64,000 nucleotides of DNA from Thuidium tamariscinum (Eukaryota > Streptophyta > Bryopsida > Hypnales > Thuidiaceae): NCBI GenBank assembly GCA_947034885.2, contig OX344751.2:4836001-4900000 (forward strand), written 5' to 3'. Below are positions 1 through 64,000 of this stretch, piece after piece. A program made the position numbers and the translations under genes. Position 1 is the first letter of the stretch. Each line of letters starts with the position of its first letter. The notes under the pieces were generated by a model. It was not told the DNA's origin and did no database searches. It saw only the letters and a program-made list of their open reading frames with translations.

Positions 1-202
1 CTTCTGTAAAACCCCACGGCCACGGAGGACGATCTGTCGACATGTTCTCAACAAGCAAGGACTCTGTTACCGTATTTAATTTGACTTGCATAACATGTCT
101 CTCACATGCCCCCATGGAATTCTCCATTGATATAAGCTGCATTGAGATTACGCAATAATTAAGATCATAACAAAGTTGACGTCGTGGTCTGATGAAGTTT
201 AC

Positions 203-3200
203 CGCTAACATTAGCAGTAAGCGCAAATATAGTCAAACGCTTCCTTGGTGGCTCTTGTAATTCTTCCCAGTCCCGAAACTGCTGCACCTGTAAACCCCTC
301 CCAAAATAAAGGCACAATCAGGGAACTCATCCTTGCCCGTTTCAATGGCTACCGATAGTATTTTAGAAGAAACGTTGAGAGCTTTTTTGGCAGTCATTCG
401 CCTCTCAATTACTCAAAAGAGTAATTCATATGAATCGCGGAACGAACGACCTACACTCAAATAGAGCAGAGTATTACCGCATGAGTGCCATCCAAAACAG
501 GCATCTGGAGGTCCATGAGCACTAAGTCGAACTGTGGAGGCAAATCCTTGTCATCTGTCGCAACCTCTTGATTAGCAGGTACTTTGCAAAGGACATCTAG
601 AGCCTCCCGGCCATTGCATACCACTGTGACATCGCAATTGATACTCCGCAATAAACGTTGCCCTACCTTGCGATTGACTGCATCATCCTCTGCCAGCAAT
701 ACCTGCAAAATTGTGCAAAGAAACTTGTTAGCAGCAGATTATAAACGGTTTCAAGGGTCACACTATAAAGCCACATCTAAAATGTTATAAACCATTCAGT
801 GTTAAACCCTAAGAAATGCACTGTGAGGATTTTTCAAAACCAAGGTTCATCGAAAATGAAAAAAGTCACTGAATCATGACAAATTTCACAACCTTGAATG
901 TATCTTTTCTTAAAGTGCCACTTTACACTCACTAAAAGAGAGAACGTGGAAACCTTTCTGCCTTGAAGAAGCTCTATTCCGTCTAATGGAGGTGCATCAG
1001 GACTTTGGTTGGATGAAGAGCTGGGTGGGCTTTTTACGGTTTCTTGTGCAACTGCTTTACCCTTTGCAACCTTGGCTGCTCCTCCAATGTAATTGGGCCT
1101 GGTTGGCGCAGAAATTTCCCCATTATGCTCTGGTTCTGTACTGTGCACCGAGCACTCATTCCACCAAAAACTCATACCAATCAGGACAAAATCGTCAAAA
1201 GCAAAAACAAGGACAATACCAGATTTTTACACAGCAAATGCTACTGCCAAAATATTCCCAACACTCACAATTCAAGCAGTAGAACCCGAAAATTTATAAT
1301 GTAGGTTGAAAAAAGTTTACTTCAAGGCTGTCATCTTTGGCACAGCATCCTGAGATCGGTGATGCAGCTGGACCTGTACTGGCTGCAAAACAACCTCAAT
1401 TTTACTAGTTATAATGGCCATAAATACTCCTGAATATGAATCAACTGAACCCATCAGCACTCTTCAAACTTTGAAGATATGACAGTCAAAGATAACGATA
1501 GTAAAAAATTCAGTGACAGAAAGACGTTCCACGAGGCATTCATACCTCAAGAATGTAGACTTCCCCTGGTGGTCTTATCGACTTTATCATGACGGCTTCG
1601 TCAAGACTCGATACTCTGGGCCCATTGGCCATGTTAAGCGGGAGTAAAGAAGCAGTGGCAATGGCTGGAATAATCGGCTTATTGTCCCCACCAACTGGAT
1701 CCCAATTTTGATTCGGAACCTCCGGTGAACCACTCCAGGGTACGGATTGTCTCCGTGGTCGAATGGCTACGGGGGTGTCTCCTTCAACTAGCTTTGGACC
1801 TCTAGTAACTCCTTTGGACTGGTTTGCCAGAAGCTCTTCCTGATGAGTCTGACAAGATGTAGACATTTGTAAGGTTGAATAGAAGTGCATTTTCGAACTC
1901 ACGGAAGAGTCAAATCAACCCTGGATCACATCTCGTTAAAAGTGATCTGACTAGTGTTAAGTCTTTAGCAACAGCTTACCACTGGAGAGAAATTGAGAAT
2001 GTCTTGCTCGACCCACGCATACCACCTGCCAGGTGACAACTTTTAGGCATAATTGGTTTTATGTCTCATCTAATTACGACACCATGTCGGTACTTCTCTT
2101 TTCAAATCAATGGCTGATTGAAGGAGATGCTTGGGCGGAATAATTAATACTGAACTACCTTGTGCCAACAGCTCGGCCCGTTGCCTGCACTGTAACATAA
2201 GAACGGTCTTCCCTCAACCGCCTGTATATCACACTACCTCCAGAAAGTTCACTGTCTCTTAGGTGTAACATCTGCAGAAGAGAAACCCGACGATCAGTTC
2301 GAAGAAACAAACCTGCATCCGCCTGGATGCAATCCCAAATCGTGCTGAAATACATAGGAGAATCTGGTTTGAGAATTACACGCTGGACTACGGGGACATC
2401 GTCAGAGTGGCAGGCACCCCAAGCAGCTGTGCCAAGAAGCTCTTTTGACGTCCAACCCGTCGTCCGCTTAACGCTAGGGGACACATAGCACAACAGCCAC
2501 TGTCCAAGCAATTCGACGCTACTCTATGTTAAAACCTTGTTTGAACTAACGCAAACCGTGAATAAGGCAGTTGCAAATGACTAGGTAAGTTCAAAGGGTA
2601 TCTCGTATTTGTATGCATGTGATATCATGAAGTTGTGTAATGGAAGATTTTAGTCGTTGTAGGGTTTGCATTGGCTATTACATGGTTTGAGATGGACCTG
2701 GCTGCGGTCAGCGATGTATACAGTCCAAGGCGAAGTAGCACTGAGCATGAGTATATCTGTAACTAACGAAAGATCCAATCCCTCAGCTGCAGCCTCCGCC
2801 ATCCACACCTCAGGAGTGAGTAATCTGCACGCCTCTCAAAAGTATGGTCCAAACAATTATGCCTGTCAGTTTCGACCCCGGCAATTTTTTTAAGATTTTG
2901 CAATATATCTTCGTAAGGCTTCTACGATTCTCTCATCGTTCTATGACATTAGAGAATTAAACCATGCAACAAGGAAGAAAGTCTGAAAGAATGGTAGCAC
3001 ATGTGGCACAAATGCATCTGTGCAAGTGAGAGCAATGCGATGCAATGTAAGATGTCCACCAGGAATCGCAAGTTCAGCAAAAGCCTCCCCTCTCCCACAA
3101 TAACCTGTAGCCGCTCTGATAAGCCGCAGATCACTCTCACACGAAGATTGCCAAACCAGACAAGACATTGCTCTTCAAACGATGACAGGGATATTAGGTT

Positions 3201-3490
3201 TACGAGTAGATGATTTAAAAGGGTCTCATTACTGACTGCTTGTTAGGGGGGATGGGGTTAAGTTCGGTGAAGACCATGATGAGTTCCTCCAAGAAACGCA
3301 ACTCAACCTTCAAAATCCGCACTTCTGCCTCTCGGCCTTCAGCTTGGAGCATCACCAGCTGCTCTTCTAGCTCGTGAAAACATCGGCGGTACATGCGCAG
3401 CCTGTCTGGTGCAGTCAACGGCAACACCACAACCCCAGGCATCACGACAGCCCTGGGGTGCCCGAGTGTCGAAGTCGGCATCCTCCGCAT
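203..3490 (-). CDS. PAS-receiver (response regulator) protein without visible kinase core; 3' end unresolved
   Basis: Ten minus-strand exons can be joined with consistent phases: 3490-3233 (5' limit uncertain), 3104-3010, 2824-2698, 2523-2159, 2025-1980, 1848-1546, 1382-1321, 1140-954, 702-478 and 287-203. The N-terminus is helical and Leu/Glu rich (LEEQLVMLQAEGREAEVRI). Exons 2824-1980 encode a PAS fold (TTGWTSKELLG, then SVIYRRLREDRSYVTVQATG). A polar linker of roughly 185 residues follows, then a receiver domain with the acidic pair (LLAEDDAVNRKV), the phospho-acceptor Asp (LVLMDLQMPVLDG) and the conserved Thr (FALTANVS). The conserved Lys and last helix are not seen; they may lie in an exon below 130 or off the window. 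No HisKA H-box or N/G-box ATPase motif occurs between PAS and receiver. Likely a phosphorelay output or sensor-regulator protein. The start and the weak donor at 2697 (GTCCAT) are the least certain parts. Confidence 0.72.
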
Positions 3491-4660
3491 CGTAACTGCG
3501 CTGTGTAATGCTTAAATGAAGATATACCACTTGAAATAGAATTCAAACCTCTCAATCATAAGCATTCATCGGAACACGGGAACAGAGATTTAAACCATTC
3601 AGTACAATTACCAGAATACAAACAAATATTCTTATTCCAAATTTTTTTTTAAACTCTTCAATTCCCAAGGGGCAGGCATTTCCGCAACAACTACGAAGAT
3701 GATTCCGGCGCTCCTTCTCACGACAGACTCCGAAGAGATAAAACTACAATAAACCAAAATTGCAAATCCAACAAAGAAGTTCAATGCGAGCTCCCTACAG
3801 CCTGATTGCAAGGTGTGCCGACAATGTTAAGAATGTTCCGGCGCTTATTCTCACGGTGTCTTCCAAAGGGATCCCGCCGCAATAATTATGTGTAAAAACG
3901 CACTCGGAGACGCAAAATCCAAGAAAGAAGATAAGCCATGACCTAACCCCGCCACCTGATCCCAAGATTACATTACAAACAACAATCTAGCCACACTCTA
4001 ACAAGCCATAACCGCCAGGCACGCACACCAAACCTATCCCGTCCGAGTCCATTCAGGAGAAAGTACTGTACATGGCCTGCATCAAGGTGAGCCTCATAAC
4101 CATTAATTTATTACGAAACCGACCGACAGTGATGAAATCTTGAAAAGTGACTAATAAAACGGTTAACAGAGAAACGGCACGGAAGTTTCAGAAGACCTAA
4201 AGGTAGTAGACGATGACAACGACGACTGTTGGAATTCAATCAGTAACACGATTGATGGTACGATGGAGTAGCCGGGCTAGGAGGAGAACAGTACAGGTAA
4301 TTACAAATATAGCCTCGCCACCACACGTTTGCGAGGCTGGCTTTGGCGAGGAAGCTCTGCCTGTACAGTAACGCAACCAACTTTTCTACGGGTGTGGAAA
4401 TGGCGGAAGCGGAAATGCAGGAAGCTCCGACTTGGCTTCTGCGCCATAGTCACCGAATGCCACTATGTGCTGCACGGCGCATGGACTTCTCCAGCCAGCC
4501 TTGGAACATGAAGGGGGGGCCACACCTCTTCCGGCTATGGCGAGGAAGCTCACCCTTTTTCGTTGACGGCGGCGTCAGTGTAGGGACCAGCGGTGTGAGT
4601 CTTTAGCCTCCGGAACTTGACCAGGGAGAAAGGGAGTTTGGCGTGTTGCGAATAGCAGTA
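3491..4660. other. Probable upstream region of the PAS-receiver gene; imperfect duplications
   Basis: No convincing gene. GC content is higher than in the AT-rich land further right, as expected near a promoter or leader of the minus-strand gene. Two imperfect copies of a segment of about 100 bp start near 3699 and 3834 (both contain TTCCGGCGCT, then TCTCACG, then AAATCCAA). Another duplicated phrase, GGCGAGGAAGCTC, occurs near 4346 and 4539. Plus-strand open frames at 4329-4606 lack a recognisable domain and are probably chance. Confidence 0.35.
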
Positions 4661-5064
4661 AGAGCATCCCCATGCGTGCATGCCAAAGGGCTGAAAAATG
4701 ATAATGTAGCGTGTTTGCCTTGTGAAACTGCCTCATGCCAGGCACTCCAAACAAAATATTTAGCCACTTCAAAGTAACAATCGCACTCAACTGATGTGTT
4801 TCTTCCCCGTGGTTCACTAAATCTTCATTTTCTCAATTCTGGCACACTCTTAAGGAATGTTTAGCCATTCAGAGCTTGGAGGCCCAACACTTGCCCTGAC
4901 ATCTTTCACTTGGTTTGATAAAGGTAATTCTTTGGCTTGGGAGATGTGTTTAGTGAGTGAATTAAGAGTGTAGGCATGGGGCATGAAGCACCTTCACTAA
5001 CCATAAACCCATGTCAAACCCCATTTGGCGCCCCTGTTTGGGGGGGATGGCATGGGGATGGTCT
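4661..5064. mobile_element. MITE, AGAGCATCCCCATGC-ended, 404 bp
   Basis: The ends AGAGCATCCCCATGC (4661-4675) and GCATGGGGATGGTCT (5050-5064) are inverted repeats matching at 14 of 15 positions. A further decayed internal inverted motif (GGCATGGGGCATG near 4973) is present. The same terminal sequence bounds the short hairpin at 13265-13397, so the two form one family. No coding capacity. The ends resemble the GAGCATC starts of common plant MITEs; the superfamily is not assigned. Confidence 0.6.
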
Positions 5065-5263
5065 AAGGTAGGAGGTCCACAAAATACAACATCTAATCCT
5101 AAGGGACTAGAATTGAATTTTGGGGAGGTGAAACATCTTTGTTATGTTTTTCAGCAAATTTCTCTTAAAATTCAAGTAGAATTGACATCTAACTCAAGTT
5201 GTTTCATATTTTTTGGAGCTTTGTGGAATTAGTTATGAATTTTTTAAGTTGAAGTAGTATAGG

Positions 5264-5375
5264 GTTCTAAAATGGAGCACTTCTTAAAATGTACATTGTT
5301 TATACATTGTTGAAAGTTATGAAAAAGCAACATCTACAAATAGTGTACATTTAAAGAGGTGCTCCATTTTAGAGC
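5264..5375. mobile_element. 112-bp MITE, copy 1 (TTCTAAAATGGAGCAC ends)
   Basis: TIRs GTTCTAAAATGGAGCAC (5264-5280) and GTGCTCCATTTTAGAGC (5359-5375) pair at 16 of 17 positions. A copy of identical length lies at 32049-32160 and a diverged one at 19591-19703. All three are followed or preceded by the same AT-rich module of about 190 bp, so the real mobile unit may be larger than the 112 bp. Confidence 0.65.
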
Positions 5376-6528
5376 ATGAATTATTTAAAAACCTCCTATC
5401 TAACAAGATCAACTAAAAAAAGTAGATGAATAGATGAAAAACATGGGCATGAAAATGTGATAATCTAAAAGTGAGTTTTCTTTAGTTTTTCTTTTTGGGT
5501 CCAATAACTTCTCTCTTTTTGAGTGCAATTGGAAGTACCGTTGGTACAAATGCATTTCTAAATGTTTTATTAGAGGTAAGACTCCACTTGTATTTTTTCC
5601 CCAATACAACTCTCATTTTCAAGCTCCTTAGGTAATATTTTCTAAAGGCCATTCCAATGCCTATGAGTTTCTTGGTCTCACCAACCTAAACATTCTTTAT
5701 ATTAGGTACTCTATGTTGTTTATTAGGAGAAGAAGATCACTACCTAAAAAACTTGTTACCATCTAGGCATAAGGCAACTTTGCCAAAAAAACAATTTTAG
5801 AGAAATGATGGTGGATTATTTTGGAAACTATATTGAGAAATTGCTAGAAAAAATGAAAAGAATAAAAAAACATTTAGAAATTGTAGCAGTTGAACAAAAA
5901 TTCAAATAATTTAAGAATGTATGGTGAATACAGAAAGTCCATGTGCAAAATCCACATAAGCTCTATGTACAATTCAAATTAACCAATATACTTTGCCAAA
6001 GTCATTGTGGTCCTAAGAAAGTACAATGCCTTATCAATTTGTCAAGACATGTGGAATATTTACAATGAGGGCAAGACACATTCTCACACTTATTGCTACA
6101 CATCATTTTGGCTCTACACAATATGATTTATCTTCTATAATTGCTTTCTAGCTCTTTATCTACACAGTGAAATCAAACATTCTAATCAATGCAAGAACAT
6201 TTTTATGACAATTAAATATATATATACTTTTATTTTGTCCAACCAATTTCAAAGATATTTAATACTACTATACTAGCTATGCCACTAAAAGAAATTTTGT
6301 TAAAAGGTCTTCTCTTTTGATGAAAAAATGCCATTTCAAATAGATAGGCAAGCTAGCGAATGAACAAAATTGGACAAGAATTGCATGAATTCAAAAACTT
6401 GTCAACATTACCTAATCCATCTTGATGATTACACAAGTATTTGGGTAGCAAGAGCCTTTTCAAGTCTTAATTCTTTAATTGGGCCAAAAATTGCATGATG
6501 AATTCAAAAATTTATCATCATTGACCAA
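5376..6528. other. AT-rich non-coding stretch
   Basis: No gene, RNA gene or clear repeat boundary recognised. Reading frames are short and low-complexity. Confidence 0.5.
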
Positions 6529-7686
6529 TTAACTTCTAAATGTATTTGACTATGTTTTCACCAAAATGCTCCAAATTTTCCATTACTAATAAAAGTCCCA
6601 AATGATAGAAAGAAAAACACCTTTAGACACATGTAATTGTATAATCTTATAGTGAACTAGTTTTAAAGTATGTGGAAAAAATTTCAAAAGTTTCCACCAT
6701 GTAGATTGTAAGATATTAGTGTTTGAAATGACATAAGGTGGGTACACTTAAAAGCACCACTTATTCATATTGTGCCTAGTTACTATTATTATGTTGTTCA
6801 AATTTTCATAAAGTCTCTTTGGCAAGTAAAAGCACTTTTCAATGCATTGAAGAATGCAACATTTGGATACAATATGCAAAAGTTATTAAAGGTCAAAGTT
6901 CGTTTCTAAAAGTGCCATCTACAGTTTGTATACATAATTGATTTTGAAAATGTACTATATAGTGATTGTAAATGGTGCTTTTAGGAACGGTGCACTTTGG
7001 GATGTATCTACCTTAAAATCTTTTTATTGACCATGTAAAAATGTGAAAAACTCCACTTCACATGCTCACATTAGTATGAAAAATATCCAAAATGGTGATT
7101 ACACATTGGATTCATTTTTCAAGGCAAGTCAACTACATGCTTGAAAATTTTCAATCCATTTGGAGTTGTTTCATTGAAAAAGATTTGATGGCAAAAAAGG
7201 GCCATTTCAAGATTGTTCTATGTGCTATACATGAACCAATGGGTTTTTTTCATTTCATGTGAAGTGCCAATGTGGCGATACTTCATTTTATTATGGTGTT
7301 CAAATATTCAACATTCATCTATATATTGGATAGTAAATATCTCTATATTAGCACATAATATATATCTATCATCTTATTTTCATCCATTATTTGGCAATTT
7401 CATCCAATGGTTTAAAAATTTTGAAATCTATTAGTGATATCATCCAAAATGTTATTGTTTATTTTCAATACGAGTGGTGCCAAGCAAAAAAATTTGGTGC
7501 AATTCTACTCCAAATTGCTAGAAAAAAATCATTGTCAGGAATTCCAAACTAACCTTTATTGCCTTATTTTTTGGATTTTTGAAGAGAAAAATTGAATTTC
7601 AAAAATTTCAAAAAGCATTCAAAAACTAAAAATTGAATTCAAAAATTATACTTTAAGAAAATCCAATTTGGGCATTTAGGGATTAA
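6529..7686. mobile_element. TIR element with telomere-like ends, interrupted by a nested MITE
   Basis: The left end TTAACTTCTAAATG (6529) and right end GGGCATTTAGGGATTAA (7670-7686) are inverted repeats of the TTAACCCCTAAA type also seen at 13508-14194, 39304-40235 and 48032-49090. The left half (to about 6733, then 7016-7180) aligns with 39304-39680: shared phrases include GACTATG, ACACATGTAA, AAAAAATTTC and CAAGATATTAG-type motifs. A separate MITE (6734-7015) sits inside. A stretch at 7296-7530 is repeated at 14690-14905. No protein domain seen, so it is likely a non-autonomous DNA transposon. Confidence 0.6.
6734..7015 (-). mobile_element. MITE copy A, TAAGGTAGGTACACCC ends, nested in another element
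   Basis: It begins TAAGGTGGGTACACTTAAAA and ends GATGTATCTACCTTA. The whole element aligns in reverse complement with 56494-56769 along its length, for example TGTGCCTAGTT, TTATTATGTTGTTCA, GGATAC followed by ATGCAAAAGTTATTAA, and GTGCCATCTACAG. Both copies are bounded by TA on each side, suggesting TA target duplication. The related element at 39304-40235 shows an apparently unoccupied site at about 39503 (TTGACAAAACC). Confidence 0.75.
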
Positions 7687-8103
7687 TCTCTACAACCTCG
7701 TAAATCTCATTATGGTTCCATCAATAATGGCAGATTGGACATTATTTTATGTCCCACAAATTTTTGCACACCAAGTAAATACAAGCCACTCTCATGCTCA
7801 ATCATTTAATTAGTATTCAAAGACTCTTTTGAGGCCTCTTTGTGGGTTCAATGACCTCCTTATGCTTAGAACTCTAAAAACGTTTTTTTGATTTCTAGGT
7901 TTCTAATTATTGTTGGTTATTTGTAATTTTTTTAATTTAAAGTAAAATTTTGCCTATAAATACTCTTCAAACTTCATTGCTTATTCATGAAAACTTGTGA
8001 CGTTTTTTGATACACGTGAGTATTCAAAAGCCAAATGTAAATGACAAGATAAAAACAAATGGCTACAAATCAACCTTGACTTTAAATTGACACCTTGGTT
8101 GTT
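7687..8103. other. AT-rich non-coding stretch
   Basis: Nothing recognisable. It ends exactly where the large foldback starts. Confidence 0.5.
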
Positions 8104-9236
8104 GTATAGTGGGGTACCAATCAAAATGTTGTTTTCGAATTTGCAGTGAGAAAAATTTCAGTACTGCCAACTTTGAAAGCCTCCTGAGAGCTCAAAAATT
8201 GGTATTTTACCACGAAATTCTTACCGCAGCATCATCTTTAAGTTAATTATATGTATGACAAATTTCAAGGCCAAAAGATTCACCAAAAAAAAGTTATTCA
8301 AAATCTACGAATATTGATAGATGTGGAAATTTTTTCATTGCTGCCAACTTTGACAGCCTCCCAAAGACTGAATTTTTTTTTTGCCATGAAATTTTTGTTA
8401 TGAAACAATATCTATGTTTCTAATATGTATAAAAAATTTCAAGGTAAAATTTTTTTTAATAAGAAGATATTTGAAATCTCCCAACAAGTGTAGTTTTGAG
8501 AAATTTTTTACAATTGCTAACTTTGACACCCTTCCAAGGGCTGAAAAATTGATTTCTTACCATGAATTCTTTTTTGTGAAGTCATTTCTATGTTGATAAT
8601 ATGTGCTCCAAATTTCAAGTTCAAATTAATTACCAAAAAAAAGATATACAAAATCTTCCAACATGTGTAGTTGTTGGGAGATTTTGTATATCATTTTTTT
8701 GATAATTCACTTGAACTTGAAATTTGGAGCACATATTATCAACATAGAAATGACTTCACAAAAAAGAATTCATGGTAAGAAATCAATTTTTCAGCCCTTG
8801 GGAGGGGGTCAAAGTTGGCAATTGTAAAAAAATTCTCAAAACTATACCTGTTGGAAGATTTCAAATATCTTCTTAAAAAAGAAAATTTGTACCTTGAAAT
8901 TTTTTATACATATTAGAAACATAGATATTGTTTCATGACAAAAATTTCATGGCAAAAAAAAAAAATTCAATCTTTGGGAGGCTGTCAAAGTTGGCAGCAA
9001 TGAAAAAATTTCCACAGCTACCAATGTTGGTAGATTTTGAATAACTTGTTTTTGGTGAATCTTTTAGCCTTGAAAGTTGTCATACATATAATCAACTTAA
9101 AGATGATGCTATGGTAAGAATTTCGTGGGGAAAATACCAATTTTTGAGCTCTCGGGAGGCTTTCAAAGTTGGCAGTACTGAAATTTTTCTCACTGCAAAT
9201 TCAAAAACGACATTTTGATTGGTACCCCACTATACA
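8104..9236. repeat. 1.13-kb foldback (long inverted repeat)
   Basis: Arm 1 (8104-8662) is the near-complete reverse complement of arm 2 (8673-9236), with a spacer of about 10 bp. The outer ends are TGTATAGTGGGGTACC and GGTACCCCACTATACA; the centre is GATATACAAAATCTTCCAAC facing GTTGGGAGATTTTGTATATC. Each arm contains three degenerate direct repeats of about 173-177 bp, starting at CTGCCAACTTTGAAAGCC (8164), CTGCCAACTTTGACAGCC (8341) and TTGCTAACTTTGACACCC (8514), so six units in total. No open frame. Transcription through it would give a very long double-stranded RNA. Confidence 0.9.
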
Positions 9237-12060
9237 TGGAATGGAAGTTTGGAACTTATATTCTTGAACACAGGAAAATCATACTTTTTTTCAATATGAA
9301 AAAAATATTAGCTAAACTAGATTCAACTTAAAGATTGTCTTTGAGATTAGTTTATGTAATGGTTGACCTAAGTAAATGGATATAATTTCTTAATCATTAT
9401 TTGTAACCTTTAAATCAAAATGATTACTAGAGCAATTTTAGTATTTGCATTGTGTAATGCATTTTTACATTTAAAAATATATATAGACTACGATGGTAAT
9501 CTTTAGAAATTAAGTATATGTGAAATAATTATATAAATCAATTAAAGATTGAAACTTTGACAATTGAAGTACAAAAAGAAACTATTAATAATGCCTAATA
9601 CTACAAATAGTGGATGAAAGTTTCTAATGATTATCTTTTGATTTCATGTATTCATTTGGATTTTCATGCATCATTGATGTATATGATTTGGTTTATTCCT
9701 TTTGTGTTAAGAGAAATTCTTGATATTTTGATTGATTCTTTCTTTGAGGCTTCAAAATTGAATTGTTTTTTATTTCATTTACTACAAATTTCAATATTAA
9801 TAATGCTAGATAGTGGCTTTATTTTATTATTATCCTTTAATTTTTAGCCCTATGATAGTTGAAAGTTTAAAAATATTTGAATGATCATTTTTCAATATTT
9901 AGTTGAAGTGAAAAATGGACATATTCATCTAATCAAACTCTAAAAGATTAGGATGGGCTTTTTGTCAACAAAAAAACTTAGGGCAACTCACTGTGGATAG
10001 AGTTTTTATTTTTATCTTTGAAATTTTCACACAACATGTAGACAAAGAATGTCTTTAAGGTGCAACAATTTTTATAACTTTTGACGATATGATTTTGAAT
10101 TCCATAACTAAAGTATCAATAATTTGAGAGTATTTAGATTGATACTCTATATTTAAAAGGTTAAATAATTGTATAGTGAATAATCACATTGATATAATTA
10201 TCATTTTCAATTGAAGTAGGATATTTGCTTGAGCAATCATTTCTTCAAGAGTGATTCAAAATGGTTTAGGTGGAATATTTGTAGAGAGGTATCTTTTTTC
10301 TTTGTGGATAAAATCACCAAATTGCTAATAATTCTTAGAATGATATTGTAATTTTAGGTGAATGTAGCTATTTTGAGATTAATAATTTTTTCTTACGTAT
10401 ATTTTCATGTTTCACCTCTTGATAGGTATATAAATTTATTAATCCATCTAATCAAGGGTACTTTAGGCATTGTCCAAAAAAGCTTACATTCATATGCTTT
10501 TTATCCTTTAGGGCCTAAAGTGCCCTTTCTAGACTCATTGGTCTACATTGCACATAATCAAATAAACTAAACTTTGTCTCAATTTGAGAGCATGGAAGAA
10601 ATGTGAACTTATTTTGTTAAATCACTTGCTTAAGTTTCATGTGAATATGTGGACTAATTATAGAAATTTTTGAGAAATTCACATTTTTTTATTATTCATT
10701 TAGATTCCCTTCCTATGGGTTCAATATTCATTCAAAATCACTATATATAGGCTTGTTAGATGCACAATTTCTGTATTGTTTTACTTGTTTAGATCTTGCT
10801 TTGAAGTAAACCATTGGCTTTGAATTTTTTTTTTAATTTAAATTAAAACAACCAAAATAGGCTTGCTTCTGAAGGGTTGATAAATATTATTTCTCCCAAT
10901 GCTTTATCTAAAGATTATAAAACTATCTTTGGAGATCTTTACAAATAAGTAGTTGAAATCCCTAAAACTTTTTTTTCATCATAACAATGTGTAGAATAGT
11001 CTTATTTCTTTCTATTAATACATATCATGAGTTTTTTTCAAAACTTTGTTAATAAATTATGATTGGATGAGTTATACTTCTTAAAACATCCATTAGCCAC
11101 CCAATAGATGGTTGAAACCTTAGATCATCCTCAATGCACTCTCCAATTTGCCCTTTTGAATAAACTTTTAGCTTTTCATTAGTTTATAATTAAAATTTGA
11201 AATTCCTTGTATTGGAAGCACACCCAAAAATATTTCAAATAGGTTCAAAATTAAATTTTAAATATTAAAAAATAGAAATAATCATTTCAAAAATTTAGTA
11301 AATGAAAAAAGTTATAGAGGTTTGGACACATCATTAGTACCATGTACATTGCATTGCAAAGCATTACACATTTGTGGTGCAATGTACATGATACTCATGA
11401 TTTGCCTAAAGCCCTATATTTTTATTACAAAGTATCATTTAGCTAACTTTTCAAAGCTATTTTTTTCATTTTCCAGTGCCTAAATTTTAAATTTTTTGGG
11501 TACTTATTCAAAGAACTCTGGGATGCTTTTCCAATGATAGAAATTTCCAGTTAGAATTAAAAATTGGTGAATATATAGAAGTTTATTTGGAGGGAAAAAT
11601 TCCATAGTGCATTGAAAATGTCCACTAAGATTGAAAAGTGGATTGGAATCTTTTAAGAATTCATCCAATTTACAAGGCTTGTAGGAAACTAGGCCAAAAA
11701 ATATGACCCATTTCTCAACGCCAAATCTCATTCAAATAATGTATTAGGAGGGATTTGAAGGTTCTTGAGGACTGTTTCAGGGTTTGTTCCCAAAACTGTT
11801 TAGAGAACTGTTAGTTGCTGTCAGCCAACAATTAACCAATAAATAAATAAATTTTGGGTCTTGAAATATGAAAAAAAGTCCAATTTTAAAAATTAAATTT
11901 TTTTTAATGACCTCGTATGGTCTCAACCACATTGGAATCTTGCGTTTTGGGGTTCCCACGACAGTTCCTATGTTCCCAAACTGCAAATACTTGTAGTCAT
12001 TCGGAGCCCTCAAATTCCTCCTAATGTTTGATTATTCAACTAAGCTATAGGAGGGATTGT
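9237..12060. other. AT-rich non-coding stretch with repeat fragments
   Basis: No gene recognised. About 10018-10090 matches part of the 36208-36790 repeat (TGAAATTTTCACACAACATGTA, then CAACAATTTTTATA). A short imperfect hairpin lies at 11331-11400, where GTACCATGTACATTGCA faces TGCAATGTACATGATAC. The remaining frames are low-complexity. Confidence 0.5.
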
Positions 12061-12339
12061 TCAATTGATTTTGCCACCATGCTTAAGTAGTGATGCCCTT
12101 CTTTGGACCTCAGATCTTTGCAATGGTCCATGGCTAGCAACATTCGAAGGGAGAACTACAAGGTCCAAGCGAACAATTGCAATTTCATTTCCATGTAAAC
12201 CCAATGGATTGCCTATGATAGATGAAGCAAGACTTCCACACACTTTGATTTCCTTTAGGATTGACCAATCTTGATCAATGGAACTGTCCACGAATTTTAG
12301 TAAAACATAAAATCTTATTATTCTACTCACCTGCTCCAC
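12061..12339 (-). pseudogene. Possible gene fragment (unidentified)
   Basis: An open frame of 92 codons in otherwise AT-rich DNA has protein-like composition (CGSLASSIIGNPLGLHG, then VRLDLVVLPSNVASHGPLQR). No family is recognised. It lies next to the GC-rich island at 12480-13260, so it may be a captured gene piece. The opposite strand is also open over much of this range, which weakens the case. Confidence 0.25.
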
Positions 12340-12479
12340 TCCATTTCATTTTAGGAAAACAATTGTTAAAACTCTTCTTGTCTTCTAGTGCTTTTTCAAC
12401 CCACCCATGAAACAAGGCAGGAGACCCTCATGAGTAGGCTTGAGGACTTATTAGGGGTACTGTAAACATTGCGGTTTGA

Positions 12480-13260
12480 GAACTCAGAGCCAAACTCCAT
12501 CACCAGGCTGGACCTCCAATTCTTAGAGGTTTGGAAAGCTCCATTACGTTAATCAAACTCAGTTGGACCTCCGGGTGGACCTCCAGCCTCCGGCCCCTGT
12601 TATTCGCGTGTGCATCCCTGGAGGAGTCGGAGGGCCACCCGGAGGCGCTAGAAGACAAAGCTTTTTGCTGGAAGACAAAGCTTTTCCAACTCTCTGTGAA
12701 GGGGTGGTAAAGCGGAAGACAGAGACAACTCCGGCGGTGAAGGTCCGGCAGGGTTGGCAAAGTCCAATGGAGGCACGCGGAAAGTCCAGCCACGACCTCG
12801 GCCCCCTCTAGGAATCGGAGGTCTTGCCCACTGATGGAGTCTGGCTATCACTGGGGGCATCATGACACCTACAAAAGGAAGAGAATTGTTGGTGGTAGCA
12901 TTCCTGAGTTTTCACCAGTAGTGAGTCGTACACTCACTAACTTAAGTTCCAGTAGGAAACCAAGGGAACAAAAGTCGCAAAGCCACCAAACCAAGGACGG
13001 AGTGACGGACGGAGTGACGGGTGGGCTTTTGTCGTCATGTACCTCCGTCCGTCATTGAGTAGTGGATTTATATCGACTATCCCTTTGACCGGAAACTGGG
13101 AAACTCCCCGGAAGCTGCGGAGTCTCTGAGTGATAAGAGCATGGACAACCGCATGGCTCAGTTCTGATTCAGGAAGTTTATCTCACTCCCTTACATTACT
13201 GGACGGTGAAGCCCACCAATCAGCGGTGGAATGGGAGTCTGGTTTTTCAGATCTTCACAG
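12480..13260. other. Isolated GC-rich island
   Basis: CpG-rich sequence sharply different from its AT-rich surroundings. It contains inverted repeats (CCTCCGGGTGG at about 12568 with CCACCCGGAGG at about 12634; TGACGGACGGAG near 13003 with CTCCGTCCGTCA near 13042), a direct repeat of GGAAGACAAAGCTTTT-type sequence (about 12650-12687) and a tandem ACGGAGTGACGG pair (about 12996-13019). Open frames exist on both strands, none with a known domain. It could be a captured gene or promoter fragment, or a degraded element. Confidence 0.4.
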
Positions 13261-13264
13261 CTTT

Positions 13265-13397
13265 AGAGCATCCCCATGCCTGCTCTTCAAAGCAACACTT
13301 TAAAGATTTTGGACCACTGATCTTCCTTGTCAAAAGAAGATCAATGGTCCAGAATGTTTGAAGTGTGGCATTTGAAGAGTAGGCATGGGGATGCTCT
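13265..13397. mobile_element. 133-bp hairpin MITE, AGAGCATCCCCATGCCT ends
   Basis: A perfect 17-bp TIR (13265-13281 with 13381-13397) continues inward as an imperfect stem (CTCTTCAAAGCAACACTTTA with its partner, GGACCACTGATCTTC with GAAGATCAATGGTCC) to a loop of about 10 nt near 13325. Almost the entire element is one stem, so its transcript would look like a microRNA or siRNA precursor. It shares its ends with 4661-5064. Confidence 0.8.
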
Positions 13398-13507
13398 TCG
13401 AAAGGCAGTTGTGACTTGTGAGTGGTACTGTGGTAGGGATTAGAAAATTCCTTTTGAAGAATGAAAGTATTCTAGAAATGATCATTCTCACCTACTACTG
13501 TACTTCT

Positions 13508-14194
13508 TTAGCCCCTAAATGCTCAAGGCCTTTTTTGAGCTTCCAGGAATTTGCTCTAAATTGAACAAAAAGTCAACATTTTGATTAACTTTACCAATTT
13601 TTTTCGAAATGTAACTATACAAATTCAAACCAAGCATTTTAGAGATCATTTAGGAAAAGAAATCTAGACATGTTAGAAATCATTGAGGAAAAGAAAACAA
13701 GACAATATCACTTATGGATTGAAAGATTGTAATGATTGATCATAAGGGTGTTAAAATTGCAAAAGCGATGTGAAGCCTTTCAATCCTCTTTTCGCAAGTC
13801 AAAATTTAAAAAATTGGTGACTAAAAAAATATGAGGTGAAAGAGCCTAACATGCATAACCCAATCAATTTATGGCTTTTCAAAATCTACTTTAGAATTAT
13901 TTAAATGAATTTCTAATGTGATTTTTTCTCCAAGATCTAGTGTATTTGAGGCTCATATCTAAGAGCCCTCAACACTAGAGAAAGTCAATATTGCAATCGG
14001 TACTCATGCACAAAATCTTAAATAGAAACATTTTAATCAATCATTTTCAAGATCGGATTTTTGATACTTAAAAAGGACTTTGAAAAGAATTCCCCAAAAA
14101 TACAAACTACTTAAAAAAAACACTTGGTTAGATTTTCTTTAACTTCAAAGTTTTACAAACACCAGATTTTGGTGCCTTGGACATTTAGGGGGTA
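13508..14194. mobile_element. TIR element, uninterrupted copy (TTAGCCCCTAAATG ends)
   Basis: It starts TTAGCCCCTAAATGCTCAAG and ends ACATTTAGGGGGTA. Its length aligns in reverse complement with 48032-49090, for example ACATGTTAGAAATC, TCACTTATGGATTGAAAG, AGCCTTTCAATCC, and CAATCAATTTATGGCTTTT. It shows the unoccupied site (ACTA on the bottom strand, 13938-13941) of the insertion carried by the other copy. No coding capacity seen. Confidence 0.75.
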
Positions 14195-14339
14195 GTGAAG
14201 AATAAAATTGAGTAAGGTAGGAGGCTTGAACTCCAACATGGCCTTAAAAACAAATATGACTCAAAGGTGCATTTTACTTTCTTCAATGTACAAAATCTAC
14301 ACATTTCAGGAGGTGGGTGCTTTTGATGACCACAAATGA

Positions 14340-14525
14340 CTACTTTTTCTCAACTTCAAAAATTTGTAATTAATTCTACAAATCTCCAAAAAAATTATGA
14401 AACAACTTGGGTTAGATGCCTATTCCACTTGTCTTTCAAGGAAAATTAATGAAAAATATTTCAAGATGTTTTACCTCCCTAAAATTCAGTTTCAATCCTT
14501 AAATGGTTTATTTGTGGACCTCCTA
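14340..14525 (+). repeat. Dispersed AT-rich module of about 190 bp
   Basis: It contains ATGAAACAACTTGGGTTA, TTCCACTTGTCT, GGAAAATTAATGAAAAATAT, TTTTACCTCCCT and ATTCAGTTTCA. It matches 32170-32350 on the same strand, and in reverse complement about 5105-5250 and 19465-19585. Three of the four copies adjoin a 112-bp MITE. Confidence 0.6.
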
Positions 14526-14689
14526 CCTTATGGATTTGCAACTTTTCTAATCAAATGAATATGGCACAAGCATTGATGGACAAAGTCCACAAATAGATGT
14601 CTAAAAGTTATAGTATACAACATCAAGTTTTGTTTTTGTTCATTTTTTTAAGTGTAAGAGTAGTGATTTTAAGTGTTGTGGTGTACCTA

Positions 14690-14905
14690 TTTTCAACAAT
14701 CATCCACATATTGGATAGAAAATATCACATTAGCACATATCACATATCTATAATTTTTTCTTTTCCATAATCTCACAATTCCATCCAAGATTTTTTTTTA
14801 TTTGAATTTTTTTGGTGATTTCATCCAAGATTTCACTACATTTGTTGTAAAGGCTTGGTGCTAAGCCTATTGTTTTGGTGCACATTGATGACAAATTGCC
14901 CCCCA
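14690..14905 (+). repeat. Dispersed repeat fragment
   Basis: It aligns with 7296-7530: both have ATATTGGATAGNAAATAT, TTAGCACATA, a TTTCATCCAA-type phrase occurring twice, and a TTGGTGCNAAGC-like stretch. It is a piece of the element at 6529-7686. Confidence 0.5.
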
Positions 14906-17900
14906 AAACTCCATTGGACAGTATATTACATTACTATAGAATTTTGAAGAAAAAAAATAGTTGTCACGTGAAAAAAAAGTAAATTTCAAAGTAAGTCATG
15001 TCTAAATCTTGGTATTTTATGCTACGATTTGGAATTACTCAGTTACATTTTGTTCAATTTTCCCTTAGAAGCTTAAAAACACTATTTGTACCTTTTCATA
15101 TTGGTATCATTTTAAATTGTTGTACGCAAAATTTGAAGGAAGTCAACATTTATTCAACTAGTTTGTAAAAAGACTAAAGACAATTCATGACGTGTACAAG
15201 TGATTCAGCTATTTTGTATACAACATTTTGAAATGGTGTACACCAACATAAAAAACTACAAAACATATTTTTAAGCTTTTAAGAGAAAATTGAACAAAAT
15301 ATAAAATAATTCCAAATTGTAGTGGACAATATTGAATTTTAGACATAACTAACTTTGAAATTAACCTTCTTTCACATCACAACTAATTTTTTTTCAAATT
15401 AACTTCCATAGCAATGTATTATACATTGCATACTACAACTTTTATGCATTATTTTTGGACTTTGTCCATTATTTTATACTTATGGTATGGTTGTTTGAAT
15501 GAAAAGGTTGCAAATCCATAATTAGTTTTGTTTCTCACTATTGATACCTGCATTGTAAGGTGATGAAAGTCCCTTCTAAAAAACTTTGTTGTTGGCTTGA
15601 AGAAAGTTTGGATGCTTTGTTGAATTGACAACAAATTTTGAAGTAGCCATTGCTCTTTTTCACCTTGCAATTGTAGAAGATGCATTGTGTTCTTCAAATT
15701 TCATATTTTAACTTATGAACAAAGCCCTTTAGAGCAATGTTTTGTTCAAATAACTTCTCGTTTATCTAAAACAATGTTTACATCTTTTTAAAAGACACTT
15801 GAGATGCATTTCATCCATTTAAAGTGATCCAATATAGTAAGATTGTGAACATTCATTCATCTACCTACAATATACCATCTCTTTGATATGTAAAATTAGG
15901 ATCAACTATTAGTTTGCAAATCTCTCTTGGGTGGATCACTCTTTGTATATTTCATACCTCTTGTGCAGCAAGGGGATATTTTTTGGGAGGCTATTTACCT
16001 CGAAAGCTCAAATAAATGGTCCCCTATAATTGCATAATTTGTGAAAATGTCCTATATTATGGCACCCTATACTTACTTATATTATGTAGGTGAAAGTATT
16101 TTTTTCTAGGATATTTTCTTTATAAGGGAAAAAAGTGAATTGAAAATAAAGTTAAAAGCAAAAAGGTTAGAGAGAAGATCAAGTAAATTTGTATGAAAAG
16201 TTGGGATGTTTACTTGGCTCAATATTCTTTTTTGTTGTCACCCTTTTTTTGTATATAGAATTCAGTCAAGTGAACTAGTATGACAATATTACCACTTGCA
16301 ATACACAAAAATCCAAAAATTGAATGTACAAGAAATTTTGCAATGGGTGAAAAATACAATTTGACAATGCATGAAAGGAAAACAATAGAATTACGGTTTA
16401 CAAAAATTGCAATGCTTTAAAAAATGAGAAAATGTCATCCGTGGGTTCTAAACAAGAATCAATCTTGAATACACCTCTCAAAATAATTAAAGGCACTATC
16501 TTTTACATGCCATAGAACTTACATCCTAAACCCTAAACCCTAAACTAGCTCTAAATAAAATTGACCCTACTAAATACAATTTCCAAGATTCTAATCTCTA
16601 GCCTTTAAATTATATTTTAAAAATTTAATACTTGAGATTTTTTAACTACTTATTTTACTTATAATACATCTTTGATTTTGAAAGTCCCCTACTTTATTTA
16701 CAAGTCCTTTATAAATTTTACCTTGAAACAATAAAACCTATGCTATATTATACCAGATGTGGTTCTTAAAATGCAAGAAGTGATCGACCCGGGAAATCTC
16801 TTCAATAATATTTTAGTGAAGTCTAATTTAAATCACACACTAAGAAAGTGAAACTAAAATTAAGTGATGAAAGTTCATTGATGGCATTTGAATATAACAT
16901 GCAAAAGTTACTATAAAGAGATGTAAGCTTGGTTTCTTTTTCTCTCACAAACAAAATCCAAAGCTTTTAAGTATACGGGTTCTTTTACGGGAAAGGTCAA
17001 CTAGTCTATTGTGTAAGTGTCTAAGGTCACTTCCAAGTAGATCTAAATGGGATTTTATAATGGTAATTTTAGAAATAAAATGTTAAACTCTCCAAAAGCC
17101 CAATTCATAATATTGACTTATAATTTATGTCAATTGGACCACTTGCAACCCTACCACAACTTGCAATGTCATGATAAGACAAGTTGTACCAACTTATAGA
17201 CAATTAGACTTACATGATTCAACATTTCATTTCCAAAACATACAAAACAATTGGAGTCAACTTTAAATACAATTGGTAATCCCTCACAAACTCACAATTG
17301 ATTGAATTGCAACTCTGTTGGACTCATAGATTTTCAATTATCAATATAGACATTTTAAACTACACTTGGTCTTTGACAAATTGACAACTTATCACATTTG
17401 CAACACTTGACCCTACGCATGACTAATTATTCTTGACAAAAGAAACTAGACTTAGCATAATTCAATGATACATCTTTCAACTAGAACAAACAAACACAAT
17501 AACAACTAGACTATGTAGAATTCTAATCTTATTAATTCAAAGCAATTCTAAACATAGTAGACGCAATCATTGCACCTTTCCAAATTCATTTCATCTTCCA
17601 TCAATATAAATAGCAAGAAAATTTCATCTTGCTCAACAAATCAATGTTTGCCTGACTTCCTCGTCGATTTTGCAAACTTGCAACTTATAATCCCACCTGG
17701 ACTTTGCTTCATTCTCAACAATGACAATCTAACCCACCTGGTCAATTTGCCTTCTAAACTTTCATCTAACAATCTCTTTGAGTCCACTCTCTAACAATTC
17801 TTTTGTCTAGTCGCTTACAAATAATTAATTGATGGTTTCACAAACACAATTGGAGTTTCTATACTCACAATAGTCACAAGCTATTGACAAAAAAAATTCA

Positions 17901-18373
17901 ACCATAACACAAGCAATTTGGCATACACAATTACATTCATACAACAATGTAATATTGATTGATTAAAACTTTTTGTTAATACAAATTATTCTTGAGCCAT
18001 ATTTGAAAAATAGACTTTGATATGAACTCCCCCAACAAAGACTAATGGACCTAACTATATAGCTTCAAGAGTTGAATGACAACTTGTCTGATATTTGATC
18101 TCAATAGATACCATGCCAAATTGTCAAACATCCAATCTTTCCAAATGAACCTTCTTCAAATCTAATTTGTAAGCCTTTTTATATAAGTGTGAACTATTTG
18201 ATAATTTGTCCTTTTTAGAACTAAATGGAAATGATTTGACCCTTTCAAAAAAACATTAAGAGGGCAAAATGACAAATTGTGTAAAATTGTTATGACTACA
18301 GGAGACTTCAAGGATAAACATGTAATCCATCTATAGAAAGAAGAAAGAACACTCTAATGTAATTGCACCTCTT
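14906..18373. other. AT-rich non-coding stretch; short telomere-like motif
   Basis: No gene recognised. At about 16523-16544 three consecutive CCTAAAC units occur, matching the plant telomere repeat in its CCCTAAA orientation. It is far too short for a telomere. Elsewhere only low-complexity frames are seen. Confidence 0.5.
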
Positions 18374-18710
18374 CATTAGGAGACATTTGAGGGCAATGGA
18401 AGCTTGCGAGTTATTTTGAGTTCCCAAATTGTGAGAATGTACCACATCACCAGTCTAACGTGACCAAGAGAGTCCCGTGTTAGAATTTTTAGAATTTTAG
18501 AATTATTTTAAAAATATTTTTTTGAAAAAAAATTCAGTTTTAAAATTCAGTATTAGTTTTTTTAACCTTTTTAGAATTTCTGAATTTTTTTTTTCAAAAA
18601 TCCAAAAAATTCAGCCAATAGGATTGATTTGTAGTTTCTCGACAGCATAGGGAATGGACTAGGGAATAGCCCTAAAACAATCTTCCGTTGCCCTCAATTC
18701 CCCTCTAATG
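18374..18710. mobile_element. MITE, CATTAG...GAGGGCAA ends, copy 1
   Basis: The left end CATTAGGAGACATTTGAGGG with CAATGGAAG pairs with the right end CTTCCGTTGCCCTCAATTCC followed by CCTCTAATG: an imperfect TIR of more than 30 bp. The AT-rich centre consists of AATTTT-type runs. The element at 19736-19969 has the same ends. Confidence 0.65.
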
Positions 18711-19590
18711 TGTGACTCTTTTCTAGAACTAACTCTCCAAATTCATGCCGAACTTGTATATATTTTTTCTAATCATGAGTGTTTGGGGTTGATTTTAGAT
18801 ACATTGATTTTTAGCACTTTGAAAACCTATAGTTTATTTTGTAGGTGTTTAATGAATAAAAAAAAACAAAAACAAAAACAAAATTTATTTCTATATAGAA
18901 CTAAGAAATAATTACACAATTTTAGCATAGAGGAATGTTCAATTGTTAATTTGAATGCATTAATTTAGGTATAGTCAATGATATATACAAAAGAGGGATT
19001 TTAATTATAAATTTTGTTATATATTTTCAAGAAAGTCTTGTAGGTTTTAAATTGAATATGCATACAAAGGCTAATTTCAAATGTTCCATATGTTAAGCAT
19101 TGTATAAATCTTCTACAAGAGCTTCGAACATCCATCATTATCTAAATCTATTATAGTAAGGATACGTGGGTGATCATTTTGAATTATTTGATATTAAAGG
19201 GGTAGTCATATATGATTATAATATTTAATTTTCCTTAATATGGATGTAAAACCAACAAATAATTGGGGAGAATTACTAGTTAGTTGATTGATGACTAGTA
19301 GAATTGGGAACCTTTTGATTGTAATTTGAAAACATTAGAAAAAATCTGGTGAAAAAATCTATAATTTTTTAATTTTAAGTAGAAAAAGACAAAACTTAAC
19401 CAATTCAATATGGAAATTAAAGGAAAAGAATTGGTTAGATGAGAGCTTTGTAAAGCACCCATAGAGAGCTAAAATTGAATTTGGGAAGTTGAAACCTCTT
19501 GAAATATTTTTCATCTTATTCTTCTCTAAAAACAATAGAATTGATGTCCAACAAATTAATTAAGCATTTTTTTGAAGTTGAAATGTAGTG
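18711..19590. other. AT-rich non-coding stretch
   Basis: No gene recognised. About 19465-19585 is a reverse-complement copy of the 190-bp module described at 14340-14525. Confidence 0.45.
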
Positions 19591-19703
19591 GGCTCTAGAA
19601 TTGCCCACGTCTTGAAATGTGAACTATTTATAGATAATTGGTACAATGAAAAAGTAACATGTACAAATAGTGATTATTTGAGGAGATGGACGATTTTAGA
19701 GTC
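19591..19703. mobile_element. 112-bp-class MITE, diverged copy
   Basis: It starts GGCTCTAGAATTGCCCACGT and ends GGACGATTTTAGAGTCC, and internally shares TTGAAATGT, AAAAAGTAACATGTACAAAT and AGTGATTATTTGAGG-type phrases with 5264-5375. It is more decayed than the other two copies. Confidence 0.5.
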
Positions 19704-19735
19704 CAAGCACTCTATCAACTTCTTCCATTAGAAGA

Positions 19736-19969
19736 GATTTGGGCCTCTAGGAGACTGCGAGTTCCCATAATCCGAAAATGCAGAAACTGCCACGGGAATG
19801 CAATTTTCCAAGAGTCCTATGTTGTCGAGAGAGTGCCACATCATTAAATTTTTTATTTTATTTTTAATTGAATTTTTTTTCATATTTCAGGACCCAAAAT
19901 TATTATTATTATTATTTTGATAAATGCTGTCCCCAAACGGCCCTTTGGAGCCTCAAATCCCCTCTAATG
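19736..19969. mobile_element. MITE, CATTAG...GGCC ends, copy 2
   Basis: The left CATTAGAAGAGATTTGGGCC pairs with the right GGAGCCTCAAATCCCCTCTA followed by ATG. Same family as 18374-18710. A short ATT microsatellite (about 19897-19917) lies inside. Confidence 0.6.
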
Positions 19970-20159
19970 CCTCAAAACTCAACTAAAAATATTCAGGCGC
20001 TGAAACCAACGCTGCTCCTCCTCCGACAAAACATCACCTCAGCAGGTATTCACGTGCATTTTCTGGTGACATTAAAGAGATATGAATATCGTATAGAATA
20101 CGTATTATACTGTATTCCTACTGCCATTAATAGTAACTTACTAGATTACCAATCTCAGG

Positions 20160-22985
20160 AATGATGAGTACCCGCTGCTTTCAAGTACCTGCCACGCTTG
20201 ATCGGACGTTCGCATCTTCACTACCGTCTCACCGCCCCGCCCATTTTTTTATGAACACAGTAACGATTCCCTCGCACGGGAATTGAATCTTCCGTAACAA
20301 GCATATCGAATTTGGTTTCGAGGAAAAAATTTCGTTGTGGCGAGGACGGCCGAAGCACTTCCGAGTATAATATGGCGGAAGCGGCCGAGCAAAGAAGTTA
20401 TGTGGCCGTCGCGAAAGCACGCAAGCGGGGAAGGTAGTTTCCAGCTTCTCAGTCAACAACAAAAGTGGTCACGAAGTCAGCATTCACTGGCGGATTGGAG
20501 TGATTAGCGGCGAAGACAGTCATTCCACGACGTGGAAATGGTGGAATGCGCAATAGAATAGTAACGTATTGTAGAGTCTTTGTTGCAGTGAGTGTCGGAG
20601 GCAGCCTTGCTTTCTTTTGCGGTTTTGTGTTTTGGGGTGTACACGTCATGCGGACGAAGGCTCCGACCTGACTAGTCTTCATTCCTCCCTCAATTTGCGC
20701 ACGGCCTTCCAGTGGCCCTCGCTTTGCTTCTTCCTTCTTGAATCTCCCGCAAAATTACCTCTCTTCCCGAAGGCAAAGGTTGCAACTATTCTGTCGGGGG
20801 AATAACTTTGTTGATTGTTTGGATCGCCTTAGCCACACTCTGGTTTCCTTGGCCTTGATATTTTCCTCGCCGCGTGTTTTTCTCGCTGCCTGAGCTTCCG
20901 CTAGGGTTATCTCTCCGGCCTTCCCCCTGGAGTATGGACGATTTACCGACTCTGTTTTGTGTGTCGTAGCGATGGTGTGGTGCGCAACAGGATCCCGCTT
21001 GTTCTTGTTTTGGACTGGTCCAATGGAGTTTTAGTAGGTGTACTGCGGATGGTACTTCAATCTCCTTTTCTTGCTCCCTTGAATGTTGAGCCGACACAGA
21101 TCGGTTTGAAGTCCAGTCTTGATGCATGTGAGAATGATGTGATTAAGAGATCTAGGGAGGGATGTTTACGGCTATCGGGCGTTCGATATTTGGCTTGCAC
21201 AGCGGTTCTTGTGTCGGAGGAGGGCGGTGCATCGAGGGAGCACCTTAGGACGACTTAAGCGCGGCAGTATAAGACGAGAGTACTTGCGGGTTAGTAGGCC
21301 CGAGTTTAATTGTACGACCATATCCGCTGTTCCGCACTTGTGGGTTACTGGGCACTCGAGTTTATACTACAGGGTTGACCTTTCTTAGTACAGGGCAGGA
21401 TGAGATGCTCTAGTCAATCATTTCACGTCAAGTCATCTGACGGGGCCCATTGAGATAAGTGAAGTCTTCATCGCCATTGCAGTGCTTCCATATCTCAGTC
21501 AAGCTGAGTACAGGGCGCGATATACACTTGCACTACTTTTTTGTCGATTAAATTGGGTCCGTTATTGCATTTTTCGAACAATTATAGAAATCTTAGTTGT
21601 GAGCTGAGTGGTTTTAGCGCTGGTCACTGTAAGTTGTGAATTTGGGGGGCTCAGGTCAATGGAATATCGAGGGGTGTATAAGATTATTTTCTCTCAGCCT
21701 ACGGTTCTTTGTAATTTCCGGAAAATGAGAAGTTCGGCTGTTGAAGTTCGAATCACATTCATTCGGATTGATAACTTGCATATACTGTGATATACTCATA
21801 ACTGATAACTGATAAGTTGATCATTTCTAATTACTAGTTTCATATTTTCGTATTTAGTCGCGCACCTGGACATGCAGCACTTAGAAAAGGATTGGTCTTG
21901 TCGTGTCTTTCGAAACCGCTACTTTGTTGATGTGCATCTGGATGCAATCATTATGCCTCATAAGCTCCCTGTGGTCTCATTGACAATTAACATGACAGAC
22001 GGAATTTCTTCATGCTGTTAATTCAGGTGGCTAATACCTGTCTTCCTTTGATGTACAGATCAGCGACTGTGCAGACAGCTGCGGAAGATGATCAATTGGC
22101 GACATAAAGCGCCTGCAATTATCGTAGAAGCGGTCAGTGCAGGAAGATCCTCGGTGATCGTACTCCGCTCTCCGCGTAATGTTTCAGAGTTGTAAGTAAT
22201 ATACTTCCACTGTTCTTTCTTGTCTCCATCCTCGTGCTCGGCATCCGTTTCATCTGCAGTTCCGGTACCACTGGCCATTCACCGCGGTTGAACCTTTCTT
22301 TTAATCCGGTCTTGTGGTGGATACTTTCTCCTATTCGCACATAGTAAATGACGACTGTGAGTCTTCGTTTCTATTGGCTTGAACTCTTATTGAGATTCAG
22401 GGGGTTTCCGGAATGTCGATCGAATTGCCGGTAGTTTGAAATCTTAGGTTTCTAGGCAGAAACTTATCATGGGACTGAATGAGTGACCTCTTCATGAAAC
22501 TTATTTCTCTTCAATCCTATTTTGGTTTACGAGGGATTAATTACAATCATGAAATCGGTAGATGTTTATTGCAGTTCAGCAGAGCTCTCCTCATAGTGCT
22601 CGTTTCATGTGTTTTTGCAAGCCTAAGTTCTTCGGTTGATTGATTGACAGCGTATTTAATCAGGCTTCAAACATGATCACAAGTACGAATGCAAGATCGC
22701 CCAGACTTGCAGGGTTTTAGTTTTCTCATTATTTTATCCTGTTTACCCTAATGCTAACCATCCAACCTAATTATCTTCCTCTGTTAGTTAACATCGGAGT
22801 TCGGATTGGTTTTCATCAATTTTATTGCACGGGGTTCACCAACATTGGAAACCTGCCTTCGTCTCGGAAATTGTTCATGATGATCCATGATCCATGGCGA
22901 CATTATTTACTGATATTTCTCGTGACAGAGTTAGGGATGACGAAATTGTATGCACTGGAAAGCGTTAATTTCTCTTTGTTAATGT
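20160..22985 (+). promoter_or_regulatory. Putative promoter and long 5' leader region of the AHK1-like gene
   Basis: Base composition changes abruptly near 20150 from AT-rich to GC-balanced, and stays so up to the coding start about 2.8 kb later. No continuous coding frame is present; short frames on both strands have no known domain. An imperfect direct repeat (ACTTGCGGGTTAGTAGG near 21281, ACTTGTGGGTTACTGGG near 21337) is visible. The region probably holds a promoter and untranslated exons with introns, but transcript boundaries cannot be read from sequence. Confidence 0.4.
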
Positions 22986-23078
22986 ATGGCATTTGCTTCC
23001 GCAGTCCATTTGGAAAAGCGGAAAGGAGAGCAGATATCGCCAGCTGAGGATATAGCACAAATTTGTTGTGCTTCTTCA

Positions 23079-26000
23079 ATGTGGGGGAGCATGGCGGAGT
23101 GGTTCACGTTCCTCTTGCGATGCTGCAAACGGCGTCGCCGACCCCGTGTTGTGCGTGTCCTTGACCCCGAAACTGAACACCGCGACAGTGGATTTCACCG
23201 CCCTCATCGCCGAACATACTATTACAGCATGTTCTCTGTTCGCCTGGCGATCATGGTATGTTTGCATCTGTATAAGCTTCCCTCCTTTCTTTTAATTCTA
23301 AATGAAGGTCTTCAAACGAAGGCCTGTGCCGACTGGCTGGCCATTATGTGCATCATATTATGTTCGTGGTTATCAGAGACGGTTGGAATTTGATAAATGT
23401 ATAGGCTTACTTCTACGGAGGGAATTGACGTCCACATGTGCAGGCATGCTTAAAATTTAGAGGATTGTTTGGAACTGGCTCTGACAAACTTAAGAACGAG
23501 CATTTTAATATCCAGCAGACCTTGATGGATTCTAATTTGGAGATGACATGGGATGTTTACATTCTGTGACAGATTATGTTGGCTATTCTGATAGCGTTGT
23601 TGACAATTTTAACGTGGCATTTCACCACGGTGTATACTACAAGGTCAATCAAGACCTTAGCTTATGACTTACGCACCGAGCTTCTCAACCGTCCTATTGC
23701 TCGCATGTGGAATTTACTAAACAGTACCGTTGAAGCTACCTTGAGTCAGGTTCAACTATCACAGTTTGTATTAGGGCAATATGCTCTTCCTATCAGCCCT
23801 GCTATGCAAATGGAGGTAAGTGCATCTACACAGCGCCTAGCTTTCTGTTTACATATACCACCACTGCAGGAGAAAACATGCGATGACACTTAGGAACGAA
23901 CTTATTAATTTTATATCCAATCTTTAGGATGTCGATGTCGATGTGTAAGGACTTTTGACGAATTGAGGTGCTTCGAGGAAAACCAAATCAATCGATCAAA
24001 TGTGTCGCTTATTCATTGCTTGAAGAACAGATGATGATCGTAATGTATTTATGCATTCTGCAGGCACACAAGACTATGCGTAATGTTACTTGGGCACTTT
24101 TTGTGAGTCGAAAATCCGTGAAGACCTTCACTATTGCCTATAGAAATGGCCAACTGCAAGCGTTTGATAGAGTTGCTGAGTCCAATGTAACCTCCTATGT
24201 ATACTCGAATCCTTTGAATGGCACCGCTTTGAATGGGGGAAACTTGACTAGTTCTTCACCTGCTCCTGCTCCTGCTCCTCCTGTAATTTGGTGGCCTGAT
24301 GGACCCCTGAATAGAAGCAATATTACGTGGTACTCGGAAACGGTTAATCCGTCTACCGGAATAGCAATTGCCCCTCCTGTTGTAACGGCTTCATATGATT
24401 TATTCCAGGATGTCGATGATGTGCTCGCACTGAAGAACTCGGAAGTTTCATGGCGCGTTACTGTAAATAATCTTTCCGAGACACCACTTTTATCAAGCGC
24501 AGCTCCGATTCGTCATCCGAGTTCAGGTACAATAGTGGCGTTGGCTGGCCTCACAACTGCACTCTCCAGTATAAATCAGTTCCTTCGAGAGCTCACTTCT
24601 TCTCACAGTGGGTATTTGTACTTGACAACACCGAAAGGTCAACTCTTAGCCTCATCCACAAATGCGTCCATGATAGACACCTCAACGCCAAGCAGAACTT
24701 TAGTGTTGGCTAATGAAACCAGTGACCCAGTCATAAGAGCTGGAGCTCAGTGGCTGAATGAGCACTATGGTTTTGAGGGGCTAGTGACAACTGTGGTTCA
24801 TGAAGAAAATGTCGTTCTGGAGGGTAAACGCTATTACATCGATACGTTTTCGTTGGTACTGCCCCGATTGGAGCTGGTAATGCATCCACGTTCTGTGTGA
24901 TCGTTTTTTCTCGTTTCGCTTTCCCATTCATTTAGAAATAATAAGAGAAAACTAAGGTATAAAAGCTTCAGAATTGAAATTCTTGTTAACCTGCCGTACG
25001 TACACATATTGTGTTAGTATTGCAACTTGTTTATTACACAGCGTTGTTATACTGTACCGAACGGAGTTTTTCAATATCTCTATAATACTTCGATAAGTAT
25101 GCTGTAAGAATTTTGACTTTTTTGCATTGATTTATATATTGCTTCGCAGGTTGGTGTGATTATCATACCAAGATCCTACGTAATGGGTGAAGTTGACCGA
25201 AGGGGAAAAGCCACGTTGGCTATCTTGATTGCAATTTCTAGCTGCATACTTCTTACCGGCTGCGTCTTTATCATTTTTTTTACAAGTGGCGTTTCTACCG
25301 AAATGAAATTGAGAGCTGAGTTAATCAACCATCTTGATGCAAGGAGACGGGCAGAGGCCTCAAGTAATTATAAGAGTCAGTTTTTAGCGAATATGAGGTA
25401 TTTTTTCTCCGAGCGCATTGTCGATGAATCTTCTTAGTGGCTTTGACTTGAGAATCTTACGGTTGAGACCTTAGAAGTTTAATTTTCGATGATGACGACT
25501 ACCCGAAGAAGGAACAGCTGTCGGTTTCTTGGGTACAAATTGGCATTCGTTAGGAGCTCTTTGCAAGCGAAGGACTGGAGCTTTTAAACATTCATTGTTG
25601 TTACTTTCTTTTGTGCAGCCATGAGCTTCGCACACCAATGGCTGCAGTGATAGGTCTCTTGGACATCCTTTTATGCGATGAATGTCTTTCCTCCGAGCAA
25701 GTTAACATGGTGTCTCAAATACGTCGCTGCTCTACTGCGCTCCTTCGTCTTCTCAACAACATTTTGGATATTAGCAAGGTGCTCTTTTGAGTCATCTGAA
25801 TGCTTGTAATGACTTTAGTTCCCAATGTAGAAACTGGGGAGAAAGGATATGAATACTGCTGTCAACTTGTGAGAAGTTTCAACTTTCAATGATGGACTCC
25901 GCTTGCTGTAGCTCGTAGCGGACATGCGGGTTCGTGAGTTCTCACAATGTCCATCTGTCTGTTTTATTGAAATCAGGTGGAGTCCGGCAAGCTTCTTCTT

Positions 26001-29000
26001 GAAACGGCCGATTTTGATCTCAACCGAGAACTCGAAGGGTTGGTGGACATGTTTTCAGTCCAATGTGTTGACCATGACATTGAGATTGTGCTGGACTTGG
26101 CTGGTAGGTCTTCCCGATAATCTTTTTGTGAAATATTGCTGTGAAGCTTCGGGAGTCAAGGATTCTGGGTTTTGAGCTGTCCGACAAGATTCATGGGATA
26201 TTAAGTTTTTATCATTCTTCAGGCTAAGTCAAAATGGAGCCAATTAATAACTTTTATGCACCCCAGATACAGGTTGTTTTTCGTAAAACGCAAGCTCAAT
26301 AGTAGGCATGTGCACATAGTCACTACCTCAAGTATGTATTAGCGGTATCAGATGGGCGTGAAAATTTCAGAACGTTTCTCACTTTTCCAAAACGTGCAGA
26401 TGATATGCCCCGGATGGTTAGCGGAGATTCCGCACGTACGGTGCAAATTTTTGCAAATTTGATTGCGAATTCTGTCAAATTTACTTCTGGTATGTTTGAT
26501 AACCTGCTTCGCATTTCCTTGTCTTCGTTTAGAGATTTGAGGACTTCTAAACGTCATATACAGGTTTGTATTCATTTTGGTTGTTCTATTGAACAGCAGG
26601 TCATGTGATACTGCGTGGTTGGTGCGGTTTTCCTAATATGTCGGGAACCGCAATAAGGAACGGATTACTGTTTGGGACGAACGATAGTTCGTGGGATCAG
26701 AGCAAGTCGAACCATGAATCAGCCGGAACTAACAACCACGAGCCGGGACAGTTTCTCCTGTGGTTTGAAGTGGAAGACACTGGATGTGGTATGGTCCAAC
26801 GTAACATCTTGTTACTGGGATACAGTATGATTATTAGCGGTGCGATCCAGGTCGTTGTTAAAGGTTACTTATTGTATAGTGCCAATGTCTGTCTTTTACT
26901 GACATGCTTACTGAATAAGTTATTGCCGTTGAGAAATGGCATGTAAGTAATACTATCTAATTGATGTGCGATGTTCATGGCAATATTCTTTTGATAGTTG
27001 GAAGTATTCTATATTCATATGTCCTGCTGCCTGTTGAAGAATCCACGAATAATTCTGCATCAGTCTCCGTTGCAATCCTGTTCTTACATCACGATTCCAA
27101 TTGCAGGCATTGATTCAAGCAAGTGGGAAGCTGTATTTGACAGTTTCGTGCAGGCAGATCCTTCCACTACAAGGACGTACGTAAATTTTCTAGTATTTCC
27201 CCGTTATAGTATACCAGCATAATCGTGACGGTCTTAGTTTTTCTGGAATGACTGACCTCGACTGCTGAAACTAATTCATTGATTTTTCACTTCAGGTATG
27301 GAGGAACAGGCCTTGGACTCTGTATAGTTCGTTCTTTGGTAAGTGGTCCATGTCCCACTGGATGGCGAATTTCATCAAAATGGCGAAATATCATTACTTT
27401 GACAGTTTTTACAGTTCAGATTGTGCAGTGTGAAATCAAAATCATGCATAGATTTTTGAAATCTATATTTGTCCTGGATTTCTAAAACCCATACGTGTCC
27501 TAAATGTTTCAGACTGTGCGGTCTGAAATCTAAAGCTGTTATAGATTTTTGAATCCATACCCACAGTAGATGTCAATTTTTAGTTCAGACCGCGCGGGCC
27601 AAAAATGGCATGTGGAATACCGCCATTTTAATAAAATTCGCCATCTGGGTAGTTGCTGGAGCGAATCATTGGTTTGCGAATGGTTTACTTTACTAAATCC
27701 GATTGTCACTTAAGACGAGTTTCTCATGGCAGGTTCGAAAGATGGGCGGAGATATAAAAATTGTCAAGAAGGAGGGACCTGGAACACTGCTGCGTTTTTA
27801 CCTTCTGTTTGGCCAACCGGTTGACTGCGAACTTGACATACCTCACATGTCTGTTCCTGCCGAGCTAGAGGATGCAAAGGTATACTGATACTACTTACTC
27901 GTCAAACCTATCAGATTGTACTTCCGTTCTTTGAACCTTTATGCTCTTTCTGGCTTGCTTACAGGCTTCAGCTGCCAATTGTTTAAATCAGCCTAGAATA
28001 GTATGGATTGCTAATAATCAGTGAATGTTTTGTGTGGCAGGTACTCCTTGCAATGAAAGGAGATGTGGGAAGAGGTACTCTCGCACAGTGGATGATGTAC
28101 AGAGGCCTTCATGTATATGAAGCTTCTGAGTGGGACGAAACAATCCAAGTTCTTCAAGAATTATTGGATGATCATCATAAAGACAGTTTGGAAAACGGCA
28201 CTGATTGTTCTGAGTTTGTTGCTCCCGTAGCAAACTCCAGAAAGGCTGGCCGACCGCCCGCAGCATCTCGTGATTGTAAGGAATTACCGGACGATGAAGT
28301 GAGTTTGGTTTCATCGGGAAATCTAGAGAAGTGGAAAATACAGAATTTTAAATTACTGGCTGTCCTTGACGCTGAACTTATACCTTGGTCAGAGGATACC
28401 AACCAAGTCGTATCCTTTCTGAGTGTGCTTGATGGATTTAGAGATCGGGGAATTATGATCTCTTGGCTTTTCTCACATGATACGCCGAATGCACTAAAGA
28501 CTCAGCTGCGGCGGACAGGTTATTCGCTCTCTGCAAATCAACCTTTGTACAAGTCAAAATTATTGCAATTATTGTCGTCTATGTTGGGCTGCGAGGAAAG
28601 AGGGAGCTCAAGGCATTCAAAGAGTGATCCTCAAGTTCCGCAAGTTATAAGCAGCAGTCGACGAAACTCGGGATACTTCGATGACATCAAGGCCGCTGCA
28701 ATGGATCGTCGTGAGTTGGTAAAGATTCAGTCACAGGTTTGTACCTTTCTTTCCATTCGATGTTATGTCTTGTAATTAAGCTTTGGGTTGCACCATGTTT
28801 TCTGTGTGCTTGCGACGATACTCAGTAAATTGCCGTGTATGATGAGGAAGGTGTGAAGAGAACACGCTTTGTGTTTCAAACGCAATAGCTATCATTTGTG
28901 GCATGCTAAACTACATTCAGGTGCCTTGCTGATGTATCTATCAAGTCTAATCGAGGTCTTCATATCTTACATCAGGTCCAGAGCAAGTTGGGGCTTACTG

Positions 29001-30568
29001 AGGCTAACAAGTCTCTGCCTAAAGTTCTAGAGATATGGCCTTCAAATGAACTGGCTCGCGTGAAGAGCATTCATCCAAGCGACTGGAAAATTGGTGAAAC
29101 AGGTCTTCCGTTGGACATAAATTCAGTGCATGTGAACTCAGAACACTTTCCTGTTTCTCGAAAGGATTTGGATCGTTCAGTGTCTGTCAACAGTGGACCA
29201 AGCTGCAGCGTTCATAGTTCAATTCCGTTACAGCTACCCGAGGAACAAGAATCCATCAACCTGAGTAATCTTGGTCCAGCAGCAAGTCCTGGCAGCTCGC
29301 CTAGTAATTCGAATGTTAGTTCTCCTGAGATTCGTATTGGGTCGATGAAATCATCCCATTCTGTTAGCACTGATTCTTTGACTTCAATTTTGCCGCTGGA
29401 TAAATCTGAAGGAGGGAGAGCTGATCATAATCATGTTGTGGACATCCCTCCTGTGCTGTCCGGTCTAGGGAATTATTCCCATTCAGAAACACCGGATGCA
29501 TCTGACAGTACTGAACAGGGAATCACGAGATCACAGGACTCGGGTACTGTTAGTGTCCATGATGTCAACAGCGAACCGGTAATTATTGGACGAATTACTG
29601 ATGAGGCTGTGAATGAGGATTCTCGAGCCATGCCTGAACAGCGGGATGGATCTGTCGAAGCTGACTCGAGATATGCTTCTAAATCTGAGACTCTTCTTCA
29701 TGCGGTCGGGAATCAAACGAACTCTGCGGGAGTTACATCAGAAAGTGTGATTGCGCCTGCATCGAGCTCTTCTTTGTCACGTCCGCATTCTGAAGTAAGA
29801 CCAAGTACGCGGAATTTTACAGCCAAAAAGCCACCCGCTAACCGACTAGGTCCCAGCAACGCACTTGCTGGAATTCGCATCTTGCTCGCAGAGGACACGC
29901 CTGTTTTGGCTAAGGTTGCGACTATTATGCTGGAGAAAATGGGAGCTCGGGTTGTTGCTGTAGCGGATGGCATACTAGCTGTTGAAACCATTGGCAGATC
30001 ACGCGGTGATCAAAGTGTTGTTAATTGCGAGGCACCCTCTACTCCGTCCGCGGTCGACCAGTTCGATCTAGTTCTCATGGACTGTCAGGTGAGCCAGACC
30101 AGAACTAGTAGTGCTTCAATTCGTTTACTTGTCATGTAATATAGTCTTTCCTCGAAGCTTCCTAACCAATTTGTGTTTCATTTTCACGATACAATTTGTG
30201 TGTTAAATATCTTGGCTTCCTCATTCTGAGTCTCTTCACTTTAAAATCCCAATTTTCCTTTTGTGTAGTCTGTCTGTTTCTTTGGCAGTTGGATCAATCC
30301 TTGTTGTTCGGCTCGTGTTCGAGATAACCTAAACTCTTGTCCTGATCAGATGCCTAGAATGGACGGATACGATGCAACAAAGGCCATTCGGAAAGCTGAG
30401 GAAGGCAAGGATTGGCATTTGCCGATTGTTGCATTAACTGCTCACGCGATGTCATCCGACGAAGCGAAGTGTCTGCAAGTGGGGATGGATGCTTATCTCA
30501 CGAAGCCCATTGATAGCAAGCTTATGGTGTCAACAATCCTTGGTTTGACCAAGAAGGATACAGTCTAA
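23079..30568 (+). CDS. AHK1: AHK1-type hybrid histidine kinase (14 exons, 1444 aa)
   Basis: Exons: 23079-23255, 23573-23815, 24064-24876, 25150-25397, 25619-25778, 25977-26103, 26400-26489, 26600-26788, 27107-27176, 27296-27338, 27733-27879, 28041-28736, 28976-30088, 30350-30568. An in-frame ATG at 22986 would add 31 residues; 23079 is a choice. Order: basic N-terminus, TM1 (about 52-80), a sensor loop of about 350 residues with many N-glycosylation sequons and a Pro-Ala run, TM2 (about 432-456), HisKA with phospho-His 495 (SHELRTPM), N box (about 607-614), G1 (DTGCG, 679-683), G2 (GGTGLGL, 708-714), a degenerate receiver-like segment from 770, a Ser-rich linker, and a true receiver with Asp1370, Thr1402 and Lys1424. 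The kinase core follows plant AHK1 (osmosensing) closely; Arabidopsis AHK1 is about 1200 residues, so this one is longer, mainly in linkers. Predicted membrane sensor that phosphorylates itself and passes phosphate via its own Asp to HPt proteins. Confidence 0.93.
27361..27645. mobile_element. MITE inside intron 10 of the AHK1-like gene
   Basis: The left end GATGGCGAATTTCATCAAAA with TGGCG is the inverted repeat of the right end CGCCATTTTAATAAAATTCG with CCATC. About 285 bp, inside the 394-bp intron between exons 10 and 11, which is longer than most introns in this gene. It also carries internal repeats (TTCAGACTGTGCGGTCTGAA-like motifs). No coding capacity. Confidence 0.7.
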
Positions 30569-32048
30569 GATTTTTTTGGGGGGTCGTCTCCACTGTATAT
30601 TTCTGTAGATTTAATGAGTGAGCTCGTGGAAACCGTATTTTCGAGCTGCTGAAGTCTTCAACCCGATCCCTTTTGACCTGGGTGATTGAAGCAGTTGACT
30701 TCCTAGTAGTCCAGAGTCTATTGCTTCAAATCTCTTGTTTCAGGGATCCACGCATAATTTAGTGTGGTAAAAGGAGAGCATCGTTGCATCCGGGTATTTT
30801 TACTGCCTGATGCATTGACATATATAACCATACAGATGGTCACGCTTTTTCCAAGTCGGTAAAGAATTTACCGTCTTGATCGTACCAGTGCTACATTGAC
30901 AGTGCTATTTTTGACAGTGCTACACTGTTCTACAGTCCAATGAGTGAACGTATACTTTCTTATACGGAGTATCTTCTAAGGAAGCCTGCGTCCATATACT
31001 GGACGACGCACAGTTTTGACCAAGCATTGCATCCGCTGTGTAGAACAGAATCTGTTCATCAAAATTTCCCTGAGAAGAGTGAGGACAAAGTGCAGTTTGC
31101 AATGGTAGTCCATGTTGCTTCATCAAGATTTTTGTACAAGGCTGATTATGTGTTGAGGTCTTGTTGAGAGGGAGAATTTTGTATATGGGTCATTGTAAGA
31201 AACACTTCACAATTTTGTCTTAAAAACATAGTTTTTTGGCATAGGATTGGCAGTCTTGTATGATCCTACCAGTACTGCACGTTTGCACTGCGCCTATCAA
31301 TGTTAGTTGTTGATTTCAGGCATTTGTAAATCTAAGCTGTTGATTTAGTATTATTTAGTACTACAGAGTACTATGAAGTACTACTCAGGCCACTAGGAGC
31401 AAAAAATAGTAGAAAAGGGGTCTGTGAACCTTTTTAATTTTAGTAATTCAAAAAAAATTCAAAAAATTATTTTTTTTAAATCCATTTTTCTGAAAAAAAT
31501 TGTATTCACATTGCAACAAAAAATTCCCCTATGAAAATTTTTCTCTCTTCACAGCTTTTGCGCAAAGGAAGGTCACTTTGACCCCATGTGTACAATAGAC
31601 ATGTTGCTAATTTCATAAAAACTCATCATCAATCCTTGAAATATTAGTAGACCTCCAACTTATCTAATTTGTGGCTTCAAATTTGAATTTTTGAGTCTAA
31701 AATAAGACTAAAAACCTCTAAAATGGCCAAAGTAGACACCCAGTTGGAGGTAGTTTAAAAATAGTAAACTAATTTCAAAAATTTTGAAAAAATTATGGAA
31801 CCTGTAAAACTTTTTTGTTCACCTTCATTCCAAATTTCAACTCAAAAAAACAAAAAGTGAAAAAATTATGAACAAAAAACTACATGTTGAAGATTAAGGG
31901 GGAAAAAAAAAGACAAGTGTTTCTTGCAATCACCCAAATCTGTTGGACAATTTTGAAGGCACGGCACCTCTTCTTAAGTACAGTGGCAGGGCTGCACTGT
32001 TGGAATGGTATCTTCATATATAAGGTAGAAGGATCTTAAATGGAGTGG
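30569..32048. other. 3' flank of the AHK1-like gene, then AT-rich DNA
   Basis: The first several hundred bases keep the gene-like composition and probably include the 3' UTR. A short direct repeat (GACAGTGCTA, about 30898 and 30914) is present. From about 31400 the sequence becomes AT-rich. No gene recognised. Confidence 0.45.
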
Positions 32049-32160
32049 GTTCTAAAATGGTGCCCTATCTTAAATGTACAGTACTTGTACATATTGCTTT
32101 TTCATAGCCTTCAACAGTGTACTAACAATGTACATTTTATCTAGGGCACCATTTTAGAGC
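32049..32160. mobile_element. 112-bp MITE, copy 2
   Basis: TIRs GTTCTAAAATGGTGCCCTAT and TAGGGCACCATTTTAGAGC; same length as 5264-5375. The interior shares AAATGTACA, TTTTTCATA and CAATGTACATTTTA phrases. Confidence 0.65.
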
Positions 32161-32169
32161 CCTATGTCC

Positions 32170-32350
32170 TTTCAACTTCAAAATTTGATACCTAATTCAA
32201 AAAAGCTCAGAAAAATATGAAACAACTTGGGTTAAATGTCAATTCTACTTATCTCTTAAGGAAAATTTACTGAAAAATATTTCTAGAAGTTTTACCTCCC
32301 TGAAATTCTGTTTCAGCCCTTAGATGATCCATTATAGCACCTCTTACCTT
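32170..32350 (+). repeat. Dispersed AT-rich module of about 190 bp
   Basis: Strong match to 14340-14525: ATGAAACAACTTGGGTTA, TCAATTCTACTT, GGAAAATTTACTGAAAAATA, TTTTACCTCCCTGAAATTCT. It abuts a 112-bp MITE. Confidence 0.6.
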
Positions 32351-35300
32351 ACCCCGTCAGTTTGGTAGTAAATGCAAATATGGGTAGCGCTTTGGAAAAA
32401 GGTAAATTTACTTTGACATGCAATCCATGCAATCCATGCAAGTTGACTAGTTTGAGTGTTGTGAATTTGCAAGCATGATTTCTCCTGCAATTTTGTGACC
32501 AATAATGATGATTTTTTTTCCCATTTGAAATAGACTCATGTGTGTGACACTCAAAAATTTTCATAGAGTTTTTTTGGAATCTTCTAGAGTTAGCAATGTG
32601 GCTGCAAATTTTAGTATGCAACCCTGCCCGAATTGGTCAACCCTCAAAACAACAAGGTCAACCCTTATGATCTTTAAAAATGTACTAAGATTTGGAATAC
32701 AACAAAAAAAATGACCTCAAAGAATATATCATAGGTATGCAACTCCTATATTATTTGGCTTTGATTATAATCACTTTTAATGCATTTTAATCTATTCTCA
32801 AAGTACATAATTTGCTTCAATGTAGGAAATTCTTGTAGCCCTTTTGACAAGGAATTCAAGAATATAATTATACATATGAAATGAATATTCTTTGAAGAAA
32901 ATAATAATACTAAAAATATAATTAAATGAATTTTTTAAATTCATGTATCATGGACCGAGCTACCCAACTTTGGGGGCTTTTTAATAAAAATTTAATTTTA
33001 ATTGGAAAGAACTTCTTGTATAGATTTTTGAAAACTATGTATAGGTTCTTCAATTCTTCATATATTGTGATTTTTTTTTTAAATGTATGTAATGCAACAT
33101 TTTCTAAATATAATTTCCTCTTAATTTGGCCTTCATCTAGCTTTTGGGTCTTTTTAATTTGATACAATTTTAACAAAAGACACCTTCAAAGTTGTTTTAA
33201 TGCCTATGATTCTTATATATAATATAAGAGTTGCATATCCAGGGAATATATATATATTTGTGTATGTATATAAAAACAAATATACAAGAATCATTGTAGG
33301 TAATTAAGACTTAAATATGTGAGATATAGGTATCTTTAGCATAATTGCATTGTAATTATAGAAAGATTTTGCACTATAAACACCTATACCATAGGTATGT
33401 AGTCTTTTAGACTAATGGGCTTACACTATTAGGTTCACAATTCACATAATAACAACCCTCCTTCCAAATAAAAATAGATTATATGACTTCATGGTTTAGT
33501 AAAGCTTTAAATGTATAGGGTCAAGATTGAAAGCTTCCTCAATTATAACAACTCATTCTCTTCATGTTTAATTCATAGCTCTTAGCCTTAGCATTCAATC
33601 CCAAACCTATTCTATGTACTTCTACTTCCTTAAATACATCCTTTTGCATTTATTGAAAATCTTTGTTACACCCTTATTCTTATCTTGATACCATCCTTGC
33701 ATTGACAATACAAACCTCACAACAATTAAATGTGATCTTTATTACTCAAATGTGGCATACATTTCCATTGACTTACAATTCTTTTCTACTTAAAAGACAA
33801 TCATTTATTCTTTGAAAGACATAAGAACAATTAGTGGATACAGAAATGTCTAGAATTATTTTTTAGTAGTTAAAGACTATTTAGAAAATATTGGTCTAAT
33901 ATAGTATGTCCAAAAACATCAATATTATTGACATGCTATCTAAAACTTCATTTGATCTCTTTACCAGAGCCTTAATGCAAAGTTATAGGATGATAGGTAA
34001 TATATAATAGATGCAACTTCTTTTGGAGGCAAAATAGTATTAGATTGTAGTGGAAAAAACAATTTGGTTAAAAAATGGTGACAACCTTTAAGATGTTTTT
34101 TGTCGAAAAACTTCAAACTAAAAAAACAAAAACTTAGATGAAATTGTCAAATCCTAGAAGAAAACAAAATCATGGATATCATGTGCTAAGGTGCAACCAC
34201 CTACAGCCAATCAAATAAGGTATTTTGAAACATGATCTAGATTAGTGGAAGATGAAGCAAATATTTTTAGAGGTGTAATGATAGAAATGATCAATGGGGA
34301 TTGCAAAAATATTGGTATTTTTTTCCCATAAGTTGAAATTACTATAGATTTTGAAAGGTAAAAATTGATTGACGTATAACCAATTTTTGGAGTCTTCTAA
34401 TTCCAATCTTTCAAAAAACTACTTTTCTACTTGCTACTTGCTAATTTTTTGCATACTACTTTGGAATATGGGTCATGAATTTTTAGTCCAAACTTTGAAA
34501 AAGAGCATTCTAGTTGTGGTTGAAAATACTGCATCAATATATGGATTGGTTATACAGTGCTAGTTGATTATAGGTTGTTCTACCTTATGTGGTAAAGTGA
34601 TATTTTTAAAATTAATGTGTGGATTAATGTTGAGATTTGAAGCACCACTATAACATTTTATATCAATATTTTGGTATGGTACTTCAAAAGAAATGAAACA
34701 AAATGCCTGGTGATTGATGATAACTTCAAAATACTAAAGGTGATTAGGGAACAAATGACCATCTTGTACAATGACAATGATCTATAATTGTGAATGACAA
34801 TTGCATTTCATAGAAAGATTTTGAGCACATGTCAAAAGAGAGATTTTTCTTCAAAATGCCATAAATAAAATTCATGAAAAATTTAAATATTGTGGAGGTT
34901 CACAATTTTCTTAGAGGTCAACCTTAACAAAAATATCATAACCTTGTAGATAGAGAGGAAAAATAAGCCTTATACATTATTTTATCCAATTAGAAGGGTA
35001 CAAAGTAAATCATATTGCAAAAATACTGTCACTTCAATTTTATTAATTTTTAAAATTTAAAATTTTGTAAAAATTAAAATAATTCATTAATATTTTACTT
35101 TGGCCAAATTTAAATAGTGGGATTTTTGGGTAAATTAGTGTCATGCTGACTATGTCATAAACTAGGATAAAGGTATTTTTACACAAGTTTCAATACTATA
35201 ATTCTTTCTTTTCACTTCAATTGTTATATAGTTTGTAAATGGCACTACACTACATGGTTATAAAGTCATAATTAAAATCTTTAGTGAATGATTGTGAATC

Positions 35301-36207
35301 TTTTTTAAAGTGCTCTAAATAAACATGCACCTAAAAGATATTTTAAGATTTCTTCAAGTCTCACTTTTAAAATTCATTATTAGTAGAAAGAATTCAAATT
35401 TTGATTTTGATTTTTTTAAATTTATGATTTTCATTTATAATCTACAACAAAAAATAACCTCATTATAATTTTGACTCTATCTTTGCACTTTGATTTAACC
35501 TAAAGAGAATGCTAAGGATTAAAAAAATTTGATGAAAAACTTTCAAAGAAATTATAGAACAATGAAGAATGCATTTAAGAATTGCAATAGTACTCATGAT
35601 TTAAGAATTTGATCATTTTTTATTAACTACCTTGGTAATAAGACCATGTACTTCTAGAATTTAGTAAAGAATTTGAAATCATTCTACAATATCAAAATTT
35701 TGGAGTTCATTTATAGTATATACTAGGGTGGTGATGCTCTCCAAGTTGTAATATTTCCCCTCCTTTAGTACATATACACCTTATGCATATACCCTATGGG
35801 ATAATGTTTAAAGGTTTAAGAAGCCCACTAATTTAGATTGCAATGTGGTTTTGTTGTATATTCAATATTCAAGGTGCAAAAATTGATAGATAAACCGATT
35901 ACAAAAGTTTGTATATTTTGTATTGAGCGAATAGCACATGGCACTTTCAATTTAAATCATTATTAATTCTCTTACATGTATCAAAAGTTGAAAAGTGGCC
36001 ATGTGTCGTATATACACGTTGTATTTGAACATGATGAAATTCAAATATTGAATTGACCTCTAAATGAAAAATGTTAGTTATTGAATTTTCTATCTACTAG
36101 TTTATGTCTTTTCATATTTTTATACATATTTATATTTTAAGAATGCTTCATATATTAAAAGTAAAATACAAGATTGTATATATGGTCCCTATCAAACCCT
36201 TAAGGAT
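32351..36207. other. AT-rich non-coding stretch
   Basis: No gene or RNA gene recognised. Frames up to about 90 codons are low-complexity and have no domains. A decayed transposon remnant cannot be excluded. Confidence 0.45.
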
Positions 36208-36790
36208 TACCCCCTAAAAGACCAAACAATGTTTTTTGCAACATAGCAATTTTGGGCAATTGACTATGAATGGAGGTTTTGTTTTGTTTTTCTTTGAAAT
36301 TTTCACACAACATGTACCCAAGGAGTAGCTTTAAGACCCAACAATTTTTATAGCTTCTGACTGCATGGTTCAAATGTTATTGTATGATATGTAATTTTCA
36401 TTGGCTAGTAGGCAATCTAAGCAATTAAAACAAATTCTTCAAAAATCCCTTTTTCTTATTTAATAAATATTTGAAATTAGTTTTTTAGATTTATATATAT
36501 TTGGAAAGCTTTGAATCATTTCATTTTGATTAATGAGATGAAAGTTATAAGAGTTTTAGTTTGTAGGTAGTTTGTAGGAAGTTATGGAATGTCTATTCTA
36601 TAATAAACTTTAAAATCCTTTATTTAATTTGATTTTTAATATTTATTAAATTTAATTTAAAAATTGGGTGTTGATTTTTTATTACAACATGATTACACTT
36701 ATTGGGATTGACATTTTTCAATTCTATAAATATATTGCTGACAATTTAGTATTTTGAATCATTATCTTTTTTTTCCTACTTACTATTTCT
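36208..36790 (-). repeat. Truncated copy of the 39304-40235 element, opposite orientation
   Basis: It starts at a TTACCCCCTAAAAGACCAAA end and continues with GCAACATAGCAATTTTGGGC, TGAAATTTTCACACAACATG, TGACTGCATGG, TGAGATGAAAGTTATAAGAG and GGGATTGACATTTTTCAATT, all matching the reverse complement of about 39700-40235. The far end of the element was not found. Confidence 0.65.
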
Positions 36791-38204
36791 TTTGTACATA
36801 TTGTACAATTCCAAATGATTTGAAAATTTTCAAGCATGTAGCCAACTTGAATTGAAAAATGAATCCAAGAAGTTTCAACCATTTTCTATATTTTGTCATA
36901 CAAATGTGGCCTTGTGAAAATATAGCAAAAAACTTTAGGGTTAAGAGGATTTTATATTTTGGGGCTTGCACTTTCATTAGGATTTTTCACACCTTTTTCA
37001 CCTCATTCTCAATCTTCAAAAATGAGGATATGGAAATCTCTCATTGAATTGTAGAGTACCCATTTTTTGAAGATTGAGAGTTTTTTTTCTTTACTTTGGA
37101 GAAGAATGGGCCAAGGAGGATTGACCCTTTTCTTGCCTCTAGGTGGGATTTTTGGTGCATGACCATCTCTATAGAGTTATTCCAAATGGCCATTCTTTTA
37201 ATTCACTTATTTTTATTTTTATTTAACAAATTTAAACATCAAAATACCTATTTTCTTGAGATTTGACACTTTTCAAGTTCTCCTACTTAGAGAATTTTTC
37301 TATGCATTTCCTTCCCCGGAAGCCTTAATTTTAAAAGTGTATACATAAGTCATATATTTTTTTAATTTAAAAATTAGTTTTCTAAATTTAAAGTACTCTA
37401 GAAAAAGTCATGAGTACTATTGCAAAACACAACAAAATCGATAGGTGTTTCTTGCAATGACCCCCCTACAAAGAATAAATGTAAAAAATTGTCTTCCCTA
37501 TTATTTTGTCCTACATTAATCTAACATTCCATCATATCTCCCACTTAATTTGGGGCTTCTCATAGCAAATATAAGTTCAAAAATTTCCAAATTTCATCAT
37601 GGTGACAATTAAAAATAATTATATTCTTCGAAGGAATAAAGCCAAAGGATAATGAGGGATGATAAAGTAGGGGTAGTTACACCTTCACCAAACAAACTTT
37701 GCAAAATAATGAAAAATTGATGAGACAAAATAGGATCCAATAGGGAGTAGTTCCGAGTAAAGAAGGTGTGACGCCCTATTTGGTACAACGAGTAAGGAAG
37801 ATCACAAATTGTAGAATTGATTTAGTTACAAAATACATTGGAGGAATTCTATAAGGTTCTGAGACCCAATCAACAAGTGTGAAGGAAGATAGGCTAATGT
37901 TACTTGTATTCGGCTTGTGCTACCATGCCAAATAAAAAATGACAAAGTAAAATGGTTGGGGTGAATTAACCCCCTCGCTTGACCCTTCCAAATCATTCCA
38001 GGGGTGCAAGTAAAACAAAAAGTCCTCTATTTTGGGCTTGAAAAATGTATCTCTTACACCTTCTCTAGCTAATTTAGGGCCTGAAGTTGCAAATATGAAT
38101 TAGAATTTGTAAATTCTTGTCATGTGTGGAAAATAAAAAAATCTAGGATTTCTCCAAAGCGCGGAGCAAGGGGATTAGTTCATAGCTAGGGTGAATTGAC
38201 CTCC
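36791..38204. other. AT-rich repeat land
   Basis: No gene. About 37216-37320 (TTTTCTTGAG, TTCTCCTACTTAGAGA) recurs in reverse complement at 63900-64000. About 37006-37081 forms a small inverted repeat (CTCAATCTTCAAAAATGAG and TTTTTTGAAGATTGAGAG). AGGGGTAGTTACACCTTCAC near 37670 resembles, inverted, the sequence near 41870-41910, hinting at ends of a larger composite element. Confidence 0.4.
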
Positions 38205-38283
38205 TTATTGTCCTTTCTTATCGATGGATGAAGAGGATGGAGCAACAAGGATCTTTGGTGCCCCATCGTTTACTTTGCCCCTC

Positions 38284-38598
38284 TGTCTTACTTGGTCCTT
38301 GTTTCCAATCCCTTGCCCCCTCCATCTTACTTGAGTTCTTTCAATTGTTAATATGATTTGCCTCCATCTTGTTGTCTCCTTCCTCTCGTGTCTTACTTGG
38401 TCCTTGTTTCCAATCCCTTGCCCCCTCCATCTTACTTGAGTTCTTTCAATTGTTAATATGATTTGCCTCCATCTTGTTGTCTCCTTCCTCTCGTGTCTTA
38501 CTTGGTCCTTGTTTCCAATCCCTTGCCCCCTCCATCTTACTTGAGTTCTTTCAATTGTTAATATGATTTGCCTCCATCTTGTTGTCTCCTTCCTCTCG
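38284..38598. repeat. Minisatellite, 3 x 105 bp
   Basis: Three nearly identical tandem units start at 38284, 38389 and 38494 (each begins TGTCTTACTTGGTCCTTGTT). Because 105 is divisible by three, the minus strand stays open across all units (38642-38205, 145 codons), repeating a 35-residue block beginning with ERKETTRWRQIILTIERTQ. The high identity implies recent expansion. Confidence 0.9.
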
Positions 38599-39303
38599 TG
38601 GTCTTGCCTACTGTACTCAATCTTTGTTTGTAAGTTTTGCACTACCTAAGTGGAGAACAACTACATTTTCTTATATTGAAGATATGAAGAAGTATCATGA
38701 TTGATACAATTTGAAGGTTCCCCATTGCTATCAAGAAGCCATGGTTGTACAAAACTTAATGTGAGTCAAGTTGAATAAGATTTTCAAAAGTCAAATCAAA
38801 GTCAAACAATGTACTTATACAAATCAATAAGGAAAAGTTTGAATGTGCCTGGAGTGGATTAAACATTCAAACGCTAGGCACCACTTGGCCTTTTTGACTT
38901 TCAATTTGTTCCAAGGTTGCAGGACGGACAATTGGTGCTCGAATTTGAGACATAATCCTTCAATTACATTCCATTGAGGAAAAGAGTTGAGGAAAATAAA
39001 TTAATAATATGTAGTGAAGGTATATGATTGAACTATTTTATTCTTATATATGATATGAATATTTTGCAGGACATGAATGTTTTACTTGATATTTTGGTCT
39101 TCAAATCCATGAGAGCACTATCCACAAATTCATTTTGCAAAATTCACAAGGCATTTGTTCTTTTGCCCTCTACTAGTGATTAATTCTCCATTTTTTCCAA
39201 ACTCACATTTGTCATCAGCCTAGTAATTTCATTGTAAGACCAAAGATGACATAATTGATGCACTACTTCGATCATTTTCTACTTGCAGTCATTTGTGTTC
39301 TTA

Positions 39304-40235
39304 TTAACCCCTAAAGGTCAGAGACTATGTCTTCACCAAAAACACACCAAAACTGCCATGTCTACTTCAAGCACCAAATTTTTGAAAAAAAACATTTTTA
39401 GACACATGTAACCATAGGATCTTATAGTACACTTGTGTGAAAATATGTAGAAAAAATTTCAGAATTTTCCACCATATAGATTGCAAGATATTAGCATTTG
39501 AATTGACAAAACCCCTTTTTTTGCCCCTACAAAAAAGTGGGCAGCTGCACTTCACAAGGTGACATTTCTATGAAAAAATGTCCAAAATGGTGGTGCTTCT
39601 TTGGAATCATTCTTCACGGCAAGTTGGCTATATGCTCAAAAAAATTCGCATCATTTGGAATTGTACAACATATAGGAAAAAATTAATAAGTAGAAAGAAG
39701 TAGAGGGTGATTCAAAACAATAAATTGTTAAAATTTTATTTATAGAATTAAAAAATGTCAATCCCAATGGTTGTAATGTTGTGACAAACAATCAAAATCC
39801 AAAGTTTTAATTTTTTTTTCAAAAATACTTAAAATTGACGAAAATAAAGGCTTTCAAAGTTTATTTTAGAGTAGAAAATCCATAACTGCCCACAAACTAA
39901 ATCTCTTTATAACTTTCATCTCATAACTCAAAACAGAGTGATTCAAAACTTTCTGAATATATGTACATCTAGAAAAACAATTTCAAATTTTTAATTTAAA
40001 AAAAAAGTTTTTATTAGAAATTTTTGGGTTGCCCGCCGACCAATGAAAACTACATATCATGCAATAACTTTTTGACCATGCAGTCAAAAGTTATGAAAAT
40101 TGTTGGGCCTTGAAGCTACTCCTTGAGCACATATTGTGTGAAAATTTCAATGAAAAAAAAACAAAACTCCATCTGTAGTGAACTGCCCAAAATCGCTATG
40201 TTGCCAAAAAACGCAGTTTGGTCCTTTAGGGGTTA
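39304..40235. mobile_element. TIR element, TTAACCCCTAAAGG ends, 932 bp
   Basis: The left end TTAACCCCTAAAGGTCA (39304) pairs with the right end TTGGTCCTTTAGGGGTTA (to 40235). The left part matches 6529-7180 and the right part matches 36208-36790 inverted. It shows an unoccupied site for the nested MITE of 6734-7015. No transposase domain seen. Confidence 0.7.
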
Positions 40236-40671
40236 CTGATCAATGCTTTCATAATTTGTCAATGCCTTTATTTCCTCACTCAAACCTTATAATCTTCATA
40301 TTTGCTTGGGATTGGTGAGATTGATCTCCAAGTTCAGTCATAGAAACTGTCTTACTTTAGGTCTCACAATTATTTCAATGATTAAAGACCAAATTTTCAT
40401 CCAAGTACACAAGTATCAAATAGACTATGTTTCTTCACTTATTGAGGAGGCATTGTGGATTAAGACACTAAAGGTTTAAATCTTTGATTTTGTCCCTCCT
40501 CGATACTCACAAAAATCCAAAACGATGAGAAAAAAAAGCAACAAGAATGAATGGTATTCATTACCTATGTTGAGACTCAAAACCTCATCATTTATGTATC
40601 AACTCAGCATTAGATGAGGACATCAACTTGTTCAAAGGAGTCACAAACAGATTCACAACAATCAACAAAAA

Positions 40672-40860
40672 ATGAAATTAGCTCATTTCGAGGAATCGGT
40701 TTACAAGAAGAGAGGCTCGAGACATAGTAGAGGAGGGGAGAGGAAGGAGACAACAAGAGGGAGATATACTAAATTGACAAAGAAGACCTCGAGTAAGACG
40801 AAGGAGCTAGAGATCCTTGTTGTCCTATCTTCCTCATCCATCGATGGAGAGGGGCAATAA
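40672..40860 (+). other. Open frame related to the minisatellite ORF
   Basis: 62 codons. It contains ERKETTRGRYTKL and ends VVLSSSSIDGEGQ, echoing the minus-strand frame at 38205-38642 (ERKETTRWRQ, then VAPSSSSIDKKGQ). After the stop both continue with a related TCAATTCACCCTA sequence. The two form inverted copies about 2 kb apart, so this is a repeat remnant more than a host gene. Confidence 0.45.
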
Positions 40861-41606
40861 GGGAATCAATTCACCCTAACCGTCACTTCACCTTGGCTAG
40901 TGAAACTACCAAAGTGCCAATCAAAAATTTTGCTCGCCAACATAATATTGTTCACCAATGCTATGGGGGGTCCTTTTGCTCTCCCTCTAAAGTGGAGGCT
41001 TCCAATGTTGCAATTTTCTACTTCAAAGGAATAATGCTTTGATATTTTGACAAATCTACCACATATTACCACAAGGCTAGCCATTGAATATAAGTAAATT
41101 GCAACCCAAGTATCCAAGAATGTATTATACTTCCTATTAGAAGGAGAGAAAAAGTTGGCTAATAATGTTATAAATGCTTCACAATACTTGTTATTCACCT
41201 CAATAGGAGAATACTGAATGTCACAAATACTTCACAGAATATATAAGTATAATCTTTACTTGTGAAGCCAACCCTAAACTACCATGTTCTAATTTTTCAA
41301 AGCATAGGAGGGCCATAAAAGTAGTCACTCCTTCACCTTCCAAATCTTCTTTAAAAAATTGAGGGGTGGTAGTTTTAAATTGGCTTCAAGTTGGCCCTCA
41401 TTGGTAGAATATTCTTCTTTTCTAAATTCTTCACTACATCTATTCTTCTACTCCAGAGGTGTAAATTGAGCATGAAGAATCTTTCATAAGTGAATGTTTT
41501 CACTTACTACTCTACCAATTTCGCTAATTAATTTTCACCATTGTAGCCTCCTTTTTCCTTGGCTTTGCAAAAGCTCGTAGTGATATGAGCTTGGCTTGTG
41601 GCAATG

Positions 41607-41860
41607 ATTGGCTCCTGAAATGAATCGTCCACAATCAATTTGTTTAATTGATTCTCCAACATTTCATTCTCTACATTCTTTCACTCGAAAAGGGGTGTCA
41701 CAACTTCTTCACCTAAAACTTTAGCCCATTGGCTCCTGAAATTAATCCTCCACAATCAATTTGCTTAACTGATTCTCCAACATTTCATTCTCTACATTCT
41801 TTCACTTGAAAAGGGGTGTCACACCTTCTTCACCTAAAACTGTAGCGCATTGGCTCCTGC
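41607..41860. repeat. 121-bp tandem repeat, just over two copies
   Basis: Units start at 41607, 41728 and (partial) 41849, each with ATTGGCTCCTG, then CCACAATCAATTTG and TCATTCTCTACATTCTTTCA. The two full copies are nearly identical. Confidence 0.85.
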
Positions 41861-41879
41861 TTTCCCTCATAGGTGTGGT

Positions 41880-42649
41880 GAAGGAGGTGTGATTAACTTA
41901 GCCCTACTGAAGAAGGTGTAGCGAAGCATGGGTCTGAAGGAGATTTGGCGCGCGAAGCTGCCCTCTAAGTTTAGCGTTCACTCGCTGCAGAGCCCGATTG
42001 CGCTGTGGTAGCGGCTGCGCGCCTAGCTGCGCTTAGACTGAAGGTATTAGGGTCCGTGATTTTGATTACGATGAGCTAAGGTTTGGGTCCTGATTTCGGG
42101 TCCTTGATTTATTTTATGATTTCGGCGGGGAATCGTTTTCCACTTCCGTAAATTGCATTGCGTCGCCATGATTACGGCTCAATTGTGTCTCTGAAGATTG
42201 CGTCCAGGCGAATTCAGGAGTTTCGCCACAGTGTTGTTACAGCATCCACAGCTCTCGACTATCTTGTTTTCTTGCGCAATCAGTCGGGAGCTAATTGATT
42301 GTTCAAAGTGGTGGAGAGAGATTGGGTTACCGGAGCCTCTTAGCCGAGCAACACCACTTTGCGGTTCTTTTTTTATTTTATTGAGAGGAGACAGGTCCAC
42401 TTGAGAGGAGACAGGTCCACGCAGGAATCAACCAGGTGACCCCGAGGAGCCGCTCTTGTGACCTTCGATCACTGTCAACGTTTGTGCATTCGCAGTTTGC
42501 AGCTGAGAATCATCAGTGACTTGCAGGGCATTCTGTTTTCAGAGGTGCCGTGTGGGAAAATTAGGGTATGAGAGGGACTGATTTTCCTTAGTGGATGCGG
42601 ACATTGCTCTGTTGTTAGCCAGAGCAACCAAGAGTCCGAAAAGGGAACA
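41880..42649 (+). promoter_or_regulatory. Putative promoter and leader of the TilS gene
   Basis: GC content rises from about 41930. A perfect 20-bp tandem duplication (TTGAGAGGAGACAGGTCCAC) lies at 42381-42420. The frame of the chosen TilS start is open back to 42572 (TGA at 42569-42571), and a plausible acceptor (TTTTCCTTAG, 42582-42591) could join an upstream exon carrying an organelle-targeting sequence. That exon is not identified. Confidence 0.4.
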
Positions 42650-45600
42650 ATGGTGCTTCCGTCACGGGAGGACGAAATGGTGCTGCAATCGGCTCCTCGA
42701 CCTTTGGACGTCCACGGCGTCTTTGCCAGTCGAATGGCTGCGGCTGGAATCCAACCTCAGGATCGCATTGGTAAGTTTTGGATAGTGCATGTACTTGAAT
42801 CTTCAAATGTGTGAATTGGTTTGGCAATATTCAAATCTTCTAATTCTCTTTCTTGTGTGAGTATGTGAATGAGTGAGTGGTATCTCTACGTCGTTAACTG
42901 CGCTGATTCTCTGAGAACTATGGAAGACCTGAATTGTGCGAATTATGGTAAAGGTAATGAAACCTGAAAGCAACAACTCAACGCTGCGCTTCGTTACTAT
43001 AATTGGTCAAATTTTTGTAATAAAATCTTGCTGTCAAATCAAAGAGTATTCCAGTGCACCAAAGAACGCGTTGTTTATTTGTATGCTGTATGCAAAAGTC
43101 ATAAAGATTCAAATTTTTTTTGGTAGATGACCTAAAGGTGACACAAGTTCTCACATTTAAGTGCTTCACATTCTGAAAATCAGTATGTGCTCATCGTGCG
43201 AAATTTTAGGGTGCAGTATTTAGGTACGTGTCTTAGTGAGGTACATTCACCTTATGAAAGTGAAATCACGAGTTGTGTGGCAACAGGAGAGATAGTGTTA
43301 TGGCGTGTGTCTGAATTGACTGTTGGAGTGCAGCGATTGCTGTGTCCGGAGGTCCAGACAGCATGGCGCTCTGTTTACTGGCAAAGCAATGGTGGCAAGG
43401 GTTTCGCGAGTCCGGGATTTATGCTGAGAGGCCGATTGGCCTTGTGGTCGACCATGGACTGCGTTCGGATAGTGCTGCAGAGGCTTTGCAAGTGCAAAGT
43501 TGGGTTTCAAATCTTGGTCAGTTTGCAGCCTGGCCATTGAGATTTCACCGTCATCAGTATCACTCTTACCAACTACGGTTTTCCGTGAATGAGTATTGCT
43601 CTAGCTCTGATCAAGAAAATTTAGCTACCGGGTTACAGGTTTTTACAGGTTTTTTAGGGTTTAGGGTTTAGGGTGTTGTATTTGGTGGCATGGAAGTAGT
43701 CTTTTCACGTGCGGTAATGGGTGATTTAGATCTCGTTTAAGCAATGAATAATGAAGTTTGTGCATGCATTGATGCAGGGATGGAGTGTCATGTGCTCAAG
43801 TGTGAATGGTTAGATGGACGGCCTGATTCTGGACACCTTCAAGAGGCAGCTCGTAATGCAAGGTTCTTCATTAGTTTTGTTATGATATCGAGTTCCTGCC
43901 GCTTTTGTGAAGGGAGAGTTCGGTCCTTCTTAGAAGAAATGCGTTACCATGTATTAGGTGTTTGTATTCCAACCTTTATTAAGTGTCTGCTGCAGGTATT
44001 CTCTTATGGAACAGACATGCTGGAAGCATGGCATCGTCAATTTACTTACTGGCCATCAAGCCGATGATCAGGTTTATTGCCCTAGTCGTCTTTGTGCCTT
44101 CTCATTTTCTGGGAGCGTGGACTGATGCTACTTGACGAGGCTACTGTGAATGTTGCCCTGCGAGGAATGTTGGCCGATTTCGAGTGCTTTGTCAAGGATC
44201 CATTACCCAGTCCTTCTGAGGAGAGCCAGCAGCTTTGTGAACAACCACCCTGACATTTTTATGCTTTGCAATCTTCAACAGGCAGAGCTCTTCATGATGA
44301 GGTTGGCACGCAGCAGTGGCATTATTGGCTTAGCGGGAATGGCCTGTGTGTCTCACTTCTACTCCCGGCGGCCGACGTCGACGAACCACACCGGGTTGTT
44401 ATTAGTGAGACCATTGCTTCATTTTTCTAAGCAAGACTTATACGCAGTATGTCCCATTATCCTCACCCGTTTTTGCAATGGTATGGAACAAAATTTCGAA
44501 TGCGCTGAGTTCGAACATGATTAGAGCGTCAATTTCTATATGCCTTGCCGTGCTGGAGCTTGTAGCAAATATCTTTAATGGCAGTAATCTTATTTCCGGT
44601 TCTTAGTACATATGTATCTACCGTTCTCTGTCTGCCTGTCTTTCTTCAGATGTTTTTCTTCAGATCAGAAGCTCAAGCTTTCTACCCCGTCAGTATTGTG
44701 TATTCTCTGATGAAGAGTTTTTACATATGTCGAAGTTTAGGGGCTTATGCCTTGAAACTTTACTTTTATAATTGGAAAGTGCTCTTATCTTGGCAATTAT
44801 GATCAGGTATGTAGGGATGCAGGACAGGAGTGGGTTGAAGATCCTACCAATTCAAATCTCACATTTGCTCGCAATCGCATCCGTCAAGTTCTTTCAGATC
44901 CTCTGTATGGTGAGTTGGAGGCTTTGCTACAGGATTTTTTGAGGTTAACTACTGGATTGGATAGGTTTTTCTTTGCATTTCGTCATTTTAATCTTGTCAT
45001 CTTGCCTCAGAGATAACTCTCATTACTCTCCTTGTCATTTCTGTTGCTTGCAGACGATTCTAGGCGGCAAATTCATCACTTGATAGCTGCCTGCAGGCAA
45101 ACACGGGCAGTCCTTGACAAAGCCAGAGACGAACTGTTGGTGAAGACTGTTACGATCTCTAAAGTGAAGACCTTACTCCTCTTTTGTTGCTTCCATGCTA
45201 CCCGTGTTTCGAAATTTCAAGCTTAGTGGTCGGTAGTGATTTTTTGCGTTGATATAATTTATATTCGAATTCTGGTATGTGAAACCGGCTGTAGTGGCAG
45301 ACTAAGGTCAATTTTTGGTCCCAACCTGATACTTTTTGTGCCCAGGATTTGGCGTATGTTGCGATCGATCTGAACCTCCTTGCATCCAGTAATGCAAGTG
45401 ATGCAGTTCTTGGCAGAGCCTTGGTGGCAGTACTGCAGGCGAGTTTTTTCTTAATCTTATGTTTTTCACAGTATCTGGTAAACAAACCTGGATAAACCAT
45501 TTAGTTTATCGGGCTGCGCATTACTGGACATCTTCTGCATTCGTAGTAAGTAGTTGCAATTTCGGGCGACGTGCCCTAAAAAACAGTACGGTTGACATGC

Positions 45601-47307
45601 TGACATGGTGTCTTCTTGGGTAAGGGCTTCAGTTTGTAGCGCAGAGGGAGAAGCCACCTCGTGGGAAAGCACTGAAGGTATTGATGGATAAAATCAGTCA
45701 GCCCCCTTTCAAGGTACACTCCATCGTAATTAACCTGCACTAAACTGCGAGCTGGGAAACTATTATACAACTTCAACTTCATTTTTCCTTTCTTGTCCAT
45801 GTTAATGGGGTTTCATCGCATAGCTTTTATTTGTCGCTCATATCTGTCATTGATGCTATACGTATTCTCATTTTGTGTGATATTCCGTACTCCGTGATCT
45901 TTGGGGCTCACAGACTGCCGTGATGTGCAGGAAGCCTTCACTTTAGCTGGTTGCCATGTATCGCCTGCTCCAGGCTCTAAGGGCTCCAAGGTCATGGTGT
46001 GCTTGTCTCCCGAGTCTCCAACACCTGCGTTGGGATCGGATTTGATGTCGTGGGAATCAAGTTCAGTTGTAACATCTACAAAAGTGGATTCAAGAGCTCC
46101 TCATTCACGGAATCCTGAAGACGAACGTTATGAAGGGAGCAAGCAACCCATTCTCGATGCCAGTAGTGGAGCACCAAATGTGTTGGACCAAGGGAGAAAG
46201 CTTGGACTAATCTCGGAGGAGGTCGCTACTCTCTTGAACTCATTAAAAAACGAGACTGCTGAGACTATGAGTAAAACCATAAATGAATGTAAAAAAAGAG
46301 AACCAAGACATAAGGAGGTTTTATATGGATTAGATAATCGTAGGCAAATGCTTCCGTTAGCACATTCTTGCTACTTTATGAATAGGTATTTAGTTTCCTG
46401 GGGCCCAAAAGTAGTACCTGCCAAGTCGAACGAAATACAATGTATGACTTTGAGCGGCGATCAAAGGGGTAGATGCTGTCTTTTGAGAGACAAACCAGAT
46501 GCATGGGTCCGGCACTACCAGGAAACAGATTTTGACCATCTCACTCGCGTTCTGAAGACGGATTTCAAATCCAAGAGTAATGACAAGGTTAACAGCTGGT
46601 GTGTCTATCGACTTGAGAGTGATTTGTATGGTGCGAATGAAGAGAAAAGTCGGCAAATGCAGCTGCAGTTGACCAAGTCTCCCTATAAGAGAGATACCAG
46701 TCAAAAACCCAAACCTCGCAAGAATCCGAAAGTCGACCCGACTTATTGCGGCGGTTATGTGACTTCGAAGGCTCAGCGAGTCCTGGCTATTCTCCGGTGT
46801 ATCCCGAAACCTGTGAGACGAGGACTACCCGTACTTGTGAATGCTGAAGGCTTATTACTAGCAATTCCGGTACAGAACTTATTTCCTCTCATTTCGTGGT
46901 GCAAGTATGTTATTGTAAAGAACCCTTGTTGAGCACCCTCTGAATTGGCATGAAAAAAATATATCCCTGACTCCTTGTTTTGTAACTTGAGCTCAATTTG
47001 AACATCAAGGCAATGAATCATCTTCTTGACTTGTGAGAGAATGTGAGAGCTTTGATTTGATTTGCTGTGATGTGGCATGGACTCTTAGTTGAAACTCTTC
47101 TCAAAAGTTGCCAAGCTACTACTGAAGAATTTTGTGAGGGTTGGGTACGGGTGCTTTCTGTCCGGATGAGAAGTTTTGCAGGAATTATTGACGAGGAAAT
47201 CGTGCTTTTTGCAGACTCTTGGTTTCCACCGCTGCCCTTGGTTGTCGGTTTCTGCTGTCGTCCGCCCCAGGATACCTCTAGGTGGTGGCCATGCCTCTTG
47301 GACATGA
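42650..47307 (+). CDS. TilS: tRNA(Ile)-lysidine synthase, TilS/RSY3 type (11 exons, 682 aa)
   Basis: Exons: 42650-42770, 43334-43516, 43778-43862, 43996-44071, 44282-44446, 44807-44909, 45054-45163, 45346-45438, 45633-45713, 45931-46869, 47215-47307. All phases fit. The enzyme uses ATP to attach lysine to C34 of tRNA-Ile(CAU), letting it read AUA; in plants this serves organelle translation. The PP-loop is SGGPDS (residues 45-50), and the second signature GHQADDQ (149-155) precedes AELFMMRLARSSG. C-terminal motifs include KPPRGKALKVLMDK, a GCHVSPAPGSKGSKV block, LPVLVNAEGLLLAIP ending at 652, and the plant-typical tail SAVVRPRIPLGGGH. The intron after 45438 starts with GC. Exon 10 (313 codons) is large, with a polar insert. 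The short N-terminus before the PP-loop has no obvious transit peptide, so an upstream exon is possible. Confidence 0.92.
43651..43672 (+). repeat. Interstitial telomere-like repeat in TilS intron 2
   Basis: About three TTTAGGG units in a row within the intron between 43516 and 43778. They match the plant telomere unit, and also the telo-box motif found near plant translation-related genes. Confidence 0.7.
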
Positions 47308-48031
47308 AACTGGTAATGATTCTCAAACTAAATTTATTCTTAGATGACCTGTATTAATTGCGAATTTCTTTGGGATCATCTAAAGCCCTGCCTAGCAGAA
47401 GAGGTCTAGTATCTCGTCAGGAACGCTCAATGTAATTCCCATTGATACTGCTTAGCAGCCTTCTGGTAGAACAGATGGACAGCCTTACAGAAGTGATTAA
47501 TTTCGAAAGGTTCAGCAACCTTCTCCTGCAAACTCAACTGTGTACCGGAGGTTTACGGAATGAAGCTACAGTTACAATGGTTCCTCTCGTCTTTGACTTT
47601 ACACATGCAATGAAAAAGTGTTTGGACCTGTGCAGCCCAGGTGACATAAATTGTGACATTTCTGCTAAAACTTGGTCGCAGCTGTTTTCCAAATATAGTA
47701 TTTAGATGGAGTTTTTGGCCATTTCAGATAAATGATTCTCCGACTTGGTTTAGGGTTCCAATATTTGAGTCAGATAGATTCTCCCAATCCATTGGTTTCT
47801 GATATTTCATGGCAGATCATTGATGCTTCGCTAGGTTTCCCTTTCAACCCATAAACTCTCAAACGCATTCTTTCATCAAAGACCACTCAAAACTGCCATT
47901 TCTACTGCATTGACCCAAATATACCAAAAAATCTAAGTTTTTGAGAATCTGATTGTAGGACCTTGTAATAAACTTGCATGAGATCATGTGCTAACTTTCT
48001 TGTGATGTTTGATCATACAAACTAAAAGATA
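47308..48031. other. 3' flank of TilS, then repeat land
   Basis: No further gene. About 47885-48030 resembles the left part of the 39304 element (AAAACTGCCATTTCTAC, then an AGGACCTTGTAATA-like phrase). Confidence 0.4.
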
Positions 48032-49090
48032 TTAACCCCTAAATGCCCAAAGCACCAAAATATGGTGTTTGCAAAACTTTGAAGTTAAATAAAGCCTAAC
48101 CAAGTTGGTATTTTGAGTAGTTTATATTTTTGAAAAGTTCTTCAAGAAGTCTAGTTTTAGTGCCAAAAATCTGATCTAAAAAAGGAATGATAGTGATTTT
48201 TCTATTCAAGATTTTGTGCAAGGATACCCATTGCAATCTTGACTTTCCGTAGAATGGAGAGCTCTTGAAAATGAGCCTCAAATACACTAAGGGTAGTCAT
48301 GGCTCTTCTTCCCTGTCGAACTTCGCCACCATTAAGCGTCGTGGTAGTTTAGGGTTGGCTCTTGCGAGACGGTATGTGATGGAATATTCTTTGACGGCAA
48401 AGACTTCGTTGTGTCGCTTATTCTACTCCAGAGGTGAATAAGCGGTGTGAAGAATCGTTAGCGAGCGAAGTTGTTACCAGAAGCTCCCAATTGCATCGTC
48501 GAAGTTGCCGATATCACTGATGGAGTGAAAGCTGGAAACGAATTCGCACGATTCCTATTCTACACGTTCACCGCACTCAAAAGGGTTGTCATAGCACCTG
48601 CATGCTAATCGAGTCCTAATTGGACCCTATTTTTCCTCATTCTTCTATGAAATTTGGGTGCTCGAAGGAGCCGCGACTACCCCTACTAGATCTTGGAGAA
48701 AAATCACATTCAAAATTCATTTACAAAAATTGTAAAGTAGATTTTTAGAAGCCATAAATTGATTGGAGTTATGTATATAAGGCCCTTTCATTTGACCTCA
48801 TATTTTTTTGGTCACCAACTTTTCAAATTTGACTTGTGAAAAGAGGATAGAAATACTTTATATTACTTTTGCAGTTTTAACACCCTCGTAGTCAAACATT
48901 ATAATCTTTCACTTCATAAGTGATATTGTTATATTTTCTTTTCCTATGCAATCTCTAGCATGTCTAGTTTGAATTTGTATGGTTACAATTCAAAAAAAAA
49001 TTAATACATTTTATCAAAATATTGGCATTTTATTCAACTTATAACTAATTCCAAGAATCTCAAAACATGCCTTGGGCATTTAGGGGTTAA
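48032..49090. mobile_element. TIR element with perfect 17-bp ends, split by a younger insertion
   Basis: TTAACCCCTAAATGCCC (48032-48048) and GGGCATTTAGGGGTTAA (49074-49090) are exact inverted repeats. Apart from 48290-48684, it aligns in reverse complement with 13508-14194. No coding capacity. The TIR resembles the telomere unit, but nothing shows a functional link. Confidence 0.85.
48290..48684. mobile_element. 395-bp nested TIR insertion with ACTA target duplication
   Basis: Bounded by ACTA on both sides (48286-48289, 48685-48688); the related copy has a single ACTA at the equivalent place (bottom strand, 13938-13941). The ends AGGGTAGTCATGGCTC and GAGCCGCGACTACCCCT are imperfect inverted repeats. 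The interior is more GC-rich than its host and shares phrases with about 41220-41480 (TAGTTTAGGGTTGGCT inverted; TACTCCAGAGGTG direct), so relatives exist nearby. Confidence 0.8.
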
Positions 49091-50750
49091 CATTCAAAGT
49101 GAATTTTTTTTTTTGATATTTGAGTTATTTGTAAAGTTCCCCCCACTTTGGGCATGATTTTTTTTGAAGTTGAGAAGGCAACTATAGTTGAAGTGTCAAA
49201 CTTTTTTGCAAGATACTTATGTCAAACGACTTCAAAAGTGGGGACCAAACTTTTTTAAGCACCATTTTGATGGAAAAATAAGTTTCATAGCCACTTTTAT
49301 TTTGACTTTTTTAACTCAACCGGCTTTTTCACAAAACTCATGGGTTTAAACCCTGGTTTAGGGTACTTTACAAATAACTCAATTGTTCCCCATGTTTTTT
49401 ATTAAGGTGTTGTATGGTGCATTGACATTTTTCAAAGCAAATTGAAAATTCAAACAAATATAAGGTATAAAAACATTTCAAATTAAGCTTTATATAGACT
49501 GTGAAAAATAGACTAACATTTTGTTTGTGTAGTAAAAATATTTTCATGATACAATTGAAAACATTCTTTACGCCATTACAATTGCCTTTATAATTGACAA
49601 GTGGCAATGGTCCATTGTTGCAAACCACACATAGTTAACATAGGAGGAATGTTGTTGCATCAATGTGGAGTGTAGATTGTACAACATAGAGTAGGGATTT
49701 CAAGTTTTTTTTTTTTAAATTTTAAAGTTTTGAAGAAGACCTATTATAATTGTCAAGGACCTAAAACTGTGCAAGAAATAGGTTCATTCAATGTGAATGG
49801 ATGTCAAGCCAAAATAATTCAATTAACCCTTAAAGGATGGATTAGTGACCATGGAAATCATTCATTTTGATACCCCATGAATCATTGGTTTACAAAAATT
49901 CAAAAGCATTCATTGGAAGTTAAAGCAATCACGAAAGTAATGCAAAAGATGTCCCCATCCCACAAAATTACAAGGATGAATAGTTGCACTTCTATCCAAC
50001 ACAAAAAGATACTCTATCATCCATTGGACACTAAGCATTGATGTTGACTAACATTTGTAGATTAATATAATTTGACTTTTGAATCTTCTATGCTCCACAT
50101 TGTACTTTCATATAGAACTTGTTTGACAATAGAAGTCTAAAGAATACATTTATGTGTGTTCAAAATCAATGAAATAAAAACAAGCATCAACCATATGAAT
50201 CTTTTTTGCTAATGCACAAATAAAAAATAAATTTGCACAAGTCATGGCCTTTGTAGTGCTAATCCTTTGTGAGGAATTGATTCACTTGCTATTATAATGA
50301 AGAGTAAGAATCTAGTAGATGAAGATGAAAGTCCTAGCTAATTTGAGGACTTTGCCTTTACAATCATGAATTCAGAATTTGAAAAATAAATAAATTTGCA
50401 AACCTAAAAAATTCCAGTGTTTTCCCAAGTGGCTGAGCAAGGGAGTCTGGCCCTTTAGTTTGAAACTGATGACAAGAATTTTTCGTAAGGGCAAAACACC
50501 CATTCCTGTGCATGTTCCTTGGAATGGACCATAGATTCATCCAATTGTATTAGTAGACTTTCCTTAATGTGTTTGCCACATGTGTAATTATAATTAGTTG
50601 ACACAGTTGAAGGACACATAGGAGAATCTGGTTGGCTAAATGCTGATTTTCGTAGAGTTCAGTTTTGGGGGCACCTACTCGACGGTTTCACAAGTCTAAG
50701 AGCAAACACTTTGAAAATTTGTAGAAATTACATACTGTATTGAAAAAATC
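49091..50750. other. AT-rich non-coding stretch
   Basis: No gene recognised. A small palindromic telomere-like motif (TTTAAACCCTGGTTTAGGG, about 49345-49363) and an isolated ATTAACCCTTAAAGG motif (about 49822) are present. Confidence 0.45.
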
Positions 50751-50987
50751 TTTTTAACCCTTAAACGTCGAAGAGGACATTTTGCGTCCATAGAATGAGA
50801 GAGAATCTTCCCTTGTGCAATGGAAGTGCAACTATTGGTCCTCGGTTTTAGGGGTGGAAAGGAGAAATCTTCTACCGGGCTTTGACTTCCAATGAATATA
50901 TTTGGCTTTTCCAAAGTAGATGATGTCACACGGAATCAAAATGCATGATTTCCACGGTCACCTGTCCGTCGTTCAAGGGTTAAAAAA
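50751..50987. mobile_element. Small MITE with TTAACCCTTAAACG ends
   Basis: The left TTTTTAACCCTTAAACGTCG and right CCGTCGTTCAAGGGTTAAAA are imperfect inverted repeats. The interior is more GC-rich than the flanks. The ends recall the TTAACCCCTAAA elements, but the interiors do not match. Confidence 0.6.
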
Positions 50988-52383
50988 AAATATTCATGAT
51001 TTTCACTCACTAATACTAGAAAAATGTCATTTTTAGAAAACACTGCCTCCAACTATGCTGAATTCCTTATTTGCACGGTTTTGGGTGTTTCCGAAAAGTT
51101 CAGGGTTTGTCCGTCTTGGAGAAGAAGCGTCAACCTTCGGGAGAGTGAGAAACAGAGAGGAACAGACTCGAACGCCTGTCGTCGGATCGCGAAGCGGATT
51201 CTGACCATGGCGGAAACTCAGGGTTTTCTGACAGATTCGTCAGGTACTCATAACTGCGCACATCACGATTCACACGTTTTGCGACATCATTCCCCTTTGT
51301 AATCGCTGACATAAGTTAATTCATATCGTGTTCTTGTTTCAGTCGCTTCGCAGATTTTGTGCATGCTCTCTGACTGAGGTAGAATTCATTCCTCTTGCTT
51401 AAATGCTGGAGTACCTTGTTCGATCACTAATTTTCGTAAGACGCGTCGAGTTTCACTTATGGAGGCTTTACTTTTTCTTTCGAATTAAATGCTCTTTCTG
51501 AGGCAGATGGACGATAATGTTGCTTAATGTTGTAGTGCATTACTTTTCTGTCGTGGTTGCTTTTGCCTACCTTCAGTTTGCTTACGTTGACCTTGTTGAC
51601 TGCGTTTTGTGCTTAGTTTTGTACCGTTTGGTTTTGAGCTCGTTTTCGATTCCGTTGATCGTGTGGTGACTGAAGATTTCGTATTTAGGTACCCATTTCG
51701 CGAATTTGCTAAAGTAGGTCGTGATCAATGTAAGGGTAAAGATTGTGGAGACAATTGAGAAGATTAGGGCGGAGAATCGGTTCAATTTAGCTTCATTTTT
51801 CTGTTTGTTCAGTTAAGAAGGTCGTACTAATTTTAATTGCGAAATGCTCGATGGATGGTAGTACTCTTATTAGAATGTTGCTTGTTAAATCGAATTATTG
51901 TGCCGAGTTTGTGCGTGGTAGCTAACTCCTTGTTTGGGGATAAGCTTTCTTGTAGGAGAAATTTAGGCCTCTGAATTCGTCGTGACTCTCTTATTTTTGA
52001 AAAGTTTGTCTGATAGTTTTAATCATGATTTTGATCGGATTTAAGGTCCTCCTGTATTTGGAACTCTGACCTTCATTTCTTGGCTTGGCGATGACTGTTT
52101 ACCTAGACAGAATCATCGTCGTGCTCAAGTTCATTGGATGATTAGTGTGGCAACTTGTATCATGCTAACACCTGCTTGATGCTTTTGTCATAAGTACATT
52201 CTGCAGGACATCATCTGCTTGAGGACTTTGAAGCTAGGTTGTTTTGTTCAGCATTTCCATCCATGCCCTCCTTGTCGTTTCCTCACTCCCTTTCTCCGCC
52301 GATCGTACTTACCGCGTACCTCTTCTCTCTGTGCGCGCTCCTGTAGGGCGTTCTATCCCTAGCATCTACGTGAGGCATTTTCC
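50988..52383 (+). promoter_or_regulatory. Promoter and leader region of the FAH-family gene
   Basis: Gene-like composition from about 51030. It holds a short candidate coding exon (51207-51243, listed separately) and T-rich intron-like sequence up to the ATG at 52384. Transcript ends cannot be seen. Confidence 0.4.
51207..51243 (+). CDS. Candidate alternative first exon of the FAH-family gene
   Basis: ACCATGGCGG is an excellent start context. The frame encodes MAETQGFLTDSS and then reaches a GT donor (GTACTC) in phase 1, exactly the phase needed by the acceptor at 52785, giving a continuous protein without the presequence-like N-terminus of the 52384 exon. If spliced instead to an acceptor at 51343, it gives a short upstream ORF ending in TGA. 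Inference from phase and context only. Confidence 0.45.
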
Positions 52384-55300
52384 ATGCAAAGAAGCTTAGT
52401 CGCTATGGCCAGCATTATGAGTGCCTGTCCATTTTTCACTTCTGCGGTAAAAGCAAGGCATCATTTTCGTTCTAGCATCGGTTATATAGGCTTGTCCTCC
52501 TTGCGAATGCCTCGGAGGAGAATACAGTCATCTGCATTCGTGGCATCTCTTATTGAAAATCCTGGTAGAAATTTTTCATTTTCTTTCAGCCTCAGCTTAG
52601 CTCTCTTTCTTCCAACTTTTCTGGCTTCGTCGTGGCATACTCAAACCCGTTTTTGTAATATGCGTCATAGAATGATTATCATGTTCTTTCCTATGAAGAT
52701 GGTACATTGTAGCAGTTTATTGGAATTCTATTGTTTGTCGAAAGAGGTTTATACTTAAAGATTATCTCTGGGTGTTTGATGCAGACCAGGGCTTCAAGTT
52801 GGCCACATTTCGAACAAGCAAAGTTGAAGATAGGGTGGGAATCGTTCGTGGAAACTCTATTTGGTAAGTTTCAACGATTGAGATTTATGGGTGTTTTTCT
52901 TGCAAGACTCAAATTATTAACGTTTGGTAATGGACGATTTAAAGCGGCTTCCCGTGGGCCAATGAGCTGTATGTGTAGTAACGTCTGCCCGTATTAAGCT
53001 TTAATCCTCTCATGGTTCAAGCATTGAATTAGACATTTTACCACGCGAAGATCGGAATGTCTCGACCTAATTGACTTTGAGCAGGCCTTTGCAGGACATT
53101 GTGAAATTTCAATCAGGACGCACTCCTGTTGAAGTAAATGACATGAATGCTGTTATTAGGAATTGGGACCTCCTCAAGGGCAGGTATGTAGATTGGACAA
53201 AAGTTTCTTCTCTTGTATTCCTACGCCTGCCTCCTGACGCACTACTCTGAGAGTACTGAATATTAAGACTGTAACCAGACACTTCACAGTTGCATGCATC
53301 AATCCTGGATTCCAGCGGTTCGTGTGCATGATTCTCTTTTCTTGCACTGTCAATTAAAGAGATAATATATGGTTAGGGTTTGCACAGGAACTGACTGCAG
53401 CTACACACTGTGATATCAGCATACATGTGGAAGGAGAGGGAATCAATTTGAGTGATGTTTTGCTACAAGCCCCTATACCAAGACCAACGGGCACTATCAT
53501 GTGCATTGGTAAAAATTATTTGGATCACGTGAAGGAAGTGGACACTTGGAAGACTGCTCCTGGCATAACACAACCAGAAGCCCCTAAGGTTACTTATACC
53601 CATCTTGAGGCTGTCATTTTTCTTCTCTCTCATGTCAACGGTAGGATGTATCTTCTGCCGGACAATGTTTGCTGTCTAGGAGACAAATTTTAACATCTGT
53701 GTAAGGAATGTTTTTTCATCGACACGGTGATGGTGGATATACGTGCTACCCCGCCGCAATTTGGCCTGTGTGATTCTAATTTCGCAATCTCCTCCCTCTG
53801 TTGGGCACCAAGGGCCTTCAGTTGTCAGATCTGGAAGTCACACTTTGATGCTTGATGGCAGCGCATCGAGGATTGCTTGACCACCTTGCAGAAAGTCGTA
53901 TGCTGTGTATATCCTTTGATTAGGCCAGTGTTGAATTCTTTTACTTGCCGCTAGTGGTATGGTGTCGTATGTGCGCGCCTGATTTGAGCCGTTGACTTCT
54001 GCCGTGGCAGCACCCCATAGTCTTTACAAAGGCCTCTCAATCTGTTGTTGGACCTGGAGCTGCTATCAAGTACCCTCATGGATGGTCAGATCATGTTGAT
54101 TATGAAGCAGGTGAGGGTCTTTGATGTATACGATTTGTCATTATAAGTTTCAGCTATTTCATTATAATGACCAAAATTTGCGATCGCTGTAACAGAGCTA
54201 GCGGTGATTATTGGTAAACCTGGACGCGGAATCTCCAAAGAAGCAGCTTTCGACCATATTTTTGGGTGAGAAATTTGTAATCGTTATTATTTCACGGGGA
54301 TGCGGTCAGACAAAACCCAGAGCTAACCCAGAGGCAATTTCTTAGAAAAATGAGCTGCTAAATGTATATTTTAGCAACTTACTATTCTACCTCAGGGTTT
54401 TGTCATCCTGCTTCGCATGTGTGTTAAAATTGTTCTACTTGCAGGTTATCTGGTATACGAAGCTTTCCTCTGATATGTGTAAACCTTCAGATTTTTAACC
54501 TATACAGCCTAACAAAATGTGGTGTCTGTGGACCAGCTACACCATACTCAATGACGTGACTGCCAGGGAAGTTCAAAAGCGACATCAGCAAGTAAGCAAT
54601 GTTGCGATTGGCAGGTGTTCGGTTTTTAATTGCTAGCTGATTATTTATAATTGTCAATGAGATCATTGATATAACATTTCTTCTGTGACAATGGATGGGT
54701 AACAGAAACAGCTGACTCTTTTTTTCTTATGTAATTATTTGAGTTTGAAGGCATACCATCTAAGTGTCCATCAAATTGCCATTGATTCTGGTTGCAGTGG
54801 TTCCTGGGCAAGAGTTGTGATACGTTCTGTCCAATGGGGCCATGGATTGTACCAGCTTCTCAATTAGATGGCCAGAACCTTGCTTTGCAATGCTGGATTA
54901 ATGATGAGCTTCGTCAGGTAATACTCACTCATATGAAAAGCAGTGTTATTGACCACTTCCGCTCTGCTACCTCTTTATCGTTTTGTTCTAGATTTTCCAT
55001 CGGCCACGATTGTTCTTGAATTTGACCGCAGCATCACTGCTTCCTTTGTAGGATGGAAGGACATCCCAAATGATTTTCCCGATCGCCGAGTTGATTGAAA
55101 CTATATCTGTCGGGATTACACTTCAACCCGGAGACATACTAGCTACTGGCACACCGTCTGGTGAGTATTTGATTCTGAACCCGGGGTCACCGTCCTATCA
55201 GAATCAAGATGGGTCTATCCTATCGAGCAGGAAGTTTGGTTACAACTAAGTGTTTGACTCCTTTATAATTCGCATTGACAACAGAAGTTTAGCACTGAGA

Positions 55301-55533
55301 CTCTCTCTCAGGTCGTTCTTTTTATTAGACCCAATGATGAGAACAATGAATGGTGTGGGAAGTTAGATTTTCTTAAACCATTACCATTCAGGTTGCCAAA
55401 CAGGGTACTGACATCGCTTATGCCATGAGCAGGAGTTGGATCAGGCTTCAACCCTCCACGTCATCTCAAGCCGGGGGACAATATTCGGATTAAGATCGAG
55501 GGCATCGGTGAACTACATAATCATGTGCAGTGA
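52384..55533 (+). CDS. Fumarylacetoacetate hydrolase family protein, FAHD1/FAHD2-like (10 exons, 360 aa)
   Basis: Exons: 52384-52564, 52785-52863, 53085-53183, 53420-53588, 54011-54110, 54196-54265, 54537-54591, 54798-54917, 55052-55160, 55433-55533. Phases fit; the exon-4 acceptor at 53419 is the only one that keeps the frame open. The family hydrolyses or decarboxylates short acylpyruvates or oxaloacetate-like acids with a divalent metal. Expected metal ligands are visible: Glu208 and Glu210 ([12 protein letters not shown]) and Asp239 ([10 protein letters not shown]). Other signatures are [36 protein letters not shown] and [17 protein letters not shown]. The first exon is rich in Ser and Arg with few acidic residues, suggesting import into a mitochondrion or plastid. 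Exact substrate unknown. Alternative starts at 52405 and 52417 are possible. Confidence 0.9.
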
Positions 55534-56063
55534 GCTTCTGCGTCTCTTGTAGGGTATATCTCAATGATTAGAACCAATCTTTATTTGTACAAAGTTGAGC
55601 TAGCGATTCCAACTATCTTGTTCTCGCCTAAGTGGTGATTTACCTGATTTGAAGCGTGAACTTAGTGCTTCGACATAGATAATGCACCGACTTCTCCTTT
55701 CCATGCTGGTAGGTTGAGAGAGTATTCGGAGATTCCCTGGTGATTCAGAGAGTGTGGTTTCAGAGAACTACAAGTGATTCACATTATATTACAAGGTTCA
55801 GCTACTCCAGGACCTCAATAAAAAGTGGCCTTGACAGGTCTTTGCTTTGCACAGTACTTTTTCTATTCTCAACGAACTTTTCTATAGGACTGAATTGCTC
55901 AGCATCAAGTAGGTACTAAAGTAGGTTAGGTAGCAGCAAAAAAACAATCTACTGCTGTGTACTACTCGAGTTGATTTTCTATGAACGTGCATCTTTCCTC
56001 CCCAATATATGAGCTAGATGACACTGGTCTTGGAATTATCGCGGTATTTGCATCGCAGGCGTA
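55534..56063. other. 3' flank of the FAH-family gene
   Basis: Probably 3' UTR and spacer; no other gene seen. Confidence 0.5.
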
Positions 56064-56289
56064 CATTCGAAGTGGCCCCAGCAGGGTAAATTTTGGGTTC
56101 TCCGGGCAAAAGTAGAAAAAGCCCCTATTTTGTGCAATGTTAGGGGTATGATCCACAATCTGCCTGGCTAATTAAGGGTCTCTGATTGCAATATGAATTC
56201 AGAATTTGCAGAAAAAATTATGTGCAAACAATAAAAAGTTCCTGCTTTTTCCCCGAGGTAGATCCACCCTGCTGGGCCCACGTCGAATG
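56064..56289. mobile_element. 226-bp MITE with CATTCGA...CAGCAGGGT ends
   Basis: The left CATTCGAAGTGGCCCCAGCA with GGGT and the right ACCCTGCTGGGCCCACGTCG with AATG pair with only a few mismatches over 24 bp. The interior phrase AATATGAATTCAGAATTTGC resembles about 38090 and 50366, so related fragments occur elsewhere in the window. Confidence 0.7.
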
Positions 56290-56493
56290 GAGAATTTTTA
56301 GTGTCCTCCATTTGCATCCCGGAGCAAACTTGGCTGTCACTCATGCTGTGCTGTCACTCACGAACCCGGGAGACTCGTTCAGAGCGCTTGCCACATGGGC
56401 AGAGTATATACGGTGAGTAGGCCGACCAGGGGTAAGGTGACTCACCCCACATAACATTCTCAGCCATTAATAACACCCCGCTAATAGGTTAGT

Positions 56494-56769
56494 TAAGGTA
56501 GGTACACCCAAAATGGCACCTGACCTTAAAGCGCTATGTACAACGTGCATAGATTTTCAAAATCAGTCATGTACCCAGACTGTAGATGGCGCTTTCAGAA
56601 ACACACTTTGACTGTTAATAACTTTTGCATACGGTATCCAAATCCACTGTTCTTTGGTGCGTTGGAACATGCTTTCACTCACCAACAAGACTGTAAAAAA
56701 ATCTGAACAACATAATAACAGGAACTAGGCACAGTAGAAAAACTGGCGCTTTTGGGTGTACCTACCTTA
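56494..56769 (+). mobile_element. MITE copy B, TAAGGTAGGTACACCC ends
   Basis: TAAGGTAGGTACACCCAAAA and TTTTGGGTGTACCTACCTTA form a 20-bp inverted repeat with no mismatch, so this is the better preserved copy. The interior aligns in reverse complement with 6734-7015. TA lies at both borders. Confidence 0.85.
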
Positions 56770-57229
56770 CCTCCAGACTTGGAGACCGGACTTCATGCCC
56801 TGAGTTCAAGACTTCAAAACATAGGCTTCAAGACCAGCGTCCGAGACGTCCGGACTCCGATGGGAGACTTCCATGTCTTGAAGACGAGACTCAAGACGAC
56901 CCTTCCGAGACTTCAAGTCTGCTTCAGTGCTCCTTCCAAGTTCCAACGCCGTCTGCATGAAGAAGAGCATCCATGAGTAAAATCCCCAGTGGTTTCGTTT
57001 TTGAAAATCTTGTGTCAGATTTGAAGGCTGGTGGTGAGTGAGTATCGGCACAATTTCCACTTGCGCGCTGGTCGGTGGTGAGCAGGTTGCTCGAGTGATA
57101 CAGAGTAGTTAAACTGAAGATTTGTGATGAATTGTTCTCAAAACGGAAGTTCGATAATTACGGAGTACTAATTCTGTTTTGCAAGCTCTCTTTCGTACTG
57201 TTTGTATACAATAGAAGCGTCTTAGAAGC

Positions 57230-58693
57230 GGTAAGGTAGATATTACGGTGCGTTGGAGTGGAGGGCCCGGCGAACTGAAGCCAGGCGAAGAGACGAGAGG
57301 ACACGCGCGAAGCTTACCGTCCAGCGTACCTTCGCTGCACGTCACTTGTACTCGTTGTCTTGGCTTTGGTTGAGGACAACTCAGCTCAAGCGCCGGTGCG
57401 CCGGGTGCGGCAATTGTGAGTCTATCGCTTAATTGCGCATCTTTTCGCTTCTCCTGATAGTCTGTCGTATGAGTTTTGGACTAGAGGTTCGTGCGTTTGC
57501 TAGCTGTTTGTAAGTTCGATCATTTCTGCCATAGCGCTGTTTTTCAAGCTCCACCTCTTTGCGTGGTGACGTAGATTGTCTTCGAATTGGTGAGGAAGCT
57601 TTTCCTGTTATCTTCTGGTTCTTGTCTTGGCTGAGTGAGTGAGGACAATTTGGCTCAATTGTAGATTTATTGTCTCACCACTGCTGTCTCGGGCGCGTAA
57701 TTGCACTTCTTTTCGCTTCTTCTTGCAGTTTGCCATTGTTTTTCGAATATAGAACCAGAGGTTTGTGCGTTGATTACGATTGGAAGGAATTGTGCTGTAA
57801 GTAAGTTCGACTATTGCTGCCGTAGCGCTTGTTTTCAAGCTCCGTCTCTTTCGCATGGTGAAGCAGATTGTCTTTGATCGAAGAGGCGAGGGAGATTTTA
57901 GCCTGCCTTCGGGTGGAGGGCTTGTCGGAAGGGAGGCGTGGAGAGGACCCGTGCGACGCTCACCGGTGAGTGTGCCTTTGTCGCCCGCTCATGCTTAGTT
58001 AGGGCAATTTGGCTTAATTACAATGAAATTGATTCCATTCGGCCTGGTGCTTAATTGTGCTTCTTTGCTTCTTCTGGCAGTTTAATATTGAGTTCCGACT
58101 TTAGGATAATTGTTTCGTGAGCTTGAGTACGCTCGGAAAAATGTTCATCGTTTGCTGTAAGGTGCTTGTCTCTAACTAGGTTGGGGTCGAGAGAAATTTA
58201 CCTGTAATCGGTGTAACTCGTCCGTGAGATGACATTATGGTTTGATACAACTATTCCGACGCTGTATAATTTTGAGCTTTGGGAAAGCGTCTAATTAATT
58301 GACGGCTGACGGTTTGTTAAAGTTTTACTCCGTAGAGTTTCGACTCAGGGGCTTTAATTAGTCAGGGGCTTTGATTTGTGTTATATTGTGTTGGGATTCC
58401 TTGGACAGGACTTTGTAGCACTTGGTCGTGTCGTGTGTAATTGGTTGTTATGCAGCTCAATCGTTGAATTTGGTATCAAGACTCAGAAGGATATTCAAAA
58501 TACTGATTAGATTAGACTAGTGGGGTTAAATTGTAATTTTTTTAGCTTCTAAGAATCTTAAGCAGTTTTAGAAGCCTCGGAGTTTTGGGAGACCCTCGGG
58601 ATGTTGTTAGAATTTTGGGCTGATTACTTCCTCTTGTTTCTCATGCACTTTTCAGTTTGGGGGAGGTGAAAAGTGTGAGGCAAATTGCTTGCA
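57230..58693 (+). promoter_or_regulatory. Leader region of DRP1 with three related repeat units
   Basis: Three related blocks occur: from about 57350, 57620 and 57985. Each has a GACAACTCAGCTC / GACAATTTGGCTC / GCAATTTGGCTT phrase (about 57374, 57645, 58003), then AATTG...CTTCTTTTCGCTTCT and a CAG or TAG acceptor-like end. The first two also share AGAGGTTTGTGCGTT and TTTTCAAGCTCC followed by TCTTT and AGATTGTCTT. A GAGAGGACACGCGCGA / GAGAGGACCCGTGCGA pair (57294, 57939) lies before blocks one and three. Likely a duplicated untranslated exon and intron. No coding frame. Confidence 0.6.
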
Positions 58694-61600
58694 ATGGAGA
58701 GCTTAATAGGATTGGTTAATAGAATTCAAAGAGCTTGTACGGCACTTGGGGACTACGGAGGAGATAGTTCCCTACCCACTCTATGGGAGTCTTTGCCCAC
58801 GGTTGTTGTAGTGGGAGGCCAGGTATGTTGACAGTTTCATCACCTCTTAATGCTAGTTCATGATTTCCTTTTTTTGTTGTCACGACATATTTGTTTGAAA
58901 TGAGGTGATTCCACATCTTGTTGTTGTGCACTGTTTTATTTAACGTCAGAAGATTTATACTTTATGGCTGTTCGGGGGGAGATCTTATTCTGACTAACTA
59001 GTGGTGTCATGCATATTCAACCAGAGCTCTGGCAAGTCCTCTGTACTTGAGAGCATTGTTGGGAGAGACTTTTTACCACGTGGCTCAGGTACGTTAAATA
59101 CGTTTGTTTGGAGTTCACCTCGTATTGCCCCAAATTTATGTGAAATACCTTCAAATTATAGACAGTGCTATAGATATGATATTTACCTGTCGTTTTGGGG
59201 ATCCAGGAATTGTTACAAGGCGTCCTCTTGTGCTTCAGTTGCATAAGACAGAAGAAGGACCCGAGTATGGAGAGTTCTTACATCTTCCGAGGAAGAAATT
59301 TCTCGACTTCGGTATGTTGATCTACTTGTTCTTTCTTTGTCTAGATATCATTCTGTTGCAATTTCTGGACAGCCAACACCCAACAGTGATTAAAGGATGT
59401 CATTACTGACTACTTAGTCACGGCTTTGGAGCTATTACAAAGAATTTCTCAATGTGGTTCTTGAGGAACTGTTTTTGTTAAGATTCGTAGTGAATTATTT
59501 TCCAATGGCTTATCAGTTTTCTGAAGTAACATTCATGTGATACAGCACAAGTGCGGGTAGAAATTCAGGAGGAGACGGATAGAATTACAGGCCGCAGTGC
59601 CAAGCAAATATCGCCAGTACCAATTCATCTCAGTATCTTCTCACCCCACGGTATATTTCCAACCAGAAGTTGACTCGTCTGTGTAAACTTTCTACACTCA
59701 GTGTTCGGGTGATTAGCTAGTGGATGCATTTACTTGTTTCAAGTCACTCAATCACTACTTGGAATCAATGCGTGTTTAGTGAAGTACTGAAATTTCTCTT
59801 TTTTTGATTTTTTTGCAGTGGTAAATCTGACGCTCATCGACTTACCTGGTCTCACAAAAGTCGCAGTTGGTAAGTTCAGTCGGATTTGGTTCAAATTACA
59901 TTTAGCGGCATAGCTGGTGTTAAATATCTTCGGAATCAGGTGGTCGAAAAAAATGATAGATATATTTACATGCCATGAAAATGCTTTTGCATTGACCGGA
60001 TTGTTTGATCTCATTGTGTAGAGGGGCAGCCAGAAAGTATTGTGGCTGATATTGACAATATGGTGAAGTCTTACGTTGAAAAGGTGGGTCAGGATCCCCT
60101 TGAATTTAATCGTCTTTGAATTGATATTCAACATAGGAAATTTGACTTGTGAAGACAGTTGCAACTGGTGATTTGAATTATCTGATTATAAAATTAGTCT
60201 CTCTAGTTTGTTGGTCTTTCTTTTAGTCTTTTCTAGAATTTGATTGGAGTTGTTGATTTGCCCTTGTTGCAGCCAAGCTCCCTCATTTTAGCAATATCGC
60301 CTGCGAATCAGGACATTGCAACGTCAGATGCTATAAAGCTTGCGCGTGAGGTTGATCCTGGAGGTATTTCTTTAATTTTTCTTGCATTATTTTGTTGCCT
60401 TTTTCTAGTGGCCAAGGTTAATAACAATGATGCACTTATATGAGGAGATAACTTGATTAAGTGTCATCACAGGCGAGAGGACGTTTGGAGTTCTAACGAA
60501 GCTAGATCTCATGGACAAGGGCACCAATGCTATTGATGTAAGTTTTGAATTTGCAGCAATAGAAAAGTAGTTGCCTTGCTCAATACAATATTTACATCTT
60601 AAGGCAATGTTTACAGCAATAAAAAAGGTAGTTGCTCTGTACACACGACATTTGAGTAAAACGGTGGGTGCATTATGCTTATGGGTATATGTGTGCATCA
60701 TGTGCAGGTTTTGGAAGGTCATGCATATCGCCTTGTGAACCCTTGGGTTGGTGTGGTTAATAGATCGCAAGCTGATATCAATAGGAATGTTGATATAGTA
60801 GCTGCAAGGCGCAAGGAGAGAGATTACTTTCAAAACAGTCCAGATTATGGGCACTTGGCCAGTCGAATGGGGTCAGAATATCTTGCAAAGCTTCTATCCA
60901 AGGTATTGTTCTCAAGTTTACTGCTATTAGCATCAAATCATGTATCAATTATTGATGAGGCATTTAGACATATTGCCCAAATTTTTGTAGTACTTTTTTG
61001 TCGTTATAACTTACTTGTATGACGTATATGAAACTGTAATCACATATGTATTGTCAACATTAGGCTTTTTCTAAGCCATTAATTTGCTCAATGACATTTT
61101 TTTTTTCTGAGTTTTCTAAGTTTGTAACCGCTTGTTGGTTGCAGCATTTGGAAGCAGTAATCAAAGCTCGCATTCCAAGCATTCTCTCCAATATAAATAA
61201 GAATATTGACGAGTTGGAGAGTGAAATGAATCAACTTGGAAGGCCAATTTCTGTTGATGCAGGGGTAAGTTGTAGTTGGTTAGTGGGGTTTGGCATTCAC
61301 ATTGTTTTACAGAATGACCAGGGAGATCTTCGTATTGCTCATAATTTTTCTTAGATGTTTGGATTAAACTATTGATGTGAACTTGCAGGCTCAGCTGTAC
61401 ACGATACTTGAGATCTGCAGGAAATTTGATCACATTTTCAAAGAACATTTGGATGGCTTGTAAGTCTCGATATCTGTGATGTGAATCCTTTGTTTATACC
61501 TAGTCTCTAGTGATATGTTCTATCAGATGTTTTTAGACATATCAAAACTGGTTAGTTGGCATTAAGTGTAATGGTTAAGTTTCAAGATTGGTAAAGAGTC

Positions 61601-63205
61601 TGAAGTATTGTTTAAAAAATTGTATGATTTTATGCAGGCGTCCTGGAGGTGAACGCATATTTGGCGTATTTGATAATCAGTTACCTGCCGCTTTGAAGAA
61701 GCTTCCCTTGGATAGAAAGCTATCTATGCAAAACATCCGGAAAGTAGTATCAGAGGCAGATGGTTATCAACCACACTTGATTGCTCCTGAGAATGCTTAT
61801 AGGAGACTTATTGAAAGTGCTCTAGAGCTTTTCCGAGGTCCTGCTGAGGCATCTGTTGACGCGGTAGGTTTAAAAATTTCTCTTGAAATGTATTGGAAAT
61901 GTGTTCAGAATTGGTAATGTTGATGCTTGAAAGAGTGGTCATATTCTTTTTCAAATTTTGATGCACATTTTTTGAATTGGAGAGTTGTAGATATGAATGT
62001 GCACGTTTGTCATGGTGTGTGCAGGTACACTTTATATTGAGGGATCTCGTTCGCAAATCCGTTGGTGAAACTGAAGTATGCAATCCTTCGTCATTCCTAA
62101 AATGAATTCTTTTTTGGGGGGTGATGGAGTCTTAATTGTTGAAACATTGTTCCCTTGTTCGCTATATTGGAATCTCCTTCTCCTTAAGGATATTAGATAT
62201 ATATTGACAATGATTTCGAAGTTGCTAAAGCATTGTAATAGAAGTACATTGATCTAAGTAAGAATAGATGTAAAAAGACACCAATCATTGCTTTAGAGTT
62301 GCGTTGAAAGCACTATCTTGAAATGATGATTTATATCATGTCTCTTGAAGGAGTTGAAGCGATTTCCAACCTTGCAAGGAGAACTAGCAACAGCTGCAAC
62401 GTCATCTTTGGAAAAGTTTCGTGACGATAGTAAGAAGATGACTGTCAGATTGGTGGAAATGGAGCAAAGTTATTTGACAGCTGACTTTTTTAGGAAACTC
62501 CCTCAAGAAGTAGAGAAGGGTGGAAATCCTAGTTCTTCTGCTTTGGAGCGTTACAGTGAAGCACATTACCGACGGATAGGTATTTGATCTTGACACTCTT
62601 TTTATTTAATTTGCAGCAATTAGTCAATGACACTCACCACTCAAGTTGGCACACATTTTTTAGAGTGTGACTTGTTATTCATGCTTAGGATTTACACAAA
62701 GAGACAAGATAAGTGTTGTTTAACATTTCTTGTTTGTTTCTTACATTGTAGGTTCAAATGTGTCTGCTTATGTCGGCATGGTCAATGATGTCTTAAGAAT
62801 TACAATTCCAAAAGCAGTGGCTCATTGTCAAGTCCGGGAGGCCAAGCGCTCTTTGCTGGACATGTTTTACACTCAGATTGGCAAAGTTGAGGTATGATTT
62901 TCTTGCATCGATTGGTGGTGCAGTACTCAAATTTTGCTAATGAATCATATTCACTCATTTCGATGAATCAAGATTGCAATTTAGAAGTTATTCCAACATT
63001 GGTCTTAAAATTGGAGCATGTGAATAGTCAATTTTGTTGCATAGTTTGTTGATCCATTTTGGACATTGCTTGACAGGGCAAGCGCCTAGCTCAAATGTTG
63101 GATGAAGATCCAACACTAATGGAACGAAGACAAGCTTGTGCAAAGCGGCTAGAGCTTTACAAGAATGCACGAGATGAGATAGATTCAGTAGCTTGGGCAA
63201 AATAA
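58694..63205 (+). CDS. DRP1: Dynamin-related protein 1 (phragmoplastin class; 16 exons, 610 aa)
   Basis: Exons: 58694-58822, 59025-59088, 59207-59311, 59546-59650, 59819-59869, 60022-60083, 60273-60363, 60473-60537, 60708-60902, 61145-61264, 61389-61459, 61638-61863, 62025-62075, 62351-62579, 62752-62891, 63077-63205. The length equals that of Arabidopsis DRP1A (610). GTPase motifs: P-loop GGQSSGKSS (41-49), switch Thr68 (GIVTRRP), DLPG (142-145), TKLD (211-214). The middle/stalk domain follows, with the GTPase effector domain in the last 100 residues. As in the plant DRP1 class, there is no pleckstrin-homology or proline-rich domain. The family polymerises on membranes at the cell plate and in clathrin-mediated uptake. 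The start ([15 protein letters not shown]) is the class-typical N-terminus. Confidence 0.96.
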
Positions 63206-64000
63206 AGCTCTACTTCAGTACATATTCAGGAGCTGAAAACACCTTTCTAGTCAATGATTAAAACATCTTCAATAGTCTTGGACCTTGAAGTCGCATGTAG
63301 ATACAACAATGAAACAATTTTGAAACAAGATTTAGGTGTTTAGTGTTAGCATTTTAAAACAATTGGAGCCATTTCATGGTATAAATATTTGGTTTGATTG
63401 GTTTGATTGTGATTGTGTAGATGTACATCAAAATCATGAGCTTCATAGATGCTATGAAATGGATTGTATTAACCTTGTTGTCAAGGACATTGGTGCTTGC
63501 TTTTATAGAAAGCAATGTCCTTTATCCATAAAGGATAGCCTTGTAACTTAGTTTTGAACACTATAAGCAAAATTTGAAGCTTAACACCTCACAAAAAGCT
63601 TTCTTTTTTACATGTATATGTTTGGGAATAGTACTTGAATGAATGAAAAATAAGAGAATTTTGTTGAATTTTAGCTATATTATGCAAAATTAAATTAACC
63701 TATAGTCCATCTTGGAATAAAAACAAGTTTAGATGATTGCCCTTGGGATTGCATGATGGAAAAAATGTTTTTTCACCTAAGGGTGAATTCACAAAACACT
63801 TGTACTATTTGTTACGTTTTGCTGATTTTCTTTGGGAGTAATTTAAAATTAGATAAATAATTTTAAATTTAAAAGATAAATATGACTAATGTAAAAACCT
63901 TTAAAATGAAGAAAACCACCGAAGGAAATTTGTTAAAAAAATCTCTAAGTAGGAGAACTTGAGAAGTGCCAAACCTCAAGAAAATACATATTTTGATGCT
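63206..64000. other. 3' flank of DRP1 and start of a dispersed repeat
   Basis: The first part is probably 3' UTR. About 63900-64000 is a reverse-complement match to about 37216-37320 (TCTCTAAGTAGGAGAACTTG, then TCAAGAAAATA), so a repeat copy runs off the window end. Confidence 0.5.

What the first reader, a model, noticed from the sequence alone, without database searches (positions are those of the whole stretch)
8104..9236. Large foldback whose arms each hold three degenerate 175-bp repeats
Two arms of about 560 bp pair almost perfectly around a 10-bp spacer, and each arm is itself an older triplicated unit (CTGCCAACTTTGA-type starts at 8164, 8341, 8514). The unit repeats are diverged while the arms are nearly identical, so triplication came first and inverted duplication later. 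Such a structure could produce long double-stranded RNA and phased small RNAs, or be a foldback transposon.
Basis: seen in the sequence. Interest (0 to 1): 0.7.

Follow-up and report, generated by a model that had tools for sequence, protein, structure and literature searches.

The report
Hairpin-shaped offspring of a Tc1-like transposon
The long inverted repeat is one of roughly a thousand hairpin-shaped, gene-less copies of a Tc1-type jumping gene in a plant-like genome, and versions that still carry transposase sequence sit in the same genome, so it is a transposon rather than a dedicated RNA gene.

Summary
The foldback is real: 8103-9236, arms 8103-8663 and 8672-9236, about 93-94% identical, 8-nt loop, three ~175-bp units per arm. 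It is a non-autonomous transposon. The window's own 363-Mb genome has 2155 matches to its terminus (control 2), suggesting about 1000 copies; 19 of 25 convergent pairs of perfect ends listed on contig 1 lie 1378-1413 bp apart. The usual copy has a ~275-bp centre that the window copy lost by a ~271-bp deletion. In 57 termini TA is constant, the TG before it varies in 9-10% with transversions, and CAGTGGGGTACC follows: TA duplication, preferred target TGTACA; related empty sites carry one such site. Parents were found: 5 of 48 Tc1/mariner-type (PF13358) transposase matches lie between convergent copies of the same arms, in units of 3.6-3.9 kb; one ends in the window family's own terminus, 95.5% identical over 110 bp to the foldback consensus. 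So it is best read as a deletion derivative of a long-TIR Tc1-like element. dsRNA or small-RNA output was not testable; a CG/CHG mutation footprint fits methylated, silenced copies. New variant of a known kind.

The parts
8107..9232 (.). Non-autonomous foldback element proper (1126 bp); ends of CAGT type, here TAGTGGGGTACC (C>T at a CHG site)
   Evidence: Ends set by position-wise conservation in 57 termini; arms
8103..8106 (+). TG + TA: left half of the TGTACA-type target site; TA (8105-8106) is the target-site duplication
   Evidence: TA 57 of 57; T 52 and G 51 of 57; empty sites
9233..9236 (+). TA + CA: right half of the target site; TA (9233-9234) is the target-site duplication
8107..8663 (+). 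Left arm
8672..9232 (-). Right arm
8165..8341 (+). Left unit 1 (177 bp)
8342..8514 (+). Left unit 2 (173 bp)
8515..8663 (+). Left unit 3 (cut short by the central deletion)
8997..9174 (-). Right unit 1 (178 bp)
8821..8996 (-). Right unit 2 (176 bp)
8672..8820 (-). Right unit 3 (cut short)
8664..8671 (.). 8-nt loop, at the junction of a ~271-bp deletion relative to the usual 1.4-kb copy; GTTG shared at the breakpoint (read by eye from the printed sequences)

Best explanation
A non-autonomous, foldback-shaped member of a Tc1-like (IS630-Tc1-mariner) transposon family. Shown: about 2155 dispersed terminus matches (about 1000 copies) with sharp ends; TA at the ends followed by CAGT-type termini; a preferred palindromic target TGTACA; and relatives of 3.6-3.9 kb in the same genome in which the same arms, in inverted orientation, enclose a PF13358 transposase domain. 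Inferred: the 1.4-kb foldback arose from such a parent by loss of the coding middle and was multiplied by the parent's transposase in trans, cut-and-paste into TA. The window copy then lost its ~271-bp centre, leaving a nearly closed palindrome. Also inferred: the tandem ~175-bp units act as repeated subterminal transposase-binding sites, as proposed for Galileo, and any transcript through the element folds into long dsRNA that feeds silencing.
For: Copies: 1094 forward + 1061 reverse terminus matches with up to 3 mismatches, control 2 + 0; 463 + 420 exact 21-mers, control 0 + 0. Sharp ends: flanks differ between copies. Ends: TA 57 of 57 termini; TG departs in 11 of 114 letters, 7 of them transversions; positions 6 and 8-24 depart in 10 of 1026; Fisher p 9e-7. 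The first 100 exact 21-mers, compared by eye, lack the TG in 12. Target: ten related empty copies of one host repeat each show one site at the insertion point, TGTACA in 6 of 10; L016, L017 and (right side only) L029 sit at that position. Parent: convergent arms enclose PF13358 matches at C1:18461127, C6:4088093, C9:23405281, C4:31673555 and C4:9945000, and arm matches on one side adjoin C3:9678908; both termini were found for C1 (3613 bp) and C6 (3625 bp); the C9 end is 95.5% over 110 bp and the C1 end 84% over 326 bp identical to the foldback consensus arm.
Against: Of six PF13358 right flanks sampled, three (L069, L070, L072) have other CAGT ends and no unit. L079, about 0.9 kb upstream of the C9 domain, shows no unit. 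The termini were picked by alignments that start at position 3 or before, which favours an intact TA (the one end so dropped, L022 right, also reads TGTA); a genome-wide count without the TA was asked for and never answered. The relatives of two other targets (L011, L035) do not show a clean TGTACA. No transposase was read in full, so catalytic residues are unchecked, and C1 and C4:31673555 have a stop inside the domain. Nothing shows present movement.
Confidence: 0.92

Rival explanations
1. A Mutator-like (FARE/Tm1 type) or P-superfamily (Galileo type) foldback with a target duplication of about 7-11 bp (lengths recalled).
For: Most described foldback elements are of the Mutator superfamily, with exceptions (PMC4079207 passages); Galileo is of the P superfamily (PMC3573991 passages).
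Against: In 25 copies with both ends no direct repeat of 2-12 bp stands out at the boundary shifts tested; the best case was 42% matching against 31% for shuffled partners, at 2 bp. TA is constant, and a PF13358 domain lies between the same arms.
Confidence: 0.02
2. A dedicated inverted-repeat RNA locus (source of long dsRNA and phased or 21-24-nt small RNAs) kept for that function.
For: Very stable predicted fold; CG and CHG sites show transitions in 16% of cells against 4% for CHH and 2% for A/T, as expected of methylated copies.
Against: About 1000 dispersed copies with transposon ends; methylation is the ordinary fate of transposons. It could coexist with the transposon reading as a by-product.
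Confidence: 0.04
3. Mobilised by pogo-like (PF03184) rather than Tc1-like transposase; pogo elements also use TA (recalled).
For: PF03184 is abundant: 303 first-look places, 150 scored and 150 matching.
Against: No convergent CAGT/TAGT ends in the 30 of 150 PF03184 loci that were fetched, with 1.5-kb flanks; the boundaries seen there have other ends. Tc1-like copies share the arms themselves.
Confidence: 0.03

Closest known systems
Tc1-like elements of moss, PpTc1 and PpTc2 (PMC4054914, passages seen)
   Same: 5'-CAGT...ACTG-3' ends, TA duplication, Tc1-type transposase in a plant genome
   Different: PpTc TIRs are 33 bp; here the inverted ends are hundreds of bp, built of 175-bp units, and occur also as gene-less foldbacks
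Tetris of Drosophila virilis (PMC4079207, passages seen)
   Same: Foldback with ~220-bp tandem repeats inside its TIRs, apparently non-autonomous
   Different: 8-10-bp target duplications and no autonomous partner found there; here TA, and transposase-bearing relatives are found
Galileo F subfamily, Drosophila mojavensis (PMC3573991, passages seen)
   Same: Long TIRs with up to three ~210-bp tandem repeats; such repeats proposed as extra transposase-binding sites
   Different: P-superfamily transposase
Minos and other long-TIR Tc1 elements (PMC7325037, passages seen)
   Same: Tc1 family with TIRs of several hundred bp
   Different: Minos is from Drosophila hydei (passage); tandem 175-bp units are not mentioned in the passages seen
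MuTAnT of Medicago (PMC4486113, search listing and start of abstract only)
   Same: Plant DNA transposon with a TA-rich target preference
   Different: Mutator-like

Membership tests
Tc1-like (IS630-Tc1-mariner) transposon family | TA target-site duplication | tested here: met
   TA 57 of 57 termini with variable bases outside it (selection caveat in the Against line); empty sites with one TGTACA-like site
Tc1-like (IS630-Tc1-mariner) transposon family | CAGT...ACTG termini | tested here: met
   C 46, A 57, G 48, T 57 of 57; departures are C>T (11), G>A (8) and G>T (1)
Tc1-like (IS630-Tc1-mariner) transposon family | Tc1/mariner-type transposase in a relative with the same ends | tested here: met
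   5 of 48 PF13358 matches lie between convergent arms; only 40 of 2462 arm candidates were scored
Tc1-like (IS630-Tc1-mariner) transposon family | DD34E catalytic spacing | not tested
   No transposase was read in full
Tc1-like (IS630-Tc1-mariner) transposon family | Cut-and-paste movement with footprints | not testable with these tools
   One genome only
Foldback-type element (structural class) | Long inverted arms built of tandem repeats with little or no middle | tested here: met
Mutator-like foldback (FARE, Tm1) | 9-11-bp target duplication (recalled) | tested here: not met
   25 copies
pogo-like | PF03184 transposase between the same ends | tested here: inconclusive
   0 of 30 fetched loci show the ends, but 30 of 150 matches were read and flanks were 1.5 kb
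Small-RNA-producing inverted-repeat locus | Transcript and phased or 21-24-nt reads | not testable with these tools
   No expression or small-RNA data held

The most novel reading that the evidence does not exclude
A Tc1-like lineage of a plant-like genome that has evolved a six-base palindromic target preference, (W)TGTACA(W), and keeps its two long tandem-repeat arms alike within each copy by arm-to-arm gene conversion, so that the palindrome arms of a transposon evolve in concert.
Probability: 0.35. Interest if true: 0.45.

Novelty: new variant of a known kind. Interest (0 to 1): 0.35.

Why it matters
Foldback elements with tandem repeats in their arms are mostly orphans or tied to Mutator or P transposases (passages). 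Here one genome holds the foldbacks, about 1000 copies, and transposase-bearing relatives with the same arms, which ties this architecture to Tc1-like transposons and makes its origin testable. The TGTACA target, near 90% per half-site, is a strong preference for a TA-inserting transposon. For annotation, the locus should be labelled a DNA transposon, not a gene or RNA locus.

Tried and rejected
Direct-repeat TSD of 2-12 bp at boundary shifts -6 to +8: nothing stands out. Inverted flank similarity: none beyond rotated partners. TGTACA as part of the TIR: rejected, because TG varies about ten times more than the inner bases, often by transversion, and because related empty sites carry it. 6-bp TSD TGTACA: disfavoured by copies whose two sides differ outside TA, such as L011 and L023; not excluded for every copy. 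The 2.8-kb copy L013 as an autonomous element: rejected, its insert is hairpin-like, with no frame above 111 aa. Pogo partner; the near-matches to the terminus in L044-L047, L049, L061 and L064 look like chance. tRNA (bacterial settings) and Rfam at gathering scores gave nothing in the window. The 12-mers CAGTGGGGTACC and GGTACCCCACTG occur in 5 papers of the library, unrelated by title and start of abstract; the listings show no title or abstract describing this family.

Full report
WHAT IS THERE. The window holds a palindrome at 8103-9236 with arms 8103-8663 and 8672-9236 and an 8-nt loop. The arms align with 531 identities, 31 substitutions (20 transitions, 11 transversions) and 5 gaps. Each arm has three units of about 175 bp, starting at 8165, 8342, 8515 and, on the other strand, 9174, 8996, 8820. 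Units in one arm are 65-75% alike; same-numbered units of the two arms are 93-95% alike. The window has no other clear copy, only short weak matches.

COPIES IN THE GENOME. The window is C3:4836001-4900000 of a 363-Mb, 19-contig assembly. The left arm matched 65 places, but only 40 of 2482 first-look candidates were scored. A 23-base terminus pattern with up to 3 mismatches has 1094 + 1061 matches against 2 + 0 for the reversed control, and the exact 21-base core has 463 + 420 against 0: about 1000 copies, if most have two ends. The 100 perfect ends listed, all on contig 1, form 25 convergent pairs under 12 kb; 19 are 1378-1413 bp, the others 1020, 1580, 1582, 1678, 1777 and 3372 bp. Thirty copies were fetched; 24 of these and the window copy have both ends placed, six have one.

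THE USUAL COPY. It is about 1400 bp: three units, a ~275-bp centre made of a fourth unit and ~75 bp, then three units inverted. The window copy (1134 bp with target letters) lacks that centre; the best-fitting deletion is 271 bp, and the printed sequences share GTTG at the join. The near-perfect hairpin of the window is thus a secondary trimming of a looser one.

ENDS AND TARGET. Over 57 termini TA is constant, the two bases before it are T (52) and G (51) with 7 transversions among 11 exceptions, and from CAGTGGGGTACC inward the mismatch is about 1%, apart from the C and G of CAG with 19% and 16% (Fisher p 9e-7). The termini were chosen from alignments starting at position 3 or before, which favours an intact TA; the one otherwise placeable end so dropped (L022 right) also reads TGTA. 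A genome-wide count without TA did not complete. Of the first 100 exact 21-mers on contig 1, 12 lack the TG (searches compared by eye). No longer duplication was found. L016, L017 and, on the right side, L029 lie at one position of one host repeat, with flanks only 66-71% alike, so the insertions look independent; ten related empty copies, two of them in this window, have a single site there, TGTACA in 6 of 10 and variants in 4. Two other targets are less clear: L011's relative has an unlike stretch, and L035's relatives are mixed, one reading TGTATA. I read this as insertion at TA with preference for TGTACA.

THE PARENT. PF13358, the Tc1/mariner-type transposase domain, has 48 matches in the genome. 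Right flanks of six were sampled: three end with other CAGT termini (L069; L070 and L072 alike), and three contain the 175-bp unit (L071, L073, L074), with 67-81% identity over about 100-190 bp in the longer matches to the arms compared. Outward from C1:18461127 the end reads TA CAGTAGGGTCCCAATCAAA and is 84% identical to the foldback consensus arm over 326 bp; C6:4088093 has the same end, identical over 72 bp, and C9:23405281 ends in TGTACAGTGGGGTACCAATCAAAATG, 95.5% over 110 bp to the foldback consensus and 94.5% to the window arm. A pattern search gave both inverted ends for C1 (3613 bp) and C6 (3625 bp), and pairs about 1.4 kb apart with that same end. With L075 as query, convergent arms enclose the PF13358 match at five places (C1, C6, C9, and C4 at 31.67 Mb and 9.94 Mb; estimated 3680, 3865 and 3725 bp for the last three), and arm matches on one side adjoin a sixth (C3:9678908); both C1 arms round to 100% against the query (40 of 2462 candidates scored). 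Against this, L079, a stretch upstream of the C9 domain, shows no unit; it may lie between arm and gene, which was not shown. The C1 and C4:31673555 domains contain a stop. The second foldback in L021 has related units (about 72-73% to the window arm) but the terminus of the L070/L072 Tc1-like family, 2 differences in 33 bases: the arm design occurs with more than one Tc1-like end.

HISTORY OF THE ARMS. In a tree of 40 arms from 20 copies, both arms of one copy are sisters in 18 of 20, not all with high support; the exceptions are L024 and L032. Of 31 copies, six with one end and five truncated or interrupted ones (L020, L031, L035, L036, L037) were left out before this. Within-copy arm identity averages 94.8% (range 86.9-99.8), left against right arms of different copies 91.3%, while the left-arm and right-arm consensus differ at one column. 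Fifty-seven private changes are shared by both arms of a copy, against about 1.3 summed from the chance values printed. Either arms are converted within a copy, or source copies with like arms founded different lineages; only 20 of about 1000 copies were used, so unsampled subfamilies could explain part.

SILENCING. CG and CHG cytosines show transitions in about 16% of cells, CHH 4%, A/T 2%. This is the footprint of CG and CHG methylation, which I take, from general knowledge, as plant-like. The host species was not identified; a receiver domain and a weak Cache-domain match in one gene region, and other exons, fit a plant, and 'moss' would be a guess.

MECHANISM. Shown: family, ends, target, transposase-bearing relatives with the same arms. 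Inferred: deletion of the coding middle gave the foldback; the parent's transposase moved it in trans; the units serve as repeated binding sites (as proposed for Galileo, PMC3573991, passages); read-through transcripts could form dsRNA.

VERDICT. A real structure, ordinary in kind (a non-autonomous DNA transposon), notable for uniting foldback architecture with tandem-repeat arms, Tc1-like parents in the same genome and a strong TGTACA preference.

Noticed in passing
window 36190-36918 and 39551-40253: Two inverted copies (77%) of a host repeat that is a target of this transposon in other loci; both hold the empty site TGTACA (36802-36807 and 39662-39667).
   Followed up: partly
window 14921-15424, 11131-11615, 13265-13397: Three further palindromes (72%, 65%, 85% self-match), with ends unlike the foldback family; perhaps other MITE-like elements.
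   Followed up: no
window 38284-38605: 105-bp tandem repeat, 3.1 copies, 99% matches, inside an open frame (38205-38645, minus strand) so that 35 residues repeat.
   Followed up: no
window 23959-30568: Exons of a hybrid-histidine-kinase-like gene (name recalled): weak dCache_1 match below cut-off, receiver domain PF00072 at 30269-30565.
   Followed up: partly
window 43315-43668, 60660-61351, 2158-2523 (minus): Exons matching PP-loop family (PF01171), dynamin central region (PF01031) and a PAS fold (PF08447).
   Followed up: partly
own genome, L039-L068: Many pogo-like transposase domains (PF03184): 150 of 150 scored places match, many in long open frames; L045 and L047 are 99% identical over 3.5 kb.
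   Followed up: partly
L021 2966-3957: A second foldback with related units abuts the first at its TGTACA end and carries the terminus of another Tc1-like family of the genome (L070, L072).
   Followed up: partly
L024 and L032: The arms of these two copies do not group together, and one arm of L024 groups with one of L032: possible chimeras.
   Followed up: no
L013 about 830-2260: A hairpin-like insert of about 1.4 kb, unlike the foldback, lies in the centre of this copy.
   Followed up: partly
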